From the NCBI RefSeq assembly GCF_004121055.1, contig NZ_PYAL01000006.1, forward strand, positions 62,001 through 126,000: a stretch of DNA of 64,000 nucleotides. Direction: 5' to 3'. The notes below the pieces were generated by a model, which was not told the DNA's origin, ran no database searches, and saw nothing but the letters and a program-made list of their open reading frames with translations. The position numbers and the translations under genes were made by a program. This DNA comes from Achromobacter aloeverae (GTDB lineage: Bacteria > Pseudomonadota > Gammaproteobacteria > Burkholderiales > Burkholderiaceae_B). Each line of letters starts with the position of its first letter. The stretch's first letter is position 1. Positions 1 through 64,000 of this stretch are shown in pieces.

Positions 1-451
1 CTGGTGCGTCCCAATCAACTGCGATCTCCATAATTCTTCCTTGTCTGCGAGATTACCGAGCGTGCTACGTCCGCGCGATCTAGTGCGTCGCGCGTTGCAT
101 GACGTAGTAAAGCTAAGGAGCGGTGCGATAATAATCGTTCTTCCAGAGCGCCTGCACTGGGGAAACTATAACCTTGCGAAGGCGTGGAAACTTGGCACTT
201 AACGGGCAACCTCCGCTGGACGGGGCATCGTAACCGCTTCGAGGCGCAATAAACATCGTCGCCTTAGGTCGAAAGCGAGCAATTTCGAAGATCCACTTCC
301 GGCCACAAGCCGTCTTCCACGATTGACTGCTTTCGAGTAGGCTCTGCCCCGATATGGAGCCTTCCTGATTGCCAAGGCCATCCGACCTGCCTTCGCCTAG
401 CCGGCCTTGAGCAAGACCGAGTCGTCGACTCACATTGACGCAAAGGTATAG
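1..451. other. No recognisable gene
   Basis: I see no convincing coding region, RNA gene or repeat here. Short open frames exist on the minus strand but give no recognisable protein and overlap each other. The stretch is less GC-rich than the bulk of the window and leads into the lower-GC gene block that follows, so it may be part of the same acquired segment. Any promoter for the first gene would lie near its right end; no strong -35/-10 pair was found. Confidence 0.5.
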
Positions 452-1495
452 ATGCCAACATTGCGAATAAACAATCGCGACGTGAAGCCCCACAAGGCCA
501 CAGTCAGTCCTAATCTGGGTGCTCGCACGGTCCTGACCAACAGTCACTGGGAGTACGTAGCCCTTTGGCTCCGTCGTGCCAAAAAGTCCAATGCGTTGTT
601 CTATTGGGAGCAAGCGCATTCGTTCTTTACGGCATCACAGGGAATGCCAGTCCAGTCTGCCCCGCTGTTGCTCTACTACACGTTCATGAACGCCACGAAG
701 GCATTGCTCTCTGCCAAAGGTGTCGTTTTCGATGAGCACCATGGTGTTCGCGCGCACAACATGAGGGGATCTTCCAGGAGGATCGCTCTGTCAAACGAAG
801 GAGTAAGAATCATGCAGAAGGGTATTGCGCCTGCACTGTCGCAGTACCTAGGTGAATTGGAGGCATCGCCGCACCACAGTTTGGAGGAGATCTTTTTCAA
901 CTTGCCGTGCATCCATCGAACCTTCTGCCTGAGCTATGCGAACCAGCGCGATCTGTTCGTTCCGCTGACGGACTGTGAGATTAGGTTTGATGCGTCAACT
1001 GGGGCTGCCTACTTCTCGGCACTTCTGTCGAAGGACTTCACGGGGTCGGCCCACATGCGTCGCCTTCCGCCCTCGCTCATTGCCGATCCAACAGTGAACG
1101 ACGGAAGAACGATCAGGTCTGTGGCGACGGCGATAGTTACTGGAATAGATGCCAGCTCGGCAGCCGATAAAACCGCCGTCGCAGGACTGTTGCGCGGACT
1201 TCGGCCCGACATCAATTACCTTGCCGGCGCCCAGACGCTTTGGTATGCGAAATGTGTCGTCCCTGGCCCGTCTAGACTGAAACGTTCGCCCCTCACACTG
1301 ACGCTACTCGCGATGCACAGGCTCAGCGAGATTTGCCGCTATCGGCCGATCGAACTGGCCTCGTTTCTAAATGGCCAAAAGAACTGGTTGTTGACGGAGT
1401 TTGTCCGGATGTCGCCGGCTCAGTTTCTTGACGAACTGGCAGCTGAACTGACTGGTCAACAGTTCATGTTTCCCAATGTGCGCCCCTCAAGCTGA
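452..1495 (+). CDS. YaaC-like protein
   Basis: A 347-residue soluble protein resembling the YaaC family (function unknown, widespread in Firmicutes and often found in accessory islands). The family-like core is the run around residues 32-75, with WEYVALWLRRAKKSNALFYW followed by a segment rich in aromatic residues and PLLLYYTFMNATKALL. No signal peptide or membrane helix is seen. The start is the first in-frame ATG; there is no clear ribosome site before it, so a later start cannot be excluded. It is followed 15 bases later by the deoxyribosyltransferase-like gene, so the two are probably co-transcribed. GC content is visibly lower than in the metabolic genes to the right. Family assignment is from recall of the conserved aromatic pattern, not a search. 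Confidence 0.65.
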   Translation: MPTLRINNRDVKPHKATVSPNLGARTVLTNSHWEYVALWLRRAKKSNALFYWEQAHSFFTASQGMPVQSAPLLLYYTFMNATKALLSAKGVVFDEHHGVRAHNMRGSSRRIALSNEGVRIMQKGIAPALSQYLGELEASPHHSLEEIFFNLPCIHRTFCLSYANQRDLFVPLTDCEIRFDASTGAAYFSALLSKDFTGSAHMRRLPPSLIADPTVNDGRTIRSVATAIVTGIDASSAADKTAVAGLLRGLRPDINYLAGAQTLWYAKCVVPGPSRLKRSPLTLTLLAMHRLSEICRYRPIELASFLNGQKNWLLTEFVRMSPAQFLDELAAELTGQQFMFPNVRPSS

Positions 1496-1510
1496 AGTGC
1501 ACCTCTCACA

Positions 1511-2020
1511 ATGAAAATCTATCTGGCATGCGGGCTGACGCACGTACCCCGCTCCGAGTTTCCTGCCTACGTCAACCTTTTGCAAAGCCTGGCGGTGCAC
1601 TTGACTGACATGCATGGTATCGAGGTCAAGTACGCCCTTCGCGACAGTGATCCGCAACTTGGGCAGAAACCGTTCGCTGATCGAGCCCGACTCTGCTACG
1701 CGTGGGATAAGGAAATGGTCGAGTGGGCGGACTTGGTTGTTGCCGAAGCAAGCTTTCCGTCCACAGGACTCGGTATCGAGCTGCAAATTGCTTGTGCTCG
1801 CAACACTCCAATCATCGTCGCCTTTAGGCTGGACGAGAGGCACAAGGCCCCGCCCGTCGAGTATCGAACTCCGGATCAACGCCTTCATAGCCTTCAACTC
1901 GGAGAGGGGTACGTTTCACTGATGGCTCTGGGCTTGCCAACGATCGCTAAAGTGCTGTCGTACAGAAATGATGCCGATGCTCTTTCAAGGGTCGGTGCAG
2001 CTGTCGACGCGTACCGCTAA
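1511..2020 (+). CDS. Nucleoside 2-deoxyribosyltransferase-like protein
   Basis: A 169-residue protein with the fold signature of nucleoside 2-deoxyribosyltransferases. It opens with KIYLACGLT (strand 1 and glycine loop), and carries ADLVVAEASFPSTGLGIE at residues 73-90, where Glu79, Ser81, Ser84 and Glu90 match the family's nucleotide-site pattern. Classical members exchange bases between deoxynucleosides; relatives of this fold (SLOG/TIR-like) occur as nucleotide-sensing or NAD-cleaving parts of bacterial defence systems. Only 15 bases separate it from the YaaC-like gene, which argues for joint transcription and perhaps joint function. Enzymatic role is inferred from the motif only; it could be a nucleotide sensor rather than a transferase. 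Confidence 0.7.
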   Translation: MKIYLACGLTHVPRSEFPAYVNLLQSLAVHLTDMHGIEVKYALRDSDPQLGQKPFADRARLCYAWDKEMVEWADLVVAEASFPSTGLGIELQIACARNTPIIVAFRLDERHKAPPVEYRTPDQRLHSLQLGEGYVSLMALGLPTIAKVLSYRNDADALSRVGAAVDAYR

Positions 2021-2334
2021 AGTTCAAGCCTACTGGCGTCAGCCCCGGCGGGTTTTCAATGAACATTTCATTGCACCCGGGATAACTCTTGGCTCTTCTG
2101 GATGCGAGAGGCTGTACGTTCGTTTTCAGGCGCCGAAACTTGTTCTGTCGACCGACAGCAACGGGTCGGAAACGCCCCGTCATCAACGACTCCCCGCGGC
2201 CAGGAGGAGTCAATCGACGGCTTGAGTCTTCCGACATTCAGGAGACGACTATCGAACGCAACACATCCCTTTCTCGCGTCTCGAAGAACACGTGCGTGGT
2301 AAATTATTGTCCGATTACGAAAAAAGGGGTGACG
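2021..2334. other. Intergenic, likely promoter of the DUF5343 pair
   Basis: A 314-base gap inside the lower-GC block. An open frame continues upstream of the next gene's start, but the translated residues look like random sequence and the ribosome site argues for the later ATG. The last 40 bases are AT-rich and probably contain the promoter for the two downstream genes. No repeat or RNA gene seen. Confidence 0.4.
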
Positions 2335-2964
2335 ATGGCCGACTTTGCATATACGACGGTCCCCGGAAAGCTTTCGGGATTGCTAGAAAAAATCCGTCAG
2401 GTTGGTGTGCCGCCTAAGGCGTCTACACAATGGCTGAAGAGCTTGGGTTTCACGTCGAGCAATGATGCTTCCTTGCTGGGAGTACTGAAGCAGATCGGGT
2501 TAATCGACCCATCGTCCGTGCCGACAAGTTCGTGGCAACAATATCGCGGTGCACACCACAAAAAGACCTTGGGCGATGCGATTCGCAGCGGTTATGCGGA
2601 TTTGTTTGCTGTGTATCCTGATGCGTGGCAGAGAACGCAAACTGAACTCGAGCATGTGTTCAGCACCAGTACAACGGCTGGCAAGCAGGTAGTGGCAAAA
2701 ACTGTAACGACGTTTAAGAATCTCTGTGCTTCCGCAGAATTCTCGCCCGTCGCCGAGCAAACGAACCTGTCTGTACATACGGACCCCCTACATACTGCCG
2801 TAACGTCCAAACCCGGAAATGTACACTCCAATGGAATTCATGGCATTCCTGCCGTCCACATAGACATTCAGGTTCATATTTCTGCTGATTCCTCGCCCGA
2901 ACAGATCGACCAAATTTTCAAGAGCATGGGTAAACACCTGTATGGTGTTGGATCAGATGCGTGA
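2335..2964 (+). CDS. DUF5343-like protein
   Basis: A 209-residue protein. I chose the ATG at 2335 because an AAAAAGGGG ribosome site lies just before it; an upstream in-frame extension of 82 codons has no family-like content. Residues 1-150 (ADFAYTTVPGKLSGLLEKI, then ASTQWLKSLGFTSSND, then WQQYRGAHHKKTLGDAIRSGYADLFAVYPDA) follow the DUF5343 pattern: a winged-helix-like N-terminal part, then a helical segment ending in YADLF. The C-terminal 60 residues contain VHIDIQVHISADSSPEQIDQIFKSMGKHLYG, which looks like a small dimerisation module. DUF5343 genes are common in accessory and defence islands; the molecular role is unknown. The stop overlaps the next start region by 23 bases, indicating translational coupling. 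Confidence 0.7.
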   Translation: MADFAYTTVPGKLSGLLEKIRQVGVPPKASTQWLKSLGFTSSNDASLLGVLKQIGLIDPSSVPTSSWQQYRGAHHKKTLGDAIRSGYADLFAVYPDAWQRTQTELEHVFSTSTTAGKQVVAKTVTTFKNLCASAEFSPVAEQTNLSVHTDPLHTAVTSKPGNVHSNGIHGIPAVHIDIQVHISADSSPEQIDQIFKSMGKHLYGVGSDA

Positions 2965-3475
2965 CCCGGCTCCCATAAATGCCTTGAAAGCCGCTAAGGC
3001 GATTCAGGAAGATGTTCGATTTCAAATGGGACCACCCGAGGAGGGGCTTCGCTCCCAAACGTCTAACGTTATTCCGTTTGCATTAGTTCGCGGAACTCGG
3101 GGTTATCTGGAAAAAGTCGCAAACCAAGCAAATGGCTGCTACGAAAATGGTTGGTACGACGCTGCCGCGGTAATGATCAGGCGTCTGCTGGAGACGCTCA
3201 TTATTGAAGCGTTTGAGAAGCATGCGATAGCCCATAAAATCAAGAATAGCGCCGGCGAGTTCTTCTATCTACGGGACCTGATTTCCATCACTTTGTCAGA
3301 GACCGTTTGGAATCTCACGCGCAACACGAAACAAGCGCTTCCACGGTTGAAAGACATTGGTGATAAATCAGCACACAGCCGGCGTTTCAACGCGGTGCGG
3401 GGTGATATTGATCCTCTATTAGCGGACCTGCGGGTATCTGTGCAAGAACTCTTGTACCTTGCCGGGCTCAAGTAA
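2942..3475 (+). CDS. DUF4145-like helical protein
   Basis: A 177-residue, mostly helical protein. The segment NGWYDAAAVMIRRLLETLI (about residues 68-86) and the later LKDIGDKSAHSRRFNA with DIDPLLADLRVSVQELLYL (about 136-173) resemble DUF4145, a HEPN-superfamily domain found alone or fused to restriction and abortive-infection proteins. A canonical HEPN R-x4-6-H ribonuclease motif is not obvious, so it may be a non-catalytic partner. The start overlaps the end of the DUF5343-like gene; a second ATG five codons later is possible. The tight overlap implies that the two proteins act together. Function is unknown. Confidence 0.6.
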   Translation: MVLDQMRDPAPINALKAAKAIQEDVRFQMGPPEEGLRSQTSNVIPFALVRGTRGYLEKVANQANGCYENGWYDAAAVMIRRLLETLIIEAFEKHAIAHKIKNSAGEFFYLRDLISITLSETVWNLTRNTKQALPRLKDIGDKSAHSRRFNAVRGDIDPLLADLRVSVQELLYLAGLK

Positions 3476-3486
3476 GCACAATAACC

Positions 3487-3501
3487 CGCGATGCGATCGC
3501 G
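3487..3501. repeat. Perfect inverted repeat after the DUF4145-like gene
   Basis: CGCGAT and ATCGCG with a three-base loop, just downstream of the last gene of the block. There is no T-run after it, so it is a weak terminator candidate at best; it could also mark a boundary of the acquired segment. The next 200 bases hold no gene. Confidence 0.3.
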
Positions 3502-3712
3502 TTACCTGAGCGGCCTATATCTTCAAAGCAGTCATTAAACCCATGTGAGTCTAAATGACCGAGAAGGGTCGGAACCGGTCGGTCCTCGATGGCGCCTTCG
3601 GCCAGGAGCAGTCAGTCGGCCAAGCCGGAGAATTTAGCCAATGGCGTCCGCGTGATTGGCCATCTCACAATCGCACACTTCAGCGGAAGCGTTTCCAATT
3701 GATGACGGTCAT

Positions 3713-4018
3713 TCATCGATCAGGGCCCCTGGCACCAATCAGACCGCGGATGGCAATGGCCAGCATCAAAAGCGCCAAGCCGGCGGCGGTCAGGATTGCC
3801 GCCGTGTAGAAGCCGATCAGGGCCCAGTAAAGGAAGGGCTGCTCGGCTGCAAGGATGTCAGCTCCTTTACGATTGTCGAGCACCCCGGTGTGCAGGCTTT
3901 CCACCACTTCGGTCGCTCCCACAAAGCAACCCCAACCGATCAAGGCCGCGACGGCGAGGGCCGCCATCGACTGTATCCACGGCCGGCGGCGGCCCTGGGC
4001 ATCCGGACGGCCCGTCAT
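3713..4018 (-). CDS. Small two-helix membrane protein
   Basis: A 101-residue protein with two predicted membrane helices (about residues 17-38 and 63-90) and a short loop between them rich in charged residues; the basic N-terminus and the RGLIGARGPDR tail suggest both ends lie in the cytoplasm. It starts 18 bases after the acetyltransferase stop on the same strand, so the two are probably one transcript. I do not recognise the family and assign no function. Confidence 0.6.
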   Translation of the reverse strand: MTGRPDAQGRRRPWIQSMAALAVAALIGWGCFVGATEVVESLHTGVLDNRKGADILAAEQPFLYWALIGFYTAAILTAAGLALLMLAIAIRGLIGARGPDR

Positions 4019-4036
4019 GTGCTCACTGCTTTCCAG

Positions 4037-4474
4037 CTAACCCGCGTAACGCAGATGGATCAAGGGATAAGGCCGCCCCTGTGCATCCACCTCCGAACGT
4101 CCCATTTCGACGAACCCCATCCGCTGATAGAAGCCGACTGCCTGAGAATTCTGCATGTTGACGTCCGTGGTCAATGCGCCATGCCGTGACAATCCATGCT
4201 GCAACAATTGGCGACCGATACCGTTTCCACGGACTTCGGGATCGATGAAGAGCGCCTCCATATGTGTCCCGTCGATCAGCATGAAGCCACGGGGCTTGTC
4301 ATTTTCATCGACGGCAACAGTCACTGGCGCATGGGGCAGAAAACCACACACTTCGGCATCAATGGCCTTTCGATCCTCCGCACTGAGAAAGTGATGGGTG
4401 GCGTCCACGGAGCGCCGCCAAAGATCAACGAGGGCGGCGCCATCTTCAGGACGTGATATGCGGAGTGTGTACAT
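4037..4474 (-). CDS. GNAT acetyltransferase, YjaB-like
   Basis: A 145-residue GCN5-related N-acetyltransferase, the usual size for the family. The acetyl-CoA binding loop is VRGNGIGRQLL; FLSAEDR, GFMLIDGTHMEALFIDPEVRG and NMQNSQAVGFYQRMGF match Escherichia coli YjaB closely as I recall that protein. The start is the ATG at 4474, preceded by GAAGG at good spacing; an in-frame extension of 39 codons upstream lacks family similarity. The acceptor is unknown; YjaB binds acetyl-CoA but its substrate is not established. Divergent from the Bug-protein gene, co-directional with the small membrane protein. Confidence 0.85.
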   Translation of the reverse strand: MYTLRISRPEDGAALVDLWRRSVDATHHFLSAEDRKAIDAEVCGFLPHAPVTVAVDENDKPRGFMLIDGTHMEALFIDPEVRGNGIGRQLLQHGLSRHGALTTDVNMQNSQAVGFYQRMGFVEMGRSEVDAQGRPYPLIHLRYAG

Positions 4475-4657
4475 GGCAACCTTCAAAAAGAATTCAGATT
4501 TGGGCGGAGTATGACTGTTTACGCCTGCCCAGTCGCCGTCGCCGCTCCGCGGCCGGGCCACGGTATCCAAAAATTCTATAGGTGTCTTCAAAAATCGGTA
4601 TTTCCTTTCGTCCGGCGCAATCCGCAGAATTGCACTGCATAAGACGGAGGAGACCCG

Positions 4658-5641
4658 ATGATATTCAAAATACCCACGCGGCGCGCGCTCCTGGCGGCCG
4701 CGGCCCTGCTGATGGCCGGCGCGGCCGTCGCCGACGAATACCCCGCCAAGCCTATCCGGCTGGTCGTGCCCTTTCCGCCGGGCGGCCCCACCGATACCTA
4801 TGGCAGGCTGGTCGGCAAACTGATGGGCGACGCCTTGGGGCAGCCCGTCATTGTGGAAAACCGCAACGGAGCCACGGGGCTGATCGGCACCAATATGGTC
4901 AAGAGCGCGGCGCCGGACGGCTACACGCTCCTGTACACCTCGAATAGCGCGCAGGTCATCGGGCCGCTATTGAGGACCCCGCGGCCGTTCGACCCCGTGG
5001 CCGATTTCACGCCCATCGCCGAGCCGCTGCGCTACTCACTCTATTTGCTGGTTTCCAGCAAGGTGCCCGCGAACACGTTCAAGGAATTCGTCGCCCTGGC
5101 CAGGTCCAAACCGGGAAAGTTCTCGTATGCCAGCGTGGGAACCGGCAGCGTCGGCCACCTGGCCTGCGAGTTGATGAACGGGGCGGCCGGCATCGAGGCC
5201 TTGCACGTGCCTTACAAGGGCGCGGGCCCCGCCCAAGTATCGGTCGTCGCCGGCGATACCGACTATCTATGCGACTCGGTGGGAAACTCGCAGCCCATGG
5301 TGCTTGCCGGAAAACTGAAAGGGCTGGCGCTGACGGCGGAGTCCCGCTCCGCGTCGATCCCGGACATTCCGACGATGACGGAAGAAGGCGTGCCGGTCGT
5401 TGCCTATGTCTGGCAGGGGGTATTCGCTCCCAAGGGACTGCCAGACGACATACGCGCCAAGCTGGAAGCAGCGATCGCCAAGGCCATCAACACGCCCGAG
5501 TTGCGGGAGCGGATACGCAATGATGGTTACGAGGCGGTAGCGCAATCGCACGCCCAGCTCACCAAGGACATCACCGCTGAATCGGCAATGTGGGAAAAGA
5601 TCATCCAGACCAAGGGCATCAAGGTCGAAAACGGCGGCTAG
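4658..5641 (+). CDS. Bug-family (TTT) substrate-binding protein
   Basis: A 327-residue periplasmic binding protein of the Bug family (TctC-like). Signal peptide: RR-containing n-region, hydrophobic ALLAAAALLMAGAA, likely cleavage after AVA near residue 25. Mature part has the ligand-loop signatures PFPPGGPTDTYGR and VPYKGAGPAQ and the ADGYTLL-type segment. Such proteins bind small carboxylates or related metabolites. A GGAGGAG ribosome site precedes the ATG. The hydrolase gene follows 18 bases later, so uptake and hydrolysis of the same compound is plausible. No TctA/TctB membrane partner is nearby; ligand cannot be inferred. Confidence 0.93.
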   Translation: MIFKIPTRRALLAAAALLMAGAAVADEYPAKPIRLVVPFPPGGPTDTYGRLVGKLMGDALGQPVIVENRNGATGLIGTNMVKSAAPDGYTLLYTSNSAQVIGPLLRTPRPFDPVADFTPIAEPLRYSLYLLVSSKVPANTFKEFVALARSKPGKFSYASVGTGSVGHLACELMNGAAGIEALHVPYKGAGPAQVSVVAGDTDYLCDSVGNSQPMVLAGKLKGLALTAESRSASIPDIPTMTEEGVPVVAYVWQGVFAPKGLPDDIRAKLEAAIAKAINTPELRERIRNDGYEAVAQSHAQLTKDITAESAMWEKIIQTKGIKVENGG

Positions 5642-5659
5642 CCAAAGGGAAACACGAGC

Positions 5660-6826
5660 ATGTTCGAATACTTCGACAACAACTACACGTGGAATATGGC
5701 CGTCAATCTGGCCTTGGGAATGGGGGCCGAAATCGGCGAGATCGCCGACGTGTCCGCGCCGGTCAAGGAAGCCTCCATGCGCGGTGATCCTCATGCCGCC
5801 GAAGTCCTTTTCCAGGCATGGGGGGGACTGGCGGACAAACTGAAAACCCTGGCAGAGCAGGATGTGCAGCGAGGACGGCCGCTGAGCGCGGGCAGGAAAT
5901 TCCGCCGGGCCGCCATCTACTATGTACAGGCGGAACGCATGCAGGCGCCCGGCATGGCGGCGCGTCCTGAAGCCTATGAGAATATGCTGGCCTGCTTCCG
6001 CCAATATGCGGTGCTGACCGGACAACCCGTCGAATGGGTGGAGGTGCCTTACGGCGATACCACCTTGCCCGCCCTCTACGTGCCGGCCAAGGATATCCCG
6101 GCCGGCGGCGCGCCATGCATGGTTCATTTCGACGGATTGGATGTCAACAAGGAAATTCTCCATCTGGTTGGCATGGGTGACGCCCTGCGCGAACGAGGCG
6201 TTTCCGTGCTGCTGGTCGACAATCCCGGCGTGGGGGAGGCGCTACGCCGGCAAGGCCTGACCAACTTCCCGGAGGCGGAGATTCCCGCTTCGGCGTGTGT
6301 CGACTACCTGGAAAGCCGCGGCGACGTGGACGCCGCGCGCATCGGCATCATGGCGCTTTCGCTGGGCGGATTCCACGCGCCGCGTGCCGCCGCCTTCGAG
6401 CCCCGCCTGCGTTGCTGTGTTGCCTGGGGGGCCAACTACGATTGGGGCGCGATTCAACGCTACCGTTATCAGAGCCGTGACCCGCGCCTGCCCGTGCCGC
6501 ATTACTGGAACCACGTCATGTGGGTGTTCGGCAAGGAAACCGTCGAGGACTTGCTGGAGACCGCGGACCGCATGACGCTCGCCGGCGTGCTGGACCGCAT
6601 ACGGTGCCCCATCCTGGTAACCCACGGCGAGAACGATCGCCAGATCAAGCTGGCGCAGGCGGAGCAGCTGGTGGCGGAGTGCGTGAACAGCCCCAAGGCC
6701 GAGCTGTACGTCCATACCCTGCGCGACGGTGGCGCGGAGCATTGCAGCGTGGATAACCTGGCGATGGGCGTGGATGCCATCGCGGACTGGGTCAGCGAGA
6801 CGATGGCCGAACTGGCCGCCGCTTGA
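5660..6826 (+). CDS. Alpha/beta hydrolase, DHPON-hydrolase/FrsA-like
   Basis: A 388-residue alpha/beta hydrolase with a long helical N-terminal extension (residues 1-115), the layout of 2,6-dihydroxypseudooxynicotine hydrolase and FrsA-like esterases. Likely triad: Ser234 in MALSLGGF (nucleophile elbow), Asp326 in GENDR, His361 in AEHCS. FDGLDVNKE at about 157-165 fits the oxyanion-hole region. No signal peptide, so cytoplasmic. It is coupled to the upstream Bug gene, suggesting it cleaves the imported ligand, perhaps a C-C bond or ester next to a keto group as in the nicotine-pathway enzyme. The precise reaction is inference. Confidence 0.85.
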   Translation: MFEYFDNNYTWNMAVNLALGMGAEIGEIADVSAPVKEASMRGDPHAAEVLFQAWGGLADKLKTLAEQDVQRGRPLSAGRKFRRAAIYYVQAERMQAPGMAARPEAYENMLACFRQYAVLTGQPVEWVEVPYGDTTLPALYVPAKDIPAGGAPCMVHFDGLDVNKEILHLVGMGDALRERGVSVLLVDNPGVGEALRRQGLTNFPEAEIPASACVDYLESRGDVDAARIGIMALSLGGFHAPRAAAFEPRLRCCVAWGANYDWGAIQRYRYQSRDPRLPVPHYWNHVMWVFGKETVEDLLETADRMTLAGVLDRIRCPILVTHGENDRQIKLAQAEQLVAECVNSPKAELYVHTLRDGGAEHCSVDNLAMGVDAIADWVSETMAELAAA

Positions 6827-6841
6827 TTTTCCACTGTTCGA

Positions 6842-6870
6842 GCACGGTTTGCGCATGGCGGCAACCGTGC
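6842..6870. terminator. Hairpin between convergent genes
   Basis: Perfect 8-base arms GCACGGTT and AACCGTGC with a 13-base loop in the 54-base gap between the hydrolase and the convergent LysR gene. The position suits a bidirectional terminator, but there is no clear T-run on either side. Confidence 0.4.
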
Positions 6871-6880
6871 CGCGCGCGCT

Positions 6881-7804
6881 CTAGCGAGGAGGCGGGACCC
6901 TTATTCCTTGTCCCGGGACCGGCGAGTCGCGCAGCGCCGCGATCAGCAGTTCCTGGAATTGTGTCATGGCCAATGTCGGCGTCCTGTCGGCACGCCGTAC
7001 CAGGTAGCGCGAGAACAGCAGTCCTTCGATGGGCCCCCCATCGAAATTGCCCTGAAGGATGTCCTTGCTGATTCCGGAGCACGGCGATATATGCGCGCCC
7101 AGGCCTTGCCGGACCAGGTCCTTGATGGCCTGAACGGCATTCGTTTCCACGATGATGTTCAGCTTCAGGCCCAGGCGGGAGGCCTCCCCCTCGATGTACT
7201 CGCGCACATGATGCGGGCGTTCGGTCTGGATCAGGGGCTGGGCGGCGAGCTCGCTCAGCTTATAGGTCCTGGGGGTGGGGAGGCCCGGAGAGCGGCGTGG
7301 CTGCAGCACCCACAATTCCTCGTCGCACAGGTGGGTACCCGCCAATTTTGGATCGTCGTTCACGGTCAATACCGCCAGATCCACCTCGTCGGCGAGCAAG
7401 GCCGCGCGCAACTCGTTGCCGAGTCCTTCGCGCAATGCCAGGGTCGCGCGGGGATAGCGCTGCTGGAAGTTCGCGGTGACCCGGCCCAGGATGACGCCGC
7501 CGAGAGACGGCGGAATGCCGACGCGCAAGGTTCCTTCCACGGTGGCATTCAACGCCGATACCTTGGCGGTCACGTCGTGCACGAGCTGGAAAATCGCTTC
7601 CGCGCCTTCGAGCAATTGCAGGCCGGCGGCGGTCGGCTCGGCGCCACGACTATGCCGCACAAGCAGCTGAACGCCCAGTTCTTCTTCCAGCAGCAGCACT
7701 TGCCTGGTCAAGGCGGGTTGCGCGATGTGCAGGGCGGCGGAGGCCTTTGAAAAACTCTTCAGTTGCGCGACCCGCGTGAAGTATCGAAGCTGGACCAGAT
7801 CCAT
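6881..7804 (-). CDS. LysR-type regulator
   Basis: A 307-residue LysR-type transcriptional regulator: N-terminal winged helix (MDLVQLRYFTRVAQLKSFSK, recognition helix in PALTRQVLLLEEELG) and a periplasmic-binding-like effector domain from about residue 90. The start at 7804 is chosen because DLVQLRYF is the standard family beginning and AAGGAA precedes it; the longer frame upstream has no family content. The profile resembles the CbbR/NAC-like subgroup. It is convergent with the Bug/hydrolase pair and lies upstream of a gene remnant, so its target is uncertain; the neighbouring hydrolase operon is the best guess. Confidence 0.9.
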   Translation of the reverse strand: MDLVQLRYFTRVAQLKSFSKASAALHIAQPALTRQVLLLEEELGVQLLVRHSRGAEPTAAGLQLLEGAEAIFQLVHDVTAKVSALNATVEGTLRVGIPPSLGGVILGRVTANFQQRYPRATLALREGLGNELRAALLADEVDLAVLTVNDDPKLAGTHLCDEELWVLQPRRSPGLPTPRTYKLSELAAQPLIQTERPHHVREYIEGEASRLGLKLNIIVETNAVQAIKDLVRQGLGAHISPCSGISKDILQGNFDGGPIEGLLFSRYLVRRADRTPTLAMTQFQELLIAALRDSPVPGQGIRVPPPR

Positions 7805-7998
7805 CTGGGCTATTCCTTCGTTGTCTTCAATACATCCACCAACTCGTCGCCTGCCGCGACGAATATCTCTTGGGCTGTTATGTACAGGCCGCTCATCTTT
7901 TGCTCCCCCGAAATGTGTCGGCAATGACGCCGACAGGCCGACATTTTAGCTTCCACGGTAGGCATTATTCGGCGCCTTTTTGTATTACCAAGGACCAA

Positions 7999-8052
7999 GA
8001 CCCGCACGGACATCTCTGGGAAATCGTCTGGAATCCGCAATGGTCGGGGTGA
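7999..8052 (+). pseudogene. C-terminal remnant of a VOC/glyoxalase-family gene
   Basis: The last 17 codons before a stop read DPHGHLWEIVWNPQWSG, which is the typical C-terminal metal-site region of vicinal-oxygen-chelate (glyoxalase/bleomycin resistance) proteins, including the catalytic Glu of HLWEI. Nothing upstream in any frame continues the family. The rest of this 309-base gap (7805-8113) holds only the upstream region of the LysR gene. This is therefore the tail of a gene otherwise deleted. Confidence 0.6.
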
Positions 8053-8113
8053 AAGCTGACCGGGCGCGGTAACTGGAGCCGGTGGCCCCGAAACCCGCAG
8101 CAGTCGGGTCCGG

Positions 8114-8878
8114 TCAGGCGCTTATGCCGCCGTCGACCAGGATTCCCGAACCGGTGACATAGGCCGCGCCAGGTCCGGCCAGGAAGGCCACGGCTTCGGC
8201 GACCTCCCTGGTCTTGCCGTAGCGGGCGATAGACAGGCTTGGCAGTATGGAGGAAGCAAGAGGACCGTCGGCAGGATTCATGTCAGTATCGATGGGGCCA
8301 GGACGAACCAGGTTGACGGTGATGTCACGATGACCAAGCTCACGGGCCAGCCCACGGGTAAAGCTCTCCATCGCGGATTTGGTAGCCGCATAGACCGCGA
8401 TGCCGGCGAATGGCACCGACAGGCCGGCATTGCTGCCGATAGTGATGATACGGCCGCCATTGGGAAGGTGTTTCAGCGCGGCCTGGGTGGTCATGAAAAC
8501 GCCGCGTACATTGACGTCGAGCTGCAGGGTTATATCGTCCAATGACTGCTCGGACAACGGGCCTGCAATCAGGACGCCGGCGTTGTTGACAAGGATGTCC
8601 AGCCCGCCTAGGTCCCTCACTGTCTGCTCTACCGCGGCCTTCGCGGCATCAGGGTCGGCTGCATTGGCTTGGATGGCGACGGCGTTGCGGCCGAGGGCGC
8701 GAATCTCGGCAACCAGGGCTGCGGCCTTTTCAGCCGATTTCTCGTAGGTGATAGCGACGTCCGCACCGTCCTCGGCCAGCTTGAGCGCAATGGCCGCGCC
8801 GATGCCACGCGCCGCACCGGTAACTAGCGCCCGTTTACGGGCGAGAACAAGGAATGGATTTTTCGAGGCAGTGTTCAT
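8114..8878 (-). CDS. SDR-family oxidoreductase, FabG-like
   Basis: A 254-residue classical short-chain dehydrogenase/reductase. NAD(P) site TGAARGIG at residues 20-27, NNAG near 98-101, catalytic Ser in TIGSNAG and YAATK at about 165-169, C-terminal VDGGISA. Full length for the family. It begins 27 bases after the MFS gene's stop on the same strand, so the two form an operon controlled from the divergent promoter at 10.35 kb. Substrate is unknown; family members act on alcohols or 3-oxoacyl compounds. This arrangement (LysR, exporter, SDR) is common for detoxification modules. Confidence 0.9.
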   Translation of the reverse strand: MNTASKNPFLVLARKRALVTGAARGIGAAIALKLAEDGADVAITYEKSAEKAAALVAEIRALGRNAVAIQANAADPDAAKAAVEQTVRDLGGLDILVNNAGVLIAGPLSEQSLDDITLQLDVNVRGVFMTTQAALKHLPNGGRIITIGSNAGLSVPFAGIAVYAATKSAMESFTRGLARELGHRDITVNLVRPGPIDTDMNPADGPLASSILPSLSIARYGKTREVAEAVAFLAGPGAAYVTGSGILVDGGISA

Positions 8879-8905
8879 GACATTAGGCCACTTATGTGTC
8901 GACGG

Positions 8906-10324
8906 TTAGTCTGGCACGCGCTTACAGACCATCATGCTTAGTATGGCGGCCAGTGCCAGCGACGCCCCTATGGCCAATGAAGCCACCGCGAAGCCGAGCT
9001 GCACGTCGTGCGCGCTTGCTCCGTCAGGCGCGATCGCGATGAATAGACCGCCGAACAAGGCGACGCTTACGGCGGCGCTGATCTGCAAGGTGGCGTTTAC
9101 CAAGCCCGAGGCCAACCCCGCCCAGCGTGTTTCCACATGGTCCACGTTCAAGCGCACCAGCGCGGGAAGGGCTATCCCTTGCCCGACGCCAACCAGGAAC
9201 AAGGGCAAGACAAGCCAGGACGATGCTCCGGCGAAAGCCAGCGCTGCGACCATGACCAGACCGGACACCTCCAGAACCATGCCAAACCCGGCGGTACGTG
9301 AGCCCATGCGCCGGGCGATGCGCGGACTGCACAGTGGACCCAGGAAAAACCCGATGCCGAGCGGCAGGATGGCCAAACCGGCCGTCAAGGCGTCATGGCC
9401 CAGGCCGGCCTGTTCGTACACGGCGAATACCAGGAAGAACGCGGCGAGCGCATAGAAGAGGAACGTCGATGCCAAGCTGCGTCGCAACCCACGCAAGGCC
9501 AGAAGCGAGGGCAGAACCAGAGGCGTGCCGCCTGCGCGTTCCCGTGCCTTTTCATACTGCCAGAAGAGCCATAACAACGGCAGGCTTGAAACCAGCGGCA
9601 CCATGCACCACCACGGCCAGTGGTGTTCCTGTCCTTCGATAAGCGGAACCACGAGCGCCAGCAAGCCAACCGCCAGCAGCAGCGCCCCCGGCACGTCCAG
9701 GCGAGGCGAACGTTCGGCTCGACTTTCACGCAGGAGCATCATTGCAGAGGGAACGGCAACGATGATGATGGGAAGATTGATCAGGAAGACGCTGCGCCAC
9801 CCCAGCCCCCACGGGCTGGTCGAAACCAGCACCCCCCCGAGCAGTTGTCCGCCCACGGAGGCCAGGCCGAACGTCGCGCCGTACAGGCTCAGCGCGCGAT
9901 TCTTCTCGCTTGCCGGAAAGATGGCGTGTATCGAGGCCAATGATTGCGGCGCCATGATCGCTGCCGCTATCCCTTGCAGCAGCCGGCCGACGACAAGCAT
10001 GCCCGGCGACGGCGCCAGGCCACACCACGCCGAAGCGACGCCAAATCCGAGCATGCCGGCTATGAACACGCGCTTCCGGCCATAGAGATCACCCAGGCGC
10101 CCGCCCAGGATCAGGGTGACGGCATAGGCCGCGGCATACACCGAGATCACCAACTGCGAGACGTCGGAAGAAGCTTGCAGGTCCGTCCGTATGGCAGGTA
10201 GCGCCACGTTGACGATGAAGAAGTCCAAAGGCGGCAGCAGCGTGCCGGTCAGCAGGACGGCCAAGGCGAGCCAGCGGCGGGAGTCAGGGGCTGCCGTTCC
10301 GGTGGTATGGGTCAATGTATTCAT
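8906..10324 (-). CDS. MFS transporter, DHA2 (EmrB/QacA) type
   Basis: A 472-residue inner-membrane transporter of the major facilitator superfamily. It has about 14 hydrophobic helices; the first contains LAVLLTGTLLPPLDFFIVNVALP, and GGRLGDLYGRKRVF after helix 2 is the motif A loop. These mark drug:proton antiporters of the DHA2 group. I chose the start at 10324 (an ATG at 10327 also exists); a longer frame upstream overlaps the divergent regulator and is not credible. It probably exports a toxic compound in response to the divergent LysR regulator; the SDR follows in the same operon. Confidence 0.9.
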   Translation of the reverse strand: MNTLTHTTGTAAPDSRRWLALAVLLTGTLLPPLDFFIVNVALPAIRTDLQASSDVSQLVISVYAAAYAVTLILGGRLGDLYGRKRVFIAGMLGFGVASAWCGLAPSPGMLVVGRLLQGIAAAIMAPQSLASIHAIFPASEKNRALSLYGATFGLASVGGQLLGGVLVSTSPWGLGWRSVFLINLPIIIVAVPSAMMLLRESRAERSPRLDVPGALLLAVGLLALVVPLIEGQEHHWPWWCMVPLVSSLPLLWLFWQYEKARERAGGTPLVLPSLLALRGLRRSLASTFLFYALAAFFLVFAVYEQAGLGHDALTAGLAILPLGIGFFLGPLCSPRIARRMGSRTAGFGMVLEVSGLVMVAALAFAGASSWLVLPLFLVGVGQGIALPALVRLNVDHVETRWAGLASGLVNATLQISAAVSVALFGGLFIAIAPDGASAHDVQLGFAVASLAIGASLALAAILSMMVCKRVPD

Positions 10325-10375
10325 CATGGCGTGGCATGATGAACCAAACAAGATTGTCGAGATACTGATATCCAT

Positions 10376-10400
10376 GTACATTTTGCGTACATTTTTGTAC
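10376..10400. promoter_or_regulatory. Helically phased GTAC repeats in divergent promoter
   Basis: Three GTAC tetramers begin at 10376, 10387 and 10397, that is 11 and 10 bases apart, in an AT-rich stretch of the 89-base gap between the MFS and LysR genes. The spacing puts them on the same face of the helix. They are good candidates for the LysR operator and overlap the expected promoter of one or both genes. Confidence 0.5.
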
Positions 10401-10413
10401 GGACAGGCTTGGC

Positions 10414-11277
10414 ATGGAATGGAACGACGTTCGCATCTTCCTCGCAGTCGCCCGCGGTGGGTCCTTCGGCAAGGCCGCCCAGGCGCTGGGCGTGAGCCAT
10501 CCGACAGTGGGGCGCCGCATAAAGGTGCTTGAAGACGAGGCCAAGCAAGCACTCTTTCGTAGAACAAAGGACGGACTGGTGCTCACGGATGCCGGTGACA
10601 CCGTGCGGGCACTGGCGGAGTCCATGGAGGATTCCGCGCTGTCCATGGAAAGGCGTCTGACCGGGAACGACCAACGCCTCGAAGGTATCCTGCGGATCTC
10701 GTCAGCGGAATGGTTCGCCGGCTATGTCCTGGCCCCAGTCCTGGTCGAGTTGAAACGCCGCCATCCCGCTGTCGTGCCGGAAGTGATTGCAAGCCATCGC
10801 TTACTCGATCTCTCACGCCGGGAGGCCGACGTGGCCTTTCGCATCGTACCTTTCAGCGAGCCGGATATTGTTCAGCGCCGCCTGATGCGAATGTCATATG
10901 GGGTGTATGCGTCGGCGGGGACCGCCCAGGCATTGGAGGACGATCCAGCATCCGTAGGGGTCATTCTCATGAATACCGCGCAATCGCATTTCCCCGATGT
11001 GGCGTGGGTATTGGAGAGGTTCCCGCTTTCCCGAAGTACTTTCACAAGTACGAGCCGTTCGGTCCAGGCACAGATGTGCTTGAGGGGCATGGGCATCGCG
11101 GTGCTCCCAAGGCCAATAGGCGATGCAGTCTCCGGATTGCAGCGTATCGACACACCGGATCAGCCTCCGACGCGGGATATATGGGTCGGCTATCACCAGG
11201 ACCTGCGGCACATGGATCGCTTGCGGGCGATGCTGGATATCGCCGACGCGATGCTGTCGGAGCGAGACCCGTCCTAG
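10414..11277 (+). CDS. LysR-type regulator
   Basis: A 287-residue LysR-type regulator. The N-terminal DNA-binding domain is unmistakable (MEWNDVRIFLAVARGGSFGKAAQALGVSHPTVGRRIKVLE is split here over the wing; recognition helix HPTVGRRIKVLE). The effector domain is slightly shorter than usual and resembles the group acting on small hydrophobic ligands. Divergent from the MFS-SDR operon, which is its likely target; the phased GTAC elements lie between them. It ends three bases from the convergent small membrane-protein gene. Confidence 0.9.
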   Translation: MEWNDVRIFLAVARGGSFGKAAQALGVSHPTVGRRIKVLEDEAKQALFRRTKDGLVLTDAGDTVRALAESMEDSALSMERRLTGNDQRLEGILRISSAEWFAGYVLAPVLVELKRRHPAVVPEVIASHRLLDLSRREADVAFRIVPFSEPDIVQRRLMRMSYGVYASAGTAQALEDDPASVGVILMNTAQSHFPDVAWVLERFPLSRSTFTSTSRSVQAQMCLRGMGIAVLPRPIGDAVSGLQRIDTPDQPPTRDIWVGYHQDLRHMDRLRAMLDIADAMLSERDPS

Positions 11278-11280
11278 CCA

Positions 11281-11514
11281 TCACGGAAGCCTCATGTCCA
11301 TCCCCAACATCCTGGCAAGCCCGAAGGCGAGAAGCAGCACGCCAGCGAGCGCCAGGATGAAGATGACCGCCACCTTGCCGCTCGTGCGCAGCAGCGCGCG
11401 CCTGTCCTTCCCCTTCTTCCCTTGGTCGTAATGCCACTTGATGGCGAAGAACATGCAGGTGGCGAATACGAGAACCTTGAACGTAATGAAGACTACCGGG
11501 ATCCAATCGATCAT
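11281..11514 (-). CDS. Small two-helix membrane protein
   Basis: A 77-residue protein with two hydrophobic helices (about residues 6-24 and 46-68) joined by a strongly basic loop HYDQGKKGKDRR, consistent with a hairpin in the inner membrane with a cytoplasmic loop. A longer reading frame upstream runs through the next gene on the opposite strand and is rejected. The ATG at 11514 has only a weak GGAA upstream. I do not recognise a family. Confidence 0.55.
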   Translation of the reverse strand: MIDWIPVVFITFKVLVFATCMFFAIKWHYDQGKKGKDRRALLRTSGKVAVIFILALAGVLLLAFGLARMLGMDMRLP

Positions 11515-11608
11515 TTGAGAATTTCCAGCTTCTGACTTGACACTGTCCGCCCCAAGGAGCACTACCTCCAGGATGAGAAAGGCGAAAACGTCAGCGGCTG
11601 CTATCCTT

Positions 11609-11662
11609 GTATGGAAGTCGCCGCGCGTTATCGGACATACTACTAAAAAGCAATTTCCATAC
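11609..11662. promoter_or_regulatory. Inverted GTATGGAA half-sites before the MocR gene
   Basis: GTATGGAA at 11609-11616 and its exact reverse complement TTCCATAC at 11655-11662, separated by 38 bases, 29 bases before the MocR start codon. MocR/PdxR regulators bind paired half-sites near their own promoters, so this is a plausible autoregulatory operator. The intervening stretch could hold the promoter. Confidence 0.45.
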
Positions 11663-11691
11663 ATCGACACGCAACGTCGCCCCTGAAAACC

Positions 11692-13074
11692 ATGCAAAAC
11701 GACAATTCGCCCACCTGGCCGCCCCGATTGGCCGTCCAGGGCGGACCTCGTTTTTTGCAGATCGCGGATGCCTTGCAGGCGGCGGTGGCGGAAGGATCGC
11801 TGAAACCGGGTGACCGCCTGCTTCCGCAGCGCCAACTGGCGGCACGGCTGGGCGTCGACCTGACGACGATCACGCGCGCATACCACGAAGCCAAACGCCG
11901 CCACTTGCTGGAGGGGCGCGGCGCCCGGGGCACCTATGTCGCCGCCCCGAAGGTCGAATTGACCTCGATCCTCGACCTGAGCATGAATACCCCGCCACCG
12001 CCGGATGGCGTGGACTTCGACGACCTGTTGAAACAAGGCCTGGCTCAGGTGTTGATGAGGGCCGATACCGAGTTGCTCATGACTTATCACCTGGGTGGGG
12101 GTAGCGACTCCGACCGTAAGGCTGGAGCCAAATGGCTGGAGCCGATGTTTGGTTATCTGGATGCTCGACAGGTTGTCGTCTGTCCGGGTGCGCAAGCGGC
12201 GATCGCCGCATTGATCCTTGCGCTGACGGAGCCCGGCGATGTGATACTGGCGGAGCCAGCCAGCTATCCCGGCTTGCGCGCCGCGGGGACTCAGTTCGGC
12301 CGGCGCATCATCGCAGTGGAAGTGGACAAGCACGGGATGGCGCCCACGAAACTCGATCAAGCGTGCCGCCGGCACAAACCCGCGCTGATCTACCTCAATC
12401 CGACATTGCAGAATCCGACGGCCATCACCATGCCGGAACGCCGGCGCAAGGAACTCGCCACCATCGCGAAGCGCCGCAATGTACGCATCGTCGAGGATGA
12501 TCCCTACTGGCTTCTTGCCGATGGCCCACCGCCACCTATTGCAACGTTCGCCCCGGAACAGGTGTACTACATCTCGACCCTGTCGAAATGCCTGACGCCC
12601 GGCTTGCGTGTCGCCTTCGTGCTTATACGCGACCCGGACGAACGCGAACGTTTCCTGGTCGCGCTAAGATCATTCGCGCTGATGGCCGCCCCCCTGACGG
12701 CCGCGCTTGCCACGCAGTGGATCCTCGACGGCTCGGCTGACGGATTGATGGAAGGCGTACGCAAGGAGGCGCGCCTGCGCCACCGGATGGCGAGGGACAT
12801 CCTGGCGGGACGGTACGACGGCGCTGGAGACGGCCTGCACGTATGGCTGGAATTGCCGGGGTATTGGAGCTCCTCGCAGCTTGCGCGCGCAGCCGAAAGC
12901 GAGGGCTTGGCGGTCACGCCGGCGGAGGCATTCGCCACCGGCAGCGGTTGCGTGAATGCCGTCCGGATCTCCCTGGGCAGCATCAAGGACCGTGGACGTC
13001 TACAGGCGGGACTTCAACGGCTCTCTCAGCTGCTTGCGCGTCGGCCCGAGTCCCTCGGCGCCGCCGTGGTGTAG
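11692..13074 (+). CDS. MocR/PdxR-type regulator (GntR HTH + aminotransferase fold)
   Basis: A 460-residue chimeric regulator, standard length. Residues 18-85 form a GntR winged helix (LKPGDRLLPQRQLAARLGVDLTTITRAY in two halves); residues 95-455 are a class I aminotransferase fold. The PLP lysine is Lys299 in STLSKCLTPGLRVAF; NPTLQNPTA near 236-244 and EDDPYW near 268-273 are cofactor-contact motifs. Such proteins sense PLP or an amino-acid adduct and regulate pyridoxal, GABA or taurine genes. No adjacent target is obvious; the nearest co-directional gene is the MDR oxidoreductase. Its last 75 bases overlap the convergent LysR gene. Confidence 0.9.
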   Translation: MQNDNSPTWPPRLAVQGGPRFLQIADALQAAVAEGSLKPGDRLLPQRQLAARLGVDLTTITRAYHEAKRRHLLEGRGARGTYVAAPKVELTSILDLSMNTPPPPDGVDFDDLLKQGLAQVLMRADTELLMTYHLGGGSDSDRKAGAKWLEPMFGYLDARQVVVCPGAQAAIAALILALTEPGDVILAEPASYPGLRAAGTQFGRRIIAVEVDKHGMAPTKLDQACRRHKPALIYLNPTLQNPTAITMPERRRKELATIAKRRNVRIVEDDPYWLLADGPPPPIATFAPEQVYYISTLSKCLTPGLRVAFVLIRDPDERERFLVALRSFALMAAPLTAALATQWILDGSADGLMEGVRKEARLRHRMARDILAGRYDGAGDGLHVWLELPGYWSSSQLARAAESEGLAVTPAEAFATGSGCVNAVRISLGSIKDRGRLQAGLQRLSQLLARRPESLGAAVV

Positions 13075-14001
13075 CTGCCCCGGAAACACGGGATGACTGG
13101 CCGACAACGCGGCGCAACGTTCCTGCAGGAACGCATGCAATGCGCCGAGCGCCGGCGTCAGCTGTGCTCGGTGGGCACACACCAGGTGCAAGGGTGCGGG
13201 CTCGCAATGCGCCTGCGGAAACAGCTCCACCAGCCGTCCCGCCTTCAGGTCCTCGATGAGATCCAGCCGCGATTTGTAGACCAGGCCTTCCCCCGCGATC
13301 GCCCAGCGGCGTACCACATCGGCATCGTCGCTGACGCGGTTGCCCGTGACCGTCACGGCGCGGTCGCCACCGGGCAGGGTAAACCGCCAGCGTTCATGGA
13401 TCTGCTCGCCCCATACATAGCGCAGGCAGTTGTGCCGCCGCAGGTCCTCGGGCTTGGCCGGCGCGCCATGTCGTTCGATGTACGCCGGCGCGGCGCATAG
13501 CGCGCGCCGGTTGTCGCCAGCCAGCTTGAGGGCCAGGAGCGACGAGTCCGGCAGCAGTCCGTAGCGTATGACGGCATCCAGCGGCTGGCGCATGAGGTCG
13601 GCCGCGCGGTCGCTTATTTTCAGGTGCAGCGACAAGCCGGGATGCTGGTGCTGGAATTCGTCCAGCCAGGGCAGCAGCAGGTTGCGCCCGAAGTCCGACG
13701 GCGCCGACAGCCGCAGCGGACCGGACAGCGCGGATCGCCCGTCCGCCAGGGCGTGCTCGCCTTGCTCTCGCGCCTCCACCATGGCCCTCGCATGGGGCAG
13801 ATAGCGCTCTCCCGCCTCCGACAGCTGCATGCTGCGCGTGGAACGCGTGAACAGGCGTGCGTCCAGGGCTTTTTCCAGCCGCTGCACCGAAGCGCTGGCC
13901 TGCCCGGGCGCGATGTTCAGGCGGCGCGCGGCTTCCGAAAAGCTGCCGGCGTCCGCGGTGTGCACGAAGATCTGCACGTCATCGAGGCGGATGATTTTCA
14001 T
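13000..14001 (-). CDS. LysR-type regulator
   Basis: A 333-residue LysR-type regulator of the CrgA/AaeR-like subgroup (MKIIRLDDVQIFVHTADAGSFS start, recognition helix GQASASVQRLEKAL, RSTRSMQLSEAG wing). The last 30 residues (after about 300) extend beyond the usual family end and are encoded where the gene overlaps the convergent MocR gene by 75 bases, so the tail may be a recent extension by stop loss. It is divergent from the MDR oxidoreductase, its likely target, with a 16-base dyad in between. Confidence 0.9.
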   Translation of the reverse strand: MKIIRLDDVQIFVHTADAGSFSEAARRLNIAPGQASASVQRLEKALDARLFTRSTRSMQLSEAGERYLPHARAMVEAREQGEHALADGRSALSGPLRLSAPSDFGRNLLLPWLDEFQHQHPGLSLHLKISDRAADLMRQPLDAVIRYGLLPDSSLLALKLAGDNRRALCAAPAYIERHGAPAKPEDLRRHNCLRYVWGEQIHERWRFTLPGGDRAVTVTGNRVSDDADVVRRWAIAGEGLVYKSRLDLIEDLKAGRLVELFPQAHCEPAPLHLVCAHRAQLTPALGALHAFLQERCAALSASHPVFPGQLHHGGAEGLGPTRKQLREPLKSRL

Positions 14002-14032
14002 CGAAACGCAGAAAGTATTTTGGTTTTTCGGG

Positions 14033-14048
14033 GATTTATCTGTAAATC
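14033..14048. promoter_or_regulatory. Dyad GATTTA-N4-TAAATC, probable LysR operator
   Basis: A perfect 6-4-6 inverted repeat in the AT-rich part of the gap between the LysR gene and the divergent MDR gene. Its size and position fit the LysR-box rule (dyad around T-N11-A). Confidence 0.5.
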
Positions 14049-14079
14049 ACGGAAAAATAACATGGTGTCCTGCATCCAT

Positions 14080-14096
14080 GAAGGCCGGCGGCCTTC
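14080..14096 (+). promoter_or_regulatory. Strong hairpin in the MDR gene leader
   Basis: GAAGGCCG and CGGCCTTC around a single G form a perfect 17-base palindrome, 34 bases before the MDR start codon and about 14 bases before a short T-run (GTTTTTCC). It could be a protein-binding palindrome (for example a dimeric repressor site) or a leader hairpin that attenuates transcription. Confidence 0.4.
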
Positions 14097-14130
14097 TGGG
14101 CCCTCCGTCCGTTTTTCCAAGGAGTTTTCC

Positions 14131-15144
14131 ATGAAGGCCATAGGCTTCCATCAGAACCACCCCATCAGCCACCCGCAGGCGCTGCAAGACATCGAAGTGC
14201 CTACCCCGGCATTGCGTGACCACGACTTGCTGGTCGAGGTCAGGGCGGTGTCGGTCAACCCGGTCGATACCAAGGTCCGGCTCGGCGGCGATATTCCGGC
14301 GAACGGCGCGCGCATCGCCGGCTGGGATGCCGCGGGCATCGTCCGTGCCGCGGGCCCGCTGGCCACGCGCTTCAAGCCGGGCGACCGCGTATGGTATGCC
14401 GGCGACATCACGCGGCCTGGCTGCAATAGCGAGCTGCACGCCGTGGACGAGCGTATCGTCGGCCCCATGCCGGCCTCGCTCGACTTCGCGCAAGCCGCGT
14501 CCTTGCCGCTGACGGCCATCACCGCCTGGGAGCTGCTGTTCGACCGCCTGTGCGTCCAGGCGGCCGACCCGACCGACCATAACGTGCTGCTGGTGGTCGG
14601 CGCGGCGGGCGGCGTGGGCTCCATCCTGACCCAGCTGGCGCGCGCGCTGACGGGCATGACCGTGATCGGCACCGCCTCGCGGCCGGAAACCCGCGAATGG
14701 GTGCTGGATCATGGCGCGCATCACGTCATCGATCACCGCCAGCCCTGGGCGCCGCAATTGGCCGCGTTAGGCTTGGAGCACGTCACGCACGTGGTCGGCT
14801 TGAACCAGAGCGCGGCCTATGTTCCGCAGATTGCCGCGGTGCTGCGCCCGGAGGGCCAGTTCGCCCTCATCGACGACCCGGTGAGCCTGGATATCGGACC
14901 CTTCAAGGCGAAGTCCATTTCGATCCACTGGGAGCTGATGTTCACCCGCGCCATGTTCAACACCAGCACCCTCGCCCGGCAACACGCCCTGTTGCGCCGC
15001 GTGGCGGAGCTGGTCGATCGCGGCGAGATCAAGCACACGCTGACCCGCCGCATCGACGGCATCGACGCCGCCACGCTGATGCAGGCGCATGCGCTGGTCG
15101 AGGCCGGCAACATGATAGGCAAGGTCGTCGTCGCGCGTCCCTGA
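14131..15144 (+). CDS. Zinc-type alcohol dehydrogenase-like / quinone oxidoreductase family protein
   Basis: A 337-residue medium-chain dehydrogenase/reductase. VEVRAVSVNPVDTKVR near residues 32-47 and GWDAAGIV near 64-71 are typical of the quinone-oxidoreductase/ZADH branch; the NADP-binding motif is VVGAAGGVGS at about 154-163. The structural zinc cysteine cluster is missing, so it is likely a zinc-independent NADPH reductase despite the traditional name. Start: ATG after AAGGAG. A long frame upstream of it runs antisense through the LysR gene and is not coding. Likely induced by the divergent LysR protein through the dyad in between; typical substrates are quinones or enones. Confidence 0.9.
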   Translation: MKAIGFHQNHPISHPQALQDIEVPTPALRDHDLLVEVRAVSVNPVDTKVRLGGDIPANGARIAGWDAAGIVRAAGPLATRFKPGDRVWYAGDITRPGCNSELHAVDERIVGPMPASLDFAQAASLPLTAITAWELLFDRLCVQAADPTDHNVLLVVGAAGGVGSILTQLARALTGMTVIGTASRPETREWVLDHGAHHVIDHRQPWAPQLAALGLEHVTHVVGLNQSAAYVPQIAAVLRPEGQFALIDDPVSLDIGPFKAKSISIHWELMFTRAMFNTSTLARQHALLRRVAELVDRGEIKHTLTRRIDGIDAATLMQAHALVEAGNMIGKVVVARP

Positions 15145-15580
15145 GCCATACCGGCTGCGCGCGTCCCTATGACAACGCAAGGCAAGGGGACGGCCAGGGC
15201 TCGCACGGCCTGGGCGTCCAAGGGCTAGCCCAACTGGTCGCCTTGATGGCGGACTTTGATGGTGAATTTACGCGGGCGCAAACCGCGTGGCGATGTGATG
15301 CGCGTGCGAGCCTATCGACGTTTCGATTCGGCCTGGCGGACCTTGGCGGACCGCGGAGGACATTCTGGCTGACCGACACGGGGGCTTGCCCGACGCGGGG
15401 CAGTGATTCACGCTCCAAGGGACGCATGGCGCCGCGATGCGCCTGGCGTGGCCATGCTAGGCAGGAAGGGCGACCGGTGGTGCGCACGGACAGGGGCGCG
15501 TGCGCATGCGCGACGGAACCGGACGTCGAAGAGGCTCTACTCAGCCCCGACATTGCATCGGACAGCAAGCAGGAGCCTTT
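15145..15580. other. Gene-free stretch before the orphan gene
   Basis: 436 bases with no convincing gene on either strand. The final bases carry the AGGAG ribosome site for the following gene. No strong sigma-70 promoter, tRNA-like structure or long repeat was noticed; the upstream regulatory region of the orphan gene must lie here. Confidence 0.5.
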
Positions 15581-18295
15581 ATGTTGGGATCATTGAATTC
15601 GAGTAGGGAAAGCACCGCAGCCTACGCAGGCCTTCAATCGCAGGACGAGAATACCGCCCGGGCGGCCAGCGACGTAGGCCGCCGCGCAACCGGCGCTCGA
15701 CATGACGGACCCCATGCTCTTTTCGCTCCTGCCGCTCGTTCCGCCGGCCCGGCCAGCCTGGTCGACGCGACGCCGGGCGGCCAGCGGCGCGCGCAGGCTA
15801 CCGGCCTCGCCACCGCCGGGCCCGGGGCTGCGTCTTGCCAGGGATGGGAGATGATCGACGGAGACACGCGCAGCGACTCCGGGTGCGAGAGTTCTGGTGC
15901 CGACGCTCAGGACGACACCCTTATGCAGGATTGCAGCCTTGTGCCGAATTACACCCTCACCAGCGAGGCGGAGTTCGCGCTCGTCAGCTCCGCCGAACAT
16001 CCCGTCGTGACCATGGATGATTCCCTTGAGAACATGTCCGAGGCCGACGGCGGGAGCTTCGCAGGGGGCAAGAGCATGTTCGGACCGGACGACTTCCACG
16101 AGGGGCCCATCGTCAACGGCGCAAGTCTGTGGGACTACAGTCTCGTGACCAGGACGCAGGCAGCGAACGTAGCACTGGCGGACGACGGGGCGGTCGTTCA
16201 TAACGCGAAACAATGCCTGGACGCGGTATACCGCATCTGCGTTGACTCGCGGCGTCAGCGGCTGACCGGGACGAACGGCGCCGGGAATGGGAAAAAGCTG
16301 TTCAAGGCGCTGGCGGGCGCCTTGGGCATGGATGCCACAACCCCCTACATGAAAACGGGCGAGTACCTGGGAAACATGAGGAAGGTTGCCACCACGTTCT
16401 GGGAGGGGCAGGGCACGGATGCTTCGGCGGCCGCGGGCCTGGTGGGACCTAACGCAGGCGTGTTCTACACGGCGCTTCAGGAGGTTCCGGACATCCAGCT
16501 TATACGCCTGCATAGGGAGATGACAGACCGTGACGTCACCCGGCCCGGTCAGGAAGCGATCAAGCGTCTTTTCGAAATCCTGGAAGTCGATCGTGACGAA
16601 AGGCCGGCATTGGGCGCGCAGCTCGAAGGCATGCAAATGGCGATCAAGGCGATGGTTCGCGAGCGCTTTATTCTTCATCCCATGCGCGAGTTGTTGAATT
16701 TGTTCAGGATCGAAGGTCAGGCCATGAACGAAGGCCGGCGCCCCCTCAGCCAGGAGGAGAAAAAGGAGCGGATAGAAGCCTTGATCGAAACGCTGATGCT
16801 GGGCATGTACGATGGGGTGTCCCTGCCCGAGGGGTGCAATACGGTGCTGAGCGCCTGGATGTATGTCGATGAGTGTTTCATGGAGCACTTCAATAAATCG
16901 ATGGCCTCGGGGCTCGCGAATTTCCGATTAACACCCGAGCAGGAAGCGGTGCGGAAAGCCGAGTTGGCAGCCGGCCTGCAAGCCATGCGCCAGGGCCTGT
17001 CGGCGTACCTTGAAGAGCAATTGCAAGACCAACGGCAGTCGGGGCGTTTTTCCCAAGGCTTGTTGGGATATACGGGGTCGAGGGCGATGTCCGTGCACGT
17101 CGAACGCGCCGTGTTGGTACTTCAGCAGGTTCTTTCCGGCAACGCGGGCGGCGTGCCGGCCAGCCTCTTGGAGAGAATACGGACAAAAAGCGCGGCCGAA
17201 CTGAATCTGGCCATGCCGCCCACCTCCGACGAGCTTGAAACGCGGATGCCGCACACGCGCGTGTTCTCGGCCGTGAAGAAGTGGATTACTTATTTCTTCA
17301 CGTCCCGGGCTGGACGCAAGGCGATCCGTCGCGCGCATCTTGAGCAGCGATTGAACGGGGCCATGGACACCTTGGTGGATACGTTGCTCACCGAGCGCGC
17401 CGGCAAGCCCGGCCGTCTAAAGTCGGATTTCAAGCAGGTGATGCGGGCGCTCTATGCGATGCGAGCCGAGCATGACCGGCAACATCTGGAAGCCGGACTG
17501 TTCGATGAGTCCGCGATCCTGGAACGGGCTATCGGCAGTCGCCTGAAGGAAGTGCAAGCGGCAGGTATCCGGGACGCGATCCTGCGCGCTGGTGCGAACG
17601 ATGATGCCGTCTCATCCCTGTCCACGGACGCCTTCCATCGTCCGTCCGGCATGCTCGCCAAGGGCTGGCATGATTTCCGCCAGAAGCTGCGCAGCGCATT
17701 TACGGATGCTTCGTCCATCGACCGCGTCGCTCGGAGCACGCGCCTCCCTCCTCCGGACGGCTGGGCGCTGTTGCGCATGAAACTGGGCAGGGAATTGGCC
17801 GAGCGCGCGGAGTGCAGTCGAGCCGACGCATTCATCGGCGCTTGTCTGAATGATGGGGATAGGTCCGACCAACAGATTTATCAGGAACTGGCCTATGAGG
17901 CACTGATCGACTGGATAAGCTGGTGCGGCTACGCCGGCGGCGGGCAGGCGGTGGTGCCGCGAGACCAGATCGGGCTTGCCTTGTCCAGGCGCTCGCCGGA
18001 CGACCTGAAGCGCCTGCGGCAGGTCTTGTCCACGCACCTCGCCAGCGAAGAGGGCGGCGCGGCCTCCATGTTCCGCCAATTGAAAATGCGCCAGGATGAT
18101 TTCTGGTTCCTGGATTGCCATCTGGCGCATATGTTGGAGGCGATAGGGACAGCGTTGCGCCGAAAAGAGCCGTCGGCGATGGGTGTCCCCGCCGCGCCTC
18201 TCGATGTTGCGCCCGTGCCGGCATTGGCGAGCGTCGCCACCGCCGCGGTAGCGCCCGCGAACGCGGCGGACCCGTTGGCCCTTGCCCAGGCCTGA
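15581..18295 (+). CDS. Large orphan protein, candidate secreted effector
   Basis: A 904-residue protein I cannot assign to a family. The start is the ATG preceded by AGGAG at a five-base spacing. Residues 1-90 are Ser/Ala/Gly-rich and disordered, with no signal peptide; residues 90-200 are strongly acidic with short recurring hydrophobic motifs (WEMIDGD, DCSLV, FALVSS, DYSLV); residues 200-850 are helical with many charged residues; the last 50 are an Ala/Pro/Val tail. A disordered N-terminus without Sec signal, acidic linker and long helical body resemble type III effectors or chaperone-delivered proteins, but no secretion gene is in view. A terminator follows at once, so it is a single-gene unit. 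Its 3' end lies about 120 bases from the 3' end of tRNA-Gly, a common insertion point. Function unknown. Confidence 0.75.
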   Translation: MLGSLNSSRESTAAYAGLQSQDENTARAASDVGRRATGARHDGPHALFAPAARSAGPASLVDATPGGQRRAQATGLATAGPGAASCQGWEMIDGDTRSDSGCESSGADAQDDTLMQDCSLVPNYTLTSEAEFALVSSAEHPVVTMDDSLENMSEADGGSFAGGKSMFGPDDFHEGPIVNGASLWDYSLVTRTQAANVALADDGAVVHNAKQCLDAVYRICVDSRRQRLTGTNGAGNGKKLFKALAGALGMDATTPYMKTGEYLGNMRKVATTFWEGQGTDASAAAGLVGPNAGVFYTALQEVPDIQLIRLHREMTDRDVTRPGQEAIKRLFEILEVDRDERPALGAQLEGMQMAIKAMVRERFILHPMRELLNLFRIEGQAMNEGRRPLSQEEKKERIEALIETLMLGMYDGVSLPEGCNTVLSAWMYVDECFMEHFNKSMASGLANFRLTPEQEAVRKAELAAGLQAMRQGLSAYLEEQLQDQRQSGRFSQGLLGYTGSRAMSVHVERAVLVLQQVLSGNAGGVPASLLERIRTKSAAELNLAMPPTSDELETRMPHTRVFSAVKKWITYFFTSRAGRKAIRRAHLEQRLNGAMDTLVDTLLTERAGKPGRLKSDFKQVMRALYAMRAEHDRQHLEAGLFDESAILERAIGSRLKEVQAAGIRDAILRAGANDDAVSSLSTDAFHRPSGMLAKGWHDFRQKLRSAFTDASSIDRVARSTRLPPPDGWALLRMKLGRELAERAECSRADAFIGACLNDGDRSDQQIYQELAYEALIDWISWCGYAGGGQAVVPRDQIGLALSRRSPDDLKRLRQVLSTHLASEEGGAASMFRQLKMRQDDFWFLDCHLAHMLEAIGTALRRKEPSAMGVPAAPLDVAPVPALASVATAAVAPANAADPLALAQA

Positions 18296-18340
18296 GGTGC
18301 GGAATAAAAAAGCTGAAAAAGAAGAGGCGAAAAAAAGGCG

Positions 18341-18374
18341 AAAAAAAGCCGAAACGAAGGTTTCGGCCTTTTTT
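18341..18374 (+). terminator. Rho-independent terminator of the orphan gene
   Basis: GCCGAAAC and GTTTCGGC form a perfect 8-base stem with a GAAG tetraloop, followed by CCTTTTTT; an A-run before the stem would make it work in the opposite direction too, for the tRNA transcript. Confidence 0.85.
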
Positions 18375-18418
18375 CTACCATCCATGGACTTCGCTAGCGT
18401 GTCCACAGGAGAGAATTC

Positions 18419-18494
18419 TGGAGCGGGAAACGAGTCTCGAACTCGCGACCTCAACCTTGGCAAGGTTGCGCTCTACCAACTGAGCTATTCCCGC
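18419..18494 (-). tRNA. tRNA-Gly(GCC)
   Basis: 76 bases including the encoded CCA. On the minus strand the acceptor stem pairs GCGGGAA with TTCCCGC, the D-loop region is TAGCTCAGTTGGTAGAGC, the anticodon loop TTGCCAA carries GCC between CAACC and GGTTG, and the T-arm contains GTTCGAGTC. A complete cloverleaf. Confidence 0.97.
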
Positions 18495-18517
18495 ATTTTT
18501 ATCGCCAGCGCTGCGTA

Positions 18518-18547
18518 GTCGTAGTGCACGGCGTCGTAGTGCACAGC
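18518..18547. repeat. Tandem 15-base repeat upstream of tRNA-Gly
   Basis: Two adjacent copies of GTCGTAGTGCACRGC (one mismatch), each containing the palindrome GTGCAC, 24 bases upstream of the tRNA 5' end. It lies in the tRNA promoter region. Confidence 0.7.
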
Positions 18548-18559
18548 GCTTCGATAAAT

Positions 18560-18581
18560 TCGCCGCTTCGAAAAGCGGCGA
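18560..18581 (-). terminator. Hairpin, probable terminator of the Bug gene
   Basis: TCGCCGCTT and AAGCGGCGA form a perfect 9-base stem with a four-base loop about 105 bases after the Bug gene's stop. On the minus strand it is followed by AATTTAT, a weak U-tract, so termination may be partial and some transcripts may read into tRNA-Gly. Confidence 0.5.
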
Positions 18582-18686
18582 GAAAGAGATTATACACAGA
18601 TTTTTTGCTTTGTCGCGCGTTTCGTCATCGATACGCAAAAAGACGCAGGGCGACGGCGCCGGAAGCGTGCCGCCGCCACGCAGGAC

Positions 18687-19655
18687 TCACTTCTCGATGG
18701 CGCTGCGATTACGCTGGACGACGTCTTTCCACAGCGCGATGTCCTTGTCGATGAACTGCTGGAACTCCTGCGGCGTCTCGCGCTTGAGCACGATGCCGCT
18801 GCGGGTGGTCAGCGCGTCGACGATGGCGGGATCGGCCAGGGTTTCATTGACCGCTGCATTGATCTTGGCGACCACGTCGGCCGGCACGCCCGCCGGCGCC
18901 ATCAAGCCGTAGTACACGCCCAGGTCGTACTTGGGATAGCCCAGTTCACCGAAGGTAGGAACGTCGGGCGACAGCGGCGAACGCTTGTCGCCGGAGATGG
19001 CCAGCGGCACCACGCGATCGGACGCGGCGTCGCCCAGCAGGGGATTGATCAGGACGTCGACCTGGCCGCCGAGCAGGGCGCTCAAGGCATCCGCGCCGCC
19101 TTTGTAGGGGATGTGGGTCATCGAAATGCCGGCGATCTCGTCGAACAGCACGGTGGCCATGTGGGGCGTGCCGCCGATGCCCGAAGAGCCGTAGTTCAGC
19201 ACGCCGGGATGGGCCTTCGCATAGCTGACCAGGTCGGCCAGCGTCTTGAAGCCCCGCTGCTTGCTGACCTTCAGGATGACCGGGCCGATGCCGACATAGG
19301 CGACGGCGCGCAGGTCCTTCTGCGTGTCGAACTTCAAGTCGGGATACAGGGCCGGGGCGATGGCGATGCTGTTGGCCACCACCAGCAGGGTGTAGCCGTC
19401 CGCCTTGCTGCGCGAGACGTAGTCGGCGGCCAGGTTGCCGCCCGCGCCGGCGCGGTTTTCCACGACGATGGACTGGCCGATCTTCTGCGACAGCTTGCTG
19501 GCCACGGTGCGCGCCACCATGTCGATGCTGCTGCCGGCGGAGAAGCCGACCACCAGGGTCAGGGGCTTGTCGGGAAACGCGGCGCCGGCGGCGGCGCCAA
19601 AGGCGAGGGCGGCCGCGGCGGCGGCCGTGGTCAGGAGTTTGCGGATTAGCGTCAT
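18687..19655 (-). CDS. Bug-family (TTT) substrate-binding protein
   Basis: A 322-residue periplasmic binding protein. Signal peptide with RKLL n-region and an Ala-rich core, cleavage near AGA-AFPDKP (about residue 26). Ligand-loop motifs are VGFSAGSSIDMVAR, a variant without the usual Pro-Pro-Gly-Gly, and IPYKGGADAL. GGGGGA precedes the ATG. It lies beyond the end of the 20-36 kb operon with its own AT-rich upstream region, so it is probably transcribed separately. No membrane partner nearby. Confidence 0.92.
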   Translation of the reverse strand: MTLIRKLLTTAAAAAALAFGAAAGAAFPDKPLTLVVGFSAGSSIDMVARTVASKLSQKIGQSIVVENRAGAGGNLAADYVSRSKADGYTLLVVANSIAIAPALYPDLKFDTQKDLRAVAYVGIGPVILKVSKQRGFKTLADLVSYAKAHPGVLNYGSSGIGGTPHMATVLFDEIAGISMTHIPYKGGADALSALLGGQVDVLINPLLGDAASDRVVPLAISGDKRSPLSPDVPTFGELGYPKYDLGVYYGLMAPAGVPADVVAKINAAVNETLADPAIVDALTTRSGIVLKRETPQEFQQFIDKDIALWKDVVQRNRSAIEK

Positions 19656-19760
19656 GGTCGAGATCCCCCGGAAATGGATCCAGGTAGTAGCGGTTGTGCC
19701 CTTGGACGGGTCAGGTCCCGAGGCGATAAAAAGGTGCGCCGATGCACTGCCACATATAGT

Positions 19761-19805
19761 AAATAATTATTTCATTCCGCTCCGTTATAAGCATATGAAA
19801 TATGC
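19761..19805 (-). promoter_or_regulatory. AT-rich promoter region with two palindromes
   Basis: The 349-base gap between the Bug gene and the hydantoinase gene has no coding content, but its middle is strikingly AT-rich. It contains AAATAATTATTT (19761-19772) and GCATAT-N3-ATATGC (19791-19805), with TTATAAC on the minus strand between them as a possible -10. This is the likely promoter/operator of the Bug gene. The part up to 20004 holds nothing recognisable. Confidence 0.5.
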
Positions 19806-20004
19806 GGTGCGAGCGTGGCCGCAGAGGCGGTCGCGGGACTCGCGGGTCCGGTCGTCCGCCCCAAGGGCGGACGACATGCGCGATTTGATGCCATCGCGAT
19901 GGGTCGAAGACCGAGGATCCCGGAAACGAATGACCCGAAGCGTATGCCTTCCCCAGCGCCGGACCGCATCCATTCCATCCGCGCGCCGTCTCGTCCGCCG
20001 GGAA

Positions 20005-23000
20005 TCAATCGGCGACGTACCCCAGCCGCGCATCCTTCGCCCGCGCCTCGGCCCGACGCCCGGCCGGCGCGCCATAACCGCCGCCGCCGGGCGTGCGCAG
20101 CGTCACCTCGTCGCCCGGCTGCAAGACCTGCGGCGTGCGTGTGTCGATGGCCACGCCGTTGATCAACACCGCGCCCGGCGCGCCCTCGCCGCCGCCGGCC
20201 AGGCCGGGCGCGGCAATGCGTATGCGCTCGGTCAGGAAGACCACGCCCAGCGGCGTCGGATGGCGGTTGACGTAGCACACCTCCTCGCCCAGGCCGCCGC
20301 GCCAGGTGCCATCGCCGCCCGATCCCGGCACCAGCTTCTTGTAGCGGAACAACAAGGGCGAATCGCGCTCGGCCACTTCGATAGGCGTGGGCGAGATATT
20401 GCTGGGCCAGGACATCACGTTGGCCCCATCCTTGCCCGCCGTCGCCCCCATGCCGCCGTTGTAGAACAGCACGGTGGCGAAAGGCTTGCCGTTGGCGCGC
20501 ACGCCGCTCATGTTGGTGATCCACACCGGCGACCCGACGCCGGCCATGACGCGGCCAGGCAGGGCCGCGTAGAGCGCGCCGAAGACCACGGTAGGCACAT
20601 AGTGGCCGGTGCAGGACCGGCCGCCCACCGGCGCGGGCGCGACGGGGTTGAGTATGGAGCCCGTCGGCGCCGTGGTGCGGACGGGACGGAACAGGCCGTG
20701 GTTATTGGGGAGGTCCGGCACCAGCAGGCTCTTGATGGCGTACTGGGTCATGGCCTCCGTGTACGCCAGCACGCAGTTGATGGCGCGCGGCTGCTGCGGC
20801 GAGGAACCGGCGAAGTCGCATTCGATCTCCCCGCCGGCCACGCGCACCGCCACCTGGAAGTGGAAGGGCTCGGAGAAGCCATCGGTCTTCATCCCGTACT
20901 CGTAGACGCCGTCGGGCAGGGCGGCGATCGCCTTGCTCATGGCGTGCTCGCTGCGTTCGAACAGCGCATCGGCCAGGTCGTCCACGCCCTCCAGGCCGTA
21001 TTCGGCCAGCAGGGTGGCGACGCGGCCGGCGATGAGTTCGGTGGCGCCCACATGGCACCAGATATCGCCGGTGGTCTGCTCGGGCGTGCGCACATTGGTG
21101 CGCAACAGGGTCAGCAAGGTCTCGTCCGTTTCGCCGGCGCGCAGGAAGTGCATCAGCGGCATGTGGAAGCCTTCCTCGTACAGTTCGCGCGCATCGACCG
21201 AGCGGATCTTGCCGCCGATATCGGGCACATGGCCCGCCGTGGCGGCGAAGCCGATCACGCGGCCGTCGTGGAAGATGGGCTTGACCAGGCAGACGTCGTT
21301 CAGGTGGCCGGTGCCTATCCACGGATTGTTGGTGATGTAGACATCACCGTCGCGCATGGTGTCCAGCGCGAAGCGCGCGATGGTGGCGCGCACCGTCTTG
21401 CCCAGGGTGCCGATGAAGGACGGGATGGCGCCGGCGTTTTCCGCCAGCGTCTGGCCGCGCGAGTCGGTCATCACCACCGCGAAATCGTTGGCCTCGGAGG
21501 ACAGCGTCGAGAACGACGTGCGCACGATAAGCTTGGCGGCCTCGCTCACCACGGAGCGCATGCGGGTCCAGAAGACTTCCAGGAAGATGGGGTCGGCGGC
21601 GGGGGCGACCCTGGCGCTGCTCGCGGCCTTGGCAGCATCGGCCTCCTTGGCCTCCTTGGCCGCATTGGCCTCATTCCGGCGCGAACCCGCTTCCGCCGAC
21701 GTGGCGGTCTCGGTGCCTTCCCCATCCGCGGGCGCGGCGCCTATCGTGACCACCAGATTGCCGTTCACGCTAAGCGTGACTTGTGCCAACGGCCCCACCA
21801 CCAGCGTCGTGCTGGGCTCCTCGATCAGCAAGGGGCCATGCGCGGTGAAGCCGGGGGACAACTGTTCGCGCCGATAGACAGGCGTGTCGAAATACCGGCG
21901 CTCTTCATGGAAATACACCTGCCGGCGCGCTTGCGGCGCCGGCGTGGCGCCGGCGGGCAGCGGCGCCGGCTCGAAGGGCTGGCGGGGTGGCGCTTCGGCC
22001 GTGGCGCGCAGATTGACCAGTTCGATGGGCACGTCCGGCGGCGTGCGGCCGAACTTGCGCTGGTATTCACCTCGGAATGCCCGGTCCAGCGCGGCGCGCC
22101 AGGCGTCCTCCCCGGCGGCATCGTCGTAACGGTAGGGGCCCGCGGGCAGGTCCACCGTCAGGTTGAAACCCTGGCCGATGAAGCGGCCATCGGCGCGGCG
22201 TTTCAGCGCGATCGGGCTGAAGGTGTCCGTCAGCGATTGCAGCGAAGCGCTGGCGCTGGCTTCAAGCGCGGCATACGCCTGCTCGATTTTTTCGATGGGG
22301 TCGGTGGCGGGCTTGAAGCTGACCGTGCGCGAGCGGTCGGCGCGCGCCGGCGCCACCAGCAGGCCGAAGGCCGATGCCACGCCTGCCTCGGGCGGGCAGA
22401 TGATGGTGCGCACGCCGATCTTGCGGGCGACGTAATAGGCATGCAGCGGCCCGCCGCCGCCGGTCGCCACCAGGATGAAGTGGCGCGGATCGCGGCCGCG
22501 CTCGGCCACATGCACGCGCGCGGCGGCCGCCATGTTCTCGGCCACGATGTCGTGCACGCCCCAGGCCACGGCCGTACGGTCGCGGTCCAGTTCGCGGGCC
22601 AGCTTGTCATAGCCCTGCTCGGCCAGCGCCGGATCGATGGCCAGCGTGCCGCCCGCGAAATAGCCCGCGTTCAGGTAACCCAGGGTCAGGTTGGCGTCGG
22701 TCACCGTCGGGGCGTCGCCGCCGCGGCCATAGCACATCGGGCCGGGTTCCGACCCGGCACTGCGGGGACCCGCCTTGAGCAGCCCCAGCTCATCGCGATG
22801 CGCGATGCTGCCGCCGCCCGCACCGATCTCGATCAGGTCCACCGTGGTGATGTTGATGGGCATGCCGCTGCCCTCGGCGAAGCGCTTGCGGCGGGCCGCC
22901 TCGAAGCCGAAGGCGATGGACGGGCGGGCATCTTCCACCAGGCACAGCTTGGCCGTGGTGCCGCCCATGTCGAAGGCCAGCAGGTCGCGCTGTCCTTCGC

Positions 23001-23832
23001 GCAGGCAATGATGGGCGGCGGAAATCGCGCCGGCGGCGGGGCCCGATTCCAGCAGGGCGATGGGATGGGCGCGGGCGTCGTCCAGGTGCGCCAGGCCGCC
23101 GTTGGACAGCATCATCAGCACGTCGGTGTCCAGGCCCAGTTCGCCCAGCCCGGCGGCGAGCGTGCGCAGATACTGCTGCGCCATGGGCTTGATGTAGGCA
23201 TTGGCCAGCGTGGTCGACATGCGTTCGTATTCGCGGATGACCGGCGCGGTCTCCGAGGACAGCGTCAACGCCAGGTCCGGATGCCGCTGCGCGATGGCAT
23301 CGGCCAGGCGGCGCTCGTGGCTGTCGTTCACATAGGCATGCAGCAGGCAGACGGCCAGGGATTCGATGCCGGCCGCGACCAGGCGGTCCACCGTGCGCAG
23401 GGCGTCGTCGATTTCCAGCGCTTCGAGCTCCGCGCCGGTGGCGTCCAGGCGGCCGCCCACCTCGCCGCGCAGGTCGCGCGGCGCCAGCGGCGCGGCGCGG
23501 TCGAGCTGCAAATCGTACAGGTCGTACTTGCGCTCGTTGCCCATCTCGATGATGTCCATGAAGCCGCGCGTCAGCAGCATGCCGGTGCGCGCGCCGCGCC
23601 GTTCGATCAAGGCGTTCGTGAACAGGGTGGTGGCGTGCACCACGCGCTTGACGTCGGCCGGCGCGATGGCGGCACCCTGCATCAGGCGGCCCACGCCATC
23701 GATGACCGCCTGCGTGGGGTCTCCGTGCGTGGTCAGCACCTTCAGGCTGTGTTGCCTGCCGCTGTCATGGTCCTGGGCGACCAGGTCCGTGAATGTTCCG
23801 CCGATGTCGATGCCGATTGCCCACTGCGCCAC
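20005..23832 (-). CDS. Fused hydantoinase/oxoprolinase HyuA-HyuB protein
   Basis: A 1275-residue fusion. Residues 1-700 are a HyuA-type ATP-binding subunit starting with WAIGIDIGGTFTDLV (the actin-like phosphate loop) and containing DMGGTTAKLCLVE near 280; residues 747-1275 are a HyuB-type subunit starting DPIFLEVFWTRM and containing NNPWIGTGHLND. They are joined by an Ala/Glu-rich linker of about 45 residues. The layout is that of eukaryotic-type 5-oxoprolinase (about 1288 residues); bacterial relatives are usually two genes. The family opens cyclic amides or carboxylates with ATP. Start is GTG after AGGAG at six bases. Last gene of the distal operon; a hairpin separates it from the PrpD gene before it. 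Substrate unknown. Confidence 0.92.
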   Translation of the reverse strand: MAQWAIGIDIGGTFTDLVAQDHDSGRQHSLKVLTTHGDPTQAVIDGVGRLMQGAAIAPADVKRVVHATTLFTNALIERRGARTGMLLTRGFMDIIEMGNERKYDLYDLQLDRAAPLAPRDLRGEVGGRLDATGAELEALEIDDALRTVDRLVAAGIESLAVCLLHAYVNDSHERRLADAIAQRHPDLALTLSSETAPVIREYERMSTTLANAYIKPMAQQYLRTLAAGLGELGLDTDVLMMLSNGGLAHLDDARAHPIALLESGPAAGAISAAHHCLREGQRDLLAFDMGGTTAKLCLVEDARPSIAFGFEAARRKRFAEGSGMPINITTVDLIEIGAGGGSIAHRDELGLLKAGPRSAGSEPGPMCYGRGGDAPTVTDANLTLGYLNAGYFAGGTLAIDPALAEQGYDKLARELDRDRTAVAWGVHDIVAENMAAAARVHVAERGRDPRHFILVATGGGGPLHAYYVARKIGVRTIICPPEAGVASAFGLLVAPARADRSRTVSFKPATDPIEKIEQAYAALEASASASLQSLTDTFSPIALKRRADGRFIGQGFNLTVDLPAGPYRYDDAAGEDAWRAALDRAFRGEYQRKFGRTPPDVPIELVNLRATAEAPPRQPFEPAPLPAGATPAPQARRQVYFHEERRYFDTPVYRREQLSPGFTAHGPLLIEEPSTTLVVGPLAQVTLSVNGNLVVTIGAAPADGEGTETATSAEAGSRRNEANAAKEAKEADAAKAASSARVAPAADPIFLEVFWTRMRSVVSEAAKLIVRTSFSTLSSEANDFAVVMTDSRGQTLAENAGAIPSFIGTLGKTVRATIARFALDTMRDGDVYITNNPWIGTGHLNDVCLVKPIFHDGRVIGFAATAGHVPDIGGKIRSVDARELYEEGFHMPLMHFLRAGETDETLLTLLRTNVRTPEQTTGDIWCHVGATELIAGRVATLLAEYGLEGVDDLADALFERSEHAMSKAIAALPDGVYEYGMKTDGFSEPFHFQVAVRVAGGEIECDFAGSSPQQPRAINCVLAYTEAMTQYAIKSLLVPDLPNNHGLFRPVRTTAPTGSILNPVAPAPVGGRSCTGHYVPTVVFGALYAALPGRVMAGVGSPVWITNMSGVRANGKPFATVLFYNGGMGATAGKDGANVMSWPSNISPTPIEVAERDSPLLFRYKKLVPGSGGDGTWRGGLGEEVCYVNRHPTPLGVVFLTERIRIAAPGLAGGGEGAPGAVLINGVAIDTRTPQVLQPGDEVTLRTPGGGGYGAPAGRRAEARAKDARLGYVAD

Positions 23833-23914
23833 GCCTTGCTCCTGAAATCCGTCTGAACCCGATTCCCGCCGGGACGTGAAGGACGCCCGAGGGGGAGGGA
23901 AGCGAATTGTAATG

Positions 23915-23948
23915 AATGCGCGCCTGGAACTCGTCCCAGGCGCGCATT
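23915..23948 (-). other. 13-base-pair intercistronic hairpin
   Basis: AATGCGCGCCTGG and CCAGGCGCGCATT form a perfect 13-base stem with an 8-base loop in the 208-base gap between the PrpD-like gene and the hydantoinase gene. No T-run follows in either direction, so rather than a simple terminator it may be an RNA-stability or processing element that sets expression of the last gene. Confidence 0.6.
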
Positions 23949-24040
23949 ACGCGGATGTTCGTTCTGGCAGGCAAGGCAAGCGGCGGCGCCGGGCAAGGCC
24001 GCCCGACGCCACCCGACGCCGCCCGTGAATGCGATCGCGC

Positions 24041-25489
24041 CTATGCCGTCGCGGCCACCTCGGCGCCGGCCGGCTCGCGCACCGTGACCTCGGTCAGCGC
24101 AACATTCAGGGGCGCCACCGACTTCGCCTTGAAGGCGCCATTGGCCAGGACCAGGATGTCGCCCGCCTTTTCCTCGCCCACCGCCGCGCTGGCCAGCGAC
24201 ATGAACTTGCGCTCGATCTCGCTGTGCGGCATGGGATTCTCGGGCATGCCCAGCGAATAGTCCACCTGGCGCGTCAGCACCTTGCCCTGGCGGGTATGGA
24301 TGGTGACCTTGCCGCCGTAGATGTCGGGATAGGCCCGGTCGATTTCCGGATCGATCTCGATTTCCACCCGCTTGGACAGGTCGAAGACCTGCTTTTCGAC
24401 GATGCGTTCGGGCGTGAACTGCTCCAGGTAGGCCTGCCCGTCCGTCATCGCCACCGCGATGTTGTAGCGCAGGCTCATTTGCGCATTCAGCACGGAATCC
24501 GCGCGGTAGTCGAATCCCGTCTGCGTCCGCACCACGCTGGGGATGCCGGCCACGATGCGCGCCACGTCGGCGACGTCCAGGTCGTTCTCGCGGACCAGGG
24601 CCAGGGCGGCATCCACGCAGGCATGGTTGCTGCCGCAGCAGGCGTGCGGCTTGAAGCAGGTCGCGTCGGCATGCCAGAAGGACCCGAGGTCCTTGGTGAT
24701 CATGCCGGGACGCGGACTATCGGACATGCCGAACAGCAGGCCGCCATCCTCGGCTTCCAGGATGTAGCGCGGGCCCACGAAACCCCGGGCCGCCAGTAGC
24801 GCGGCCGCCACCCCGGCCTCCGCCGAACGGCCGGGATGCATGCGCTTGCTCATGCCGCCGTCCGCGGTGAACGCCCAAAGCCCGGCGGATTGCGTGCCGG
24901 CCAGGCCCAGCGCGCTGGCCGTGGTGGCGGCGTCCAGGCCCAGTATCACGCTGGCCGCGGCGGCCGCCGCCAGCGTGCCGGTGGTGCCGGTAAGGTGCCA
25001 GCCGCGCATGCGCGCACGGCTGGGATTGGCGGCCTGGCTGACGCGGTTCATGGTCTCGTAGCCGGCCGCCATGGCGACCATCGCGGTCCGGCCATCCACG
25101 CGCTCGCGTTCGCCCAAGGCCAGCACCACGGGCACGACCAGGGCGCCGGGATGGATCTTTGCGCGGCTGTGGTCGTCGAAGTCGAAGCTGTGGATCGCCG
25201 TGCCGGCCGCCAGGACACTGTTGTTCACGCTGACACGCGCCTGTGCGCCCCACAGACCCGCTTCCGCGGGGCCCTGGCGGTCCTTGGCATAGTCGCGCAT
25301 GATGCGGCCCCAGGGCGTGGTCAGGCCATACAGCCCGCAACCCACCGTATCGACCAGCGCCTTGGCCAGGACGTCCTGCGTATGCCCGGGCACGTCGCGC
25401 GGCCGCAGGTTCGCGATGAATTCCGCGAGGGCCAGGGTGATGCCCCGGTGTTCCGCCGCGAGCGCCTTCCAGGATTTCAAGTCATCCAT
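24041..25489 (-). CDS. MmgE/PrpD family protein (copy 1)
   Basis: A 482-residue MmgE/PrpD protein. The family includes 2-methylcitrate dehydratase, cis-aconitate decarboxylase and iminodisuccinate epimerase. Active-site motif HSFDFDDHSRAKIHPG is intact, as is the lid motif FKPHACCGSNH. Start: of two nearby ATGs I choose the one at 25489, six bases after GGGAG. The Bug gene ends 35 bases upstream, so protein and uptake receptor are probably a functional pair. Cytoplasmic; no signal. It is one of four paralogues in this operon that differ in active-site residues. Confidence 0.93.
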   Translation of the reverse strand: MDDLKSWKALAAEHRGITLALAEFIANLRPRDVPGHTQDVLAKALVDTVGCGLYGLTTPWGRIMRDYAKDRQGPAEAGLWGAQARVSVNNSVLAAGTAIHSFDFDDHSRAKIHPGALVVPVVLALGERERVDGRTAMVAMAAGYETMNRVSQAANPSRARMRGWHLTGTTGTLAAAAAASVILGLDAATTASALGLAGTQSAGLWAFTADGGMSKRMHPGRSAEAGVAAALLAARGFVGPRYILEAEDGGLLFGMSDSPRPGMITKDLGSFWHADATCFKPHACCGSNHACVDAALALVRENDLDVADVARIVAGIPSVVRTQTGFDYRADSVLNAQMSLRYNIAVAMTDGQAYLEQFTPERIVEKQVFDLSKRVEIEIDPEIDRAYPDIYGGKVTIHTRQGKVLTRQVDYSLGMPENPMPHSEIERKFMSLASAAVGEEKAGDILVLANGAFKAKSVAPLNVALTEVTVREPAGAEVAATA

Positions 25490-25524
25490 GTCCATCTCCC
25501 GTACTTTTCCCGTACCTATGCATG

Positions 25525-26529
25525 TCAATCGCCCTTCGCGCCCGACGCGCGGGCCACCTCGCCCCAGCGCACCGTTTCCGACTTCATGAACCCGGCAAAC
25601 GCTTCCGGCGATTCCTGGGTAAACGGCTCGATGCCCAGCTTGTTCAGGCTGGCTTTCACATCGGGCGAATTCACGGCCTGGACCAAGGCCTTGTGCAGCT
25701 TGTCCACGATGGGTTTGGGCGTCTTGGCGGGGGCCATGACGCCGAACCAGTTGAAGGCGAGCACCGTGGGCAGGCCGCCTTCCACCGATGTGGGGATGTC
25801 GGGCATGATCGAGGCGCGGTGGTTGTCGGTGACCGCGATGGGACGCAGCTTGCCTTCGCTGACCATGGCGAACAGCGCCGGCAGGTCGACAATGATGCCG
25901 TCCACGTGGCCGCCGACCGCGTCGGTGATGGCCGGGCCGGCGCCCTTGTACGGCACGTGGACGATGCGGCCCTTGGACGCGATCTTCAATAGCTCGATGG
26001 CCAGGTGCGGCAGGCCGCCGTTGCCGGACGAGGCCAACGTGATATCGCGCTTGCGCGACAGCTCCACCAATTCCTTCAGGCTCTTGGCGGGAACATCGGG
26101 ATTCAACGCGATCAGCTCCGGCGTGGCCGCCACGGTCGTGATGGCGACCAGGTCCTTGAGCGGGTCGAACGGCATATTGCTGTACGTGTGAGGGCTGATC
26201 ACCAGCGGGCTCGCGCTGCCCAGGGTGATGGTGTAGCCGTCCGGCGCGGCGCGCACCGTGTATTCCGTGCCGATGATGGCGTTGGCGCCGGCTCGGTTGT
26301 CCACGATGACCGAACCGCCCAGGATCTGTCCCAGCTTCGGCGCGATGATGCGCGCGACGATATCGTTGGAGCCGCCGGGCGGGAAGCCCACCACCAGGTG
26401 GATGGGGCGCGAGGGGTACTTGTCCTCGGCGGCGGCCGGTCCGGCCAGGCAGGCGGCCGCCAACAGGGCGATGGCGGCGGCGCCGGCGCCGGCGCGTATG
26501 GAAAGCAGGGATTTCATGCGGTTCAACAT
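25525..26529 (-). CDS. Bug-family (TTT) substrate-binding protein
   Basis: A 334-residue periplasmic binding protein with a long signal peptide (core ALLAAACLAGPAAA, cleavage near residue 35 before EDKYPSRP) and ligand-loop motifs VGFPPGGSNDIVAR and VPYKGAGPA. A Cys at the end of the signal core (AAACLAG) could in principle allow lipid attachment, but the AAE-type cleavage site downstream is more typical of the family. AAGGAG precedes the ATG. It sits between two PrpD-like genes within the distal operon. Confidence 0.92.
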   Translation of the reverse strand: MLNRMKSLLSIRAGAGAAAIALLAAACLAGPAAAEDKYPSRPIHLVVGFPPGGSNDIVARIIAPKLGQILGGSVIVDNRAGANAIIGTEYTVRAAPDGYTITLGSASPLVISPHTYSNMPFDPLKDLVAITTVAATPELIALNPDVPAKSLKELVELSRKRDITLASSGNGGLPHLAIELLKIASKGRIVHVPYKGAGPAITDAVGGHVDGIIVDLPALFAMVSEGKLRPIAVTDNHRASIMPDIPTSVEGGLPTVLAFNWFGVMAPAKTPKPIVDKLHKALVQAVNSPDVKASLNKLGIEPFTQESPEAFAGFMKSETVRWGEVARASGAKGD

Positions 26530-26709
26530 AGTGTCTCCTTATTCTTTTGCTTACGTGTCCGGACCGGGTGGCCCAAGACCAGGCCGATTGTCATCCGCCG
26601 TGTGCGCCGGAACCATCGCCAGGATGGCGGGAGGGGCTAGGGCGCGCCCCATCCACCGCGAGGGCTGGGAACCCGCCGACGGCCCCTCCGCGGCCTCCCT
26701 GCGTTTTCC

Positions 26710-28080
26710 TTATGCCCGCTTGGCCGCGCTCGATGGGATATCGGCGAACAGGCGCATCAGTTCCGCCACGTTGTCGACGTTCTCGATGTTCGCCACGGTT
26801 TCCGCTATTTGCGCCGAACGCTGCGCGCCGAGTACCGGTTGAGTCAGGCTGTCGAACTTGCCGCGCAGCTCGTCATCCGACATCGCGTTCTGGATGGATC
26901 CCTTCGGATAGTCCACCTGCGACACGTAACGCGTGCCGTCGTCCATCTCCATGGTCATGCGGCACGACACCCCGCGCGGCAGGCTTGGGTCCACGGTGAT
27001 CCTTACCCGCTCCGACAGCTTCGTCAGCATGGGCTCCTTCAGGCGCGCGTTGTTGTACTGGGGGAAAAGCGCCTGGCCGTCGGTCAGCGCCACCGCCACC
27101 GAGTAAGGCAGGCTGACCTGCGCCTCATGGTAGGTGACCGGATTGGCGTTCTGGTGATACAGGGCCCAATCCGGGTGCCGGGCCATCTCGATGTGCTTCA
27201 CCTTGTCCAGGTCGGGCGCATGCTTGCGACGGACCTCCAGCGCGCAATCGATGGCGTTGTGGATGGGGCGCGCGCACGAATACGGCTTGAATTCGATATC
27301 GAGCGGATATTCGCGGTCCAGGCCCGCCACCAGCTGACCGGGATCGTTCTTGTCCGTGAAGGCCTTCAGGAAGCCGCGCTCACCTTCGAAAATGGTGGCA
27401 GCGCCGGTGAAGCCCAGGTGCGCCATCAAGGCTGCGGTCACGCCGTTGCGCGCGGCCGGGCCAGGGTTGAAGCGCTTCTGCATGGACGGGCCGTACATTT
27501 CCATCAGGCCGCTCGCTTGCGCGCCGGCCAAGCCCAGCGCCGAGACCATCTGGTCCGCGCTCAGGTTCGCCAGCAAGGATGCCGCCACGGTGGCGCCGAA
27601 TACCCCGCACGTGGGCGTTGTGTGAAAGCCGCGATTGCGCAGCGAATTGTTCGCCGCCTTGCTGACGCGCTCCATCATTTCGCAACCCGCGGCCAGCGCC
27701 GACAGCAGTTGCCTGCCGGTGGCCGAGCCGCGTTCGGCGGTGGCGAGCGCGGCGGAGAACACCGGAGGGCTGAAGTGGAACAGCGCCAGCACGTCGATGT
27801 CGTCGAGTTCGACGCTGTGCGACGAAATGGCGTTGGCGAACGCGGCCTGCATGGCGGGCACACGCGCACCGTCGCCGATCAGCGTGGCTTCGCCGTTGCC
27901 GCCCGAGGAAAGCGCGAACTTGCGCGCCGCCACGCCACTACCTGTCTGGCTGCCCGACACGGCGACGCCGAGGTAATCCAGCAGCAGGCGCTTCATCGCC
28001 TTCCTGTTGGCTTCCGGCAGCTTTTCCGGCTTGAAGGAGAGGAAATGGTCCGCGAGTTGTTGGGCTACTGTCTTTGTCAT
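26710..28080 (-). CDS. MmgE/PrpD family protein (copy 2), variant active site
   Basis: A 456-residue MmgE/PrpD protein, start at the ATG after AGGAAC. Where other members have a DD-x-HPG motif, this one reads HSVELDDIDVLALFHFS, keeping both acidic residues and one His but losing the HPG. The lid motif is FKPYSCARPIH. This suggests a different substrate or a changed chemistry relative to copies 1 and 3. It follows copy 3 after 86 bases and is separated from the Bug gene by 180 bases. A longer upstream frame that runs into copy 3 is not coding. Confidence 0.92.
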   Translation of the reverse strand: MTKTVAQQLADHFLSFKPEKLPEANRKAMKRLLLDYLGVAVSGSQTGSGVAARKFALSSGGNGEATLIGDGARVPAMQAAFANAISSHSVELDDIDVLALFHFSPPVFSAALATAERGSATGRQLLSALAAGCEMMERVSKAANNSLRNRGFHTTPTCGVFGATVAASLLANLSADQMVSALGLAGAQASGLMEMYGPSMQKRFNPGPAARNGVTAALMAHLGFTGAATIFEGERGFLKAFTDKNDPGQLVAGLDREYPLDIEFKPYSCARPIHNAIDCALEVRRKHAPDLDKVKHIEMARHPDWALYHQNANPVTYHEAQVSLPYSVAVALTDGQALFPQYNNARLKEPMLTKLSERVRITVDPSLPRGVSCRMTMEMDDGTRYVSQVDYPKGSIQNAMSDDELRGKFDSLTQPVLGAQRSAQIAETVANIENVDNVAELMRLFADIPSSAAKRA

Positions 28081-28166
28081 GATGTTCCTGTCTTGACTGG
28101 GGATGAATAAGGGAAAAAATTCGGGAGGAAAGATTCGGGAGGAAAAATTCGTGGCCGGCCGCCGCT

Positions 28167-29567
28167 TCACCGGCGCGCGGCGGCGAGCAGGGCGATCAGC
28201 GCCGCTGGGCTGTCCAGCGTGTCCAGCCGCGCGCATAACTGCACGACCTCGTCGATGTCGGCCGCGCGGAGGCAGGGCGCGGCCACATTGCGGAACTTGT
28301 ATTCCACGTCTTCCGGCTTCAGCGGGTTCTCGGGACTGCCGCGTCGGTTCAGGATCCGGTGCGCCAGTTCGCGGCCGTCGCGGGTGCGTACCCGTACCGT
28401 GGCGGCATGGCGGTATGCGGGGCCCATGGCGTCGATCTCTTCGTCCGCCCGCGCGGTGATGCGGCTGATGAAATCCAGCAGCTTCGGATCCTTGAGGCGG
28501 TCCTCGCGGTACTGGTTGACGAACGCCATGCCGTCGTGCGCGATCACGGCCAGCCCGTAGTACAGGTTCATCTGCGCCGCCGTCACGCCCTGGGCCTTGT
28601 AGTCCCATGCGCAATGCACGAAGGTCATCTGGCTGACGCCTACATCCAGCGCGGCGATGTCGTCGGGCGCCAGCGCATGGGCCTGCATGATGTGCGCCAG
28701 GGCGTCCAGCGCCGAATGGATGCTGGTGACGCTGGCATGCGGCTTGTAGCCGGTCTTGGCCGTTTCCCACACCGTGCCCAGTCCTTCGGTCAGGCGCGCG
28801 GCGTTCGGTTCGTCCGAGTACGTGGACAGGTAGCCGCCATAACTGGCTTCCAGCACGTCGGTGATGCCCGTGAAGGCCTTGGCGGCCAGCTGCGCGGCAT
28901 ATACGCCGCTCTGGGCGGCGCGTCCGGAATGGAAGCGCTTGACCATGGCGCCTTCCTGCGCGGCCATCAGGCCGCCGGCCTGCGAGCCGACGATGCCCAG
29001 CGCATGCAGCATCCGGTTCGCGTCCAGGTCCAGGCTCCTGCCCGCGGTGCCGGCGGCCACGAAGGCGCCGGAGGTGCCTTGCGGATGGAAGCCGCGGAAG
29101 AACAGGCTCATGGTCGCCGCATTGCCCACGCGCGTGCCGACCTCGTAGCCCGTGGCCATGGCGGTGATCACATCGCGCCCGGTCCAGTTGCCGTCGCGCT
29201 CGGCGAAGGCCAGGGCGATCGGCGTGGCGATGGAGCCCGGGTGGACGATGGACTCCTTGTGGATATCGTCCAGCTCGAACGCATGGCCGGCGGTCGCGTT
29301 CACCAGCACGGCGCCGGCCACGGAGGTCTTGCTATCGCTGCCGAAGATGGACGCGACGGGGGCGGCGTTTTCCTCCTCGACCATTTCCCGCACCTTTTGC
29401 GTCCAGGGCAGGGTCGCGCCGTACAGGCAGCAGCCGATGCTGTCCAGCGCGCTGGTCTTGATGCGCGCCACGACCTCGGCGGGCAGGTCCTCATAACGGA
29501 TCGACGCGGCGAACGCGGCCAGGTCGCGCGTGGCGTTCTCCAACAGGGGCGGCTTGGAACTGCTCAT
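28167..29567 (-). CDS. MmgE/PrpD family protein (copy 3)
   Basis: A 466-residue MmgE/PrpD protein with a canonical HAFELDDIHKESIVHPG motif (about residues 114-130) and lid motif YKPHASVTSIH. The C-terminal RGSPENPLKPEDVEYKF element is typical of the family. GGAG precedes the ATG at eight bases. It lies 50 bases after the preceding Bug gene. Together with copy 2 it may form a heteromeric or two-step pair acting on that Bug protein's ligand; this is inference from adjacency. Confidence 0.93.
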   Translation of the reverse strand: MSSSKPPLLENATRDLAAFAASIRYEDLPAEVVARIKTSALDSIGCCLYGATLPWTQKVREMVEEENAAPVASIFGSDSKTSVAGAVLVNATAGHAFELDDIHKESIVHPGSIATPIALAFAERDGNWTGRDVITAMATGYEVGTRVGNAATMSLFFRGFHPQGTSGAFVAAGTAGRSLDLDANRMLHALGIVGSQAGGLMAAQEGAMVKRFHSGRAAQSGVYAAQLAAKAFTGITDVLEASYGGYLSTYSDEPNAARLTEGLGTVWETAKTGYKPHASVTSIHSALDALAHIMQAHALAPDDIAALDVGVSQMTFVHCAWDYKAQGVTAAQMNLYYGLAVIAHDGMAFVNQYREDRLKDPKLLDFISRITARADEEIDAMGPAYRHAATVRVRTRDGRELAHRILNRRGSPENPLKPEDVEYKFRNVAAPCLRAADIDEVVQLCARLDTLDSPAALIALLAAARR

Positions 29568-29617
29568 GAATGTGTCTCCATAACGGTGTTCACGCGGTGT
29601 TCATACGGTGTCGACGG

Positions 29618-30592
29618 CTAGTCGATGTGGGTGCCCGAGGCCTTGATGGCCTTGGCCCATTTCTCCGACTCGGCCTGGAGGAACGCGGCGGTCCTGTCCG
29701 GCCCCTCGTTGATGATGCTGACGCCCGCGTTGCCGAGGCGCTGCCGCAGGTCGGGCGATTTCAGCGCTTCGTCGAACTTGGCGGCCAGCGTGGACACGAT
29801 GCCGGGCGGCAGCTTGGCTGGTCCCAGCAGCATGTACCAGGTGGTCACCGAATAGCCCTTCACGCCGCCTTCGGCGATGGTGGGGATCTCCGGCGCGATG
29901 GGCGAGCGCGTGCTGCCGGTCTGTCCCAGCGCCCGCACCCGGTTGTCGCGGATATACGGCAGGCTTTCCGAAATGGGCAGCATGGTGATGTCCACGCGAT
30001 TGCCCAGCAGGTCGGTCATGATGGCGCCGCCGCCCTTGTACGGCACGTGCAGGTAGCGCAGGTCCGACATCGATCGCAAGACTTCGGTGGCCAGGTGCGA
30101 CGAGCTGCCATTGCCCGAGCTGGCGAAGCGGATGGCGTCGGGGCTGGCCGAGCTGGCCTTCACCAGGTCCGCGATGGAGTGGATGGGAAGGTCGTTCCGG
30201 ACCATCAGCACCAGCGGCGCCTCGCCCACCAGCGCGATCGGCTTGAAGTCGCCCAGCTTGTATTCGACCTTGCGATAGAGGCTGGGATTGATGGCGATGC
30301 CCGGCGTGCTGAACAGCAGGGTATAGCCGTCGGCCGGCGCCGTGGCGGCGGCGTCGAAGGCCAGGTTGCCCCCCGCGCCGGGCCGGTTCTCCACGACGAA
30401 GCTGTAGCCGGACAGTTCTCCCACCTTCTGCGTGACCATGCGCGTCACGATGTCGGCGCTGCCGCCGGCGGGGAAGGCCACCAGCACCCGGATGGGACGC
30501 GATGGATAGGTGTCGGCCTGCGCGGCGGGCGGCACGGCGCAGGCCAGGGCGGCGGCGGCCAGCCAGGCGCGCACGGGTAAGGTGAGGGGCAT
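29618..30592 (-). CDS. Bug-family (TTT) substrate-binding protein
   Basis: A 324-residue periplasmic binding protein, start at the ATG with AGGAG seven bases before it. Signal peptide core AWLAAAALACAVPPAAQA, cleavage before DTYPSRP. Ligand-loop motifs VAFPAGGSADIVTR and VPYKGGGAI. It sits 36 bases after the lactonase gene and just before two PrpD-like genes. Confidence 0.92.
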   Translation of the reverse strand: MPLTLPVRAWLAAAALACAVPPAAQADTYPSRPIRVLVAFPAGGSADIVTRMVTQKVGELSGYSFVVENRPGAGGNLAFDAAATAPADGYTLLFSTPGIAINPSLYRKVEYKLGDFKPIALVGEAPLVLMVRNDLPIHSIADLVKASSASPDAIRFASSGNGSSSHLATEVLRSMSDLRYLHVPYKGGGAIMTDLLGNRVDITMLPISESLPYIRDNRVRALGQTGSTRSPIAPEIPTIAEGGVKGYSVTTWYMLLGPAKLPPGIVSTLAAKFDEALKSPDLRQRLGNAGVSIINEGPDRTAAFLQAESEKWAKAIKASGTHID

Positions 30593-30628
30593 AACGGGTC
30601 TCCTGGTGGTCGCCATGGGTGGCGTTTG

Positions 30629-31447
30629 TTATTCGGACGGCATCACGTCAAGCCGAACCGCGATGTCCCGCAGGTCTTCGGACGGCGCCGGATAGCGCCG
30701 CATGACCAGCGGGTCGTGGCCCGGCACGATGTGCCGGGGCGAGGCGGCGAGCCTGTGCAGCGTGTCGTAGCCTTCCAGCGCCTGGCCGACGTTGAACATG
30801 GTCGTGAAGGCGCGCTTCTTCTCGAAGTGCTCGTAGAAATGGCTGGTGTCGGAGGCCAGCACGACCCAGCCGCGCTGCGTATGCACGCGCACGCATTGCA
30901 GGCCGTGCGTGTGGCCGCCGATGTGGTGGATGCTGAGTCCGGGCGCCAGCTCCGCATCGCCGGAATGGAAGACCACGCGGTCCTTGTAGACCATGCGCAC
31001 CATGCCCGTCACTTCTTCCACCTCGTAGCCATGGTTGAACTGGCGATGCCGCATGTGGCGTCCGGTCGCGTAGGCCATCTCGGCGTCCTGCAGGTGGAAG
31101 CGGGCCTTGGCGAAGGTATCGAACGTGCCGACGTGGTCGTAGTGGAGATGCGTGATGATCACGTCCTCGACCTGCGACACGTCGACATCCAGCAGCGCCA
31201 GGCTGTCGGCCACCGTGCGCAGCAAGGTGCGGCCGCGCTTCTGCGCGACGTCGGCGCCGAAGCCGGTGTCGACGCAATACACGCGGCCATGGCCGCGCAC
31301 CAGCCATACGAAATAATCCATGGGCATGGGCGCGTCGTGCGGATCGCCGCCGATGAAATGGTTGTGGCGCCGGGCGTCGCGGGTGGCGTAGCGGATGGCG
31401 TAGACCTCGTAGGACGGCAGGTTGGAAGCTCGGTGGGTATCGGTCAT
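30629..31447 (-). CDS. Metallo-beta-lactamase-fold lactonase (AHL-lactonase-like), copy A
   Basis: A 272-residue cytoplasmic MBL-fold hydrolase of the N-acyl-homoserine-lactonase-like group. Metal ligands: His100, His102, Asp104 and His105 in HLHYDH, His179 in GGHTHG, Asp200 in LASDTSH, and His244 in VPGHDPL. This complete set predicts a dinuclear zinc site. The group opens lactone rings; in a catabolic operon a ring-opening of a pathway lactone is more likely than quorum quenching. The start is the ATG at 31447, with only a weak purine run before it. A close paralogue heads the proximal operon. Confidence 0.88.
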   Translation of the reverse strand: MTDTHRASNLPSYEVYAIRYATRDARRHNHFIGGDPHDAPMPMDYFVWLVRGHGRVYCVDTGFGADVAQKRGRTLLRTVADSLALLDVDVSQVEDVIITHLHYDHVGTFDTFAKARFHLQDAEMAYATGRHMRHRQFNHGYEVEEVTGMVRMVYKDRVVFHSGDAELAPGLSIHHIGGHTHGLQCVRVHTQRGWVVLASDTSHFYEHFEKKRAFTTMFNVGQALEGYDTLHRLAASPRHIVPGHDPLVMRRYPAPSEDLRDIAVRLDVMPSE

Positions 31448-31568
31448 TTTTTCTGCTTGGCGTGGGTGTAGCGACGGGAGGGGCGTCGGCGATAGTGGCG
31501 GGAGAGCGGTAACGAAAGGGGCAGGGGAAGCGATCGGCGCGGATGCATGGCTGGGGGCGCGGCGTGTG

Positions 31569-32942
31569 TCAGGACGCGCCGCGCAGCAGGTCGCCCAGCG
31601 CACCGGCGGCCGGCAAGGCCTCCAAGGCAAGAACGGTGTCGCGGACGGGACCGACGGCAGCCCCGTGCACGCCGGCCGCCACCGTCTCGAATTTGCGGAC
31701 GATGTCTTGCGGCGACATGGGGTTCTCGGGCTCGCCCAGGGCGTGGTCCAGCGTGTGGCGCAGCGTGCTGCCGTCTTCCAGCGTGAGCTCGACCACAGCC
31801 GGCCGACGGTCGGGATAGCCGGCGTCCAGGCGGTTGTCCGCGCGCACGTCGGTTTTCTCCATCAGCGCGCGGACGCGGGGATCGGCCAGCATGCTGGCGG
31901 TGAACCGCGCGGGCGTGGCATCGCCCGCGACCAGCATGGCGGCGATCGAGAAGCCGATGGAGAACTGCGCCTGGTCGGCGTTCAAGGGGGGCTCCACGGC
32001 CGCCGCGAACGTGACCGTGTCCACGCTTACGCGTAGGCGGGCGATCCGTGACGCCGTGACGCCTTGCGCGCGCACCAGCGCCGCGACGGCGTCGACCGGC
32101 GCATGGTTGCCGCGGCAGCCGCCGTGCACCTTCACATAGGTTTCACCGATATGCCATCGTTCCCCGAGGCCTGCGCCCGCGCGGTCGGCGCGGGCTTCGT
32201 CGGCGTAGGCCTTCAGGAATCCATTCTCGAAAATGTCCGGCGTGCCGGTGGCGCCCTGGTCCGCGTACATGGCTGACAGGAGCCCGCCCTCGCTGCTGCG
32301 GCCTACCTGCAAGGGCTGGCTGTCGGCGCTCTTGAGCGCCACCTTCAAGCCCGCGCCGTGACTGCATGCAATGGCGACGGCGTGGGCCGCGCGTGCGGCG
32401 GGTAGCCCCAGCAGATTGGCGGCCGCGGCGGCCGTGGCGGGAGCGGCCAATATGGCCGTGCTCTGGAAACCGCGTCGTACCGTGGAGGGGTAGATGGCGT
32501 GGCCCAGTCGCAGGAACACCTCGTAGCCCACGGCCACGGCTTCGAGCAGCGCCCGACCGGATGCGCCGCGCGCCTGTGCCAGGGCCATCGTCGCGGGAAT
32601 CACGGCCGACGACGGATGGCCGCCGGTATACCGCGAGCCGTCCTCGAAATACGTGGAGTGGGCCAGCGCGCTGTTGATGATGGCGGCGTCGCGCAAACCG
32701 CGGCCCTGGCGGGCGCCCCAGATCGGGAGGGGGCCGTCGCCCTGCAACAGGTTCAGCAACCGGGTGGCGTTGCCTGCCAGCAGGCCGCTGGCGGACGCGG
32801 CGATCGTGTCCAGGATGCGCAGCTTCACCGCCTGCGCCACATCCTGGGGCAATGACGCGTAGTGCGTAGCCGCTGCGAAGGCACCCAGGCGGGCAGCCAG
32901 CAGGGGCAGGGCCGCGGCGCGGGAATCCAGGGTCTTGGCCAT
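31569..32942 (-). CDS. MmgE/PrpD family protein (copy 4), variant active site
   Basis: A 457-residue MmgE/PrpD protein. The active-site region reads HSTYFEDGSRYTGGHPS: one of the two conserved aspartates is replaced, and HPG has become HPS. The lid motif VKVHGGCRGNHAP also differs from the other copies. It is thus the most divergent of the four. It starts 12 bases after the OYE-Bug fusion gene and is surely co-transcribed with it. Substrate unknown. Confidence 0.92.
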   Translation of the reverse strand: MAKTLDSRAAALPLLAARLGAFAAATHYASLPQDVAQAVKLRILDTIAASASGLLAGNATRLLNLLQGDGPLPIWGARQGRGLRDAAIINSALAHSTYFEDGSRYTGGHPSSAVIPATMALAQARGASGRALLEAVAVGYEVFLRLGHAIYPSTVRRGFQSTAILAAPATAAAAANLLGLPAARAAHAVAIACSHGAGLKVALKSADSQPLQVGRSSEGGLLSAMYADQGATGTPDIFENGFLKAYADEARADRAGAGLGERWHIGETYVKVHGGCRGNHAPVDAVAALVRAQGVTASRIARLRVSVDTVTFAAAVEPPLNADQAQFSIGFSIAAMLVAGDATPARFTASMLADPRVRALMEKTDVRADNRLDAGYPDRRPAVVELTLEDGSTLRHTLDHALGEPENPMSPQDIVRKFETVAAGVHGAAVGPVRDTVLALEALPAAGALGDLLRGAS

Positions 32943-32954
32943 GGCGCGCTCCCT

Positions 32955-35921
32955 TCAATCCGTTTTCAGGCCGATGGCGTGGATAACATCGCGCCACTTC
33001 TGCACTTCCGAACGCACCTTGGCGTTCGCGTCATCCGAACTGTCGGCGATGACCTCCGCGCCTTGCTCGTTGAAGAAATGCTCGATTTCCGGCGACTTCA
33101 GTACGGCGACCACGTCCGCGTTCAGCTTCGTGACCACATCCAAGGGCGTGCCGGCCGGCGCGAACAGGCCGTACCAGGTATCGGCCTCGTAGCCCTTCAA
33201 GCCGCTCTCGGCCAGCGTGGGCATGTCGCGCAGCATCGAGGGCCGCCGCGCGCTGGTGGAGGCCAGCCCCTTCAGCTTGCCGTTCCTGATCAGCGGGATG
33301 ACGACGGGCGCGTTGGCGATCATCATCTGCACCTGGCCGCCCAGCAGGTCCGTCATGGCGGGGCCGCTGCCCTTGTAGGGGACGTGCGTAATGGACACAC
33401 CGGCCATGCTCTTGAATATTTCCGCGGCAAGATGCGGCGGCGTGCCATTGCCGGGCGACGCGTAGTTGAGGACGCCGGGCTTGGCCTTGGCCAGCGCGAT
33501 CAGGTCCTGCACCGACCGCGCCGGCACCGCCGGATTGAGCACCAGGATGTTGGGCGTATTGGCCACCAGCGTGATTGCCACCGTGTCGCGCGTGGCATCG
33601 AAGGGCAGGTTGCGGTACAGGCTCTGGTTGATGGCATGGGTGCCGACGGTGCCCAGCACCAGGGTGTAGCCGTCGGCCGGCGCCCGCGCGCCCGCCTCGG
33701 TGCCGATGTTGCCGCCGGCGCCCGCGCGGTTCTCGATGACGACCGGTTGGCCCCACTTCTCGCCCAGTTTCTGCGCCATCGGGCGCGCCAGGATGTCCGT
33801 GCCCCCGCCCGGCGGGAACGGCACGATCAGGCGCACGGGACGATCGGGGTAGGGGCCGGCTACCGCCAGGCCGGACAGCGGCAGGATGCAGGCCAGCAGC
33901 AGGCCCGAGGCCAGCAGCAAGGCCGTGCTGCGCCGTGCGGCGGACCGGCGCGCGCGGGCGTCCACGCTCAGCGCCACCATCCATGCATCGCGCAGCGCCG
34001 CCAGGAAATCCCCCGGTGCGTTGCAGTCGCCGACGCGGGCGTAGGGCACATCGGCCGCCTGCACGGCTGCCACTGCGTCGGTGCGTGGACGCGGGCCGGT
34101 GGCAAATACCAGCATGTCGCCGATTTCGACGCGACAGGGCGGCTCTCCCTGCATCTGCACCTCCAGGTGCCGGTCCAGCACGCGCAGGATGCGACATTGG
34201 GTGAGAATGCGCGCGCCGCCGGCTGCCAGCCGCTCGACCAATTCGAATTTGTTGTTGCGCGCCATGCCGTTTGCGATCGTTGCCTGGATTTCAACGAGGG
34301 TGACGTGGACGCCCCGCTCGCGCAGCGCATCGGCTGTCTCCGCGCCCACCATGCCGCCGCCTACGATGGTTGCTTTCATGCCGGGGCGCAGCGCTTCCAG
34401 GTCGGCCAGCAGTTCCCACGCATGCAGCACCCGTACGGCGGGCGCCAGTGCGCCGACGTCCATGGGCGGTGGGGCGGGTTGGGCGCCGGTGGCCACAACC
34501 ACATAATCGGGCGCATGGGCCCGGATGCGCGCGGCATCGGCCTCGATGCCGGTCAATACTCGCACGCCCAGGCGGCGCGCCGCGTTCCAGCGATAGCTCC
34601 ATACGGGCTCGACTTCCATCTTGTCGGGCGCGGCGATCGCCAGCGGAACCTGGCCACCTGGCGCGTCGCCCTTTTCCCAGACTTCCACGTCGTGACCGCG
34701 GCCCTTCAGGATGCGTGCAGCCTCCATGCCCGCTATGCCCGCGCCAAGCACCAGGACGCGCTGGCGCGGCTCGGACGGCGCGGCGAACAGTTGCGGCTCC
34801 GCATGCTCCAGCGCTTCGAATTCCGTGCCTATCATCGGATTGGTCGCGCAGGAAACGTCCTTTTCCAGCGTCAACCGCTCGAAGCAGACGTTGCAGGCGA
34901 TACATTGCCGGATGGGCGCGTCCAGCTTGCCGAACGCCTTCAGGCACCAATGCGGGTCCGCATACAACGCGCGTCCAACCGATACGAAATCGGCGCTGCC
35001 CGATGCCAGTACCGCCTCGGCGTCCGCGGGCTCGACGATGCGTCCGGCCACGAAGACGGGAATCTTCACCGCCTGCTTGATCGGCCGCGCCGTATCGGCG
35101 AGGCACCCGCGCGGAAAGGACGGCGGCTGGATGCAGAACTTCGACAACTGCGGGCTTTCATTGCTGCCGCCTGAAAGGTCGATGGCGTCGGCGCCTTCCT
35201 GTTCCACCGCTTGCGCCAATGCCACGATGTCCGCCTCGGTATAGCCGCCTTGCGCGAACTCGCTGGCGCTCAGGCGGATGACCAGGCGCAGGTCGGGCAG
35301 GGCATCGCGCAGGCGTCGCATCGTCTCCAGCAGCAGGCGCATGCGGTTGGCCAGGGATCCGCCGTAAGCGTCATCGCGGTGGTTGATGCGGGGGCTGAAG
35401 AATTGCTGGAACAGGTAGCCGTTGGCGGCGTGGATCTCGACGCCGTCATAGCCCGCCAGCCAGAGCCGCCGCGCGGCCGCGACGAACAGCTTCTGTATTT
35501 CCACGATCTCGCGCACCGCCAGCGCCCGCACCTCGTCGCCCGTGTTCGGATTGAACCAGGGCGACGGACCCACCGGTTCCATGTTCAGCACCGACCGGCG
35601 CAACAGCGCGCCGCGATGGTTCAACTGTCCGAACACATGGCAGTCGTGCTGCTTGATGGCGTCGACGATGCTGGCCAGGCCGGGGATGAACCGGTCGTGA
35701 TAGCAGCACAGGGAATTGTTGTGGGGCCGCGCCCGCTCGGTCACCACCATGGCCTCGGTCATGATCATGCCGACGCCGCCGCGTGCGCGTTCCGCGTAAT
35801 ACTGCTTGTCGCGCTCTGTGGACAGCCCGTCGGTGGTGCTGTAGTTGGTGCCCATGGGCGCCATGACCACGCGGTTCTTCAGGCGCAGGCCGCCTATGAA
35901 TCCAGGCTGTTCGAGCAGCAT
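32955..35921 (-). CDS. OYE/2,4-dienoyl-CoA-reductase-type flavoenzyme fused in frame to a Bug protein
   Basis: A 988-codon frame with no stop between two complete domains. Residues 1-645 are an FadH/BaiCD-like NADH:flavin oxidoreductase: FMN barrel 1-335 with NHRDDAYGGS, 4Fe-4S cysteines Cys340, Cys343, Cys346 and Cys358, FAD loop GAGIAG (393-398), NAD loop GGGMVG (521-526) and the closing RVGDCNAPGDFLAALRD. Then comes Met648, a basic stretch RARRSAARRS, a hydrophobic core TALLLASGLLLACILPL and a full Bug domain from about 689 (VPFPPGGGTDILAR, VPYKGSGPA). A cytoplasmic flavoenzyme linked to an exported receptor is topologically odd. Internal initiation at Met648 would give a normal Bug precursor, but only a weak ribosome site is seen. 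Start: ATG after TAGGAG; first gene of the distal operon. Confidence 0.85.
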   Translation of the reverse strand: MLLEQPGFIGGLRLKNRVVMAPMGTNYSTTDGLSTERDKQYYAERARGGVGMIMTEAMVVTERARPHNNSLCCYHDRFIPGLASIVDAIKQHDCHVFGQLNHRGALLRRSVLNMEPVGPSPWFNPNTGDEVRALAVREIVEIQKLFVAAARRLWLAGYDGVEIHAANGYLFQQFFSPRINHRDDAYGGSLANRMRLLLETMRRLRDALPDLRLVIRLSASEFAQGGYTEADIVALAQAVEQEGADAIDLSGGSNESPQLSKFCIQPPSFPRGCLADTARPIKQAVKIPVFVAGRIVEPADAEAVLASGSADFVSVGRALYADPHWCLKAFGKLDAPIRQCIACNVCFERLTLEKDVSCATNPMIGTEFEALEHAEPQLFAAPSEPRQRVLVLGAGIAGMEAARILKGRGHDVEVWEKGDAPGGQVPLAIAAPDKMEVEPVWSYRWNAARRLGVRVLTGIEADAARIRAHAPDYVVVATGAQPAPPPMDVGALAPAVRVLHAWELLADLEALRPGMKATIVGGGMVGAETADALRERGVHVTLVEIQATIANGMARNNKFELVERLAAGGARILTQCRILRVLDRHLEVQMQGEPPCRVEIGDMLVFATGPRPRTDAVAAVQAADVPYARVGDCNAPGDFLAALRDAWMVALSVDARARRSAARRSTALLLASGLLLACILPLSGLAVAGPYPDRPVRLIVPFPPGGGTDILARPMAQKLGEKWGQPVVIENRAGAGGNIGTEAGARAPADGYTLVLGTVGTHAINQSLYRNLPFDATRDTVAITLVANTPNILVLNPAVPARSVQDLIALAKAKPGVLNYASPGNGTPPHLAAEIFKSMAGVSITHVPYKGSGPAMTDLLGGQVQMMIANAPVVIPLIRNGKLKGLASTSARRPSMLRDMPTLAESGLKGYEADTWYGLFAPAGTPLDVVTKLNADVVAVLKSPEIEHFFNEQGAEVIADSSDDANAKVRSEVQKWRDVIHAIGLKTD

Positions 35922-36002
35922 GGGCAAGGTCTCCTAGTCTTTTTTCTGGTCCTTCCTAGATGCCGTGGCGCGGATATCGTCATGCATCGAAGCGGTCCAA
36001 AT

Positions 36003-36079
36003 CAGTCTAATTGTCGTGTTCAGTGCGATCAATCTGGCGAAAATAAAAACACTGATGAACTTGGTTCAGTAATTGAGGC
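36003..36079. promoter_or_regulatory. Duplicated LysR-type promoter/operator, distal copy
   Basis: This segment aligns without large gaps to 45751-45829, the gap between the LysR gene and the proximal operon. Shared blocks include CAGTCTAA, GATCAATC, AAAACACT, TCAG and AAT in the same order and orientation. It precedes the OYE-Bug gene but, unlike the other copy, is not followed by a regulator: homology fades where the LysR start codon would be, and livF ends 40 bases on. It is probably bound by the LysR protein encoded at 45.8 kb. The rest of the 198-base gap holds nothing else recognisable. Confidence 0.7.
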
Positions 36080-36119
36080 GTGCGAGCCCGCGCGGCCCTA
36101 TCCCCTCGCGACAGGCAGC

Positions 36120-36833
36120 CTAGACGCCCAGATAGGCTCGGCGCACGGAGGGGTCCGCAAGCAGGTCCTGGCCGCTGCCCGACCGCGTGACGGCGCCCTG
36201 TTCGAAAACATAGGCTTGCGCCGCCAGGCTCAATGCCAGGCGCGCGTTCTGTTCCACCAGCACCACCGAAATGCCGCTTTCCTCGTTCAGGCGCTGTATG
36301 GCAAGCGCGATCTCCGCGACGACCTTGGGCGCAATGCCCAGCGACGGTTCGTCCAGCATCAGGATGGACGGGCAGGACATCATGGCGCGGCCGATGGCCA
36401 CCATCTGCTGTTCGCCGCCGGACAGCGATCCGGCCATCTGGCGGCGTCGTTCGGCGACCTTGGGGAACAGGGCGTAGACCTGCTCCAGGGCGTTGCGACG
36501 CCGCGCGCCGTGGCGCACGGTGTGCGCGCCTACTTCCAGGTTCTCCAGCACGCTCATCCGGGGAAACAGGCGGCGTCCTTCCGGCGACAGCGCGATGCCG
36601 CGCGCCACGCGATGCGCGGCGCTGGTCCGGTCGATGCGCTCGCCGTCCATCGTCAACGTGCCGGAAGACAGCCGCTTCAGGCCCATCAAGGCCTTCAGCG
36701 TGGTGCTCTTGCCGGCGCCATTGGACCCGATCAGCGCCACGATACGGCCAGCCTCGATCGTGAAGGAAGCTGCGCGCACGGCGGCGAGCGCTCCGTAGTG
36801 GACGACGATGTCCTTGGCTTCAAGCGTCGGCAT
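36120..36833 (-). CDS. livF: Branched-chain amino acid-type ABC transporter ATPase LivF
   Basis: A 237-residue ATPase of the LivF type. Walker A GSNGAGKST near residues 37-45, signature LSGGEQQM near 138-145, Walker B ILMLDEPSLGIAP near 156-168. It forms the ATPase heterodimer with the adjacent LivG. Its start overlaps the end of livG by 14 bases. Last gene of the proximal operon. The HAAT family imports branched-chain amino acids but also aromatic acids, amides and urea, so the substrate here is probably the pathway compound rather than leucine. Confidence 0.92.
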   Translation of the reverse strand: MPTLEAKDIVVHYGALAAVRAASFTIEAGRIVALIGSNGAGKSTTLKALMGLKRLSSGTLTMDGERIDRTSAAHRVARGIALSPEGRRLFPRMSVLENLEVGAHTVRHGARRRNALEQVYALFPKVAERRRQMAGSLSGGEQQMVAIGRAMMSCPSILMLDEPSLGIAPKVVAEIALAIQRLNEESGISVVLVEQNARLALSLAAQAYVFEQGAVTRSGSGQDLLADPSVRRAYLGV

Positions 36834-37599
36834 GTTGCGGGGTTCCCAGGTAGGCTTCGATCACGGCCGGGTCGTCGCGGATCTGTTGCGGCGTGCCCTC
36901 GGCGATCTTCCGGCCCTGCACCAGCACCACAATGCGTTCGCAGGTATCCATGACCAGCGCCATGTGGTGCTCGACGAAGAGCAGGGTCAATTTGTATTCG
37001 CTGCGCAGGCGCTTGAGCAGCCTGCCGAATTCCGCGCATTCTTCCTGGTTCAGGCCCGCGGCCGGTTCGTCCAGCAGCAGCAGCGTCGGTCGCGTTGCCA
37101 GGCCGATGGCCACGCCCAGGCGCTTCTGGTAGCCGTAGGCCAGCTCGCCCGCCAGCTTGCCGCCGTAGCGGTCCAGGCCCGTTACCGCCAGCACTTCGTC
37201 CGTGTGCTTTCTCAACGCGCGCATCGCGTTGCGATAGGCGCTGCCGCCCAGCAGCTGGCTGAACAAGGACGCATCGAGCGTCGAGATCGCTCCGCGGAAG
37301 ACGTTTTCCGCCACCGTGGCGGCGGGATAGACCGCGGCGGACTGGAAGGTGCGCGCCAGGCCGTGCCTGACCACCTTGCTGGCTTGCATCCCGGCGATTT
37401 CCCTGTCGCCGAAGATGACGCTGCCGGCGCTGGGCCGCAGCGCGCCGCTGACCAGATTGAATGCCGTGCTCTTGCCGGCGCCGTTGGGGCCGATCAGGCC
37501 CATGATCTCGCCCTCGTTCACGTCGAAACTGAGTTCGTCCACCGCCTTCAGCCCGCCGAAGAATTTGGACAGGTCGCGCACCCGCAGCAGCACGTTCAT
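36820..37599 (-). CDS. livG: Branched-chain amino acid-type ABC transporter ATPase LivG
   Basis: A 259-residue ATPase of the LivG type, with Walker A GPNGAGKST near 36-44, LAYGYQKRLGVAIGLA as the variant signature typical of LivG, and Walker B LLLLDEPAAGLN. The start codon overlaps the livM stop (ATGA), which fixes the ATG at 37599; a much longer upstream frame that runs antisense through livM is not coding. Confidence 0.93.
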   Translation of the reverse strand: MNVLLRVRDLSKFFGGLKAVDELSFDVNEGEIMGLIGPNGAGKSTAFNLVSGALRPSAGSVIFGDREIAGMQASKVVRHGLARTFQSAAVYPAATVAENVFRGAISTLDASLFSQLLGGSAYRNAMRALRKHTDEVLAVTGLDRYGGKLAGELAYGYQKRLGVAIGLATRPTLLLLDEPAAGLNQEECAEFGRLLKRLRSEYKLTLLFVEHHMALVMDTCERIVVLVQGRKIAEGTPQQIRDDPAVIEAYLGTPQHADA

Positions 37600-38585
37600 G
37601 TTTGGCCCCCGCGCCGGCGCGACGAGAAGAGGCCGGCAATGCCTTGCGGCAGGAACTTGAGGATCAGGATCAGCGTGATCCCGTAGAAAATGTTCTGCGA
37701 TTGCACGGCGCCGCGGAACAGCTCGGGCAGCGGCGTCATGATCAGCGCGCCCACCAACGGCCCGAGGACTGAATGGCGTCCGCCGACCACCAGCATGATG
37801 ATGGCCGCGATGGACACCTGCGCATTGAAGGACTCCGGCGATACGTAGCCGACATAGCGCGCCAGGAAGGCCCCGGCCAGCCCCGCCATGGCGCTGCCGG
37901 CGACGAAGGCGAACAGCTGGTGGTCCTGCACGCTCAGGCCGCTGGCCTCCGCCAGCGCCGGGTTCTGCCCGACCGCGTCCAGCGCGTGCCCGCGCGGCGT
38001 GCGGAACAGCGCCCACAGGAACAGGATGGACAGGGCCGCCAGGGGCGCCGCCACGCAATAGAATGCCGGCTTCGTATCGAGCACGAAGCCGAACAGCGAG
38101 GCCGGCGGGATGTTGGCGATGCCGTTGGCGCCTCCTGTCAGGTCCGCGGCTTCCAGCAGCCCCAACCGTACCAGCTCCCCGAATGCGAACGTGATCAACA
38201 CGAAGTACACGCCGCGCAGGCGCAGGATGGCCGACCCCAGCAGCCAGGCCAGCAAGGCCGCGGCCAGCACGCCCGCCGCCGTCGCGGGCAGGAAGGGCAC
38301 GCCCAGCTTCATGGACAGCAGCACCGACACATAGGCGCCCACGCCCATGAAGGCGCCATGGCACAGGGACAGCTGTCCCACCCGTATCAGCATGGACAGG
38401 CCGCTGACCACCACCACGTTCAGGCAAACCAGCACGGCCAGGTGCACGTAGAACTGGCTGTCCGTCAGGAAGGGCAGCGCCAGGAGCACCAGCACCGCCA
38501 GCGCGGACAGCGGCGCCCGCCGTCCCGGCGGCGCGTCGCGCGCGTCGGACAGCGCGCTGGCGGGCATGGTGTTCTGCTTCTCCAT
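37596..38585 (-). CDS. livM: ABC transporter permease LivM
   Basis: A 329-residue inner-membrane permease with about 9-10 hydrophobic helices. The family motif GQLSLCHGAFMGVGAY (near 70-85) and the coupling-helix stretch ALDAVGQNPALAEASGL are present. I choose the ATG at 38585 because CGGAG lies eight bases before it; an in-frame GTG three codons earlier overlaps the livH stop but has no room for a ribosome site. Pairs with LivH to form the channel. Confidence 0.9.
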   Translation of the reverse strand: MEKQNTMPASALSDARDAPPGRRAPLSALAVLVLLALPFLTDSQFYVHLAVLVCLNVVVVSGLSMLIRVGQLSLCHGAFMGVGAYVSVLLSMKLGVPFLPATAAGVLAAALLAWLLGSAILRLRGVYFVLITFAFGELVRLGLLEAADLTGGANGIANIPPASLFGFVLDTKPAFYCVAAPLAALSILFLWALFRTPRGHALDAVGQNPALAEASGLSVQDHQLFAFVAGSAMAGLAGAFLARYVGYVSPESFNAQVSIAAIIMLVVGGRHSVLGPLVGALIMTPLPELFRGAVQSQNIFYGITLILILKFLPQGIAGLFSSRRRGGQT

Positions 38586-38590
38586 CGTTA

Positions 38591-39457
38591 TCACTCCGCT
38601 TTGCCCAGCAGGCCCGTCGGCCGGAATATCAGCATCACGATGACCAGGGCGAAGATCATCATGTCGGCCGTGCTGCCGCTGAAAAAGGTGCTGCCCAGGC
38701 TCTCGGCCAGCCCCAGCAGCAGGCTGGCCAGGGCGGCGCCCGGTATGCTGCCCAGCCCGCCCAGCACCACCACGATGAAGGCCTTGAACAGCGGCGCGCC
38801 GCCTATGAAGGGCGACACCGAGAACACCGGCGCCATCAGCGCGCCGGCGATGGCCGCCAGGCCGACGCCCAGGCCGAAGCCCAGCGGGTACACGATATGG
38901 GAGCGGATGCCCTGCGCCGTGGCGATCTCCATGTCCTGCACCACCGCACGCAAGGCGCGGCCGCTGCGCGTATGCATGAGGAACAAATACAGTGCCGCCA
39001 GTACCAGCGCCGAGAACACCACCACGTAAAGACGCGACACGGGCATGATGATCTCGCCCAGCGCGATCACGCCCTCCGCCGGCGCCGGCATCGATTGGGG
39101 GTCAGGGCCGAACAGCATCAGCGCGCCGTTCTGCAGGATCATCGCCAGGCCCAGCGTGGCGATCAGGCCGTTCAATTCGTCGCCGCGGAAGGACTTGAGT
39201 ATGAACACCTCGACTCCCCAGCCAAATGCCAGCGCCAGGACGAAGGCGACCAGCACCGCCACGAGGAAAGGCATGCCGTACTGCGTCACGCAGACGAGCG
39301 CGGCGAAGGCGCCCAGCATGTAGAACTCGCCATGGGCGAAATTGGCGATGCGCATTACCCCGAAAACCAGGGTGAAGCCGATGGCGATCAGCAGGTATAG
39401 CAGGCCGATGATGATGCCGTTGGTCAGCGCCTGGCCGAGGAGGAAGGTGAAGTTCAC
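38591..39457 (-). CDS. livH: ABC transporter permease LivH
   Basis: A 288-residue inner-membrane permease with about eight hydrophobic helices. Characteristic segments are ANFAHGEFYMLGAF near 39-52, ATLGLAMILQNG and GSIPGAALASLLLGLAESLGS. Start is GTG with GGGGAA five bases before it. It lies 18 bases after the second binding-protein gene. Confidence 0.92.
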   Translation of the reverse strand: MNFTFLLGQALTNGIIIGLLYLLIAIGFTLVFGVMRIANFAHGEFYMLGAFAALVCVTQYGMPFLVAVLVAFVLALAFGWGVEVFILKSFRGDELNGLIATLGLAMILQNGALMLFGPDPQSMPAPAEGVIALGEIIMPVSRLYVVVFSALVLAALYLFLMHTRSGRALRAVVQDMEIATAQGIRSHIVYPLGFGLGVGLAAIAGALMAPVFSVSPFIGGAPLFKAFIVVVLGGLGSIPGAALASLLLGLAESLGSTFFSGSTADMMIFALVIVMLIFRPTGLLGKAE

Positions 39458-39475
39458 GGCGGTTCCCCGTACGGC

Positions 39476-40633
39476 CTACCGGCAGGCGGCAAGCGTGCAT
39501 GTCGCGGCTATCGCTTCCTTGCCGTCATGCACCTTGGAAAGGAAGAAGGGCGCGTCGATCTGCTGGTTCGAGCCGTAGATCGCCTGGCCCGTCCAGTTGC
39601 TGGTGCCCAGGATGCCCCTGTAGTCCTTGATGTCGATCAGCGCCGTGCGGACCTTGTCGGAATCGCTGACGGTGCCCGCGTCCGAAATGGCCCGCAGCAG
39701 CATGTGGGTGCCGTCATAGAACGACGGGCTGAAGCCGTTCATGGTCTTCTTGTACTTTGCCTGGTAGCGGTCCGCGTAGGCCTTCACGGCCGGGTTGCCG
39801 GGATCGAACTGGGTGTAGACGATCATGCCCTCCACCGCCTTCGGTCCCGCCACGGCCACGATTTCCGCGGTCGCCGGGCCGCCGCTGCGTATGAACATGC
39901 CCTTGAATCCAAGCTCCCGCGCCTGTTTGGCGATCAGCCCCGCGGTGGCGGGCGAGATGCCGTTCAGCTCGATGGCATCGACCCCCTTGGCCATCAGGCC
40001 CGTGATCAGGGGCACCATGTCTACGCGGTCGCGTTCGAAGTAGGCGTAGGCCGCGAAGGGATACCCCGCTTTCTGGTATGCCTTGGACAGGTATTCGTAC
40101 TGTTGCTGGCCCGACTCGTCATTGACGAACAGTCCGCCGACCTTGTGCGCGCCCGCCACCTTCGTCACCCAGTCGATCATGGGCTGCGCGGTCTCGACGC
40201 TGGTCAGCACCGGCCGGAACGAAAACGGTTTGTCCGGCGCCAGTGCCTTGGACGTGAACGCCAGCATCATCAGCAAGACCTTGTTCTTCTCGGTGATGGG
40301 AGCCAGGGCCAGCACGGGCGCGGACCCGGTCGGCCCGATGATGAACTTCACCTTGTCCTCGTACACCAGGCGGTTCATCGCCGTCACGGCTTCATTGGCC
40401 TGGTACTTGTCGTCGTACGCCACCAGCTCGACGCGGTACTTCTTCCCGCCCACGTCCAGGCCGCCCTTGGCGTTCACGTCGTCGGCGGCCAGCTCGGCGC
40501 CGTACAGCATGCCTTGTCCCCAGGCCGCCCCGGGACCGGACAGCGTCACGACGGCGCCCAGCTTCAATACTTCCTGTCCTTGCGCTGTTCCAGCAGCGCA
40601 CAACAACGCGGCAAGCAGATAACGCTTGATCAT
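39476..40633 (-). CDS. LivK-like ABC substrate-binding protein, copy 2
   Basis: A 385-residue periplasmic type I binding protein for the LivHMGF system. Signal peptide MIKRYLLAALLCAAGTAQG, mature start QEVLKLGAV. LSGPGAAWGQGMLYGAELAADDVNAKGG is the conserved first lobe. It is a close paralogue of the gene just upstream (for example KYKKTMNGFSPSF is identical in both), yet the ligand-side segments differ, suggesting two ligands for one transporter. GGGAGA precedes the ATG. Confidence 0.93.
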   Translation of the reverse strand: MIKRYLLAALLCAAGTAQGQEVLKLGAVVTLSGPGAAWGQGMLYGAELAADDVNAKGGLDVGGKKYRVELVAYDDKYQANEAVTAMNRLVYEDKVKFIIGPTGSAPVLALAPITEKNKVLLMMLAFTSKALAPDKPFSFRPVLTSVETAQPMIDWVTKVAGAHKVGGLFVNDESGQQQYEYLSKAYQKAGYPFAAYAYFERDRVDMVPLITGLMAKGVDAIELNGISPATAGLIAKQARELGFKGMFIRSGGPATAEIVAVAGPKAVEGMIVYTQFDPGNPAVKAYADRYQAKYKKTMNGFSPSFYDGTHMLLRAISDAGTVSDSDKVRTALIDIKDYRGILGTSNWTGQAIYGSNQQIDAPFFLSKVHDGKEAIAATCTLAACR

Positions 40634-40714
40634 GATCGTCTCCCGAAAGATCGGCCTGGCGCGGTCCGGCCGCGCGGCGCTCCATAGTTAGTATTCTGTC
40701 GGTGCCGTCGGTAC

Positions 40715-41875
40715 CTACTCACACGCTTGCACCGAGCACCGTGCCCGGATCTCTTCCTTGCCGTCCTTCACTTCCGCCAGGTAGTAGGGCACGTCCACCT
40801 GGTGAGCGATGCCGTAGGCTTCCTTGCCCGTCCAGTTGGTCACGCCCATGATCCCCTGGTAATTCCTGATGGCCTCCAGCGCCTTGGCCACCTGGTCGGT
40901 ATCGGTCACCGTGCCGGCTTGCTGCATGGCCTGGAACAGCATGTGCGTGGCGTCATGGAAGGACGGGCTGAAGCCGTTCATGGTCTTCTTGTACTTGGCC
41001 TGGTAGCGGTCGGCATAGGCCTTGATGGCGGCATTGCGAGGGTCCAGCGGCGTATACACGATCATGCCTTCGGCCGCGGCCTTGCCGGCCACGTTCACGA
41101 TCTCGGGCGTGGCGGGACCGCCGCTGCGGATGATCAGCCCCTTGAAGCCCAGCTCGCGCGCCTGTTTCACGATCAGGCCCGACGTCGTGGGCGCGTTGCC
41201 GTCCAGTTCGATCGCGTCCACGCCCTGCGCCATCAGGCGCGTCAGCAAGGGCGCCATGTCCAGGCGGTCCCGTTCGAACAGTTCCTTCGCCGCCAGCGGC
41301 GCGCCTGCCTTCGCATAGGCCTTTTCCAGGTCGACGATGATCTTCTGGCCCGTTTCGTCGTTCGGGAACAGTGCACCGACCTTCTTGATGCCCCGGGCCC
41401 TGGCCACCCAGGCGATCTGCGCGGGCGCCGTTTCACTGGTGGTCAGGATGGGCCGGAATGAATACGGCTTGTCCGGGCCGAGCGACAGCGGCGTGAAGGC
41501 CATGGTCATGGTGATGACCTTGTTCTTCTCCGTGATGGGCGCGATGGCCAGTTGCGTGGCGCCGCCCATCGGCCCGATGATGAACCTGACCTTGTCATCG
41601 AAAATCAGCCGGTTGACCGCGGTGACGGCTTCGTTGGCCTGGTATTTGTCGTCGTAGGCGACGACCTGCACCTTGTAGCGCTTGCCGGCCACTTCCAGTC
41701 CGCCCTTGGCGTTCACGTCGTCGGCCGCCAGTTCGGCGCCATACTGGATCGCCTGGCCCCAGGCCGCGCCGGGACCGGACAGGCTGCCCATGGCGCCGAT
41801 CTTCAGCACTTCCTGCGCGTGTGCCCCGCCGGCCGCGAGCAGCAGCACGGCCGCCGTCATCCATCGCATTTTCAT
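40715..41875 (-). CDS. LivK-like ABC substrate-binding protein, copy 1
   Basis: A 386-residue periplasmic type I binding protein with signal peptide (core AAVLLLAAGGAHA, mature QEVLKIGAM). It arose with the downstream copy by tandem duplication: the two are of nearly equal length and match over most of their length. GAGGAG lies before the ATG. An 81-base gap without other features separates the two copies. Confidence 0.93.
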   Translation of the reverse strand: MKMRWMTAAVLLLAAGGAHAQEVLKIGAMGSLSGPGAAWGQAIQYGAELAADDVNAKGGLEVAGKRYKVQVVAYDDKYQANEAVTAVNRLIFDDKVRFIIGPMGGATQLAIAPITEKNKVITMTMAFTPLSLGPDKPYSFRPILTTSETAPAQIAWVARARGIKKVGALFPNDETGQKIIVDLEKAYAKAGAPLAAKELFERDRLDMAPLLTRLMAQGVDAIELDGNAPTTSGLIVKQARELGFKGLIIRSGGPATPEIVNVAGKAAAEGMIVYTPLDPRNAAIKAYADRYQAKYKKTMNGFSPSFHDATHMLFQAMQQAGTVTDTDQVAKALEAIRNYQGIMGVTNWTGKEAYGIAHQVDVPYYLAEVKDGKEEIRARCSVQACE

Positions 41876-41887
41876 GGTCCTGGCTCC

Positions 41888-42667
41888 TCAGTTCGGCTTG
41901 GCAGGCTGGAAGGCTGCCGACGTGCCGCCGTCGATGGGCAATACGGCGCCCGTGACGTAGCGCGAGGCATCGTCCAGCAGGAAACGGATGACCGGCGTCA
42001 CATCGGCCGGCATGGCCACGCGCCCCAGCGGCGACAGGCCCGATACGGTGTAGCCGTTATGGCCCGCGTCGGCGGCCAGCTTGCGAGTCATGGCGGTGTC
42101 CACCGTCGACGGCGCGACGGCGTTCACCAGGATGGCCTTGGAGGCCAGCTCCACGGCCAGCACCTTCGCGATCTGCGTCAGCGCCACTTTCGACGCCCCA
42201 TAGCCGCCGCCCCCCACCTTGGGGCGGATCGCCGCGATGGACGCCACGAAGACGATCCGCGACGGCGCATCCGCGCTGGCGCGGCTTTCCAGCAGGGGCA
42301 AGGCGTGCTTGGCGCACAGCCACGCTCCCTTGGTGTTGACGTCGAAGAGCGCGGTGAAGTCTTCTTCGCGCATCGACAACAGGGGGCCCGTGCGGAAGAT
42401 GCCGGCGGAGCACACCAGCGCGTCCACGGCGGGCGTTTCCTTCGCGATGGCGGCGAAGGCCTTGGCCACCGACGCGGCGTCCGCCACGTCGCACCGCAGC
42501 GGAACGAAGCGTCCGCCGGCGTCGCCTCCGGCATGCATGGCCGCGGTTTGCGCCAGCCCGTCGTGCGACACGTCCATGCCATACACGGTCCAGCCGCTGG
42601 CGAGCAATTCGCGGCACACGTCCTGTCCTATGCCTGAACCAGCCCCGGTCACGACAGCATTCTTCAT
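41888..42667 (-). CDS. SDR-family oxidoreductase
   Basis: A 259-residue classical short-chain dehydrogenase. Cofactor loop TGAGSGIG at 7-14, CSAGIF near 91-96 in place of the usual NNAG, catalytic Ser in VASIAA and YGASK, and VTGAVLPIDGG near the end. TAGGAG before the ATG. It follows the epimerase gene by 12 bases. The replaced NNAG motif hints at an atypical active-site geometry. Probably oxidises or reduces a hydroxyl group of the pathway compound. Confidence 0.9.
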   Translation of the reverse strand: MKNAVVTGAGSGIGQDVCRELLASGWTVYGMDVSHDGLAQTAAMHAGGDAGGRFVPLRCDVADAASVAKAFAAIAKETPAVDALVCSAGIFRTGPLLSMREEDFTALFDVNTKGAWLCAKHALPLLESRASADAPSRIVFVASIAAIRPKVGGGGYGASKVALTQIAKVLAVELASKAILVNAVAPSTVDTAMTRKLAADAGHNGYTVSGLSPLGRVAMPADVTPVIRFLLDDASRYVTGAVLPIDGGTSAAFQPAKPN

Positions 42668-42679
42668 GGCATCGGTCTC

Positions 42680-43672
42680 CTAGTTCATGGCCGCATCGCG
42701 GCCTTCGCACCACCTCACCAGGCGCTGGATGCCTGCTTCCAGGCTGACCTGCGGCTCCCATCCCAATGCCTCGCCGATCGCCTCGCGGCTGAAGGCCATG
42801 TGCTTGCCCACCGAGGCTCGCACGTGGGTAGGGGTGCTGCTGTATTCGGGCTGCAGGTCCGACCCCATGACCTTCAGCAGCGTTCGCACCAGGTCGTTCA
42901 GGGAGGTGGCCGTGCCGGTCGCCACGTTCAGGCTGACGCCCGATATGTCGGCGGCCATGGCCATGACATTGGCGCGGGCCACGTCCGCCACGTGGATGTA
43001 GTCGTGAACCTCTTCGCCGTCGTCCGGAATGACGGGCCGTTCGCCACGCTTGATGCGGTCGTAGTTTTCCAGGATGTATAGCGCGTTCACGCCGCGATAG
43101 TGCTGGCGCTCGCCATACACCGTGGAGTAGCGCAGTGCGACCGACTGGATGCCGTACTTCTGGTGGTACAGGCGGCACAGGTTCTCGCCGATGATCTTCG
43201 AGGCCGAATACAACGCCGCCGCGGGCTGGAAGGCGGCCCAGTTGAACGCCGTGTCCTCGGCCATGACGCCGGCTACGGGTTCGCCGTAGATGGCGGTGGA
43301 CGACGAGAAGATCACGCGCTTCACCCCTTGGTAGCGGCAGGCCTCCATGACGTTGGCCTGTCCCTGCACGTTCACCGACAGGCCCAGCCCGGGATTCCGC
43401 GCCAAGGGTAGCGTCAGGAACGCCGCCACCGAGAACAATCCCGAAGCGCCCTCGCAGGCGTCGTAGAGCTCGTGCATGCGCAGGATGTCGCCCCGCACCA
43501 CCTTGATGCGCGGATCGGCTTTCAACGCCTTCACGGCCTCCGGCGCGCTGAGCGAATAGTTGTCGAACAGCAGCACCTGCCCGGCGCCGGCGTCCAGCAG
43601 CTGCTCGGTGATATGCGAGCCGATGAGGCTGACGCCACCGGTGATGACGAATTTGTTGCCTGCGATTTTCAT
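42680..43672 (-). CDS. NAD-dependent epimerase/dehydratase
   Basis: A 330-residue extended SDR related to UDP-sugar 4-epimerases. Cofactor loop TGGVSLIGSH near 11-20, SSSTAIYGE near 123-131, catalytic YSASK near 154-158, and HDYIHVADVARA near 223-234. GAGGA precedes the ATG. In this catabolic context it may act on a sugar acid or a glycosyl-type intermediate rather than in cell-wall synthesis; no glycosyltransferase is nearby. Confidence 0.9.
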   Translation of the reverse strand: MKIAGNKFVITGGVSLIGSHITEQLLDAGAGQVLLFDNYSLSAPEAVKALKADPRIKVVRGDILRMHELYDACEGASGLFSVAAFLTLPLARNPGLGLSVNVQGQANVMEACRYQGVKRVIFSSSTAIYGEPVAGVMAEDTAFNWAAFQPAAALYSASKIIGENLCRLYHQKYGIQSVALRYSTVYGERQHYRGVNALYILENYDRIKRGERPVIPDDGEEVHDYIHVADVARANVMAMAADISGVSLNVATGTATSLNDLVRTLLKVMGSDLQPEYSSTPTHVRASVGKHMAFSREAIGEALGWEPQVSLEAGIQRLVRWCEGRDAAMN

Positions 43673-43721
43673 CTGGGTTTTCCTCTTTTTCCCTTGTTCG
43701 TTGCGGGCCGGGAGGCGTGGG

Positions 43722-44729
43722 TCAATCCTGCGGAGGGATGCCCGCCGCCTTGATGAGCGTCCCCCAGTTGTCGATCTCGCTTTTCAGGAAAGACGAGAAC
43801 TGGGCGGGTGTGGATTGCTTCACCGCCAGGCCTAGCGCGGCGTATTTCTGCTGCAGGTCCTTGCTGTCGAGCGCCGTGTTCAGGGCCTTCGAAAGGCGGG
43901 CGGTCACGTCGGCGGGCAGCCTGGCGGGGCCGCCCAGCGCGAACCACACGACCAGCTCGTAGCCGGGCGCGCCGGATTCATTGATGGACTTGATGTCGGG
44001 CACGACCGGAAAGCGGCCCTTGGTGGTCACGCCCAGGGCCTTGAGCTTGCCGCCTTCGATCTGCGGGATCGCCAGCGAGAGGTCGACGAACATGAAGTCG
44101 ACGCGGCCGGACATGACGTCGGTCAGCGCCTGTGGCGAGCCCTTGTAGCCCACCGGCGTGGTCTTGATGCCGCCCATGCTGACCAGCTTGGCCGCGGCCA
44201 CCTGCGCGCTGCCCGATCCGTAGCCATAGGTGAGCTTGCCGGGATTGCCGCGGCCCAGGTCGAACAACTGCGCCGTGTCATTCGCGGCGAAGCCGGGCGC
44301 CGCCACCAGCACGATGGGCGACTCGGCGATCATGCCGATCGGCGTCAGGTCCTTCAAGGGGTCGTACGGCAGCTTCCTGAACAGCGACACGTTGCTGGCG
44401 CCCGTCGTCACGCCCAGCAGCACCAGCGTGTAGCCGTCGGGCGCCGCGTTCACCGTGGCGTTGACGCCGATGATGCCCTGCGCGCCCGGCTTGTTGTCGA
44501 CGATGATGGGTTGCCCCAGGTCCCTGGACATCTCGTCGGCAACCTGGCGCGCGACGGTATCGGTGGCGCTGCCCGCGGGAAAGGGCACCACCAGCTTGAT
44601 GGGGTGGTCGGGATACGTTGCGTGCGCGGCGGCGAAGCCGCAACACAACGCCAGCGCCAGCCCCGCGCCTAGTTGCTTGAGCCGGTCCAGCGCCCGGGCG
44701 GCGTGCGATCCTGCTGTGTTCTTGTTCAT
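43722..44729 (-). CDS. Bug-family (TTT) substrate-binding protein
   Basis: A 335-residue periplasmic binding protein. The start is the ATG at 44729 with TGGAGA before it; a longer frame upstream lacks a signal peptide at its beginning. The n-region is unusually long (about 18 residues, HAARALDRLKQ), then core LGAGLALALCCGFAAAHA. Ligand-loop motifs VPFPAGSATDTVAR and VGYKGSPQA both deviate from the family norm, so the ligand may be unusual. Confidence 0.9.
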   Translation of the reverse strand: MNKNTAGSHAARALDRLKQLGAGLALALCCGFAAAHATYPDHPIKLVVPFPAGSATDTVARQVADEMSRDLGQPIIVDNKPGAQGIIGVNATVNAAPDGYTLVLLGVTTGASNVSLFRKLPYDPLKDLTPIGMIAESPIVLVAAPGFAANDTAQLFDLGRGNPGKLTYGYGSGSAQVAAAKLVSMGGIKTTPVGYKGSPQALTDVMSGRVDFMFVDLSLAIPQIEGGKLKALGVTTKGRFPVVPDIKSINESGAPGYELVVWFALGGPARLPADVTARLSKALNTALDSKDLQQKYAALGLAVKQSTPAQFSSFLKSEIDNWGTLIKAAGIPPQD

Positions 44730-44810
44730 GGGTTTCTCCAGGAGGCCATGGGCCGATGCCAGGATCGGCGCGCGACAGGCCATATCGCGCGTGAAGGCGG
44801 GGAGCCGGCC

Positions 44811-45659
44811 CTATCGCGGCGGCAGGTCGAGTCGCGCCGCGATGCCGGCAAGTTCCGGCGATACGCTGGGATAGCGTTCGAGCACCAATGGGTCATGTCC
44901 CGGCACCACATGGGCGCGCGATTCGGCCAGGCCGATCAGGCGCCGGTAGCCCTGCAAGACGTCTCCCACGTTGAACACCAGGGGAAAACATCGGTCCTGC
45001 TCGAAATGCTCGTAGTAATGGCTGGCGTCCGACGCCAGCACCACCCAGCCGCGCGCGGTATGGACACGGACCGCCTGCAAGCCGTCCGTATGGCCGCCGA
45101 TGCGGTGCAGGCTGATGCCGGGCGCCAGGTCGGCGTCGCCGTCGTGGAACACCACGCGGTCGCCGTAGACCAGGCGCACCATGCGTATGACGTCATCGGG
45201 TTCGTAGGCGCGGCGGATCATGTCGCAGCACATGTGGCGGCCGGTAGCGAACGCCATCTCGGCATCCTGCAAGTGGAACCGGGCCCGCGGGAAGTCCGGC
45301 AACGTGCCGGCATGGTCGTTGTGCAGGTGCGTAATGACGATGTCGGTGATTGCCGCGGCATCCACGCCGACCAGGCGCAAGGCGTCGGCCGGTTTGCGCA
45401 GCAGCGTGCGATGGCGCTTGACGGCCTGCTCTTCGTCGAACCCCGTATCGACCAGGACCAGACGGTCGGTATTGCGCACCAGCCAGACGTAGTAGTCCAT
45501 GTGCATGGGCGCATCGTGGGGGTCTCCGCCCAGGAAGTTTGCCGTTCGCCGCGCATCGCGGGTGGCGTACTTCAGCGCGATGATCTCGTAGTCAGGCAAA
45601 TCGGCGGGGCGAACGGATCCGGACGCGCCGGCGGGGCCGGGCGGCTGCGAGTGCGGCAT
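44811..45659 (-). CDS. Metallo-beta-lactamase-fold lactonase (AHL-lactonase-like), copy B
   Basis: A 282-residue MBL-fold hydrolase, paralogue of copy A at 30.6 kb. Metal ligands His111, His113, Asp115, His116 in HLHNDH, His190, Asp211 and His255 are all present. Conserved blocks shared by both copies include KYATRDARR/RYATRDARR, GGDPHDAPM and FHLQDAEMA. It adds a Pro/Gly-rich N-terminus of about ten residues. AAGGAG fixes the start. First gene of the proximal operon, directly downstream of the LysR-controlled promoter. Confidence 0.9.
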   Translation of the reverse strand: MPHSQPPGPAGASGSVRPADLPDYEIIALKYATRDARRTANFLGGDPHDAPMHMDYYVWLVRNTDRLVLVDTGFDEEQAVKRHRTLLRKPADALRLVGVDAAAITDIVITHLHNDHAGTLPDFPRARFHLQDAEMAFATGRHMCCDMIRRAYEPDDVIRMVRLVYGDRVVFHDGDADLAPGISLHRIGGHTDGLQAVRVHTARGWVVLASDASHYYEHFEQDRCFPLVFNVGDVLQGYRRLIGLAESRAHVVPGHDPLVLERYPSVSPELAGIAARLDLPPR

Positions 45660-45750
45660 CTATTGTCTCCTTGTGAGCCCGATGTTGCTTGCACGATGCC
45701 GCCGCAGTGTCCTGGCGGTGTGCAGCCCCCGGGTCTTTAGTCATCGAGCG

Positions 45751-45829
45751 CAGTCTAAATTGCGGTGTGCGCGCCGATCAATCGGCTAGAATTAAAAACA
45801 CTACTGACTCAGGATCAGCAATCAAGCGT
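45751..45829. promoter_or_regulatory. Duplicated LysR-type promoter/operator, proximal copy
   Basis: Intergenic control region between the lactonase-headed operon and the divergent LysR gene, homologous to 36003-36079. It carries CTGA-N7-TCAG (CTGACTCAGGATCAG) and an AT-rich AATTAAAAAC core. Contains the likely LysR autoregulatory site and the operon promoter. Confidence 0.65.
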
Positions 45830-45833
45830 CGCC

Positions 45834-46802
45834 ATGGAAAACCTGAATGCGTTGCGTGTATTCGCCAAGGTCGCCGACACACGCAGCTTCACCGACGCGG
45901 CAAAGCACCTGGGTCTTACTTCTTCCGCGGTCAGCAAGGCCATTACCCGGCTGGAACGCGAGCTGGGCGTGCGCCTGCTCCATCGCACCACGCGATCGGT
46001 GGGCCTGACCGCCGACGGCGCCAGTTTTTTCGAGCGCTGCCAGCAGATCCTGGCCGACGTGGAAGATGCCGAGAATGGCTTGAACCGCTCCATGGCCGCG
46101 CCGCATGGACGCTTGCGCGTGCACATGCCTGTCGGTTTCGGCCGCCGCGTCATCGTGCCCGCGCTCAGCGGTTTTATCGAGCAATATCCCGACCTGGTGC
46201 TGGATGCCGAATTGAGCGACCGCATGGTCGACCTGGCCTACGAAGGCATCGACGTCGCCGTGCAGATCGGCGAGTTGGCCGATGCGCGCCTGATCGGCAG
46301 GCGCCTGTGCAATCTGCGCTTCGTCGCTTGCGCGTCGCCCGATTACCTGGCGCGCCATGGCGAGCCGGGCACACCGGAGGAGCTGGACCAGCACCACTGC
46401 CTTGCCTACGTCATGATGCATACCGGCCGTTATCGCGAATGGCAATTCGTGAAGGACGGCCAGACGTTCGCCAAGACGGTGTCCGGACGCTTGAACATCA
46501 ATAACGCCGAGTCCTTGCTGGAAGCGGCGGTGGCCGGACTCGGCATTGCCATGATCAGCAATTTCATCGCCGCCGACGCCTTGCGCGCCGGACGCCTGCG
46601 TCCCATATTGACGAACTACGTGGCCTTGGGGCCCAAGGTGTCGGCGGTGTACCTGCCCGGCAAGAACCTGTCGCCCAAGGTGCGCGCGTTCGTCGAATTC
46701 CTGAGCGACGTGATCTCCGGCAATCCCTATTGGGAAGAGGCTGGCGCCACGGCGGCCGGTGCCACGCCGCGTACGGCGCCCGCCAGCGGAAAGCGGAAGT
46801 AG
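45834..46802 (+). CDS. LysR-type regulator, probable master of the two catabolic operons
   Basis: A 322-residue LysR-type regulator of the CrgA-like group. N-terminal winged helix (MENLNALRVFAKVADTRSF start; recognition helix SSAVSKAITRLERELG) and effector domain with DLVLDAELSDRMVDL and VAVQIGEL. The start is set by the family beginning; the frame extends 23 codons upstream into the operator and is unlikely to be used. Divergent from the proximal operon; the duplicated operator at 36.0 kb suggests it also controls the distal operon. Confidence 0.92.
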   Translation: MENLNALRVFAKVADTRSFTDAAKHLGLTSSAVSKAITRLERELGVRLLHRTTRSVGLTADGASFFERCQQILADVEDAENGLNRSMAAPHGRLRVHMPVGFGRRVIVPALSGFIEQYPDLVLDAELSDRMVDLAYEGIDVAVQIGELADARLIGRRLCNLRFVACASPDYLARHGEPGTPEELDQHHCLAYVMMHTGRYREWQFVKDGQTFAKTVSGRLNINNAESLLEAAVAGLGIAMISNFIAADALRAGRLRPILTNYVALGPKVSAVYLPGKNLSPKVRAFVEFLSDVISGNPYWEEAGATAAGATPRTAPASGKRK

Positions 46803-46846
46803 CGATCGCGCCGGCAGGTGTCGGCGCGCGCCGCGGACCGTCCGCG

Positions 46847-49800
46847 TCAGCTTATTCCCGACCCCGCATACAGATTCTCCCGCCCCAGCACGTCCCGCGG
46901 CCGTCCGCTGGCCAACAGCCCGCCGCGTCCCAGCACCAGCAGCAGGTCCGCGTCCCGTATCGTCGACAGACGGTGCGCGATGACCAGCGTGGTGCGATGC
47001 TGCATGAGCGCATCCAGCGCCTGGCGCACATGCGTTTCGCTCAGCGTGTCAAGGTGCGAAGTGGCTTCGTCCAGGATCAGCACCGGCGCGTTCTTCAGGA
47101 AGGCGCGCGCGATGGCGATGCGCTGGCGCTGGCCGCCCGACAACTGCATGCCGCGTTCGCCAACCCGCGTGTCGAGTCCCTCCGGCAGGCGTCGCACGAA
47201 GTCGCTCAGCGCCGCCTGGTCCAGCGCGGTGGCCAGTTCCGCATCGGTGGCGCCGGGACGCGCCAGGCGGATGTTGGCGGCCAGCGTGTCGTTGAACAGA
47301 TAGGTGTCCTGCGACACCAGCGCTACCCGCTCGCGCAGGGCGTCCAGGTTCAGTTCGCGCAAGTCCACGCCATCTAGCTTCACGCCGCCTGCTTGCGGAT
47401 CCCAGAAACGCAGCATCAGGTTGGCCACCGTGCTCTTGCCGGCGCCGGACGCGCCGACCAGCGCCACCGTCGCGCCGGCGGGTACCGCGAAGCTGAGTTC
47501 CCGCAGCGTCGGCGCGGCCGCGCCGGGATAGGTGAAGGTCACCTGGTCGAAGCTGATGGACAAGCCGTGGGGCGACGCCGGCGCCGGCAAGGGGCCGTCG
47601 GTCACGGGTTCCGCCTCGCCGTGCACGACATGCAGGCGTCGCGCCGCCGCCACCGTGTCCGCCAACTGCCGCGACACCTGCGAGATCTCGGATACCGGCA
47701 GGAAGGTCGCGACCGCGATCAGCACCAGCAAGGGCAGCATGCCGGCCGAGAGGGTACCCGCCGCCACCTGCAAGGCGCCGACCACGGCAACCGCCACGCC
47801 GCCCAGGCCCATGGCCACTTCGAACCATGCGGTCTGCGTCGACAGGTCCGCCAGGATCGCCAGCCTGCGCTTGCCGTAGGCCTGCGCCACTTCCAGGAAG
47901 GAGGCGCGGCGCCGGCCAGTGGCCTGGAACGCCTGCAATTCGCCCAGGCCCTGGATGGTGTCGGTGACGTGCGCGCTCATCTCGCCCAGCGCCTGGCGTG
48001 CGCTGGCGCCCAGCGCGTCGACGCGACGGCGACCGCGCACGGGCGACAGCAGGGCGTAGCCCAGGAAGGGCAGCAACGCCAGCGCCACCGGCCAGCTGTA
48101 CACCGCGAGAAAGCCCAGCACGCTCAAGGGCACCAGCACGGACACGATGGCCGGCGCGATGGTGTGGGCGTAGAAGTACTCGATCATTTCGACGTCCTGC
48201 GTGGCCAGCGCCACCAGGTCGCCGGAGCGCCGGCGCAGCAGGTAGGCCGGGGCCAGGCGTTCCAGCTTGTCGTAGAGCTTCACGCGCATGTCGGCCAGCA
48301 ACTGGTAGGCCATGGCATGCGCCAGCCACGACTCCAGCCAATGAAACAGCGCGGCCAGCGGGGCGACGATCATCAGCGCCACGACCAGCATGCCGGTGGG
48401 CCGGCCATCGCGGACGGCGGCGACCACCAGGGCGCTGGCCACGCCCACGCCTATATAGGCCGCGACCCGCGCCACGCCCAACAAGATGGTGGCGATCAGC
48501 GTGCCACGCCACGGGCGGACCACGGACATGAGCGTGGCGATCACGGCATGCCAGCCGACCTGCGCGGCGTCGTCGTTCAGCGCACGCAGGCGCGGCGTCT
48601 TGGGCCCATCGTCGTTGCCCCCACTATTGAGCCCACCATTGCCCGCGCCGTTCCCGGCAAGAACGGGGTTGGCTTCCTCGTTCACGGCCTGGTCGCCCGA
48701 TGCGCCGGCGAGCACGGCGCCGCGGTCGTCGGCGGCTGTCGCCCGCGCGCCGTCCTTGCCACCGGCACCCTGCGCGGCGGCCTGTTCATGCATCAGCGCG
48801 TAGTAAAGGCCGCCTTGGCGCATCAACGCATCATGCTTGCCTTCCTCGACGACGCGCCCGCCGTCCAGCACCAGGCAGCGGTCCGCGCCGATGACGCTGG
48901 CCAGGCGGTGCGCCAGGATGATGGTCGTGCGGCCCGCCATCAACCTGTCCAGCGCTTCCTGGATGATGGCCTCGTTCTCGACATCGACGGAGGACAGGGC
49001 TTCGTCCAGGACCAGGATGGGCGCGTCGCGCAGCAGGGCGCGGGCGATGGCGACACGCTGGCGCTGGCCGCCCGACAATTGCAGGCCGCGCTCGCCGATG
49101 CGCGTGGCATAGCCGTCGGGCAGCGACAGGATGAAGTCGTCGATATTGGCCGCGCGCGCGGCGGCGCGCAGTTGCTCGTCGCTGGCATCGGGCCGGCCCA
49201 GTCGCAGGTTTTCGGCGATGGTCCCGTGGAACAGCGTGATGTCCTGGCTGACCAGCGCGATCTGCGAACGCAGCGTCTCGCTGTCCAGCGTGGCGATGTC
49301 ATGCCCCCCGATGCGGATGGCGCCGCCTTGCGGTAGATGCTCGCGCAGCAGCAGGCGCACGATGGTCGACTTGCCCACGCCGCTGGGCCCGACCACGCCG
49401 ACCCGTTCGCCGGCCGCGATGCGGAAGCTCAGGCCGTGGTGGGCGCGCCGCTGCGGGGTATAGGAAAACTCCACCGCGTCGAATTCGATGGTCGGCGCCA
49501 GGGCCGCGGGCTTCAGGCCCCCCTGGATGGGCGTGGCCGAGGCGGCCGGCGTGGCGTCCATCAGCGCATGGATGCCCGCCGCCGCCGATTGCCCCAGCAT
49601 GCCGCGATGCAGGACGCTGCGCAGGTCGCGCAAGGGGCGGAAGATCTCCGTGCCCGCCATCAGGACGATCAGCAGCGCTTCCACGCTCATGGCGCCGTGG
49701 CCGACGCGCCAGGCACCCAGCGTGAGCGCCAGCGCCGCCCCCAGCGTCACGCCCAGGTCGCTGATGCCGCGCGTGAGCAGGCTGACGGACAACACCCAGA

Positions 49801-50497
49801 AGGTGTGGTTGGACAGCTCGCGGGCCTTGTCGGCCAACCGCTTGCCCCACGTCTTGCCCTGGCCGAACGCCTTCAAGGTGGGCAGGCCCTGGACGGCGTC
49901 GAGAAAATCCTCGCCGAATGCATTGAGCGCGCGCGTGCGCGCCAGGCTGGCGCGGCGGTCCAGCATATGCACCGCCATCGGGCCGAACAGCGACAACAGC
50001 GCCGCCAGCAGCAATACGGCCGCGGTCGGCATGTCCCACCAGGCGATGGCGGCGAAAATGGCGAAGGGCGCCGCGATGGAGATCGCCAGTTGCGGCAGGT
50101 ATTGCCCGAAGAAGGTCTGCAACTGCTCGACGCCGTCGACCACCGTCAGCATCACGCCGCCCGTGCGCTGGCTGCCCAGCCAGGCCGGCCCCAGCTCGGC
50201 GATGCGGTCGAACAGGCGCGCGCGCAGGACTTGCTGCACCTGGGCCGCGCTGCGGTTGGCCTGATTGGTGCGCAAATGATCGAGCAGCGCGCGCAGCACG
50301 ATCATGGCGACGGCCGCGATGGCCGGCCTTACCCATTCCGCCGCCGGCGCGCCGGCGAACACGCGGGCCAGGATCTGGCCCAGGAAGATGTAGCGGGCGA
50401 TGCCGGCAGCCAGGGCCAGCAGGCCAAGCAGGATGCCGCACGCCATGCCGGCGCGCAGGCCGGCCGTCAAGCGCCAGAGTCTTGAGTCGAAATACAT
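46847..50497 (-). CDS. Tandem-fused ABC exporter (TMD-NBD-TMD-NBD), CydDC-like
   Basis: A 1216-residue full-length ABC exporter. First half: membrane domain 1-320, Walker A GPSGVGKST 370-378, LSGGQ 474-478, Walker B ILVLDE 494-499. A Gly/Ala/Asn-rich linker (about 560-640) leads to a second membrane domain and NBD with GASGAGKST, LSGGQ and LILDEATSHLD. Bacterial exporters of this type are normally two genes (CydDC, MdlAB, IrtAB). No dedicated accessory gene suggests the cargo; thiols, siderophores or peptides are possible. GAGGGAG before the ATG. Divergent LysR gene is the likely regulator. Confidence 0.9.
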   Translation of the reverse strand: MYFDSRLWRLTAGLRAGMACGILLGLLALAAGIARYIFLGQILARVFAGAPAAEWVRPAIAAVAMIVLRALLDHLRTNQANRSAAQVQQVLRARLFDRIAELGPAWLGSQRTGGVMLTVVDGVEQLQTFFGQYLPQLAISIAAPFAIFAAIAWWDMPTAAVLLLAALLSLFGPMAVHMLDRRASLARTRALNAFGEDFLDAVQGLPTLKAFGQGKTWGKRLADKARELSNHTFWVLSVSLLTRGISDLGVTLGAALALTLGAWRVGHGAMSVEALLIVLMAGTEIFRPLRDLRSVLHRGMLGQSAAAGIHALMDATPAASATPIQGGLKPAALAPTIEFDAVEFSYTPQRRAHHGLSFRIAAGERVGVVGPSGVGKSTIVRLLLREHLPQGGAIRIGGHDIATLDSETLRSQIALVSQDITLFHGTIAENLRLGRPDASDEQLRAAARAANIDDFILSLPDGYATRIGERGLQLSGGQRQRVAIARALLRDAPILVLDEALSSVDVENEAIIQEALDRLMAGRTTIILAHRLASVIGADRCLVLDGGRVVEEGKHDALMRQGGLYYALMHEQAAAQGAGGKDGARATAADDRGAVLAGASGDQAVNEEANPVLAGNGAGNGGLNSGGNDDGPKTPRLRALNDDAAQVGWHAVIATLMSVVRPWRGTLIATILLGVARVAAYIGVGVASALVVAAVRDGRPTGMLVVALMIVAPLAALFHWLESWLAHAMAYQLLADMRVKLYDKLERLAPAYLLRRRSGDLVALATQDVEMIEYFYAHTIAPAIVSVLVPLSVLGFLAVYSWPVALALLPFLGYALLSPVRGRRRVDALGASARQALGEMSAHVTDTIQGLGELQAFQATGRRRASFLEVAQAYGKRRLAILADLSTQTAWFEVAMGLGGVAVAVVGALQVAAGTLSAGMLPLLVLIAVATFLPVSEISQVSRQLADTVAAARRLHVVHGEAEPVTDGPLPAPASPHGLSISFDQVTFTYPGAAAPTLRELSFAVPAGATVALVGASGAGKSTVANLMLRFWDPQAGGVKLDGVDLRELNLDALRERVALVSQDTYLFNDTLAANIRLARPGATDAELATALDQAALSDFVRRLPEGLDTRVGERGMQLSGGQRQRIAIARAFLKNAPVLILDEATSHLDTLSETHVRQALDALMQHRTTLVIAHRLSTIRDADLLLVLGRGGLLASGRPRDVLGRENLYAGSGIS

Positions 50498-50566
50498 GGT
50501 TTGCTCCCTCTATGCCCGGCATCTTCGCCTAACGATCGCCATACAGAAAGCGATAGTTTTTCAATC

Positions 50567-50591
50567 GTGGGTTGAGATAAACTAAACCCAC
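50567..50591. promoter_or_regulatory. Perfect inverted repeat GTGGGTT-N11-AACCCAC, LysR operator
   Basis: Two exact seven-base arms 11 bases apart, ending one base before the LysR start codon, in the gap to the divergent ABC exporter. The geometry is that of a LysR box. Because it covers the expected ribosome-binding region, binding would directly repress the regulator's own gene. Confidence 0.75.
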
Positions 50592-50592
50592 T

Positions 50593-51540
50593 ATGTCCAT
50601 CGCCGACGATCTTGCCGCCCGCACACCGCCGCTCGCAGCGTTGCGTGCCTTCGAGGCCGTCGCGCGCCTGGGCAGCCTCAGCCGGGCGGCGGCGGAATTG
50701 AATGTCACCAAGAGCGCCGTCAGCCACCAGTTGCGGGGCCTGGAAGCGGAACTGGGCGCGTCGCTCCTGCATCGCGGCGGCACCGTGCGCCGTGCCGAAC
50801 CCACCGAGGCGGGCGCCGCGCTGCTGGCATCCGTGCAGCAGGCCTTGACCCTGCTGCAGACCGCATGCCGCGACGTGCGTTTGCGTTCGCGTGGGCGCCG
50901 CCTTCAGCGCCTCAACCTCTCCGCCAACCCCTCGCTCGCCGCGTTGTGGCTGGCGCCGCGCATCGGCCGTTTCGCCGAACTGCATCCGGACATCGAGATC
51001 CAGGTGCACTTGCACGCCAGCCAGGAACCCGCCTGGCATGCGCAGGAAATCGACATGGCCCTGTTGCACGTGCAGCCCCGGGGGCCGCGCGATTCCCTGC
51101 CCGGCGACATCCTGCTGATGACCGAGACCGTGGTGCCGGTCTGCCATCCCGATCTGGTGCCGCCCTCGCGCCGCGACGACCCCAAGGTCTTCCTGGAGCA
51201 TCGCTGGCTGGAGGAACGCCACATCGACAGTCCGGAAACCGGCTGGGATACCTGGCGCGGCCGCCTGGGCTTGAGCGATGCGCGGGCCCATCCGCCGCTG
51301 GTGTTGAGCGGCATGGCGACCATCGTGTCGGCCGCCAGCGCCGGGGTCGGCATCGCGCTGGGCCGCGCGCCGTTGGTGGACGAGGCGCTGGAGAGTGGCC
51401 GGCTGGTCGCCTTGATGCCAGGCTTGCGTTTGCGCGGATCATGGGGATACGTGATGCGCGTGCGGCCCAATAGGCCTATCGACACGGCGCTCCCGGCGCT
51501 GGTGGACTTCCTGTTGCAGGAAGCTGAAGCCGGCCACTAA
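50593..51540 (+). CDS. LysR-type regulator, GcvA-like
   Basis: A 315-residue LysR-type regulator of the GcvA/AmpR subgroup (PPLAALRAFEAVARLGSLSRAA; recognition helix KSAVSHQLRGLEAELG). The effector domain holds NLSANPSLAALWLAPRIGRF, typical of this subgroup. No ribosome site is visible before the ATG because the operator occupies that position, so the mRNA may be leaderless or weakly translated. Divergent from the ABC exporter, its probable target. Confidence 0.9.
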   Translation: MSIADDLAARTPPLAALRAFEAVARLGSLSRAAAELNVTKSAVSHQLRGLEAELGASLLHRGGTVRRAEPTEAGAALLASVQQALTLLQTACRDVRLRSRGRRLQRLNLSANPSLAALWLAPRIGRFAELHPDIEIQVHLHASQEPAWHAQEIDMALLHVQPRGPRDSLPGDILLMTETVVPVCHPDLVPPSRRDDPKVFLEHRWLEERHIDSPETGWDTWRGRLGLSDARAHPPLVLSGMATIVSAASAGVGIALGRAPLVDEALESGRLVALMPGLRLRGSWGYVMRVRPNRPIDTALPALVDFLLQEAEAGH

Positions 51541-51569
51541 TGCCGTTGACGAAGGTTTGGCTTGGCCTG

Positions 51570-52454
51570 TTACCAGGTCGGAATGGTGAATGAACCATTT
51601 GGGTACTGGTTGCACATGAATTCTACGAACGCGCGAACTTTGGGACTTTGCAACCGGCGGGACGTGTGCAGAACCCAAAGTTCGACTTCGTCGCCGGCAA
51701 TGCCCCACGTCACCAGTTCACCCCTTTCCAGCAGTCCCCCGATGATGGACCGCGGCAGCATTGCCGCGCCGGCACCGGCAACAATGGCATCACGGACCAT
51801 CAGGAGCGAAGACAGGCGCAGAACAGGCTGCGGTTCGATCGTGAACTGACCATTGCGGACAGTCCAGACGTCGCCGTCGCGGTAGGTTGGCATGACGACG
51901 GCCGGAACCTTGAAGGGCTTATCGCCGCGCCCCTTGGGCATTCGCACCGATGGTGCGGCGGCAAGAACCAATCTGTCTTTAGCAAAACATCGGCCGACCA
52001 ATACGCTGTCCTTGCCCGGATCGATGCGGATGGCGACATCGAAATGCTCGTCAACGAGATTGACGAAGCGATCCTCGGCCACGGCCTCGATCTCCACCTC
52101 GGGATAGATTGCACGAAACTTGGCGGCAAGCAGGCCCAATGCTACTTGCGAAAACAGAATCGGAGCCGCAATACGCAGGCGTCCGCGCGGCGTCGAGAGA
52201 CCATCGCGTGCCGCGGCTACTGCGTCGACAAGCTCGTGCATCGGCCCCTCTGTCCTGGTTCGCAGCAGTTGACCGGCTTCCGTCAACTCCAGGCTGCGCG
52301 TGCCTCGCTCGATGAGCCGGATGCCGAGTGCGTCTTCGAGATCGGCAACACGACGCGACAGCGTTGCCTTGGATCGACCGCTAGCGCGGCTGGCTCTACC
52401 GAACCCGCCATGCGCGGCCACCAGTTGGAAGTCCTCAAGGGCATTGAGATCCAT
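51570..52454 (-). CDS. LysR-type regulator
   Basis: A 294-residue LysR-type regulator, start at MDLNALEDFQLVAAHGGF. The recognition helix contains SKATLSRRVADLEDALG. Effector domain of standard length with DVAIRIDPGKDS. Lower GC than its neighbours, as is the divergent MDR gene's promoter region. It is divergent from the MDR oxidoreductase gene; two related dyads in the gap are probable operators. This LysR/MDR pair is a common redox- or electrophile-responsive arrangement. Confidence 0.92.
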   Translation of the reverse strand: MDLNALEDFQLVAAHGGFGRASRASGRSKATLSRRVADLEDALGIRLIERGTRSLELTEAGQLLRTRTEGPMHELVDAVAAARDGLSTPRGRLRIAAPILFSQVALGLLAAKFRAIYPEVEIEAVAEDRFVNLVDEHFDVAIRIDPGKDSVLVGRCFAKDRLVLAAAPSVRMPKGRGDKPFKVPAVVMPTYRDGDVWTVRNGQFTIEPQPVLRLSSLLMVRDAIVAGAGAAMLPRSIIGGLLERGELVTWGIAGDEVELWVLHTSRRLQSPKVRAFVEFMCNQYPNGSFTIPTW

Positions 52455-52473
52455 GTATGTCTCATTTTTGATA

Positions 52474-52549
52474 CGACATGTCTATATTTTAGAGTCTTTG
52501 TTTTGAATATGAAACTCACTATTGTTCGGTTGTACGCGACTTGTCGTAC
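52474..52549. promoter_or_regulatory. Two related dyads in the LysR/MDR divergent promoter
   Basis: CGACATGTC (52474-52482) and CGACTTGTCG (52537-52546) share the pattern CGAC-N-TGTC or CGAC-TT-GTCG; the second is nested in the longer inverted repeat GTACG-N8-CGTAC (52532-52549). The centres are about 63 bases, six helical turns, apart, in an AT-rich gap. They are probable LysR binding sites. Confidence 0.55.
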
Positions 52550-52571
52550 CCAAACCTCAAAGGAGTTTCTT

Positions 52572-53507
52572 ATGAACAGCGTTCGTGCATTGGCACTTAC
52601 CGAATACGGCGGCCCGAGCGCCGTCAAGGTTTCCACAATCGACGCTCCGACGGCAGTTGCCGGCCAGGTGCTGGTCCGCGTCCACGCCGCCGGGGTCAAT
52701 GGACTGGATTGGAAGGTCCGCGAGGGCTACGTCCGCGACGCCTATCCGCTGCAACTGCCCACCGTCCTTGGGATCGAACTCGCCGGGGTCGTCGAAGCAG
52801 TAGGCCCGGATGTCACCAGGCTGCGCAAGGGCGACCGCGTGATGGGGCCGCTCGGCCGGCTGGGCGCTTACGCCGACTTGGTGGCGGTCAACGCCGCCTA
52901 TCTCTGCGTGATTCCCGATGCGCTGGACTTCGTGGCCGCGGCCGCGTTGCCGATCGCTTCGGTGGCTGCGTCGCAAAGCCTGACGCTGGCCGGTCCGATC
53001 CGCACCGGCCAGCGCATCCTGATCCACGGCGCTGCGGGCGGTCTGGGCAGCTTCGCAGTGCAGTACGCACGTCAGGCCGGTGCCGTGGTGTATGCCACCG
53101 CCCACAGCCAGCATATCGACTATGTCCGCAGCCTGGGCGCGGATCACCTCATCGCCTACGACAAGGAGCAATTCGAGGCCACGGCAAGCAACATCGACCT
53201 CGTCATCGACTACGTCGGCGGCGAAGTGTTGAATCGCTCGTGGCCCGTGCTCGCTGATGATGGCGTCATCGTCAGCACCGCGACGCCGGCCATCCTGGCG
53301 AGCACCCCTGCGGGACGCCGCGGCCTCTGGTTCGTGAACCAGCCAGATACGGCGCGGTTGCAAGCGATCGCCGACGACGTGGTGCACGGACGCTTGCAGT
53401 CCAACGTCGGTGCCGTCGTTCGCTTCGACGAACTGCCGGCGGCGATCGAACGCAATCGCACCCAGCCGCAGGTTGGCAAGACGGTCGTGAATTTCATCGC
53501 GTCCTGA
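52572..53507 (+). CDS. NADP-dependent MDR oxidoreductase (quinone-oxidoreductase-like)
   Basis: A 311-residue medium-chain dehydrogenase/reductase without zinc ligands. RVHAAGVNGLDWKVREG near 37-53, GIELAGVV, and nucleotide loop IHGAAGGLGSFAVQ near 153-166. AAAGGAG precedes the ATG. Likely reduces quinones or enals. The frame continues upstream through the antisense of the LysR gene, which is not coding. The next bases downstream hold remnants of other genes. Confidence 0.9.
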   Translation: MNSVRALALTEYGGPSAVKVSTIDAPTAVAGQVLVRVHAAGVNGLDWKVREGYVRDAYPLQLPTVLGIELAGVVEAVGPDVTRLRKGDRVMGPLGRLGAYADLVAVNAAYLCVIPDALDFVAAAALPIASVAASQSLTLAGPIRTGQRILIHGAAGGLGSFAVQYARQAGAVVYATAHSQHIDYVRSLGADHLIAYDKEQFEATASNIDLVIDYVGGEVLNRSWPVLADDGVIVSTATPAILASTPAGRRGLWFVNQPDTARLQAIADDVVHGRLQSNVGAVVRFDELPAAIERNRTQPQVGKTVVNFIAS

Positions 53508-53542
53508 ATTTTCCAGAGAAATAAATCAAGCCAGGAGTCATC

Positions 53543-53650
53543 ATGACCATTCTCATTACCGGTGCGACTGGCACTGTCGGCGGCCAGGTCATCGAACAGC
53601 TCACCAAGCGCGGCGCCAATGTTCGCGCGCTCGTTCGCGATCTATCGTGA
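53543..53650 (+). pseudogene. 5' fragment of an NmrA-like NAD(P)-binding gene
   Basis: Starts with a good AGGAG ribosome site and ATG and encodes 35 residues, TILITGATGTVGGQVIEQL then TKRGANVRALVRDLS, the complete first beta-alpha-beta unit of an NmrA/NAD(P)H-azoreductase-like protein (normally about 280 residues), and then stops. The rest of the gene is missing. It follows the MDR gene by 35 bases, so the ancestral operon probably had both. Confidence 0.8.
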
Positions 53651-53717
53651 TTTCGCCCGCGAAAGATCGGGGCCGAGCCAGTAATCCTTGGATAGCCGGG
53701 ACGCAGAGGGCCTGACA

Positions 53718-53871
53718 ATGGAACCACGGCATCTCCGCTGTTTCCTCGCGGCCGCACCGGGACCGACCGACACCGCCATGATCGCGGCGGCGTCCGACGA
53801 AGTGCGCGAGACGCTGGCGAAGCGGATCCCGCTCGGCAGGATGGGGCGTGCCGACGAAGTGGCATGTGGCG
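53718..53871 (+). pseudogene. Chimeric scrap: LysR start joined to SDR tail
   Basis: One frame reads MEPRHLRCFLAAA, the start of a LysR regulator, directly joined to PGPTDTAMI and then VRETLAKRIPLGRMGRADEVA, the near-C-terminal part of a short-chain dehydrogenase. After about residue 51 the sequence loses any family likeness. Both are fragments, and the join has no functional protein parallel. The remaining bases up to 54040 hold only an AT-rich stretch (TTGCTTATAAGG) that may be the promoter of the HPP gene. Confidence 0.65.
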
Positions 53872-54040
53872 TGGGCAACGTTCCCATGCCCGGCCTCGGC
53901 CCGCAGCCCCGGTTTGGCCACGGACCGGACGGGGTTATTTGCTTATAAGGAACTAATGCAGAATAATCCGGCGGCCCCTTTTTTGGGCCGAACTGTGACG
54001 GCAGGCGATTTCTTCCCCTTGCACGGCAGTTCATGACACC

Positions 54041-55153
54041 ATGAATCCGCTGCTCCATTCTTCTTCCAAGACGCCGCCAGCCGGACGGCTGCGTTTCTTC
54101 CGGCCCATGCTTGCGGGCGCGACCGCGCGGGAACGCATCATTGCCTGTATCGGCGCGCTGGCCTGCATCGGCCTGACCGGCCTGATCTGCGCCGTGATGC
54201 TGGGCAACGGTCCGCAACTGCCCTTGCTGGTCGCTCCCATGGGCGCATCGGCGGTCCTGTTGTTCGCGGTGCCCTCCAGTCCGCTGGCCCAGCCCTGGTC
54301 CATCATCGGTGGCAATACGCTGTCCGCCTTCGCCGGCTATATCATCGGGCAGGTCGTGCCCAATCCCATCATGGCCGCCGGCGCCGCGGTGGCTTTCGCC
54401 ATCGGCGCCATGTCGATCGCGCGTTGCCTGCATCCGCCAGGCGGCGCCGCCGCGCTGACCGTGGCGCTGGGCGGCCCCGCCGTCGCCAAGTGGGGCGCGC
54501 TGTTCCCGTTGGTGCCGGTAGGCCTGAATTCCTGCATGCTGGTGCTGCTGGGCATCTTCTTCCACAAGCTGACGCGCCGGGCCTATCCGCACAAGCCGGC
54601 GCCCGCCGTCAATCCGCACGGCACTACCGATCCCTCGCCCGCCGACCGGGTCGGACCGCGCCAGGAGGACGTCGAGGCCGCGCTCGCCAAGCTGGGAACC
54701 ACCTTCGACATCGATCCCGATGACCTGCAGCAGCTGCTGCATGAAATCGAAGTGCAGGCGCTGGTGCGTACGCATGCCGACCTGCGCTGCGCCGACATCA
54801 TGTCGCGCGACATCATTTCCGCCCGACCGGACACCACGCCCGCGCAGGCGCAGGAGCTGTTGCTGCGCCACGATATCCGTACGCTGCCGGTGCTGGACGA
54901 GCATGGCCACCTGCTAGGCACGGTCGGATTGCGCGACCTGCTTCGCCCCGCCGCGACGGTGGCGGACATCCTGGCGTCCGCGCGGACGACGAGCGCCGAC
55001 CAGCCGGCCGCCGCGCTGCTGCCGGTGCTCACCGACGGTCGCACGCACGCGGTCATCGTCACCGACGCCGCCGGCCGCGTGGCCGGCATCATTTCCCAGA
55101 CCGACCTGCTCGGTACCCTGGGCCGCGCGCCCTTCGCCGGCATGGCCGCCTGA
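54041..55153 (+). CDS. HPP-family membrane protein with CBS domains
   Basis: A 370-residue protein with an N-terminal HPP membrane domain (about four helices between residues 33 and 175, signature HPPGGA at 131-136) and two C-terminal CBS domains (about 250-365; MSRDIISARPDTTPAQAQELL and RTLPVLDEHGHLLGTVGL). HPP proteins have been linked to nitrite transport in chloroplasts and cyanobacteria; the CBS pair probably senses adenine nucleotides. Ribosome site is weak. Downstream gene is convergent. Transported substrate here is unproven. Confidence 0.9.
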   Translation: MNPLLHSSSKTPPAGRLRFFRPMLAGATARERIIACIGALACIGLTGLICAVMLGNGPQLPLLVAPMGASAVLLFAVPSSPLAQPWSIIGGNTLSAFAGYIIGQVVPNPIMAAGAAVAFAIGAMSIARCLHPPGGAAALTVALGGPAVAKWGALFPLVPVGLNSCMLVLLGIFFHKLTRRAYPHKPAPAVNPHGTTDPSPADRVGPRQEDVEAALAKLGTTFDIDPDDLQQLLHEIEVQALVRTHADLRCADIMSRDIISARPDTTPAQAQELLLRHDIRTLPVLDEHGHLLGTVGLRDLLRPAATVADILASARTTSADQPAAALLPVLTDGRTHAVIVTDAAGRVAGIISQTDLLGTLGRAPFAGMAA

Positions 55154-55198
55154 CACGCGGGGCGCCATGGCGGGCGCGGCCCGGCCAGGCGCGCCTCG

Positions 55199-56092
55199 CT
55201 ATGGCCCCTGGACTTCCGCCTTCTCCAGCAGGAACGCGATGCATGTGCGCACCGCGCGCGTCTGGTGGCGGTTGGACAGGTAGAGCAAGTACATGTGCGT
55301 ACCGAAGATGCTGAGCCGGTATTCCTCCAGCGTGCTCAGTATTTCGCCCGTGGCCAGCTTGTCCTGCACCACGTAGTCCGGCACCAGCCCCACGCCCAGG
55401 CCCGCCAGGATGCTTTGCCTCAGGAAGGGGAAGTGCTCCGAAACGAGCGTGGGTTCGAGCATGAGCATGTGGCGCTCGCCATCCCGGTAGGCGGACAAGC
55501 GCAACTGCTTGCCCATTACGCTGGACGTGATCAGCGGCGAATCGCGCAGCGCTTCCAGCGTGTGCGGCAGGCCGTGCGCCCGCACGTACTCGCGCGAGGC
55601 GCACGCCACGTAGTGGACGTCGCCCAAGTGGCGCGCGACCAGCGACGGCGGCGGTTCGGGCAGGATGCGGATGGCGATGTCCACGTCATCGCGCAGATTG
55701 TCGGCGCGATTCTCGAACAGCACGTCCAGGACGATGCCGGGATAGAGGCGCTTGAACTCGATCAACCAGTCGCTCACCACCAGTTGTCCATAGCCGCTGG
55801 GCACGCTGATGCCGATGCGGCCCACCAGCCCCTGGCTGAGATTGGCGATGGTCTCTTGCGCGGCCCGCATTTCGTTGCGGATGGACAGTCCGTGCTGATA
55901 AAGGCGCGCGCCTACCTCCGTGGGTTCCACCCGCCGCGTCGTGCGATGCAGCAACTGCACGCCGGCGGCCTTTTCGAGCTGCGCCAGGTGGTAGCTGACA
56001 TTGGCCCGCGTCACCTTCAGCTTGCGCGCGGCTTGGCTGAGGTTGCCGCTGTCGATGATCTCGACAAGCATGGTCAGCGAGGCGAGATCCAT
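55199..56092 (-). CDS. LysR-type regulator
   Basis: A 297-residue LysR-type regulator, start MDLASLTMLVEIIDSGNLSQ; recognition helix in RANVSYHLAQLEKAAG. Effector domain of normal length with DVDIAIRILPEPPPSL. Divergent from the acyl-CoA dehydrogenase operon, its probable target; a small dyad lies in between. Confidence 0.92.
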   Translation of the reverse strand: MDLASLTMLVEIIDSGNLSQAARKLKVTRANVSYHLAQLEKAAGVQLLHRTTRRVEPTEVGARLYQHGLSIRNEMRAAQETIANLSQGLVGRIGISVPSGYGQLVVSDWLIEFKRLYPGIVLDVLFENRADNLRDDVDIAIRILPEPPPSLVARHLGDVHYVACASREYVRAHGLPHTLEALRDSPLITSSVMGKQLRLSAYRDGERHMLMLEPTLVSEHFPFLRQSILAGLGVGLVPDYVVQDKLATGEILSTLEEYRLSIFGTHMYLLYLSNRHQTRAVRTCIAFLLEKAEVQGP

Positions 56093-56110
56093 GGCTCGGT
56101 GTCAAATAAA

Positions 56111-56128
56111 ATTGAACGGATTGTCAAT
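56111..56128. promoter_or_regulatory. Dyad ATTGA-N8-TCAAT, probable LysR operator
   Basis: Perfect five-base arms, 18 bases in total, 19 bases before the LysR start codon in the AT-rich left part of the divergent promoter region of the acyl-CoA operon. Confidence 0.45.
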
Positions 56129-56238
56129 GTCTTGCTGGATTGTAAAGGGATTTTGTCGATGCCAGAATCCTGGGCTTCCACGTGGCACCAGGGGCGCAAC
56201 CGGTTCCCGCCGCGCTGGAATGTCTGGAGGACGGATGG

Positions 56239-57447
56239 ATGGATCTGCAATTCACGCCCGAAGAGCTGGCTTTTCGCGATGAGGTGCGCGGCTTCCTGAA
56301 GGACCAGCTGCCCGAGTCGCTGGCGTACAAGGTGAAGAACAATCTGCACCTGTCCAAGGAGGACATGGAGGACTGGCAGGCGCGCGTCAACGAACGCGGC
56401 TGGCTGGCCAGCCACTGGCCCAGGGAGTATGGCGGCACCGGGTGGAGCGTGTTCGAGAAATTCATTTTCGAGACGGAGTGCGCCATCGCCGGCGCGCCGC
56501 GCCTGCTTTCCTTCGGCCTGACCATGCTGGGGCCGGTGTTGATCAGGTACGGCAGCGAAGCGCAGCGGCGGCATTGGCTGCCGCGCATCCTCAATGGCGC
56601 CGATTGGTGGTGCCAGGGCTATTCGGAGCCGGGCGCGGGGTCCGACCTTGCTTCGCTCAAGACGTCCGCGTTGCGGGTCGCCGATCCCGCGGGCGACTAT
56701 TACCTGGTGAATGGCCAGAAGACCTGGACCACCCTGGGACAGCACGCCAACATGATTTTCTGCCTGGTGCGCACCGACAAGGACGCGAAGGCCCAGCAAG
56801 GCATCAGCTTCCTGCTCATCGACATGAAGACGCCCGGCATCGAGGTGCGTCCCATCGTCACGCTGGACGGCGGGCGCGAGGTCAACGAGGTGTTCTTCAC
56901 CAATGTGAAGGTGCCGGTGGGTAACCTGGTCGGCGAGGAGAACAAGGGCTGGACTTGCGCCAAGTACCTGCTGACCTACGAGCGCACCAATATCGCGGGC
57001 GTGGGCTTTTCCATGGCCCTGCTGGAAAAGCTCAAGACCGCGGCGGGACGCCTGCGCTACCAGGGCCAGCCCCTGCTGCGCGACCCGCTTTTCGCGGCCC
57101 GGGTGGCACGGGTCGAGATCGACCTGGAGAACATGAAGACCACCAATCTGCGCGTGCTGGCCGCGGTGGCCGGCGGCGGCGCGCCCGGCGCGGAAAGCTC
57201 CATGCTGAAGATCAAGGGCACGGTGATACGCCAGGAACTGCTGTCGCTGATCCGCCGCGCGATGGGGCCCTACGCCGCACCGTATATCGAATCGGCGCTG
57301 CGCTACGGCCATGAGGACCCGCCGGTCGGTCCGCCCGAGGCGCAGTCGGCCGCGGCGGCCTATTTCAACTACCGCAAGCTGTCCATCTACGGCGGCTCCA
57401 ACGAAATCCAGAAGAACATCATCTCCAAGATGATCCTGGGCCTGTAA
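56239..57447 (+). CDS. Acyl-CoA dehydrogenase, large-subunit type
   Basis: A 402-residue flavoprotein of the acyl-CoA dehydrogenase family. MDLQFTPEELAFRDEVRGFL start, WCQGYSEPGAGSDLASL near 131-147 (FAD site), GGSNEIQKNIISKMIL at the C-terminus. GGAGG eight bases before the ATG. In this position it is followed 32 bases later by a second, shorter-active-site dehydrogenase; such pairs form heterotetramers (PimC/PimD-like, or steroid side-chain types). The usual catalytic Glu position near 247 reads in the region LTYERTNIAG. Oxidises an acyl-CoA made by the CoA-transferase downstream. Confidence 0.93.
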   Translation: MDLQFTPEELAFRDEVRGFLKDQLPESLAYKVKNNLHLSKEDMEDWQARVNERGWLASHWPREYGGTGWSVFEKFIFETECAIAGAPRLLSFGLTMLGPVLIRYGSEAQRRHWLPRILNGADWWCQGYSEPGAGSDLASLKTSALRVADPAGDYYLVNGQKTWTTLGQHANMIFCLVRTDKDAKAQQGISFLLIDMKTPGIEVRPIVTLDGGREVNEVFFTNVKVPVGNLVGEENKGWTCAKYLLTYERTNIAGVGFSMALLEKLKTAAGRLRYQGQPLLRDPLFAARVARVEIDLENMKTTNLRVLAAVAGGGAPGAESSMLKIKGTVIRQELLSLIRRAMGPYAAPYIESALRYGHEDPPVGPPEAQSAAAAYFNYRKLSIYGGSNEIQKNIISKMILGL

Positions 57448-57479
57448 GACGCAGAGACACCGAGACACCGGGTGGCGAT

Positions 57480-58652
57480 ATGAATCTGGAACATACCGAA
57501 GACCGCCGCATGCTGGCGGACACGCTCAACCGCTTCATCTCGGAGCGGTACGGCATCGAGACGCGCAACAGGATCGCCTATGGCGAGGAAGGGCACAGCC
57601 CCGCCCTGTACGCGCGGTTTGCCGAGCTGGGCGCCATCGCCGCGCTTTTCCCGGAAGAGGCGGGCGGCCTGGGCGGCCGTGGCCACGACATCGGCGTGGT
57701 GTTCGAATGCCTGGGCCGGGGCCTGGTGGCCGAGCCGCTGCTGGGCGCGCTGGTGGTCGGCCAGGCGCTGCTCCATGCCGGCAGTCCGGCGCAACGGGGG
57801 CGGCTGGACGACATCATGGGCGGCGGCTGCCTTGCCGCGCTGGCCCACGACGAACCGGGCAGCCATTACGAACTGGAGAACGTCGCCGTCACGGCGCGCC
57901 GGGACGGCGAAAGCTGGGTGATAGACGGCGTCAAGGGCGTGGTGGGCTTTGGCGACAAGGCCGACCTGCTGCTGGTGTCGGCGCGCACCGCGGGCCACCC
58001 GGGGGACACGGCCGGCATCAGCCTTTTCCTGGTTCCGGGCGACGCGGCGGGCCTGGCCACGCGCGGCTACAGGCGCTTCGAGGGTGGCCGCGCGGCGGAG
58101 CTGGCGTTCAACGGCGTGCGCGTGGGCGACGACGCTTTGCTGGGGCGCGCGGGCGCCGGCTTTGACGTGCTGGAGCGCGTCAGCGGCTATGGCATCCTGG
58201 CGCTGTGCGCGGAAGCGCTGGGCGCCATGGACGTGGCGAAGGAACAGACGCTGGCCTACCTGCGCATCCGCAAGCAGTTCGGCGTGCCCATCGGCAGCTT
58301 CCAGGCCTTGCAGCATCGCATGGCCGACCTGCTGCTGGAAGTGGAGCAGGCGCGCTCGGCCGTCATCAATGCCGCGGCCGCGATCGATTCGGACGATCGC
58401 GTGGCGCGCGAGCGCGTGTTGTCGGCGGCCAAGTACAGTACCGGATACATCGGCACGCTGGTGGCGCAGGAAAGCATCCAGCTGCATGGCGGCATCGGCA
58501 TGACCTGGGAACTGCCCCTGGCCCACTACGCCAAGCGGCTGGTCATGATCGACCACCAGTTCGGCGACGAGGATCATCACCTGGCCCGCTACGTGGCGCT
58601 TGCGAGGGAGGACGCGGCGGCGTCCGCAGGGAGCGTGGCCTTGCGGGCATAG
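57480..58652 (+). CDS. Acyl-CoA dehydrogenase, small-subunit type
   Basis: A 390-residue acyl-CoA dehydrogenase homologue. MNLEHTEDRRMLADTLNRFI start, AHDEPGSHYELENV as a degenerate FAD loop, QLHGGIGMTWELPLAHYAKR near the C-terminus with the FAD adenine contact. The poor conservation of the middle domain relative to the preceding gene supports the partner role in a heteromeric enzyme rather than an independent dehydrogenase. Confidence 0.92.
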   Translation: MNLEHTEDRRMLADTLNRFISERYGIETRNRIAYGEEGHSPALYARFAELGAIAALFPEEAGGLGGRGHDIGVVFECLGRGLVAEPLLGALVVGQALLHAGSPAQRGRLDDIMGGGCLAALAHDEPGSHYELENVAVTARRDGESWVIDGVKGVVGFGDKADLLLVSARTAGHPGDTAGISLFLVPGDAAGLATRGYRRFEGGRAAELAFNGVRVGDDALLGRAGAGFDVLERVSGYGILALCAEALGAMDVAKEQTLAYLRIRKQFGVPIGSFQALQHRMADLLLEVEQARSAVINAAAAIDSDDRVARERVLSAAKYSTGYIGTLVAQESIQLHGGIGMTWELPLAHYAKRLVMIDHQFGDEDHHLARYVALAREDAAASAGSVALRA

Positions 58653-58725
58653 GGACCGTCAGGCGATACGGCGTCGCGCGGCGGCCGCCATCGCCGTCGC
58701 GACCACGAATAAGGAGGAGACGAAG

Positions 58726-60006
58726 GTGAACCAGACGCGAACGTCGCCCATGGCCGGGCAAGGCGCGGCCCGTCCGTTGGAAGGGGAGGGTACGGACTTG
58801 CCGCTGGAGGGCATCCGGGTCCTGGACCTGTCGCGGGTGTTTGCCGGACCCTTGTGCGGCCAGGTGCTGGCGGACTTCGGCGCCGAGGTGGTCAAGGTCG
58901 AGCACCCCGCCCGCGGCGACGACACGCGCGATTGGGGGATGCGCATAGGGAAGACGGAATCGACCTATTACTCAGCCATGAATCGCAACAAGCAGTCCGT
59001 CACCCTGGATCTGCAAAGCGAGGAAGGGATACGCATCGTCCACGAACTGCTGCCGCGCTTCGACGTGGTGCTCCACAACTTCAAGCATGGCGGCGCGGAG
59101 AAGCTGGGGCTGGGCTATGAACGGCTCAAGGCCATCAAGCCCGACCTGGTCTATTGCGCGATCGCGGGCTACGGCAGCGACTCGCCCGAAGCGGGGCGGC
59201 CCGGCTACGACCTGGTGATCCAGGGGGAGAGCGGTCTCATGGCCATCAATGGCGAGGCCGCCCAGCCGCCGCTGAAGTTCGGTGTGGCCGTGGTGGACAT
59301 GATGACGGGCATGTGCGCCGCGCAGGCCGTGCTGGCCGCGCTGCTGCGGCGCGGGCGCACGGGCCGCGGCGGGCACATCGAGATGTCGCTGTACGACTGC
59401 GGCGTCCTCACCACCAGCTATTACGGCCTGGACGCGATGCAGCTGGGGCGCGATCCCCAGCGCTATGGCAACGCCCATCCCTCCATCGTGCCCTATGGCA
59501 TGTTCGAGGCCGCCGATGGGCCGCTGATCATCACGGTCGGCAACAACGTGCAATTCGAAAAGTTCTGCCGCCAGGTGGTGATGCGACCGGACCTCGCCGA
59601 CGATCCGCGCTTCGCCACCAACGTCGAGCGCAGCAGGCACCGCCAGGTGCTGCAACCCATGCTTATCGAGGCTATCCGCGCCTTCCCGCGCGAGGTGCTG
59701 CTGGCGCGCCTGGCCGCCTGCGGCATTCCGTGCGGCAGGGTGGCGGGACTGCACGAGGCCTTGACCGGCGAACGCACACGGCAGGCGGGCATGCTGCGCG
59801 AGATGCCGCATCCCGTGGCGGGCAGTACCTACACCTTCGCGCCGCCCTACCGGTTCGACGGCCAGCGCCTGCCCATACGCAACGCGCCGCCCGTCCTGGG
59901 GCAGGACACCCGCGCCGTGTTGCAACGCCTCTTGAGCCTGCCGGACGAGGAGCTCGCCGCCCTGCGCGATCGCGGCGTGCTGACCTTGCCTGGCGAGCCG
60001 GCCTGA
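58726..60006 (+). CDS. Class III CoA-transferase (CaiB/BaiF family)
   Basis: A 426-residue CoA-transferase. LEGIRVLDLSRVFAGPLCGQVLADFGAEVVKVEHP is the standard N-terminal fold (split here across residues 27-61), and the catalytic Asp lies in GRPGYDLVIQGESGLM. Start: GTG at 58726, eight bases after AAGGAGG; the ATG eight codons later lacks a ribosome site. The upstream frame overlaps the dehydrogenase gene out of register. It activates a free acid to its CoA thioester using another acyl-CoA as donor, feeding the two dehydrogenases. Confidence 0.93.
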   Translation: MNQTRTSPMAGQGAARPLEGEGTDLPLEGIRVLDLSRVFAGPLCGQVLADFGAEVVKVEHPARGDDTRDWGMRIGKTESTYYSAMNRNKQSVTLDLQSEEGIRIVHELLPRFDVVLHNFKHGGAEKLGLGYERLKAIKPDLVYCAIAGYGSDSPEAGRPGYDLVIQGESGLMAINGEAAQPPLKFGVAVVDMMTGMCAAQAVLAALLRRGRTGRGGHIEMSLYDCGVLTTSYYGLDAMQLGRDPQRYGNAHPSIVPYGMFEAADGPLIITVGNNVQFEKFCRQVVMRPDLADDPRFATNVERSRHRQVLQPMLIEAIRAFPREVLLARLAACGIPCGRVAGLHEALTGERTRQAGMLREMPHPVAGSTYTFAPPYRFDGQRLPIRNAPPVLGQDTRAVLQRLLSLPDEELAALRDRGVLTLPGEPA

Positions 60007-60089
60007 GTTTTCAAGCAGCAAACCACGACGCGCCACCCGGCGCCGTGAGACTAAAACAGCCGGACCCATCCGGCAGCATTGGAGACGAT

Positions 60090-61088
60090 ATGAACCAACC
60101 CACGCATCCGCGGCGCGCCCGCCTGAAAGCCCGCCTGTTCTCCCTGGCGCTGGCCGCCACGGCCTGCCTCGGTGGCCAGGCACGAGCCGAGGCGCCCTGG
60201 CCCAACCGGCCCATCCATGTCGTGGTGGGCTATACGCCCGGGGGCGCGACCGACATCGTGACGCGCATCATCATGGAGAAACTCGGGGAGCGCCTGAAGC
60301 AGACCATCATCGTCGAGAACAAGCCGGGGGCCAACAGCCAGCTGGGCGCCGCCTACGCCGCCAAGGCCGAGCCGGACGGCTATACCTTCCTCAGCATCCT
60401 GCCCGCCTACGTCATCAACAGCCACCTCTACAAGGTGTCCTACGATCCGGCGAACCTGGTCCCCGTGGTGCACATGGCCGACCTGCCGCTGTTCCTGTTC
60501 GTCAGCAATTCCGTCCCGGCCAACAATATGAAGGAACTGGTGGAATACGGACGTGCCCATCCGGACAAGCTCACCTACGCCTCCAGCGGCACGGGATCCA
60601 GCGCGCATATGGTGGGCGCCGATTTCGCGCTGCGCGCCAAGATGTCCATGACCCACGTACCCTACAAGGGCAGCGCCCCCATCCTCACCGATTTGCTGGG
60701 CGGCCAGGTCTCCATGGTGTTCGATCCCATCCTGGTGCCCATGCAGTACGTCAAGCAAGGCAAGCTCAAGGCGCTGGCGTTGAGCCACACGGCCCGCTGG
60801 CCCACCGAGCCTGGCATCCCGACCATGGAGGAGGCCGGCTTCCCCGGCTTCACCACCGAGTCGTGGGTCGGCCTGCTCGCGCCCAAGGGCACGCCTCAGC
60901 CCGTCATCGACCGCATGGCCAACGAGATTACCGCCATCACCAAGAATGACCCCGACGTGCGCCGCAAGCTGATGGAGCAGGGCCTGATGCCGGCGGGCGG
61001 CACGCCGGCGGCGTTCGGCGAGCTGATGCGCAAGGACTCGGCGCACTATGCGGACATCATCAAGGAAGCGCGCATCACCGCGCAGTGA
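60090..61088 (+). CDS. Bug-family (TTT) substrate-binding protein
   Basis: A 332-residue periplasmic binding protein; start at ATG after GGAG. Signal peptide with basic n-region HPRRARLKAR and core LFSLALAATACLGGQARA, cleavage before EAPWPNRP. Ligand-loop motifs VGYTPGGATDIVTR and VPYKGSAPI. Last gene of the acyl-CoA operon, hence the likely receptor for the carboxylic acid that the CoA-transferase activates. The 248 bases after it (to 61336) contain no recognisable element. Confidence 0.93.
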   Translation: MNQPTHPRRARLKARLFSLALAATACLGGQARAEAPWPNRPIHVVVGYTPGGATDIVTRIIMEKLGERLKQTIIVENKPGANSQLGAAYAAKAEPDGYTFLSILPAYVINSHLYKVSYDPANLVPVVHMADLPLFLFVSNSVPANNMKELVEYGRAHPDKLTYASSGTGSSAHMVGADFALRAKMSMTHVPYKGSAPILTDLLGGQVSMVFDPILVPMQYVKQGKLKALALSHTARWPTEPGIPTMEEAGFPGFTTESWVGLLAPKGTPQPVIDRMANEITAITKNDPDVRRKLMEQGLMPAGGTPAAFGELMRKDSAHYADIIKEARITAQ

Positions 61089-61336
61089 GGGGACGCAGTG
61101 AGCGGGTGCAGTTAGGAGGAGTGAGGTGGCAGTGCGGAAGCGCGATGCGCGAGCGCGGCGACCACCGGCGCCGGCTCGTATCCGGCTGCGCCCCGCAGCC
61201 ATTCCATCGCGCCGCGGCAGCCGTCCCATTGTGCCGCCGTGGTTGCAATCGCGCGTCGGGCGGGGCGCCGTCCCTATGCTAGATTGGCGCCAACGCCGCC
61301 CCCACGGATGACGCGGCGCTTGCTCGCGGAGATCGG

Positions 61337-62572
61337 ATGGACCCCAGCATCGAAGCCGCCGCCCGCGCCCTGGCCGCGGGCGATCCCTTGAGCGCGCTGA
61401 ACCGCGTCGCCTTGCGCGACGATGCCGCCGCCCTGGCGCTGCGCGGCATCGCCATGGCCCAGATCGGCGACATGGCGCGGGCGCGCGGGCTGGTGCGCCG
61501 TGCCGCGCGGGCCTTCGGGGCCCAGGCGGCCGTCGCGCGGGCGCGCTGCCGCCTGGTCGAGGCGGAAATCGCGCTGGCCACGCGCAAGCTGGCCGGATTG
61601 GAGCAGGCACTCGATGACGCGCAAGCGGTCTTCGACTCCCACGGCGATGGCGTCAATGCCCTGTATGCGCGCTTGCTGCAGGCACGCCGCCGCTTGTTGA
61701 CCGGCGACGTCGAACAGGCGCGGGCCGCCTTGGTGGCAATCGATGCCGCTGTCGCGCCGCCGGCGATGCGGGCCCTCCATGCCCTGCTGCTGGCCGGTAT
61801 CGCGCTGCGCCAGATGCAGGCGCGGTCGGCGCGGCTGGCCCTGGACCGCGCGGCACGCGCCGCGCACGGTTCCGGCGTCGCCGCCTTGATTGCCGAGGTG
61901 GAGGGCATGCGCCGGGCGCTCGCCGCGCCGACCGCTTGCCTGCATGTCGATGGCGCCGTCCGTCTGCTGCGGCTGGATGACGTGGAGGCCTTGTTGAACA
62001 CCTCCACGCTGGTGATCGACGGCTGCCGCCATGCCGTGCAATCCGGCGCCACCACGATATCGCTGGCGCGGCGACCCTTGCTGTTCCGCCTGGCTCGCGC
62101 GCTGGGCGAGGCGTGGCCGGGCGATGTGCCGCGCGCCGCGTTGGTGCAGCGGATCTTCCGTGGCAAGGCCGCGGACGAGTCCTATCGGGCCCGCTTGCGG
62201 GTGGAAATCGGCAGGTTGCGCGCGGCGTTGCGGCCGGTCGCCGGCATCCGCGCGACCGCGGCGGGCTATGCCTTGGCGCCGGGCGTCGATATCCCCGCGC
62301 CGGCATTGGCCGTCGCTGTGCTGACGCCGCCCGTCGACCTGCCCAACGCCGACCTGCTGGCCCTGTTGGCGGACGGCGAGGCGTGGTCCAGCTCCGCGTT
62401 GGCCCTGGCCCTGGGCGTCAGCCAGCGCACCCTGCAACGGGCGTTGGACAGCCTGGCGGGGCAGGGACGGGTGCGCGCCCTGGGACGAGGCCGCGCCAGG
62501 CGCTGGACGGTGCCGCAGGGCGCCGATATCACGACAAATTTTTTACTCACGGACGCGCCGGCCGCCGCGTAG
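61337..62572 (+). CDS. Regulator-like protein with helical repeats and two winged-helix domains
   Basis: A 411-residue cytoplasmic protein. Residues 1-195 are Ala/Arg-rich helices with TPR-like spacing. Residues 241-314 (RPLLFRLARALGEAWPG, RLRVEIGRLRAALRP, ATAAGYAL) match the OmpR/SARP-type winged helix, including the final GYAL hairpin. Residues 337-392 (SSALALALGVSQRTLQRALDSL) form a second helix-turn-helix of the MarR/GntR kind. Two different DNA-binding domains at the C-terminus with a helical sensor in front is an uncommon order. It ends 29 bases before the beta-propeller gene. Target unknown. Confidence 0.75.
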   Translation: MDPSIEAAARALAAGDPLSALNRVALRDDAAALALRGIAMAQIGDMARARGLVRRAARAFGAQAAVARARCRLVEAEIALATRKLAGLEQALDDAQAVFDSHGDGVNALYARLLQARRRLLTGDVEQARAALVAIDAAVAPPAMRALHALLLAGIALRQMQARSARLALDRAARAAHGSGVAALIAEVEGMRRALAAPTACLHVDGAVRLLRLDDVEALLNTSTLVIDGCRHAVQSGATTISLARRPLLFRLARALGEAWPGDVPRAALVQRIFRGKAADESYRARLRVEIGRLRAALRPVAGIRATAAGYALAPGVDIPAPALAVAVLTPPVDLPNADLLALLADGEAWSSSALALALGVSQRTLQRALDSLAGQGRVRALGRGRARRWTVPQGADITTNFLLTDAPAAA

Positions 62573-62601
62573 CATGACCTCAAACCAACCAAGGAGCGAG
62601 C

Positions 62602-63234
62602 ATGAAACGATCCAACGCTGAAATTGTCCGTGAGTACGGCCCCATGCCTGGCGTGTCCGCCGTACATGGCCTGACCTATGACGGCCATCACGTCTGGTTC
62701 GCCTCGGGCGAACACCTGCACGCCCTCGATCCGTCCAGTGGGAATACCGTGCGCAAGCTGGACATCCCGGCCGCCGCGGGCACGGCGTTCGACGGTCGGT
62801 GTCTCTATCAAATCGCCGGCGAACACATCCGCAAGGTCGATCCGGAATCCGGCAAGGTCCTGGCCACGATCCCCACGCCCGGTGGCGCCGCCTCGGGCCT
62901 GGCCTGGGCGGATGGCATGTTGTGGGTGGGCCAGTACCAGAAACGCCAGATCCTCCAGGTGGATCCCGCCGACGGCAAGGTCCTGCGCACGCTCGGGTGC
63001 GATCGCCATGTGACCGGCGTCAGCTGGGTCGGCGGCCAGCTGTGGCACGGCACCTGGGAGGACAACCATAGCGAATTGCGCCGCGTCGACCCCGAGACGG
63101 GCGAGGTGCGGGAGAGCCTGGACATGCCCGAAGGCGTTGGCGTATCCGGGCTCGAATCCGATGGCGCGGGATTGTTCTATTGCGGCGGCGGCGATAGCGG
63201 CAAGATCCGCGTGGTGCGGCGGCCGGCGTCGTAG
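62602..63234 (+). CDS. YncE-like/glutamine-cyclotransferase-like beta-propeller protein
   Basis: A 210-residue protein made of four to five short beta-blade repeats of about 42 residues, each with a G-L-x-W/D-G motif and a D-P-x-(S/D)-G-K turn (ALDPSSGNTVRKL, KVDPESGKVLATI, QVDPADGKVLRTL, RVDPETGEVRESL). This is the pattern of YVTN/YncE and glutamine cyclotransferase propellers, but too short for a full seven-blade ring, so it may dimerise. No signal peptide. AAGGAG before the ATG. Function unknown. Confidence 0.8.
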   Translation: MKRSNAEIVREYGPMPGVSAVHGLTYDGHHVWFASGEHLHALDPSSGNTVRKLDIPAAAGTAFDGRCLYQIAGEHIRKVDPESGKVLATIPTPGGAASGLAWADGMLWVGQYQKRQILQVDPADGKVLRTLGCDRHVTGVSWVGGQLWHGTWEDNHSELRRVDPETGEVRESLDMPEGVGVSGLESDGAGLFYCGGGDSGKIRVVRRPAS

Positions 63235-63259
63235 GCGGGACCGGGTCGTCGACGCGAGG

Positions 63260-64000
63260 TCAGGTCGTCGCGATCAGCAGTTCCTCGGCGTTCTCGGGCG
63301 GCCGCAAGCCATCGCTGCGGCCTGAGAAATAGCGGCGGCCCAGTTCGGCCGCCGTGACATGCCGGACTGCGGCGAATCCCGCGTCGCGCGCCAGCGCCTG
63401 TATTTCCTCGGGCAGGAAAAAGCTGATGAACGGCGTGCCGCTGGCGCGGGCGCCTTGCTCGGCCAGTTCCAGTCCGGGCCTTACCGCCGGATCGGCCATG
63501 TGCAAGGGCAGCAGGAAAGTCATGGCGAAGGTCGATCCCGGCGCGAAGGCCGCCACCTGGCGCAAGGTGGCCAGGTTCGCCTCCTTGCTCAGGTACATAC
63601 TGACGCCCGTGGAGACCACCACGGCGGGCCGCCCCATATCGAAACCGGCTTGAGCCAGCTTGTCCCGCCAGTCGTCGCCGGCCTCGAAGTCGACCGGGAC
63701 GAAACGGGGCTGGCTGGATGGCCCGTAATCCAGTTCGGTCAGGCGCCGACGCTTCCATGCCTGCGGCCCGGGCCGGTCGATCTCGTAGACCGTCACGCGC
63801 CGCACGTGGTCATCGGCTTGCGGCCGGCGTTGCGCGTAGCTATCCAGCCCGGCGCCCAGGATCACGTATTGATCGACGCCCAGGGCCGCCCGCTCCGCGA
63901 CCAGGTCCTCGATGTAGCGCGCCCGGGCGACGATGGACGCGCGGAATGGGCGCGTGAAGCCGGGGTGCATGTCGCCACGCTCGCGCCAGTTGGGATCGGG
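63260..64000 (-). CDS. SAM-dependent carboxyl-methyltransferase-like protein (5' end outside window)
   Basis: At least 246 residues; the frame is still open at the right edge, and the last visible codons (PDPNWRERGDMHPGF) are the usual mid-N-terminal RERG-x-FPGF part of the family, so the true start lies outside. The leucine carboxyl methyltransferase/TIGR00027 family motifs are VDQYVILGAGLDSYAQRRP (SAM loop), VTVYEIDRPGPQAWKRRRL and STGVSMYLS. Members methylate polyketide or small-acid carboxyl groups. Convergent with the propeller gene. Confidence 0.88.
   Translation of the reverse strand, partial: PDPNWRERGDMHPGFTRPFRASIVARARYIEDLVAERAALGVDQYVILGAGLDSYAQRRPQADDHVRRVTVYEIDRPGPQAWKRRRLTELDYGPSSQPRFVPVDFEAGDDWRDKLAQAGFDMGRPAVVVSTGVSMYLSKEANLATLRQVAAFAPGSTFAMTFLLPLHMADPAVRPGLELAEQGARASGTPFISFFLPEEIQALARDAGFAAVRHVTAAELGRRYFSGRSDGLRPPENAEELLIATT

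What the first reader, a model, noticed from the sequence alone, without database searches (positions are those of the whole stretch)
32955..35921. In-frame fusion of an OYE-type iron-sulfur flavoenzyme to a Bug periplasmic receptor
A complete FadH/BaiCD-like oxidoreductase (FMN, 4Fe-4S, FAD and NAD motifs all intact) continues without a stop into a complete Bug protein with its own signal-peptide-like segment starting at Met648. A cytoplasmic cofactor enzyme tethered to an exported receptor is unexpected. Either a stop codon was lost and the Bug protein is made by internal initiation, or the product is a membrane-anchored enzyme with a periplasmic sensory or receptor domain, coupling ligand capture to reduction.
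Basis: partly seen in the sequence, partly recalled or inferred. Interest (0 to 1): 0.75.

Follow-up and report, generated by a model that had tools for sequence, protein, structure and literature searches.

The report
Two neighbouring genes fused by deletion
In this one bacterium a small deletion appears to have joined the gene for a metabolic flavoenzyme to the next gene, for a nutrient-binding protein of the cell envelope; both halves look intact, but relatives keep them separate, so this is most likely a tolerated accident rather than a new kind of sensor-enzyme.

Summary
In detail: on the minus strand one 988-codon frame (ATG 35921 to stop 32955; 105.8 kDa) encodes a complete old-yellow-enzyme-type Fe-S flavoenzyme (OYE) followed, without a stop, by a complete Bug/TctC receptor with a signal-peptide-like segment. 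It is not a widespread two-domain family. In genus relative G002 and in MAG L072/G294 the same gene order exists, but OYE has its own stop and Bug its own ATG. OYE core to Bug core spans 138 nt here, 241 and 192 nt in those two, so a deletion of about 54-103 nt most likely removed OYE's stop and Bug's start. Of 31 family genomes (268 searched) with the OYE, only this one is fused; of 13 others in the order, none. Neither half evolves faster than its unfused counterpart. Best reading: a lineage-specific fusion of operon neighbours. The full-length protein should be made; the buried signal can still export Bug, probably with cleavage at AVA|G, perhaps aided by internal initiation at GTG653 (inferred, untested). 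Nothing found supports selected coupling of ligand capture to reduction.

The parts
33981..35921 (-). OYE-type FMN / 4Fe-4S / FAD-NAD(P) oxidoreductase half (residues 1-647 from ATG 35921)
   Evidence: Pfam Oxidored_FMN and Pyr_redox_2; 69-80% identity to 13 orthologues; nearest solved structures 6qkg (NCR) and 1ps9 (2,4-dienoyl-CoA reductase); Cys340/343/346/358 invariant
33858..33980 (-). Junction: OYE tail, Arg-rich stretch, hydrophobic segment (peak residues 665-687) and AVA|G signal-peptidase-like site (688/689). Candidate internal starts ATG648 (33980), GTG649 (33977), GTG653 (33965)
   Evidence: alignment to G002 junction
32955..33857 (-). Bug/TctC solute-binding protein half (mature part, about 31.5 kDa) with stop codon
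   Evidence: Pfam TctC 257 bits, cutoff 27; 85.6% identity to the separate Bug of G002; nearest solved structures BugE 2dvz, AdpC-like 5oei, TBP 8hka
31569..32942 (-). MmgE/PrpD-family gene that starts 12 nt after the fusion's stop
   Evidence: the same neighbour in G002 and G294
24041..31438 (-). Rest of the conserved cluster: metallo-beta-lactamase-fold gene, Bug, two MmgE/PrpD, Bug, MmgE/PrpD
   Evidence: order conserved in G002 (L143) and largely in G294 (L144)

Best explanation
A lineage-specific fusion of two operon neighbours. Shown: relatives have OYE-stop-(start)Bug in the same place; here the junction is 54 nt shorter than in MAG L072/G294 and 103 nt shorter than in G002, and OYE's stop and Bug's start and ribosome site are gone while both protein cores and a signal-like segment remain. 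Inferred: one in-frame deletion did this. Inferred for the product: ribosomes starting at the OYE ATG read on to make a 105.8-kDa chain; the OYE half folds in the cytoplasm, the Arg-rich stretch plus hydrophobic segment acts as an internal signal (N inside, C outside), Bug is exported, and signal peptidase can cut at AVA|G, leaving a membrane-tethered OYE of about 74 kDa and a free Bug of about 31.5 kDa. Some free Bug may also start at GTG653. The two activities are then the same as in relatives, linked only at synthesis.
For: Separate orthologous genes in G002 (Bug 85.6% identical) and L072/G294 (71-75%); junction lengths 138 vs 241 and 192 nt and the alignment gaps. Fusion found in 1 of 31 family genomes with the OYE out of 268 searched, 0 of 13 others in 399 of the order, 0 of 80 loci from genome contigs. 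Both halves constrained: window-unique vs G002-unique residues 48 vs 41 (OYE, 647 sites) and 15 vs 16 (Bug, 295 sites); NG86 dN/dS 0.19 and 0.14. The window differs at 4 of 328 columns invariant in the other 13 OYEs; those rows range 0-15. Hydrophobic peak mean Kyte-Doolittle 2.26, preceded by Arg-rich residues. Unfused OYEs end in tails of varying length (11-69 residues past the core in the closer relatives), so a C-terminal extension is probably tolerated. No second close copy of either half in the genome: next Bug 46% identity, no other OYE at E<=1e-150.
Against: No read data, second strain, proteomics or ribosome profiling, so an assembly error is not excluded and the age of the fusion is unknown; if very recent, the rate test says nothing about function. 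No signal-peptide or topology predictor was run, and structure prediction did not run. The SD-like site before GTG653 is also present in 4 genus relatives and in L072 where Bug does not start there, and a stronger internal site lies inside the OYE (-12.6 at 34154).
Confidence: 0.72

Rival explanations
1. Two products by internal initiation: the fused frame is mainly read as OYE (and fusion), but working Bug comes from GTG653 or ATG648 with the Arg-rich segment as an ordinary N-terminal signal peptide.
For: GTG653 has SD-like duplex energy -10.3, 4th strongest of 391 internal in-frame start codons in 12 genes of the window, and would give a signal-peptide-like N-terminus.
Against: The same site scores -10.3 in L011-L014 and L072, where Bug starts elsewhere, so it did not evolve for this. 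ATG648 is weak (-2.0). Reading through from OYE does not need it.
Confidence: 0.35
2. Selected two-domain receptor-enzyme: an uncleaved inner-membrane protein in which the periplasmic Bug captures a ligand and the cytoplasmic OYE reduces it or is regulated by it.
For: Both halves intact and constrained; a hydrophobic segment of membrane-spanning length between them; the pair is adjacent in relatives too.
Against: Found in one genome only. Bug receptors as described pass ligand to membrane permeases or sensors (PMC5812351, passages). The segment keeps an AVA|G cleavage-like site.
Confidence: 0.08
3. Assembly or sequencing artefact at the junction.
For: Draft assembly, 13 contigs; no relative shares the junction.
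Against: The missing part is 54-103 nt, not a single-base slip, it leaves the frame open, and it lies well inside a 502,904-base contig.
Confidence: 0.08
4. A decaying gene pair: the fusion abolished one function and the halves are on the way to loss.
For: Loss of Bug's own start region.
Against: No stop or frameshift in 988 codons, no rate acceleration.
Confidence: 0.1

Closest known systems
2-naphthoyl-CoA reductase (PDB 6qkg) and 2,4-dienoyl-CoA reductase FadH (1ps9)
   Same: Same FMN barrel, 4Fe-4S and FAD/NAD(P) layout over residues 6-645 and 7-539.
   Different: Cys spacing C-x2-C-x2-C here, C-x2-C-x3-C in both structures; His164 where both have other residues; C-terminal Bug domain absent from them.
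BaiCD, mycofactocin OYE 2, bilirubin reductase (NCBIfam NF041087, TIGR03997, NF045599)
   Same: Full-length matches of the OYE half (397.7, 442.6, 383.2 bits).
   Different: All below their equivalog cutoffs (825, 793, 750), so substrate is not assigned.
Bug/TctC solute-binding proteins (BugE 2dvz, Bug27 2qpq, AdpC-type 5oei, TBP 8hka)
   Same: TctC fold over the whole C-terminal half.
   Different: Here preceded in frame by an enzyme rather than starting with its own signal peptide.
Separate OYE and Bug genes of G002 (L011/L143) and MAG L072/G294
   Same: Same gene order and orthologous proteins.
   Different: Stop and start codons between them.

Membership tests
OYE-type Fe-S flavoenzyme (FadH/NCR/BaiCD superfamily) | FMN-binding barrel plus FAD/NAD(P) module | tested here: met
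   Pfam PF00724 221.5 bits, PF07992 89.7 bits
OYE-type Fe-S flavoenzyme (FadH/NCR/BaiCD superfamily) | Four cysteines for 4Fe-4S | tested here: met
   C340, C343, C346, C358 invariant in 18 sequences; spacing one residue shorter than NCR/DCR
BaiCD / mycofactocin OYE2 / bilirubin reductase | Score above the curated equivalog cutoff | tested here: not met
Bug/TctC receptor | TctC domain | tested here: met
   257.3 bits, cutoff 27
Bug/TctC receptor | Own start codon and N-terminal signal peptide | tested here: inconclusive
   Signal-like segment present but buried; the start region of relatives is missing; candidate internal starts only
Established two-domain receptor-enzyme family | Same architecture in independent genomes | tested here: not met
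   1 of 31, 0 of 13 others, 0 of 80 loci, 0 of 226 plasmid records with one place covering 80%
Membrane-anchored enzyme | Protein found in the inner membrane | not testable with these tools
   needs fractionation

The most novel reading that the evidence does not exclude
A natural, working inner-membrane protein in which a cytoplasmic Fe-S flavoenzyme is tethered through a former signal peptide to a periplasmic Bug receptor, so that capture of a substrate outside and its reduction inside are held in one chain.
Probability: 0.08. Interest if true: 0.65.

Novelty: new variant of a known kind. Interest (0 to 1): 0.3.

Why it matters
If confirmed in the isolate, it is a natural test of what happens when a signal peptide becomes internal after a 650-residue cytoplasmic enzyme: whether export and cleavage still work, and whether a tethered enzyme is tolerated. 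It also warns that an automatic annotation would call this one multidomain protein. It does not reveal a new receptor-enzyme class.

Tried and rejected
Rejected as the main reading: conserved receptor-enzyme family, chance open frame, single-base frameshift (lengths). Led nowhere: alignment A3 of fused plus single-domain proteins put the Bug-only rows in the wrong half (27% for an 86% orthologue), so it was not used. YN00 dN/dS failed with a math error; only NG86 is given. Promoter/terminator scan of 32000-37000: one + strand promoter-like site, no terminator-like site. Paper searches for enzyme-Bug or OYE-periplasmic fusions and internal signals or operon fusions listed nothing that describes this pair; one search listed three NCR papers, none opened. 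Of ten Bug loci of the own genome reported with open frames of 640 or more, eight were used as controls; in two (L137, L142) the Bug frame proved to be bounded by stops close by, and the further stretches fetched for them (L145, L146) were not used. The list of Bug hits was cut short.

Full report
What is there. On the minus strand a single frame runs from ATG 35921 (mechanically from TTG 35927) to the stop at 32955, 988 codons from the ATG. Pfam finds Oxidored_FMN and Pyr_redox_2 in the first two thirds and TctC in the last third. The OYE half is 69-80% identical to 13 orthologues, and its nearest solved structures are 2-naphthoyl-CoA reductase and 2,4-dienoyl-CoA reductase. It fails the cutoffs of BaiCD, mycofactocin OYE2 and bilirubin reductase, so its substrate is open. 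The Bug half matches BugE, AdpC-type and terephthalate-binding proteins. Between them lies an Arg-rich stretch, a hydrophobic segment (best 19-residue mean 2.26) and AVA|G before the mature Bug start.

What the relatives show. In G002, the closest relative at this locus, OYE ends with its own stop, and a Bug 85.6% identical starts 25 nt later (24-26 nt depending on how the stop is counted) from its own ATG in another frame. Both keep the order OYE, Bug, MmgE/PrpD, metallo-beta-lactamase-fold gene, Bug, MmgE/PrpD. Other relatives have a different Bug (about 40%) next to OYE, or the metallo-beta-lactamase-fold gene.

The junction. From the Met of the OYE core to the conserved [RK]P of Bug there are 138 nt here, against 241 (G002) and 192 (L072) for the orthologous pairs and 168-227 in seven relatives with a non-orthologous Bug. 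The alignment with G002 places gaps of 16 and 87 nt that cover the OYE stop and the Bug start. One or more deletions in frame, after the split from G002, is the simplest reading; this is inferred.

How rare it is. Of 268 family genomes searched, 31 have a match at E<=1e-180. Only the window's own runs through without a stop; one other (G182) spans both halves with a TAA between, and no further match passes residue 692. In the order, 14 of 399 match, the own genome included; G294 spans both with a TAG and no other passes residue 678. In genome contigs 88 relatives were found and 80 kept; all 80 have a stop after the OYE match; that tool may leave out records very near the window's genome. In plasmids no place covers 80% of the query among 226 matching records. 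Metagenomes were not searched.

Is it decaying? No stop or frameshift interrupts it. With L072 as outgroup, window-only and G002-only changes are 48 and 41 of 647 sites in OYE and 15 and 16 of 295 in Bug; NG86 dN/dS is 0.19 and 0.14. Of columns invariant in the other 13 OYEs, the window differs at 4 of 328; each row tested in the same way gives 0-15. These data fit function of both halves, but also a very recent fusion.

How it probably works. Ribosomes that start at the OYE ATG (SD -7.3) meet no stop, so the full chain should be made. The Arg-rich plus hydrophobic segment has the layout of a signal and should orient N inside, C outside; AVA|G would allow cleavage into about 74.3 and 31.5 kDa. 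Export and cleavage are inferred from general knowledge of signal sequences, not tested. Internal initiation is the main alternative source of Bug: GTG653 has the 4th strongest SD-like energy of 391 internal in-frame starts in 12 genes. But five of eight relatives examined have the same score at this place, in one of them without a start codon, and the frame's strongest internal site is elsewhere (34154, -12.6). No second close copy of Bug or OYE exists in the genome at the thresholds used.

Literature. Passages of PMC5812351 and PMC5994714 describe Bug/TctC proteins as numerous, mostly orphan periplasmic receptors, with BctC also needed for signalling; the passages seen mention fused TctAB and fused DctQM subunits, not a TctC-enzyme fusion. 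Search listings gave no paper on this pair; that is absence in those searches only.

Verdict. A real, apparently unique, in-frame fusion of two operon neighbours by deletion; ordinary in origin, with an interesting but untested consequence for export. Interest 0.3.

Noticed in passing
window 34844-34906 (Cys340-Cys358 of the OYE half): The 4Fe-4S cysteines are spaced C-x2-C-x2-C-x11-C in this clade, against C-x2-C-x3-C in NCR and 2,4-dienoyl-CoA reductase.
   Followed up: partly
window 24041-32942: Cluster with four MmgE/PrpD-family genes and two further Bug genes on the same strand, conserved in order in G002; pathway unknown.
   Followed up: partly
window 36120-41875: Branched-chain-amino-acid-type ABC transporter genes directly upstream, with two solute-binding proteins in a row.
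   Followed up: no
L012, after the OYE core: The OYE of G004 carries a low-complexity Gln-Gly repeat tail before its stop.
   Followed up: no
window 20005-23832 (-) and 19435-23856 (+): Very long overlapping open frames on both strands (1275 and 1473 aa); not examined.
   Followed up: no
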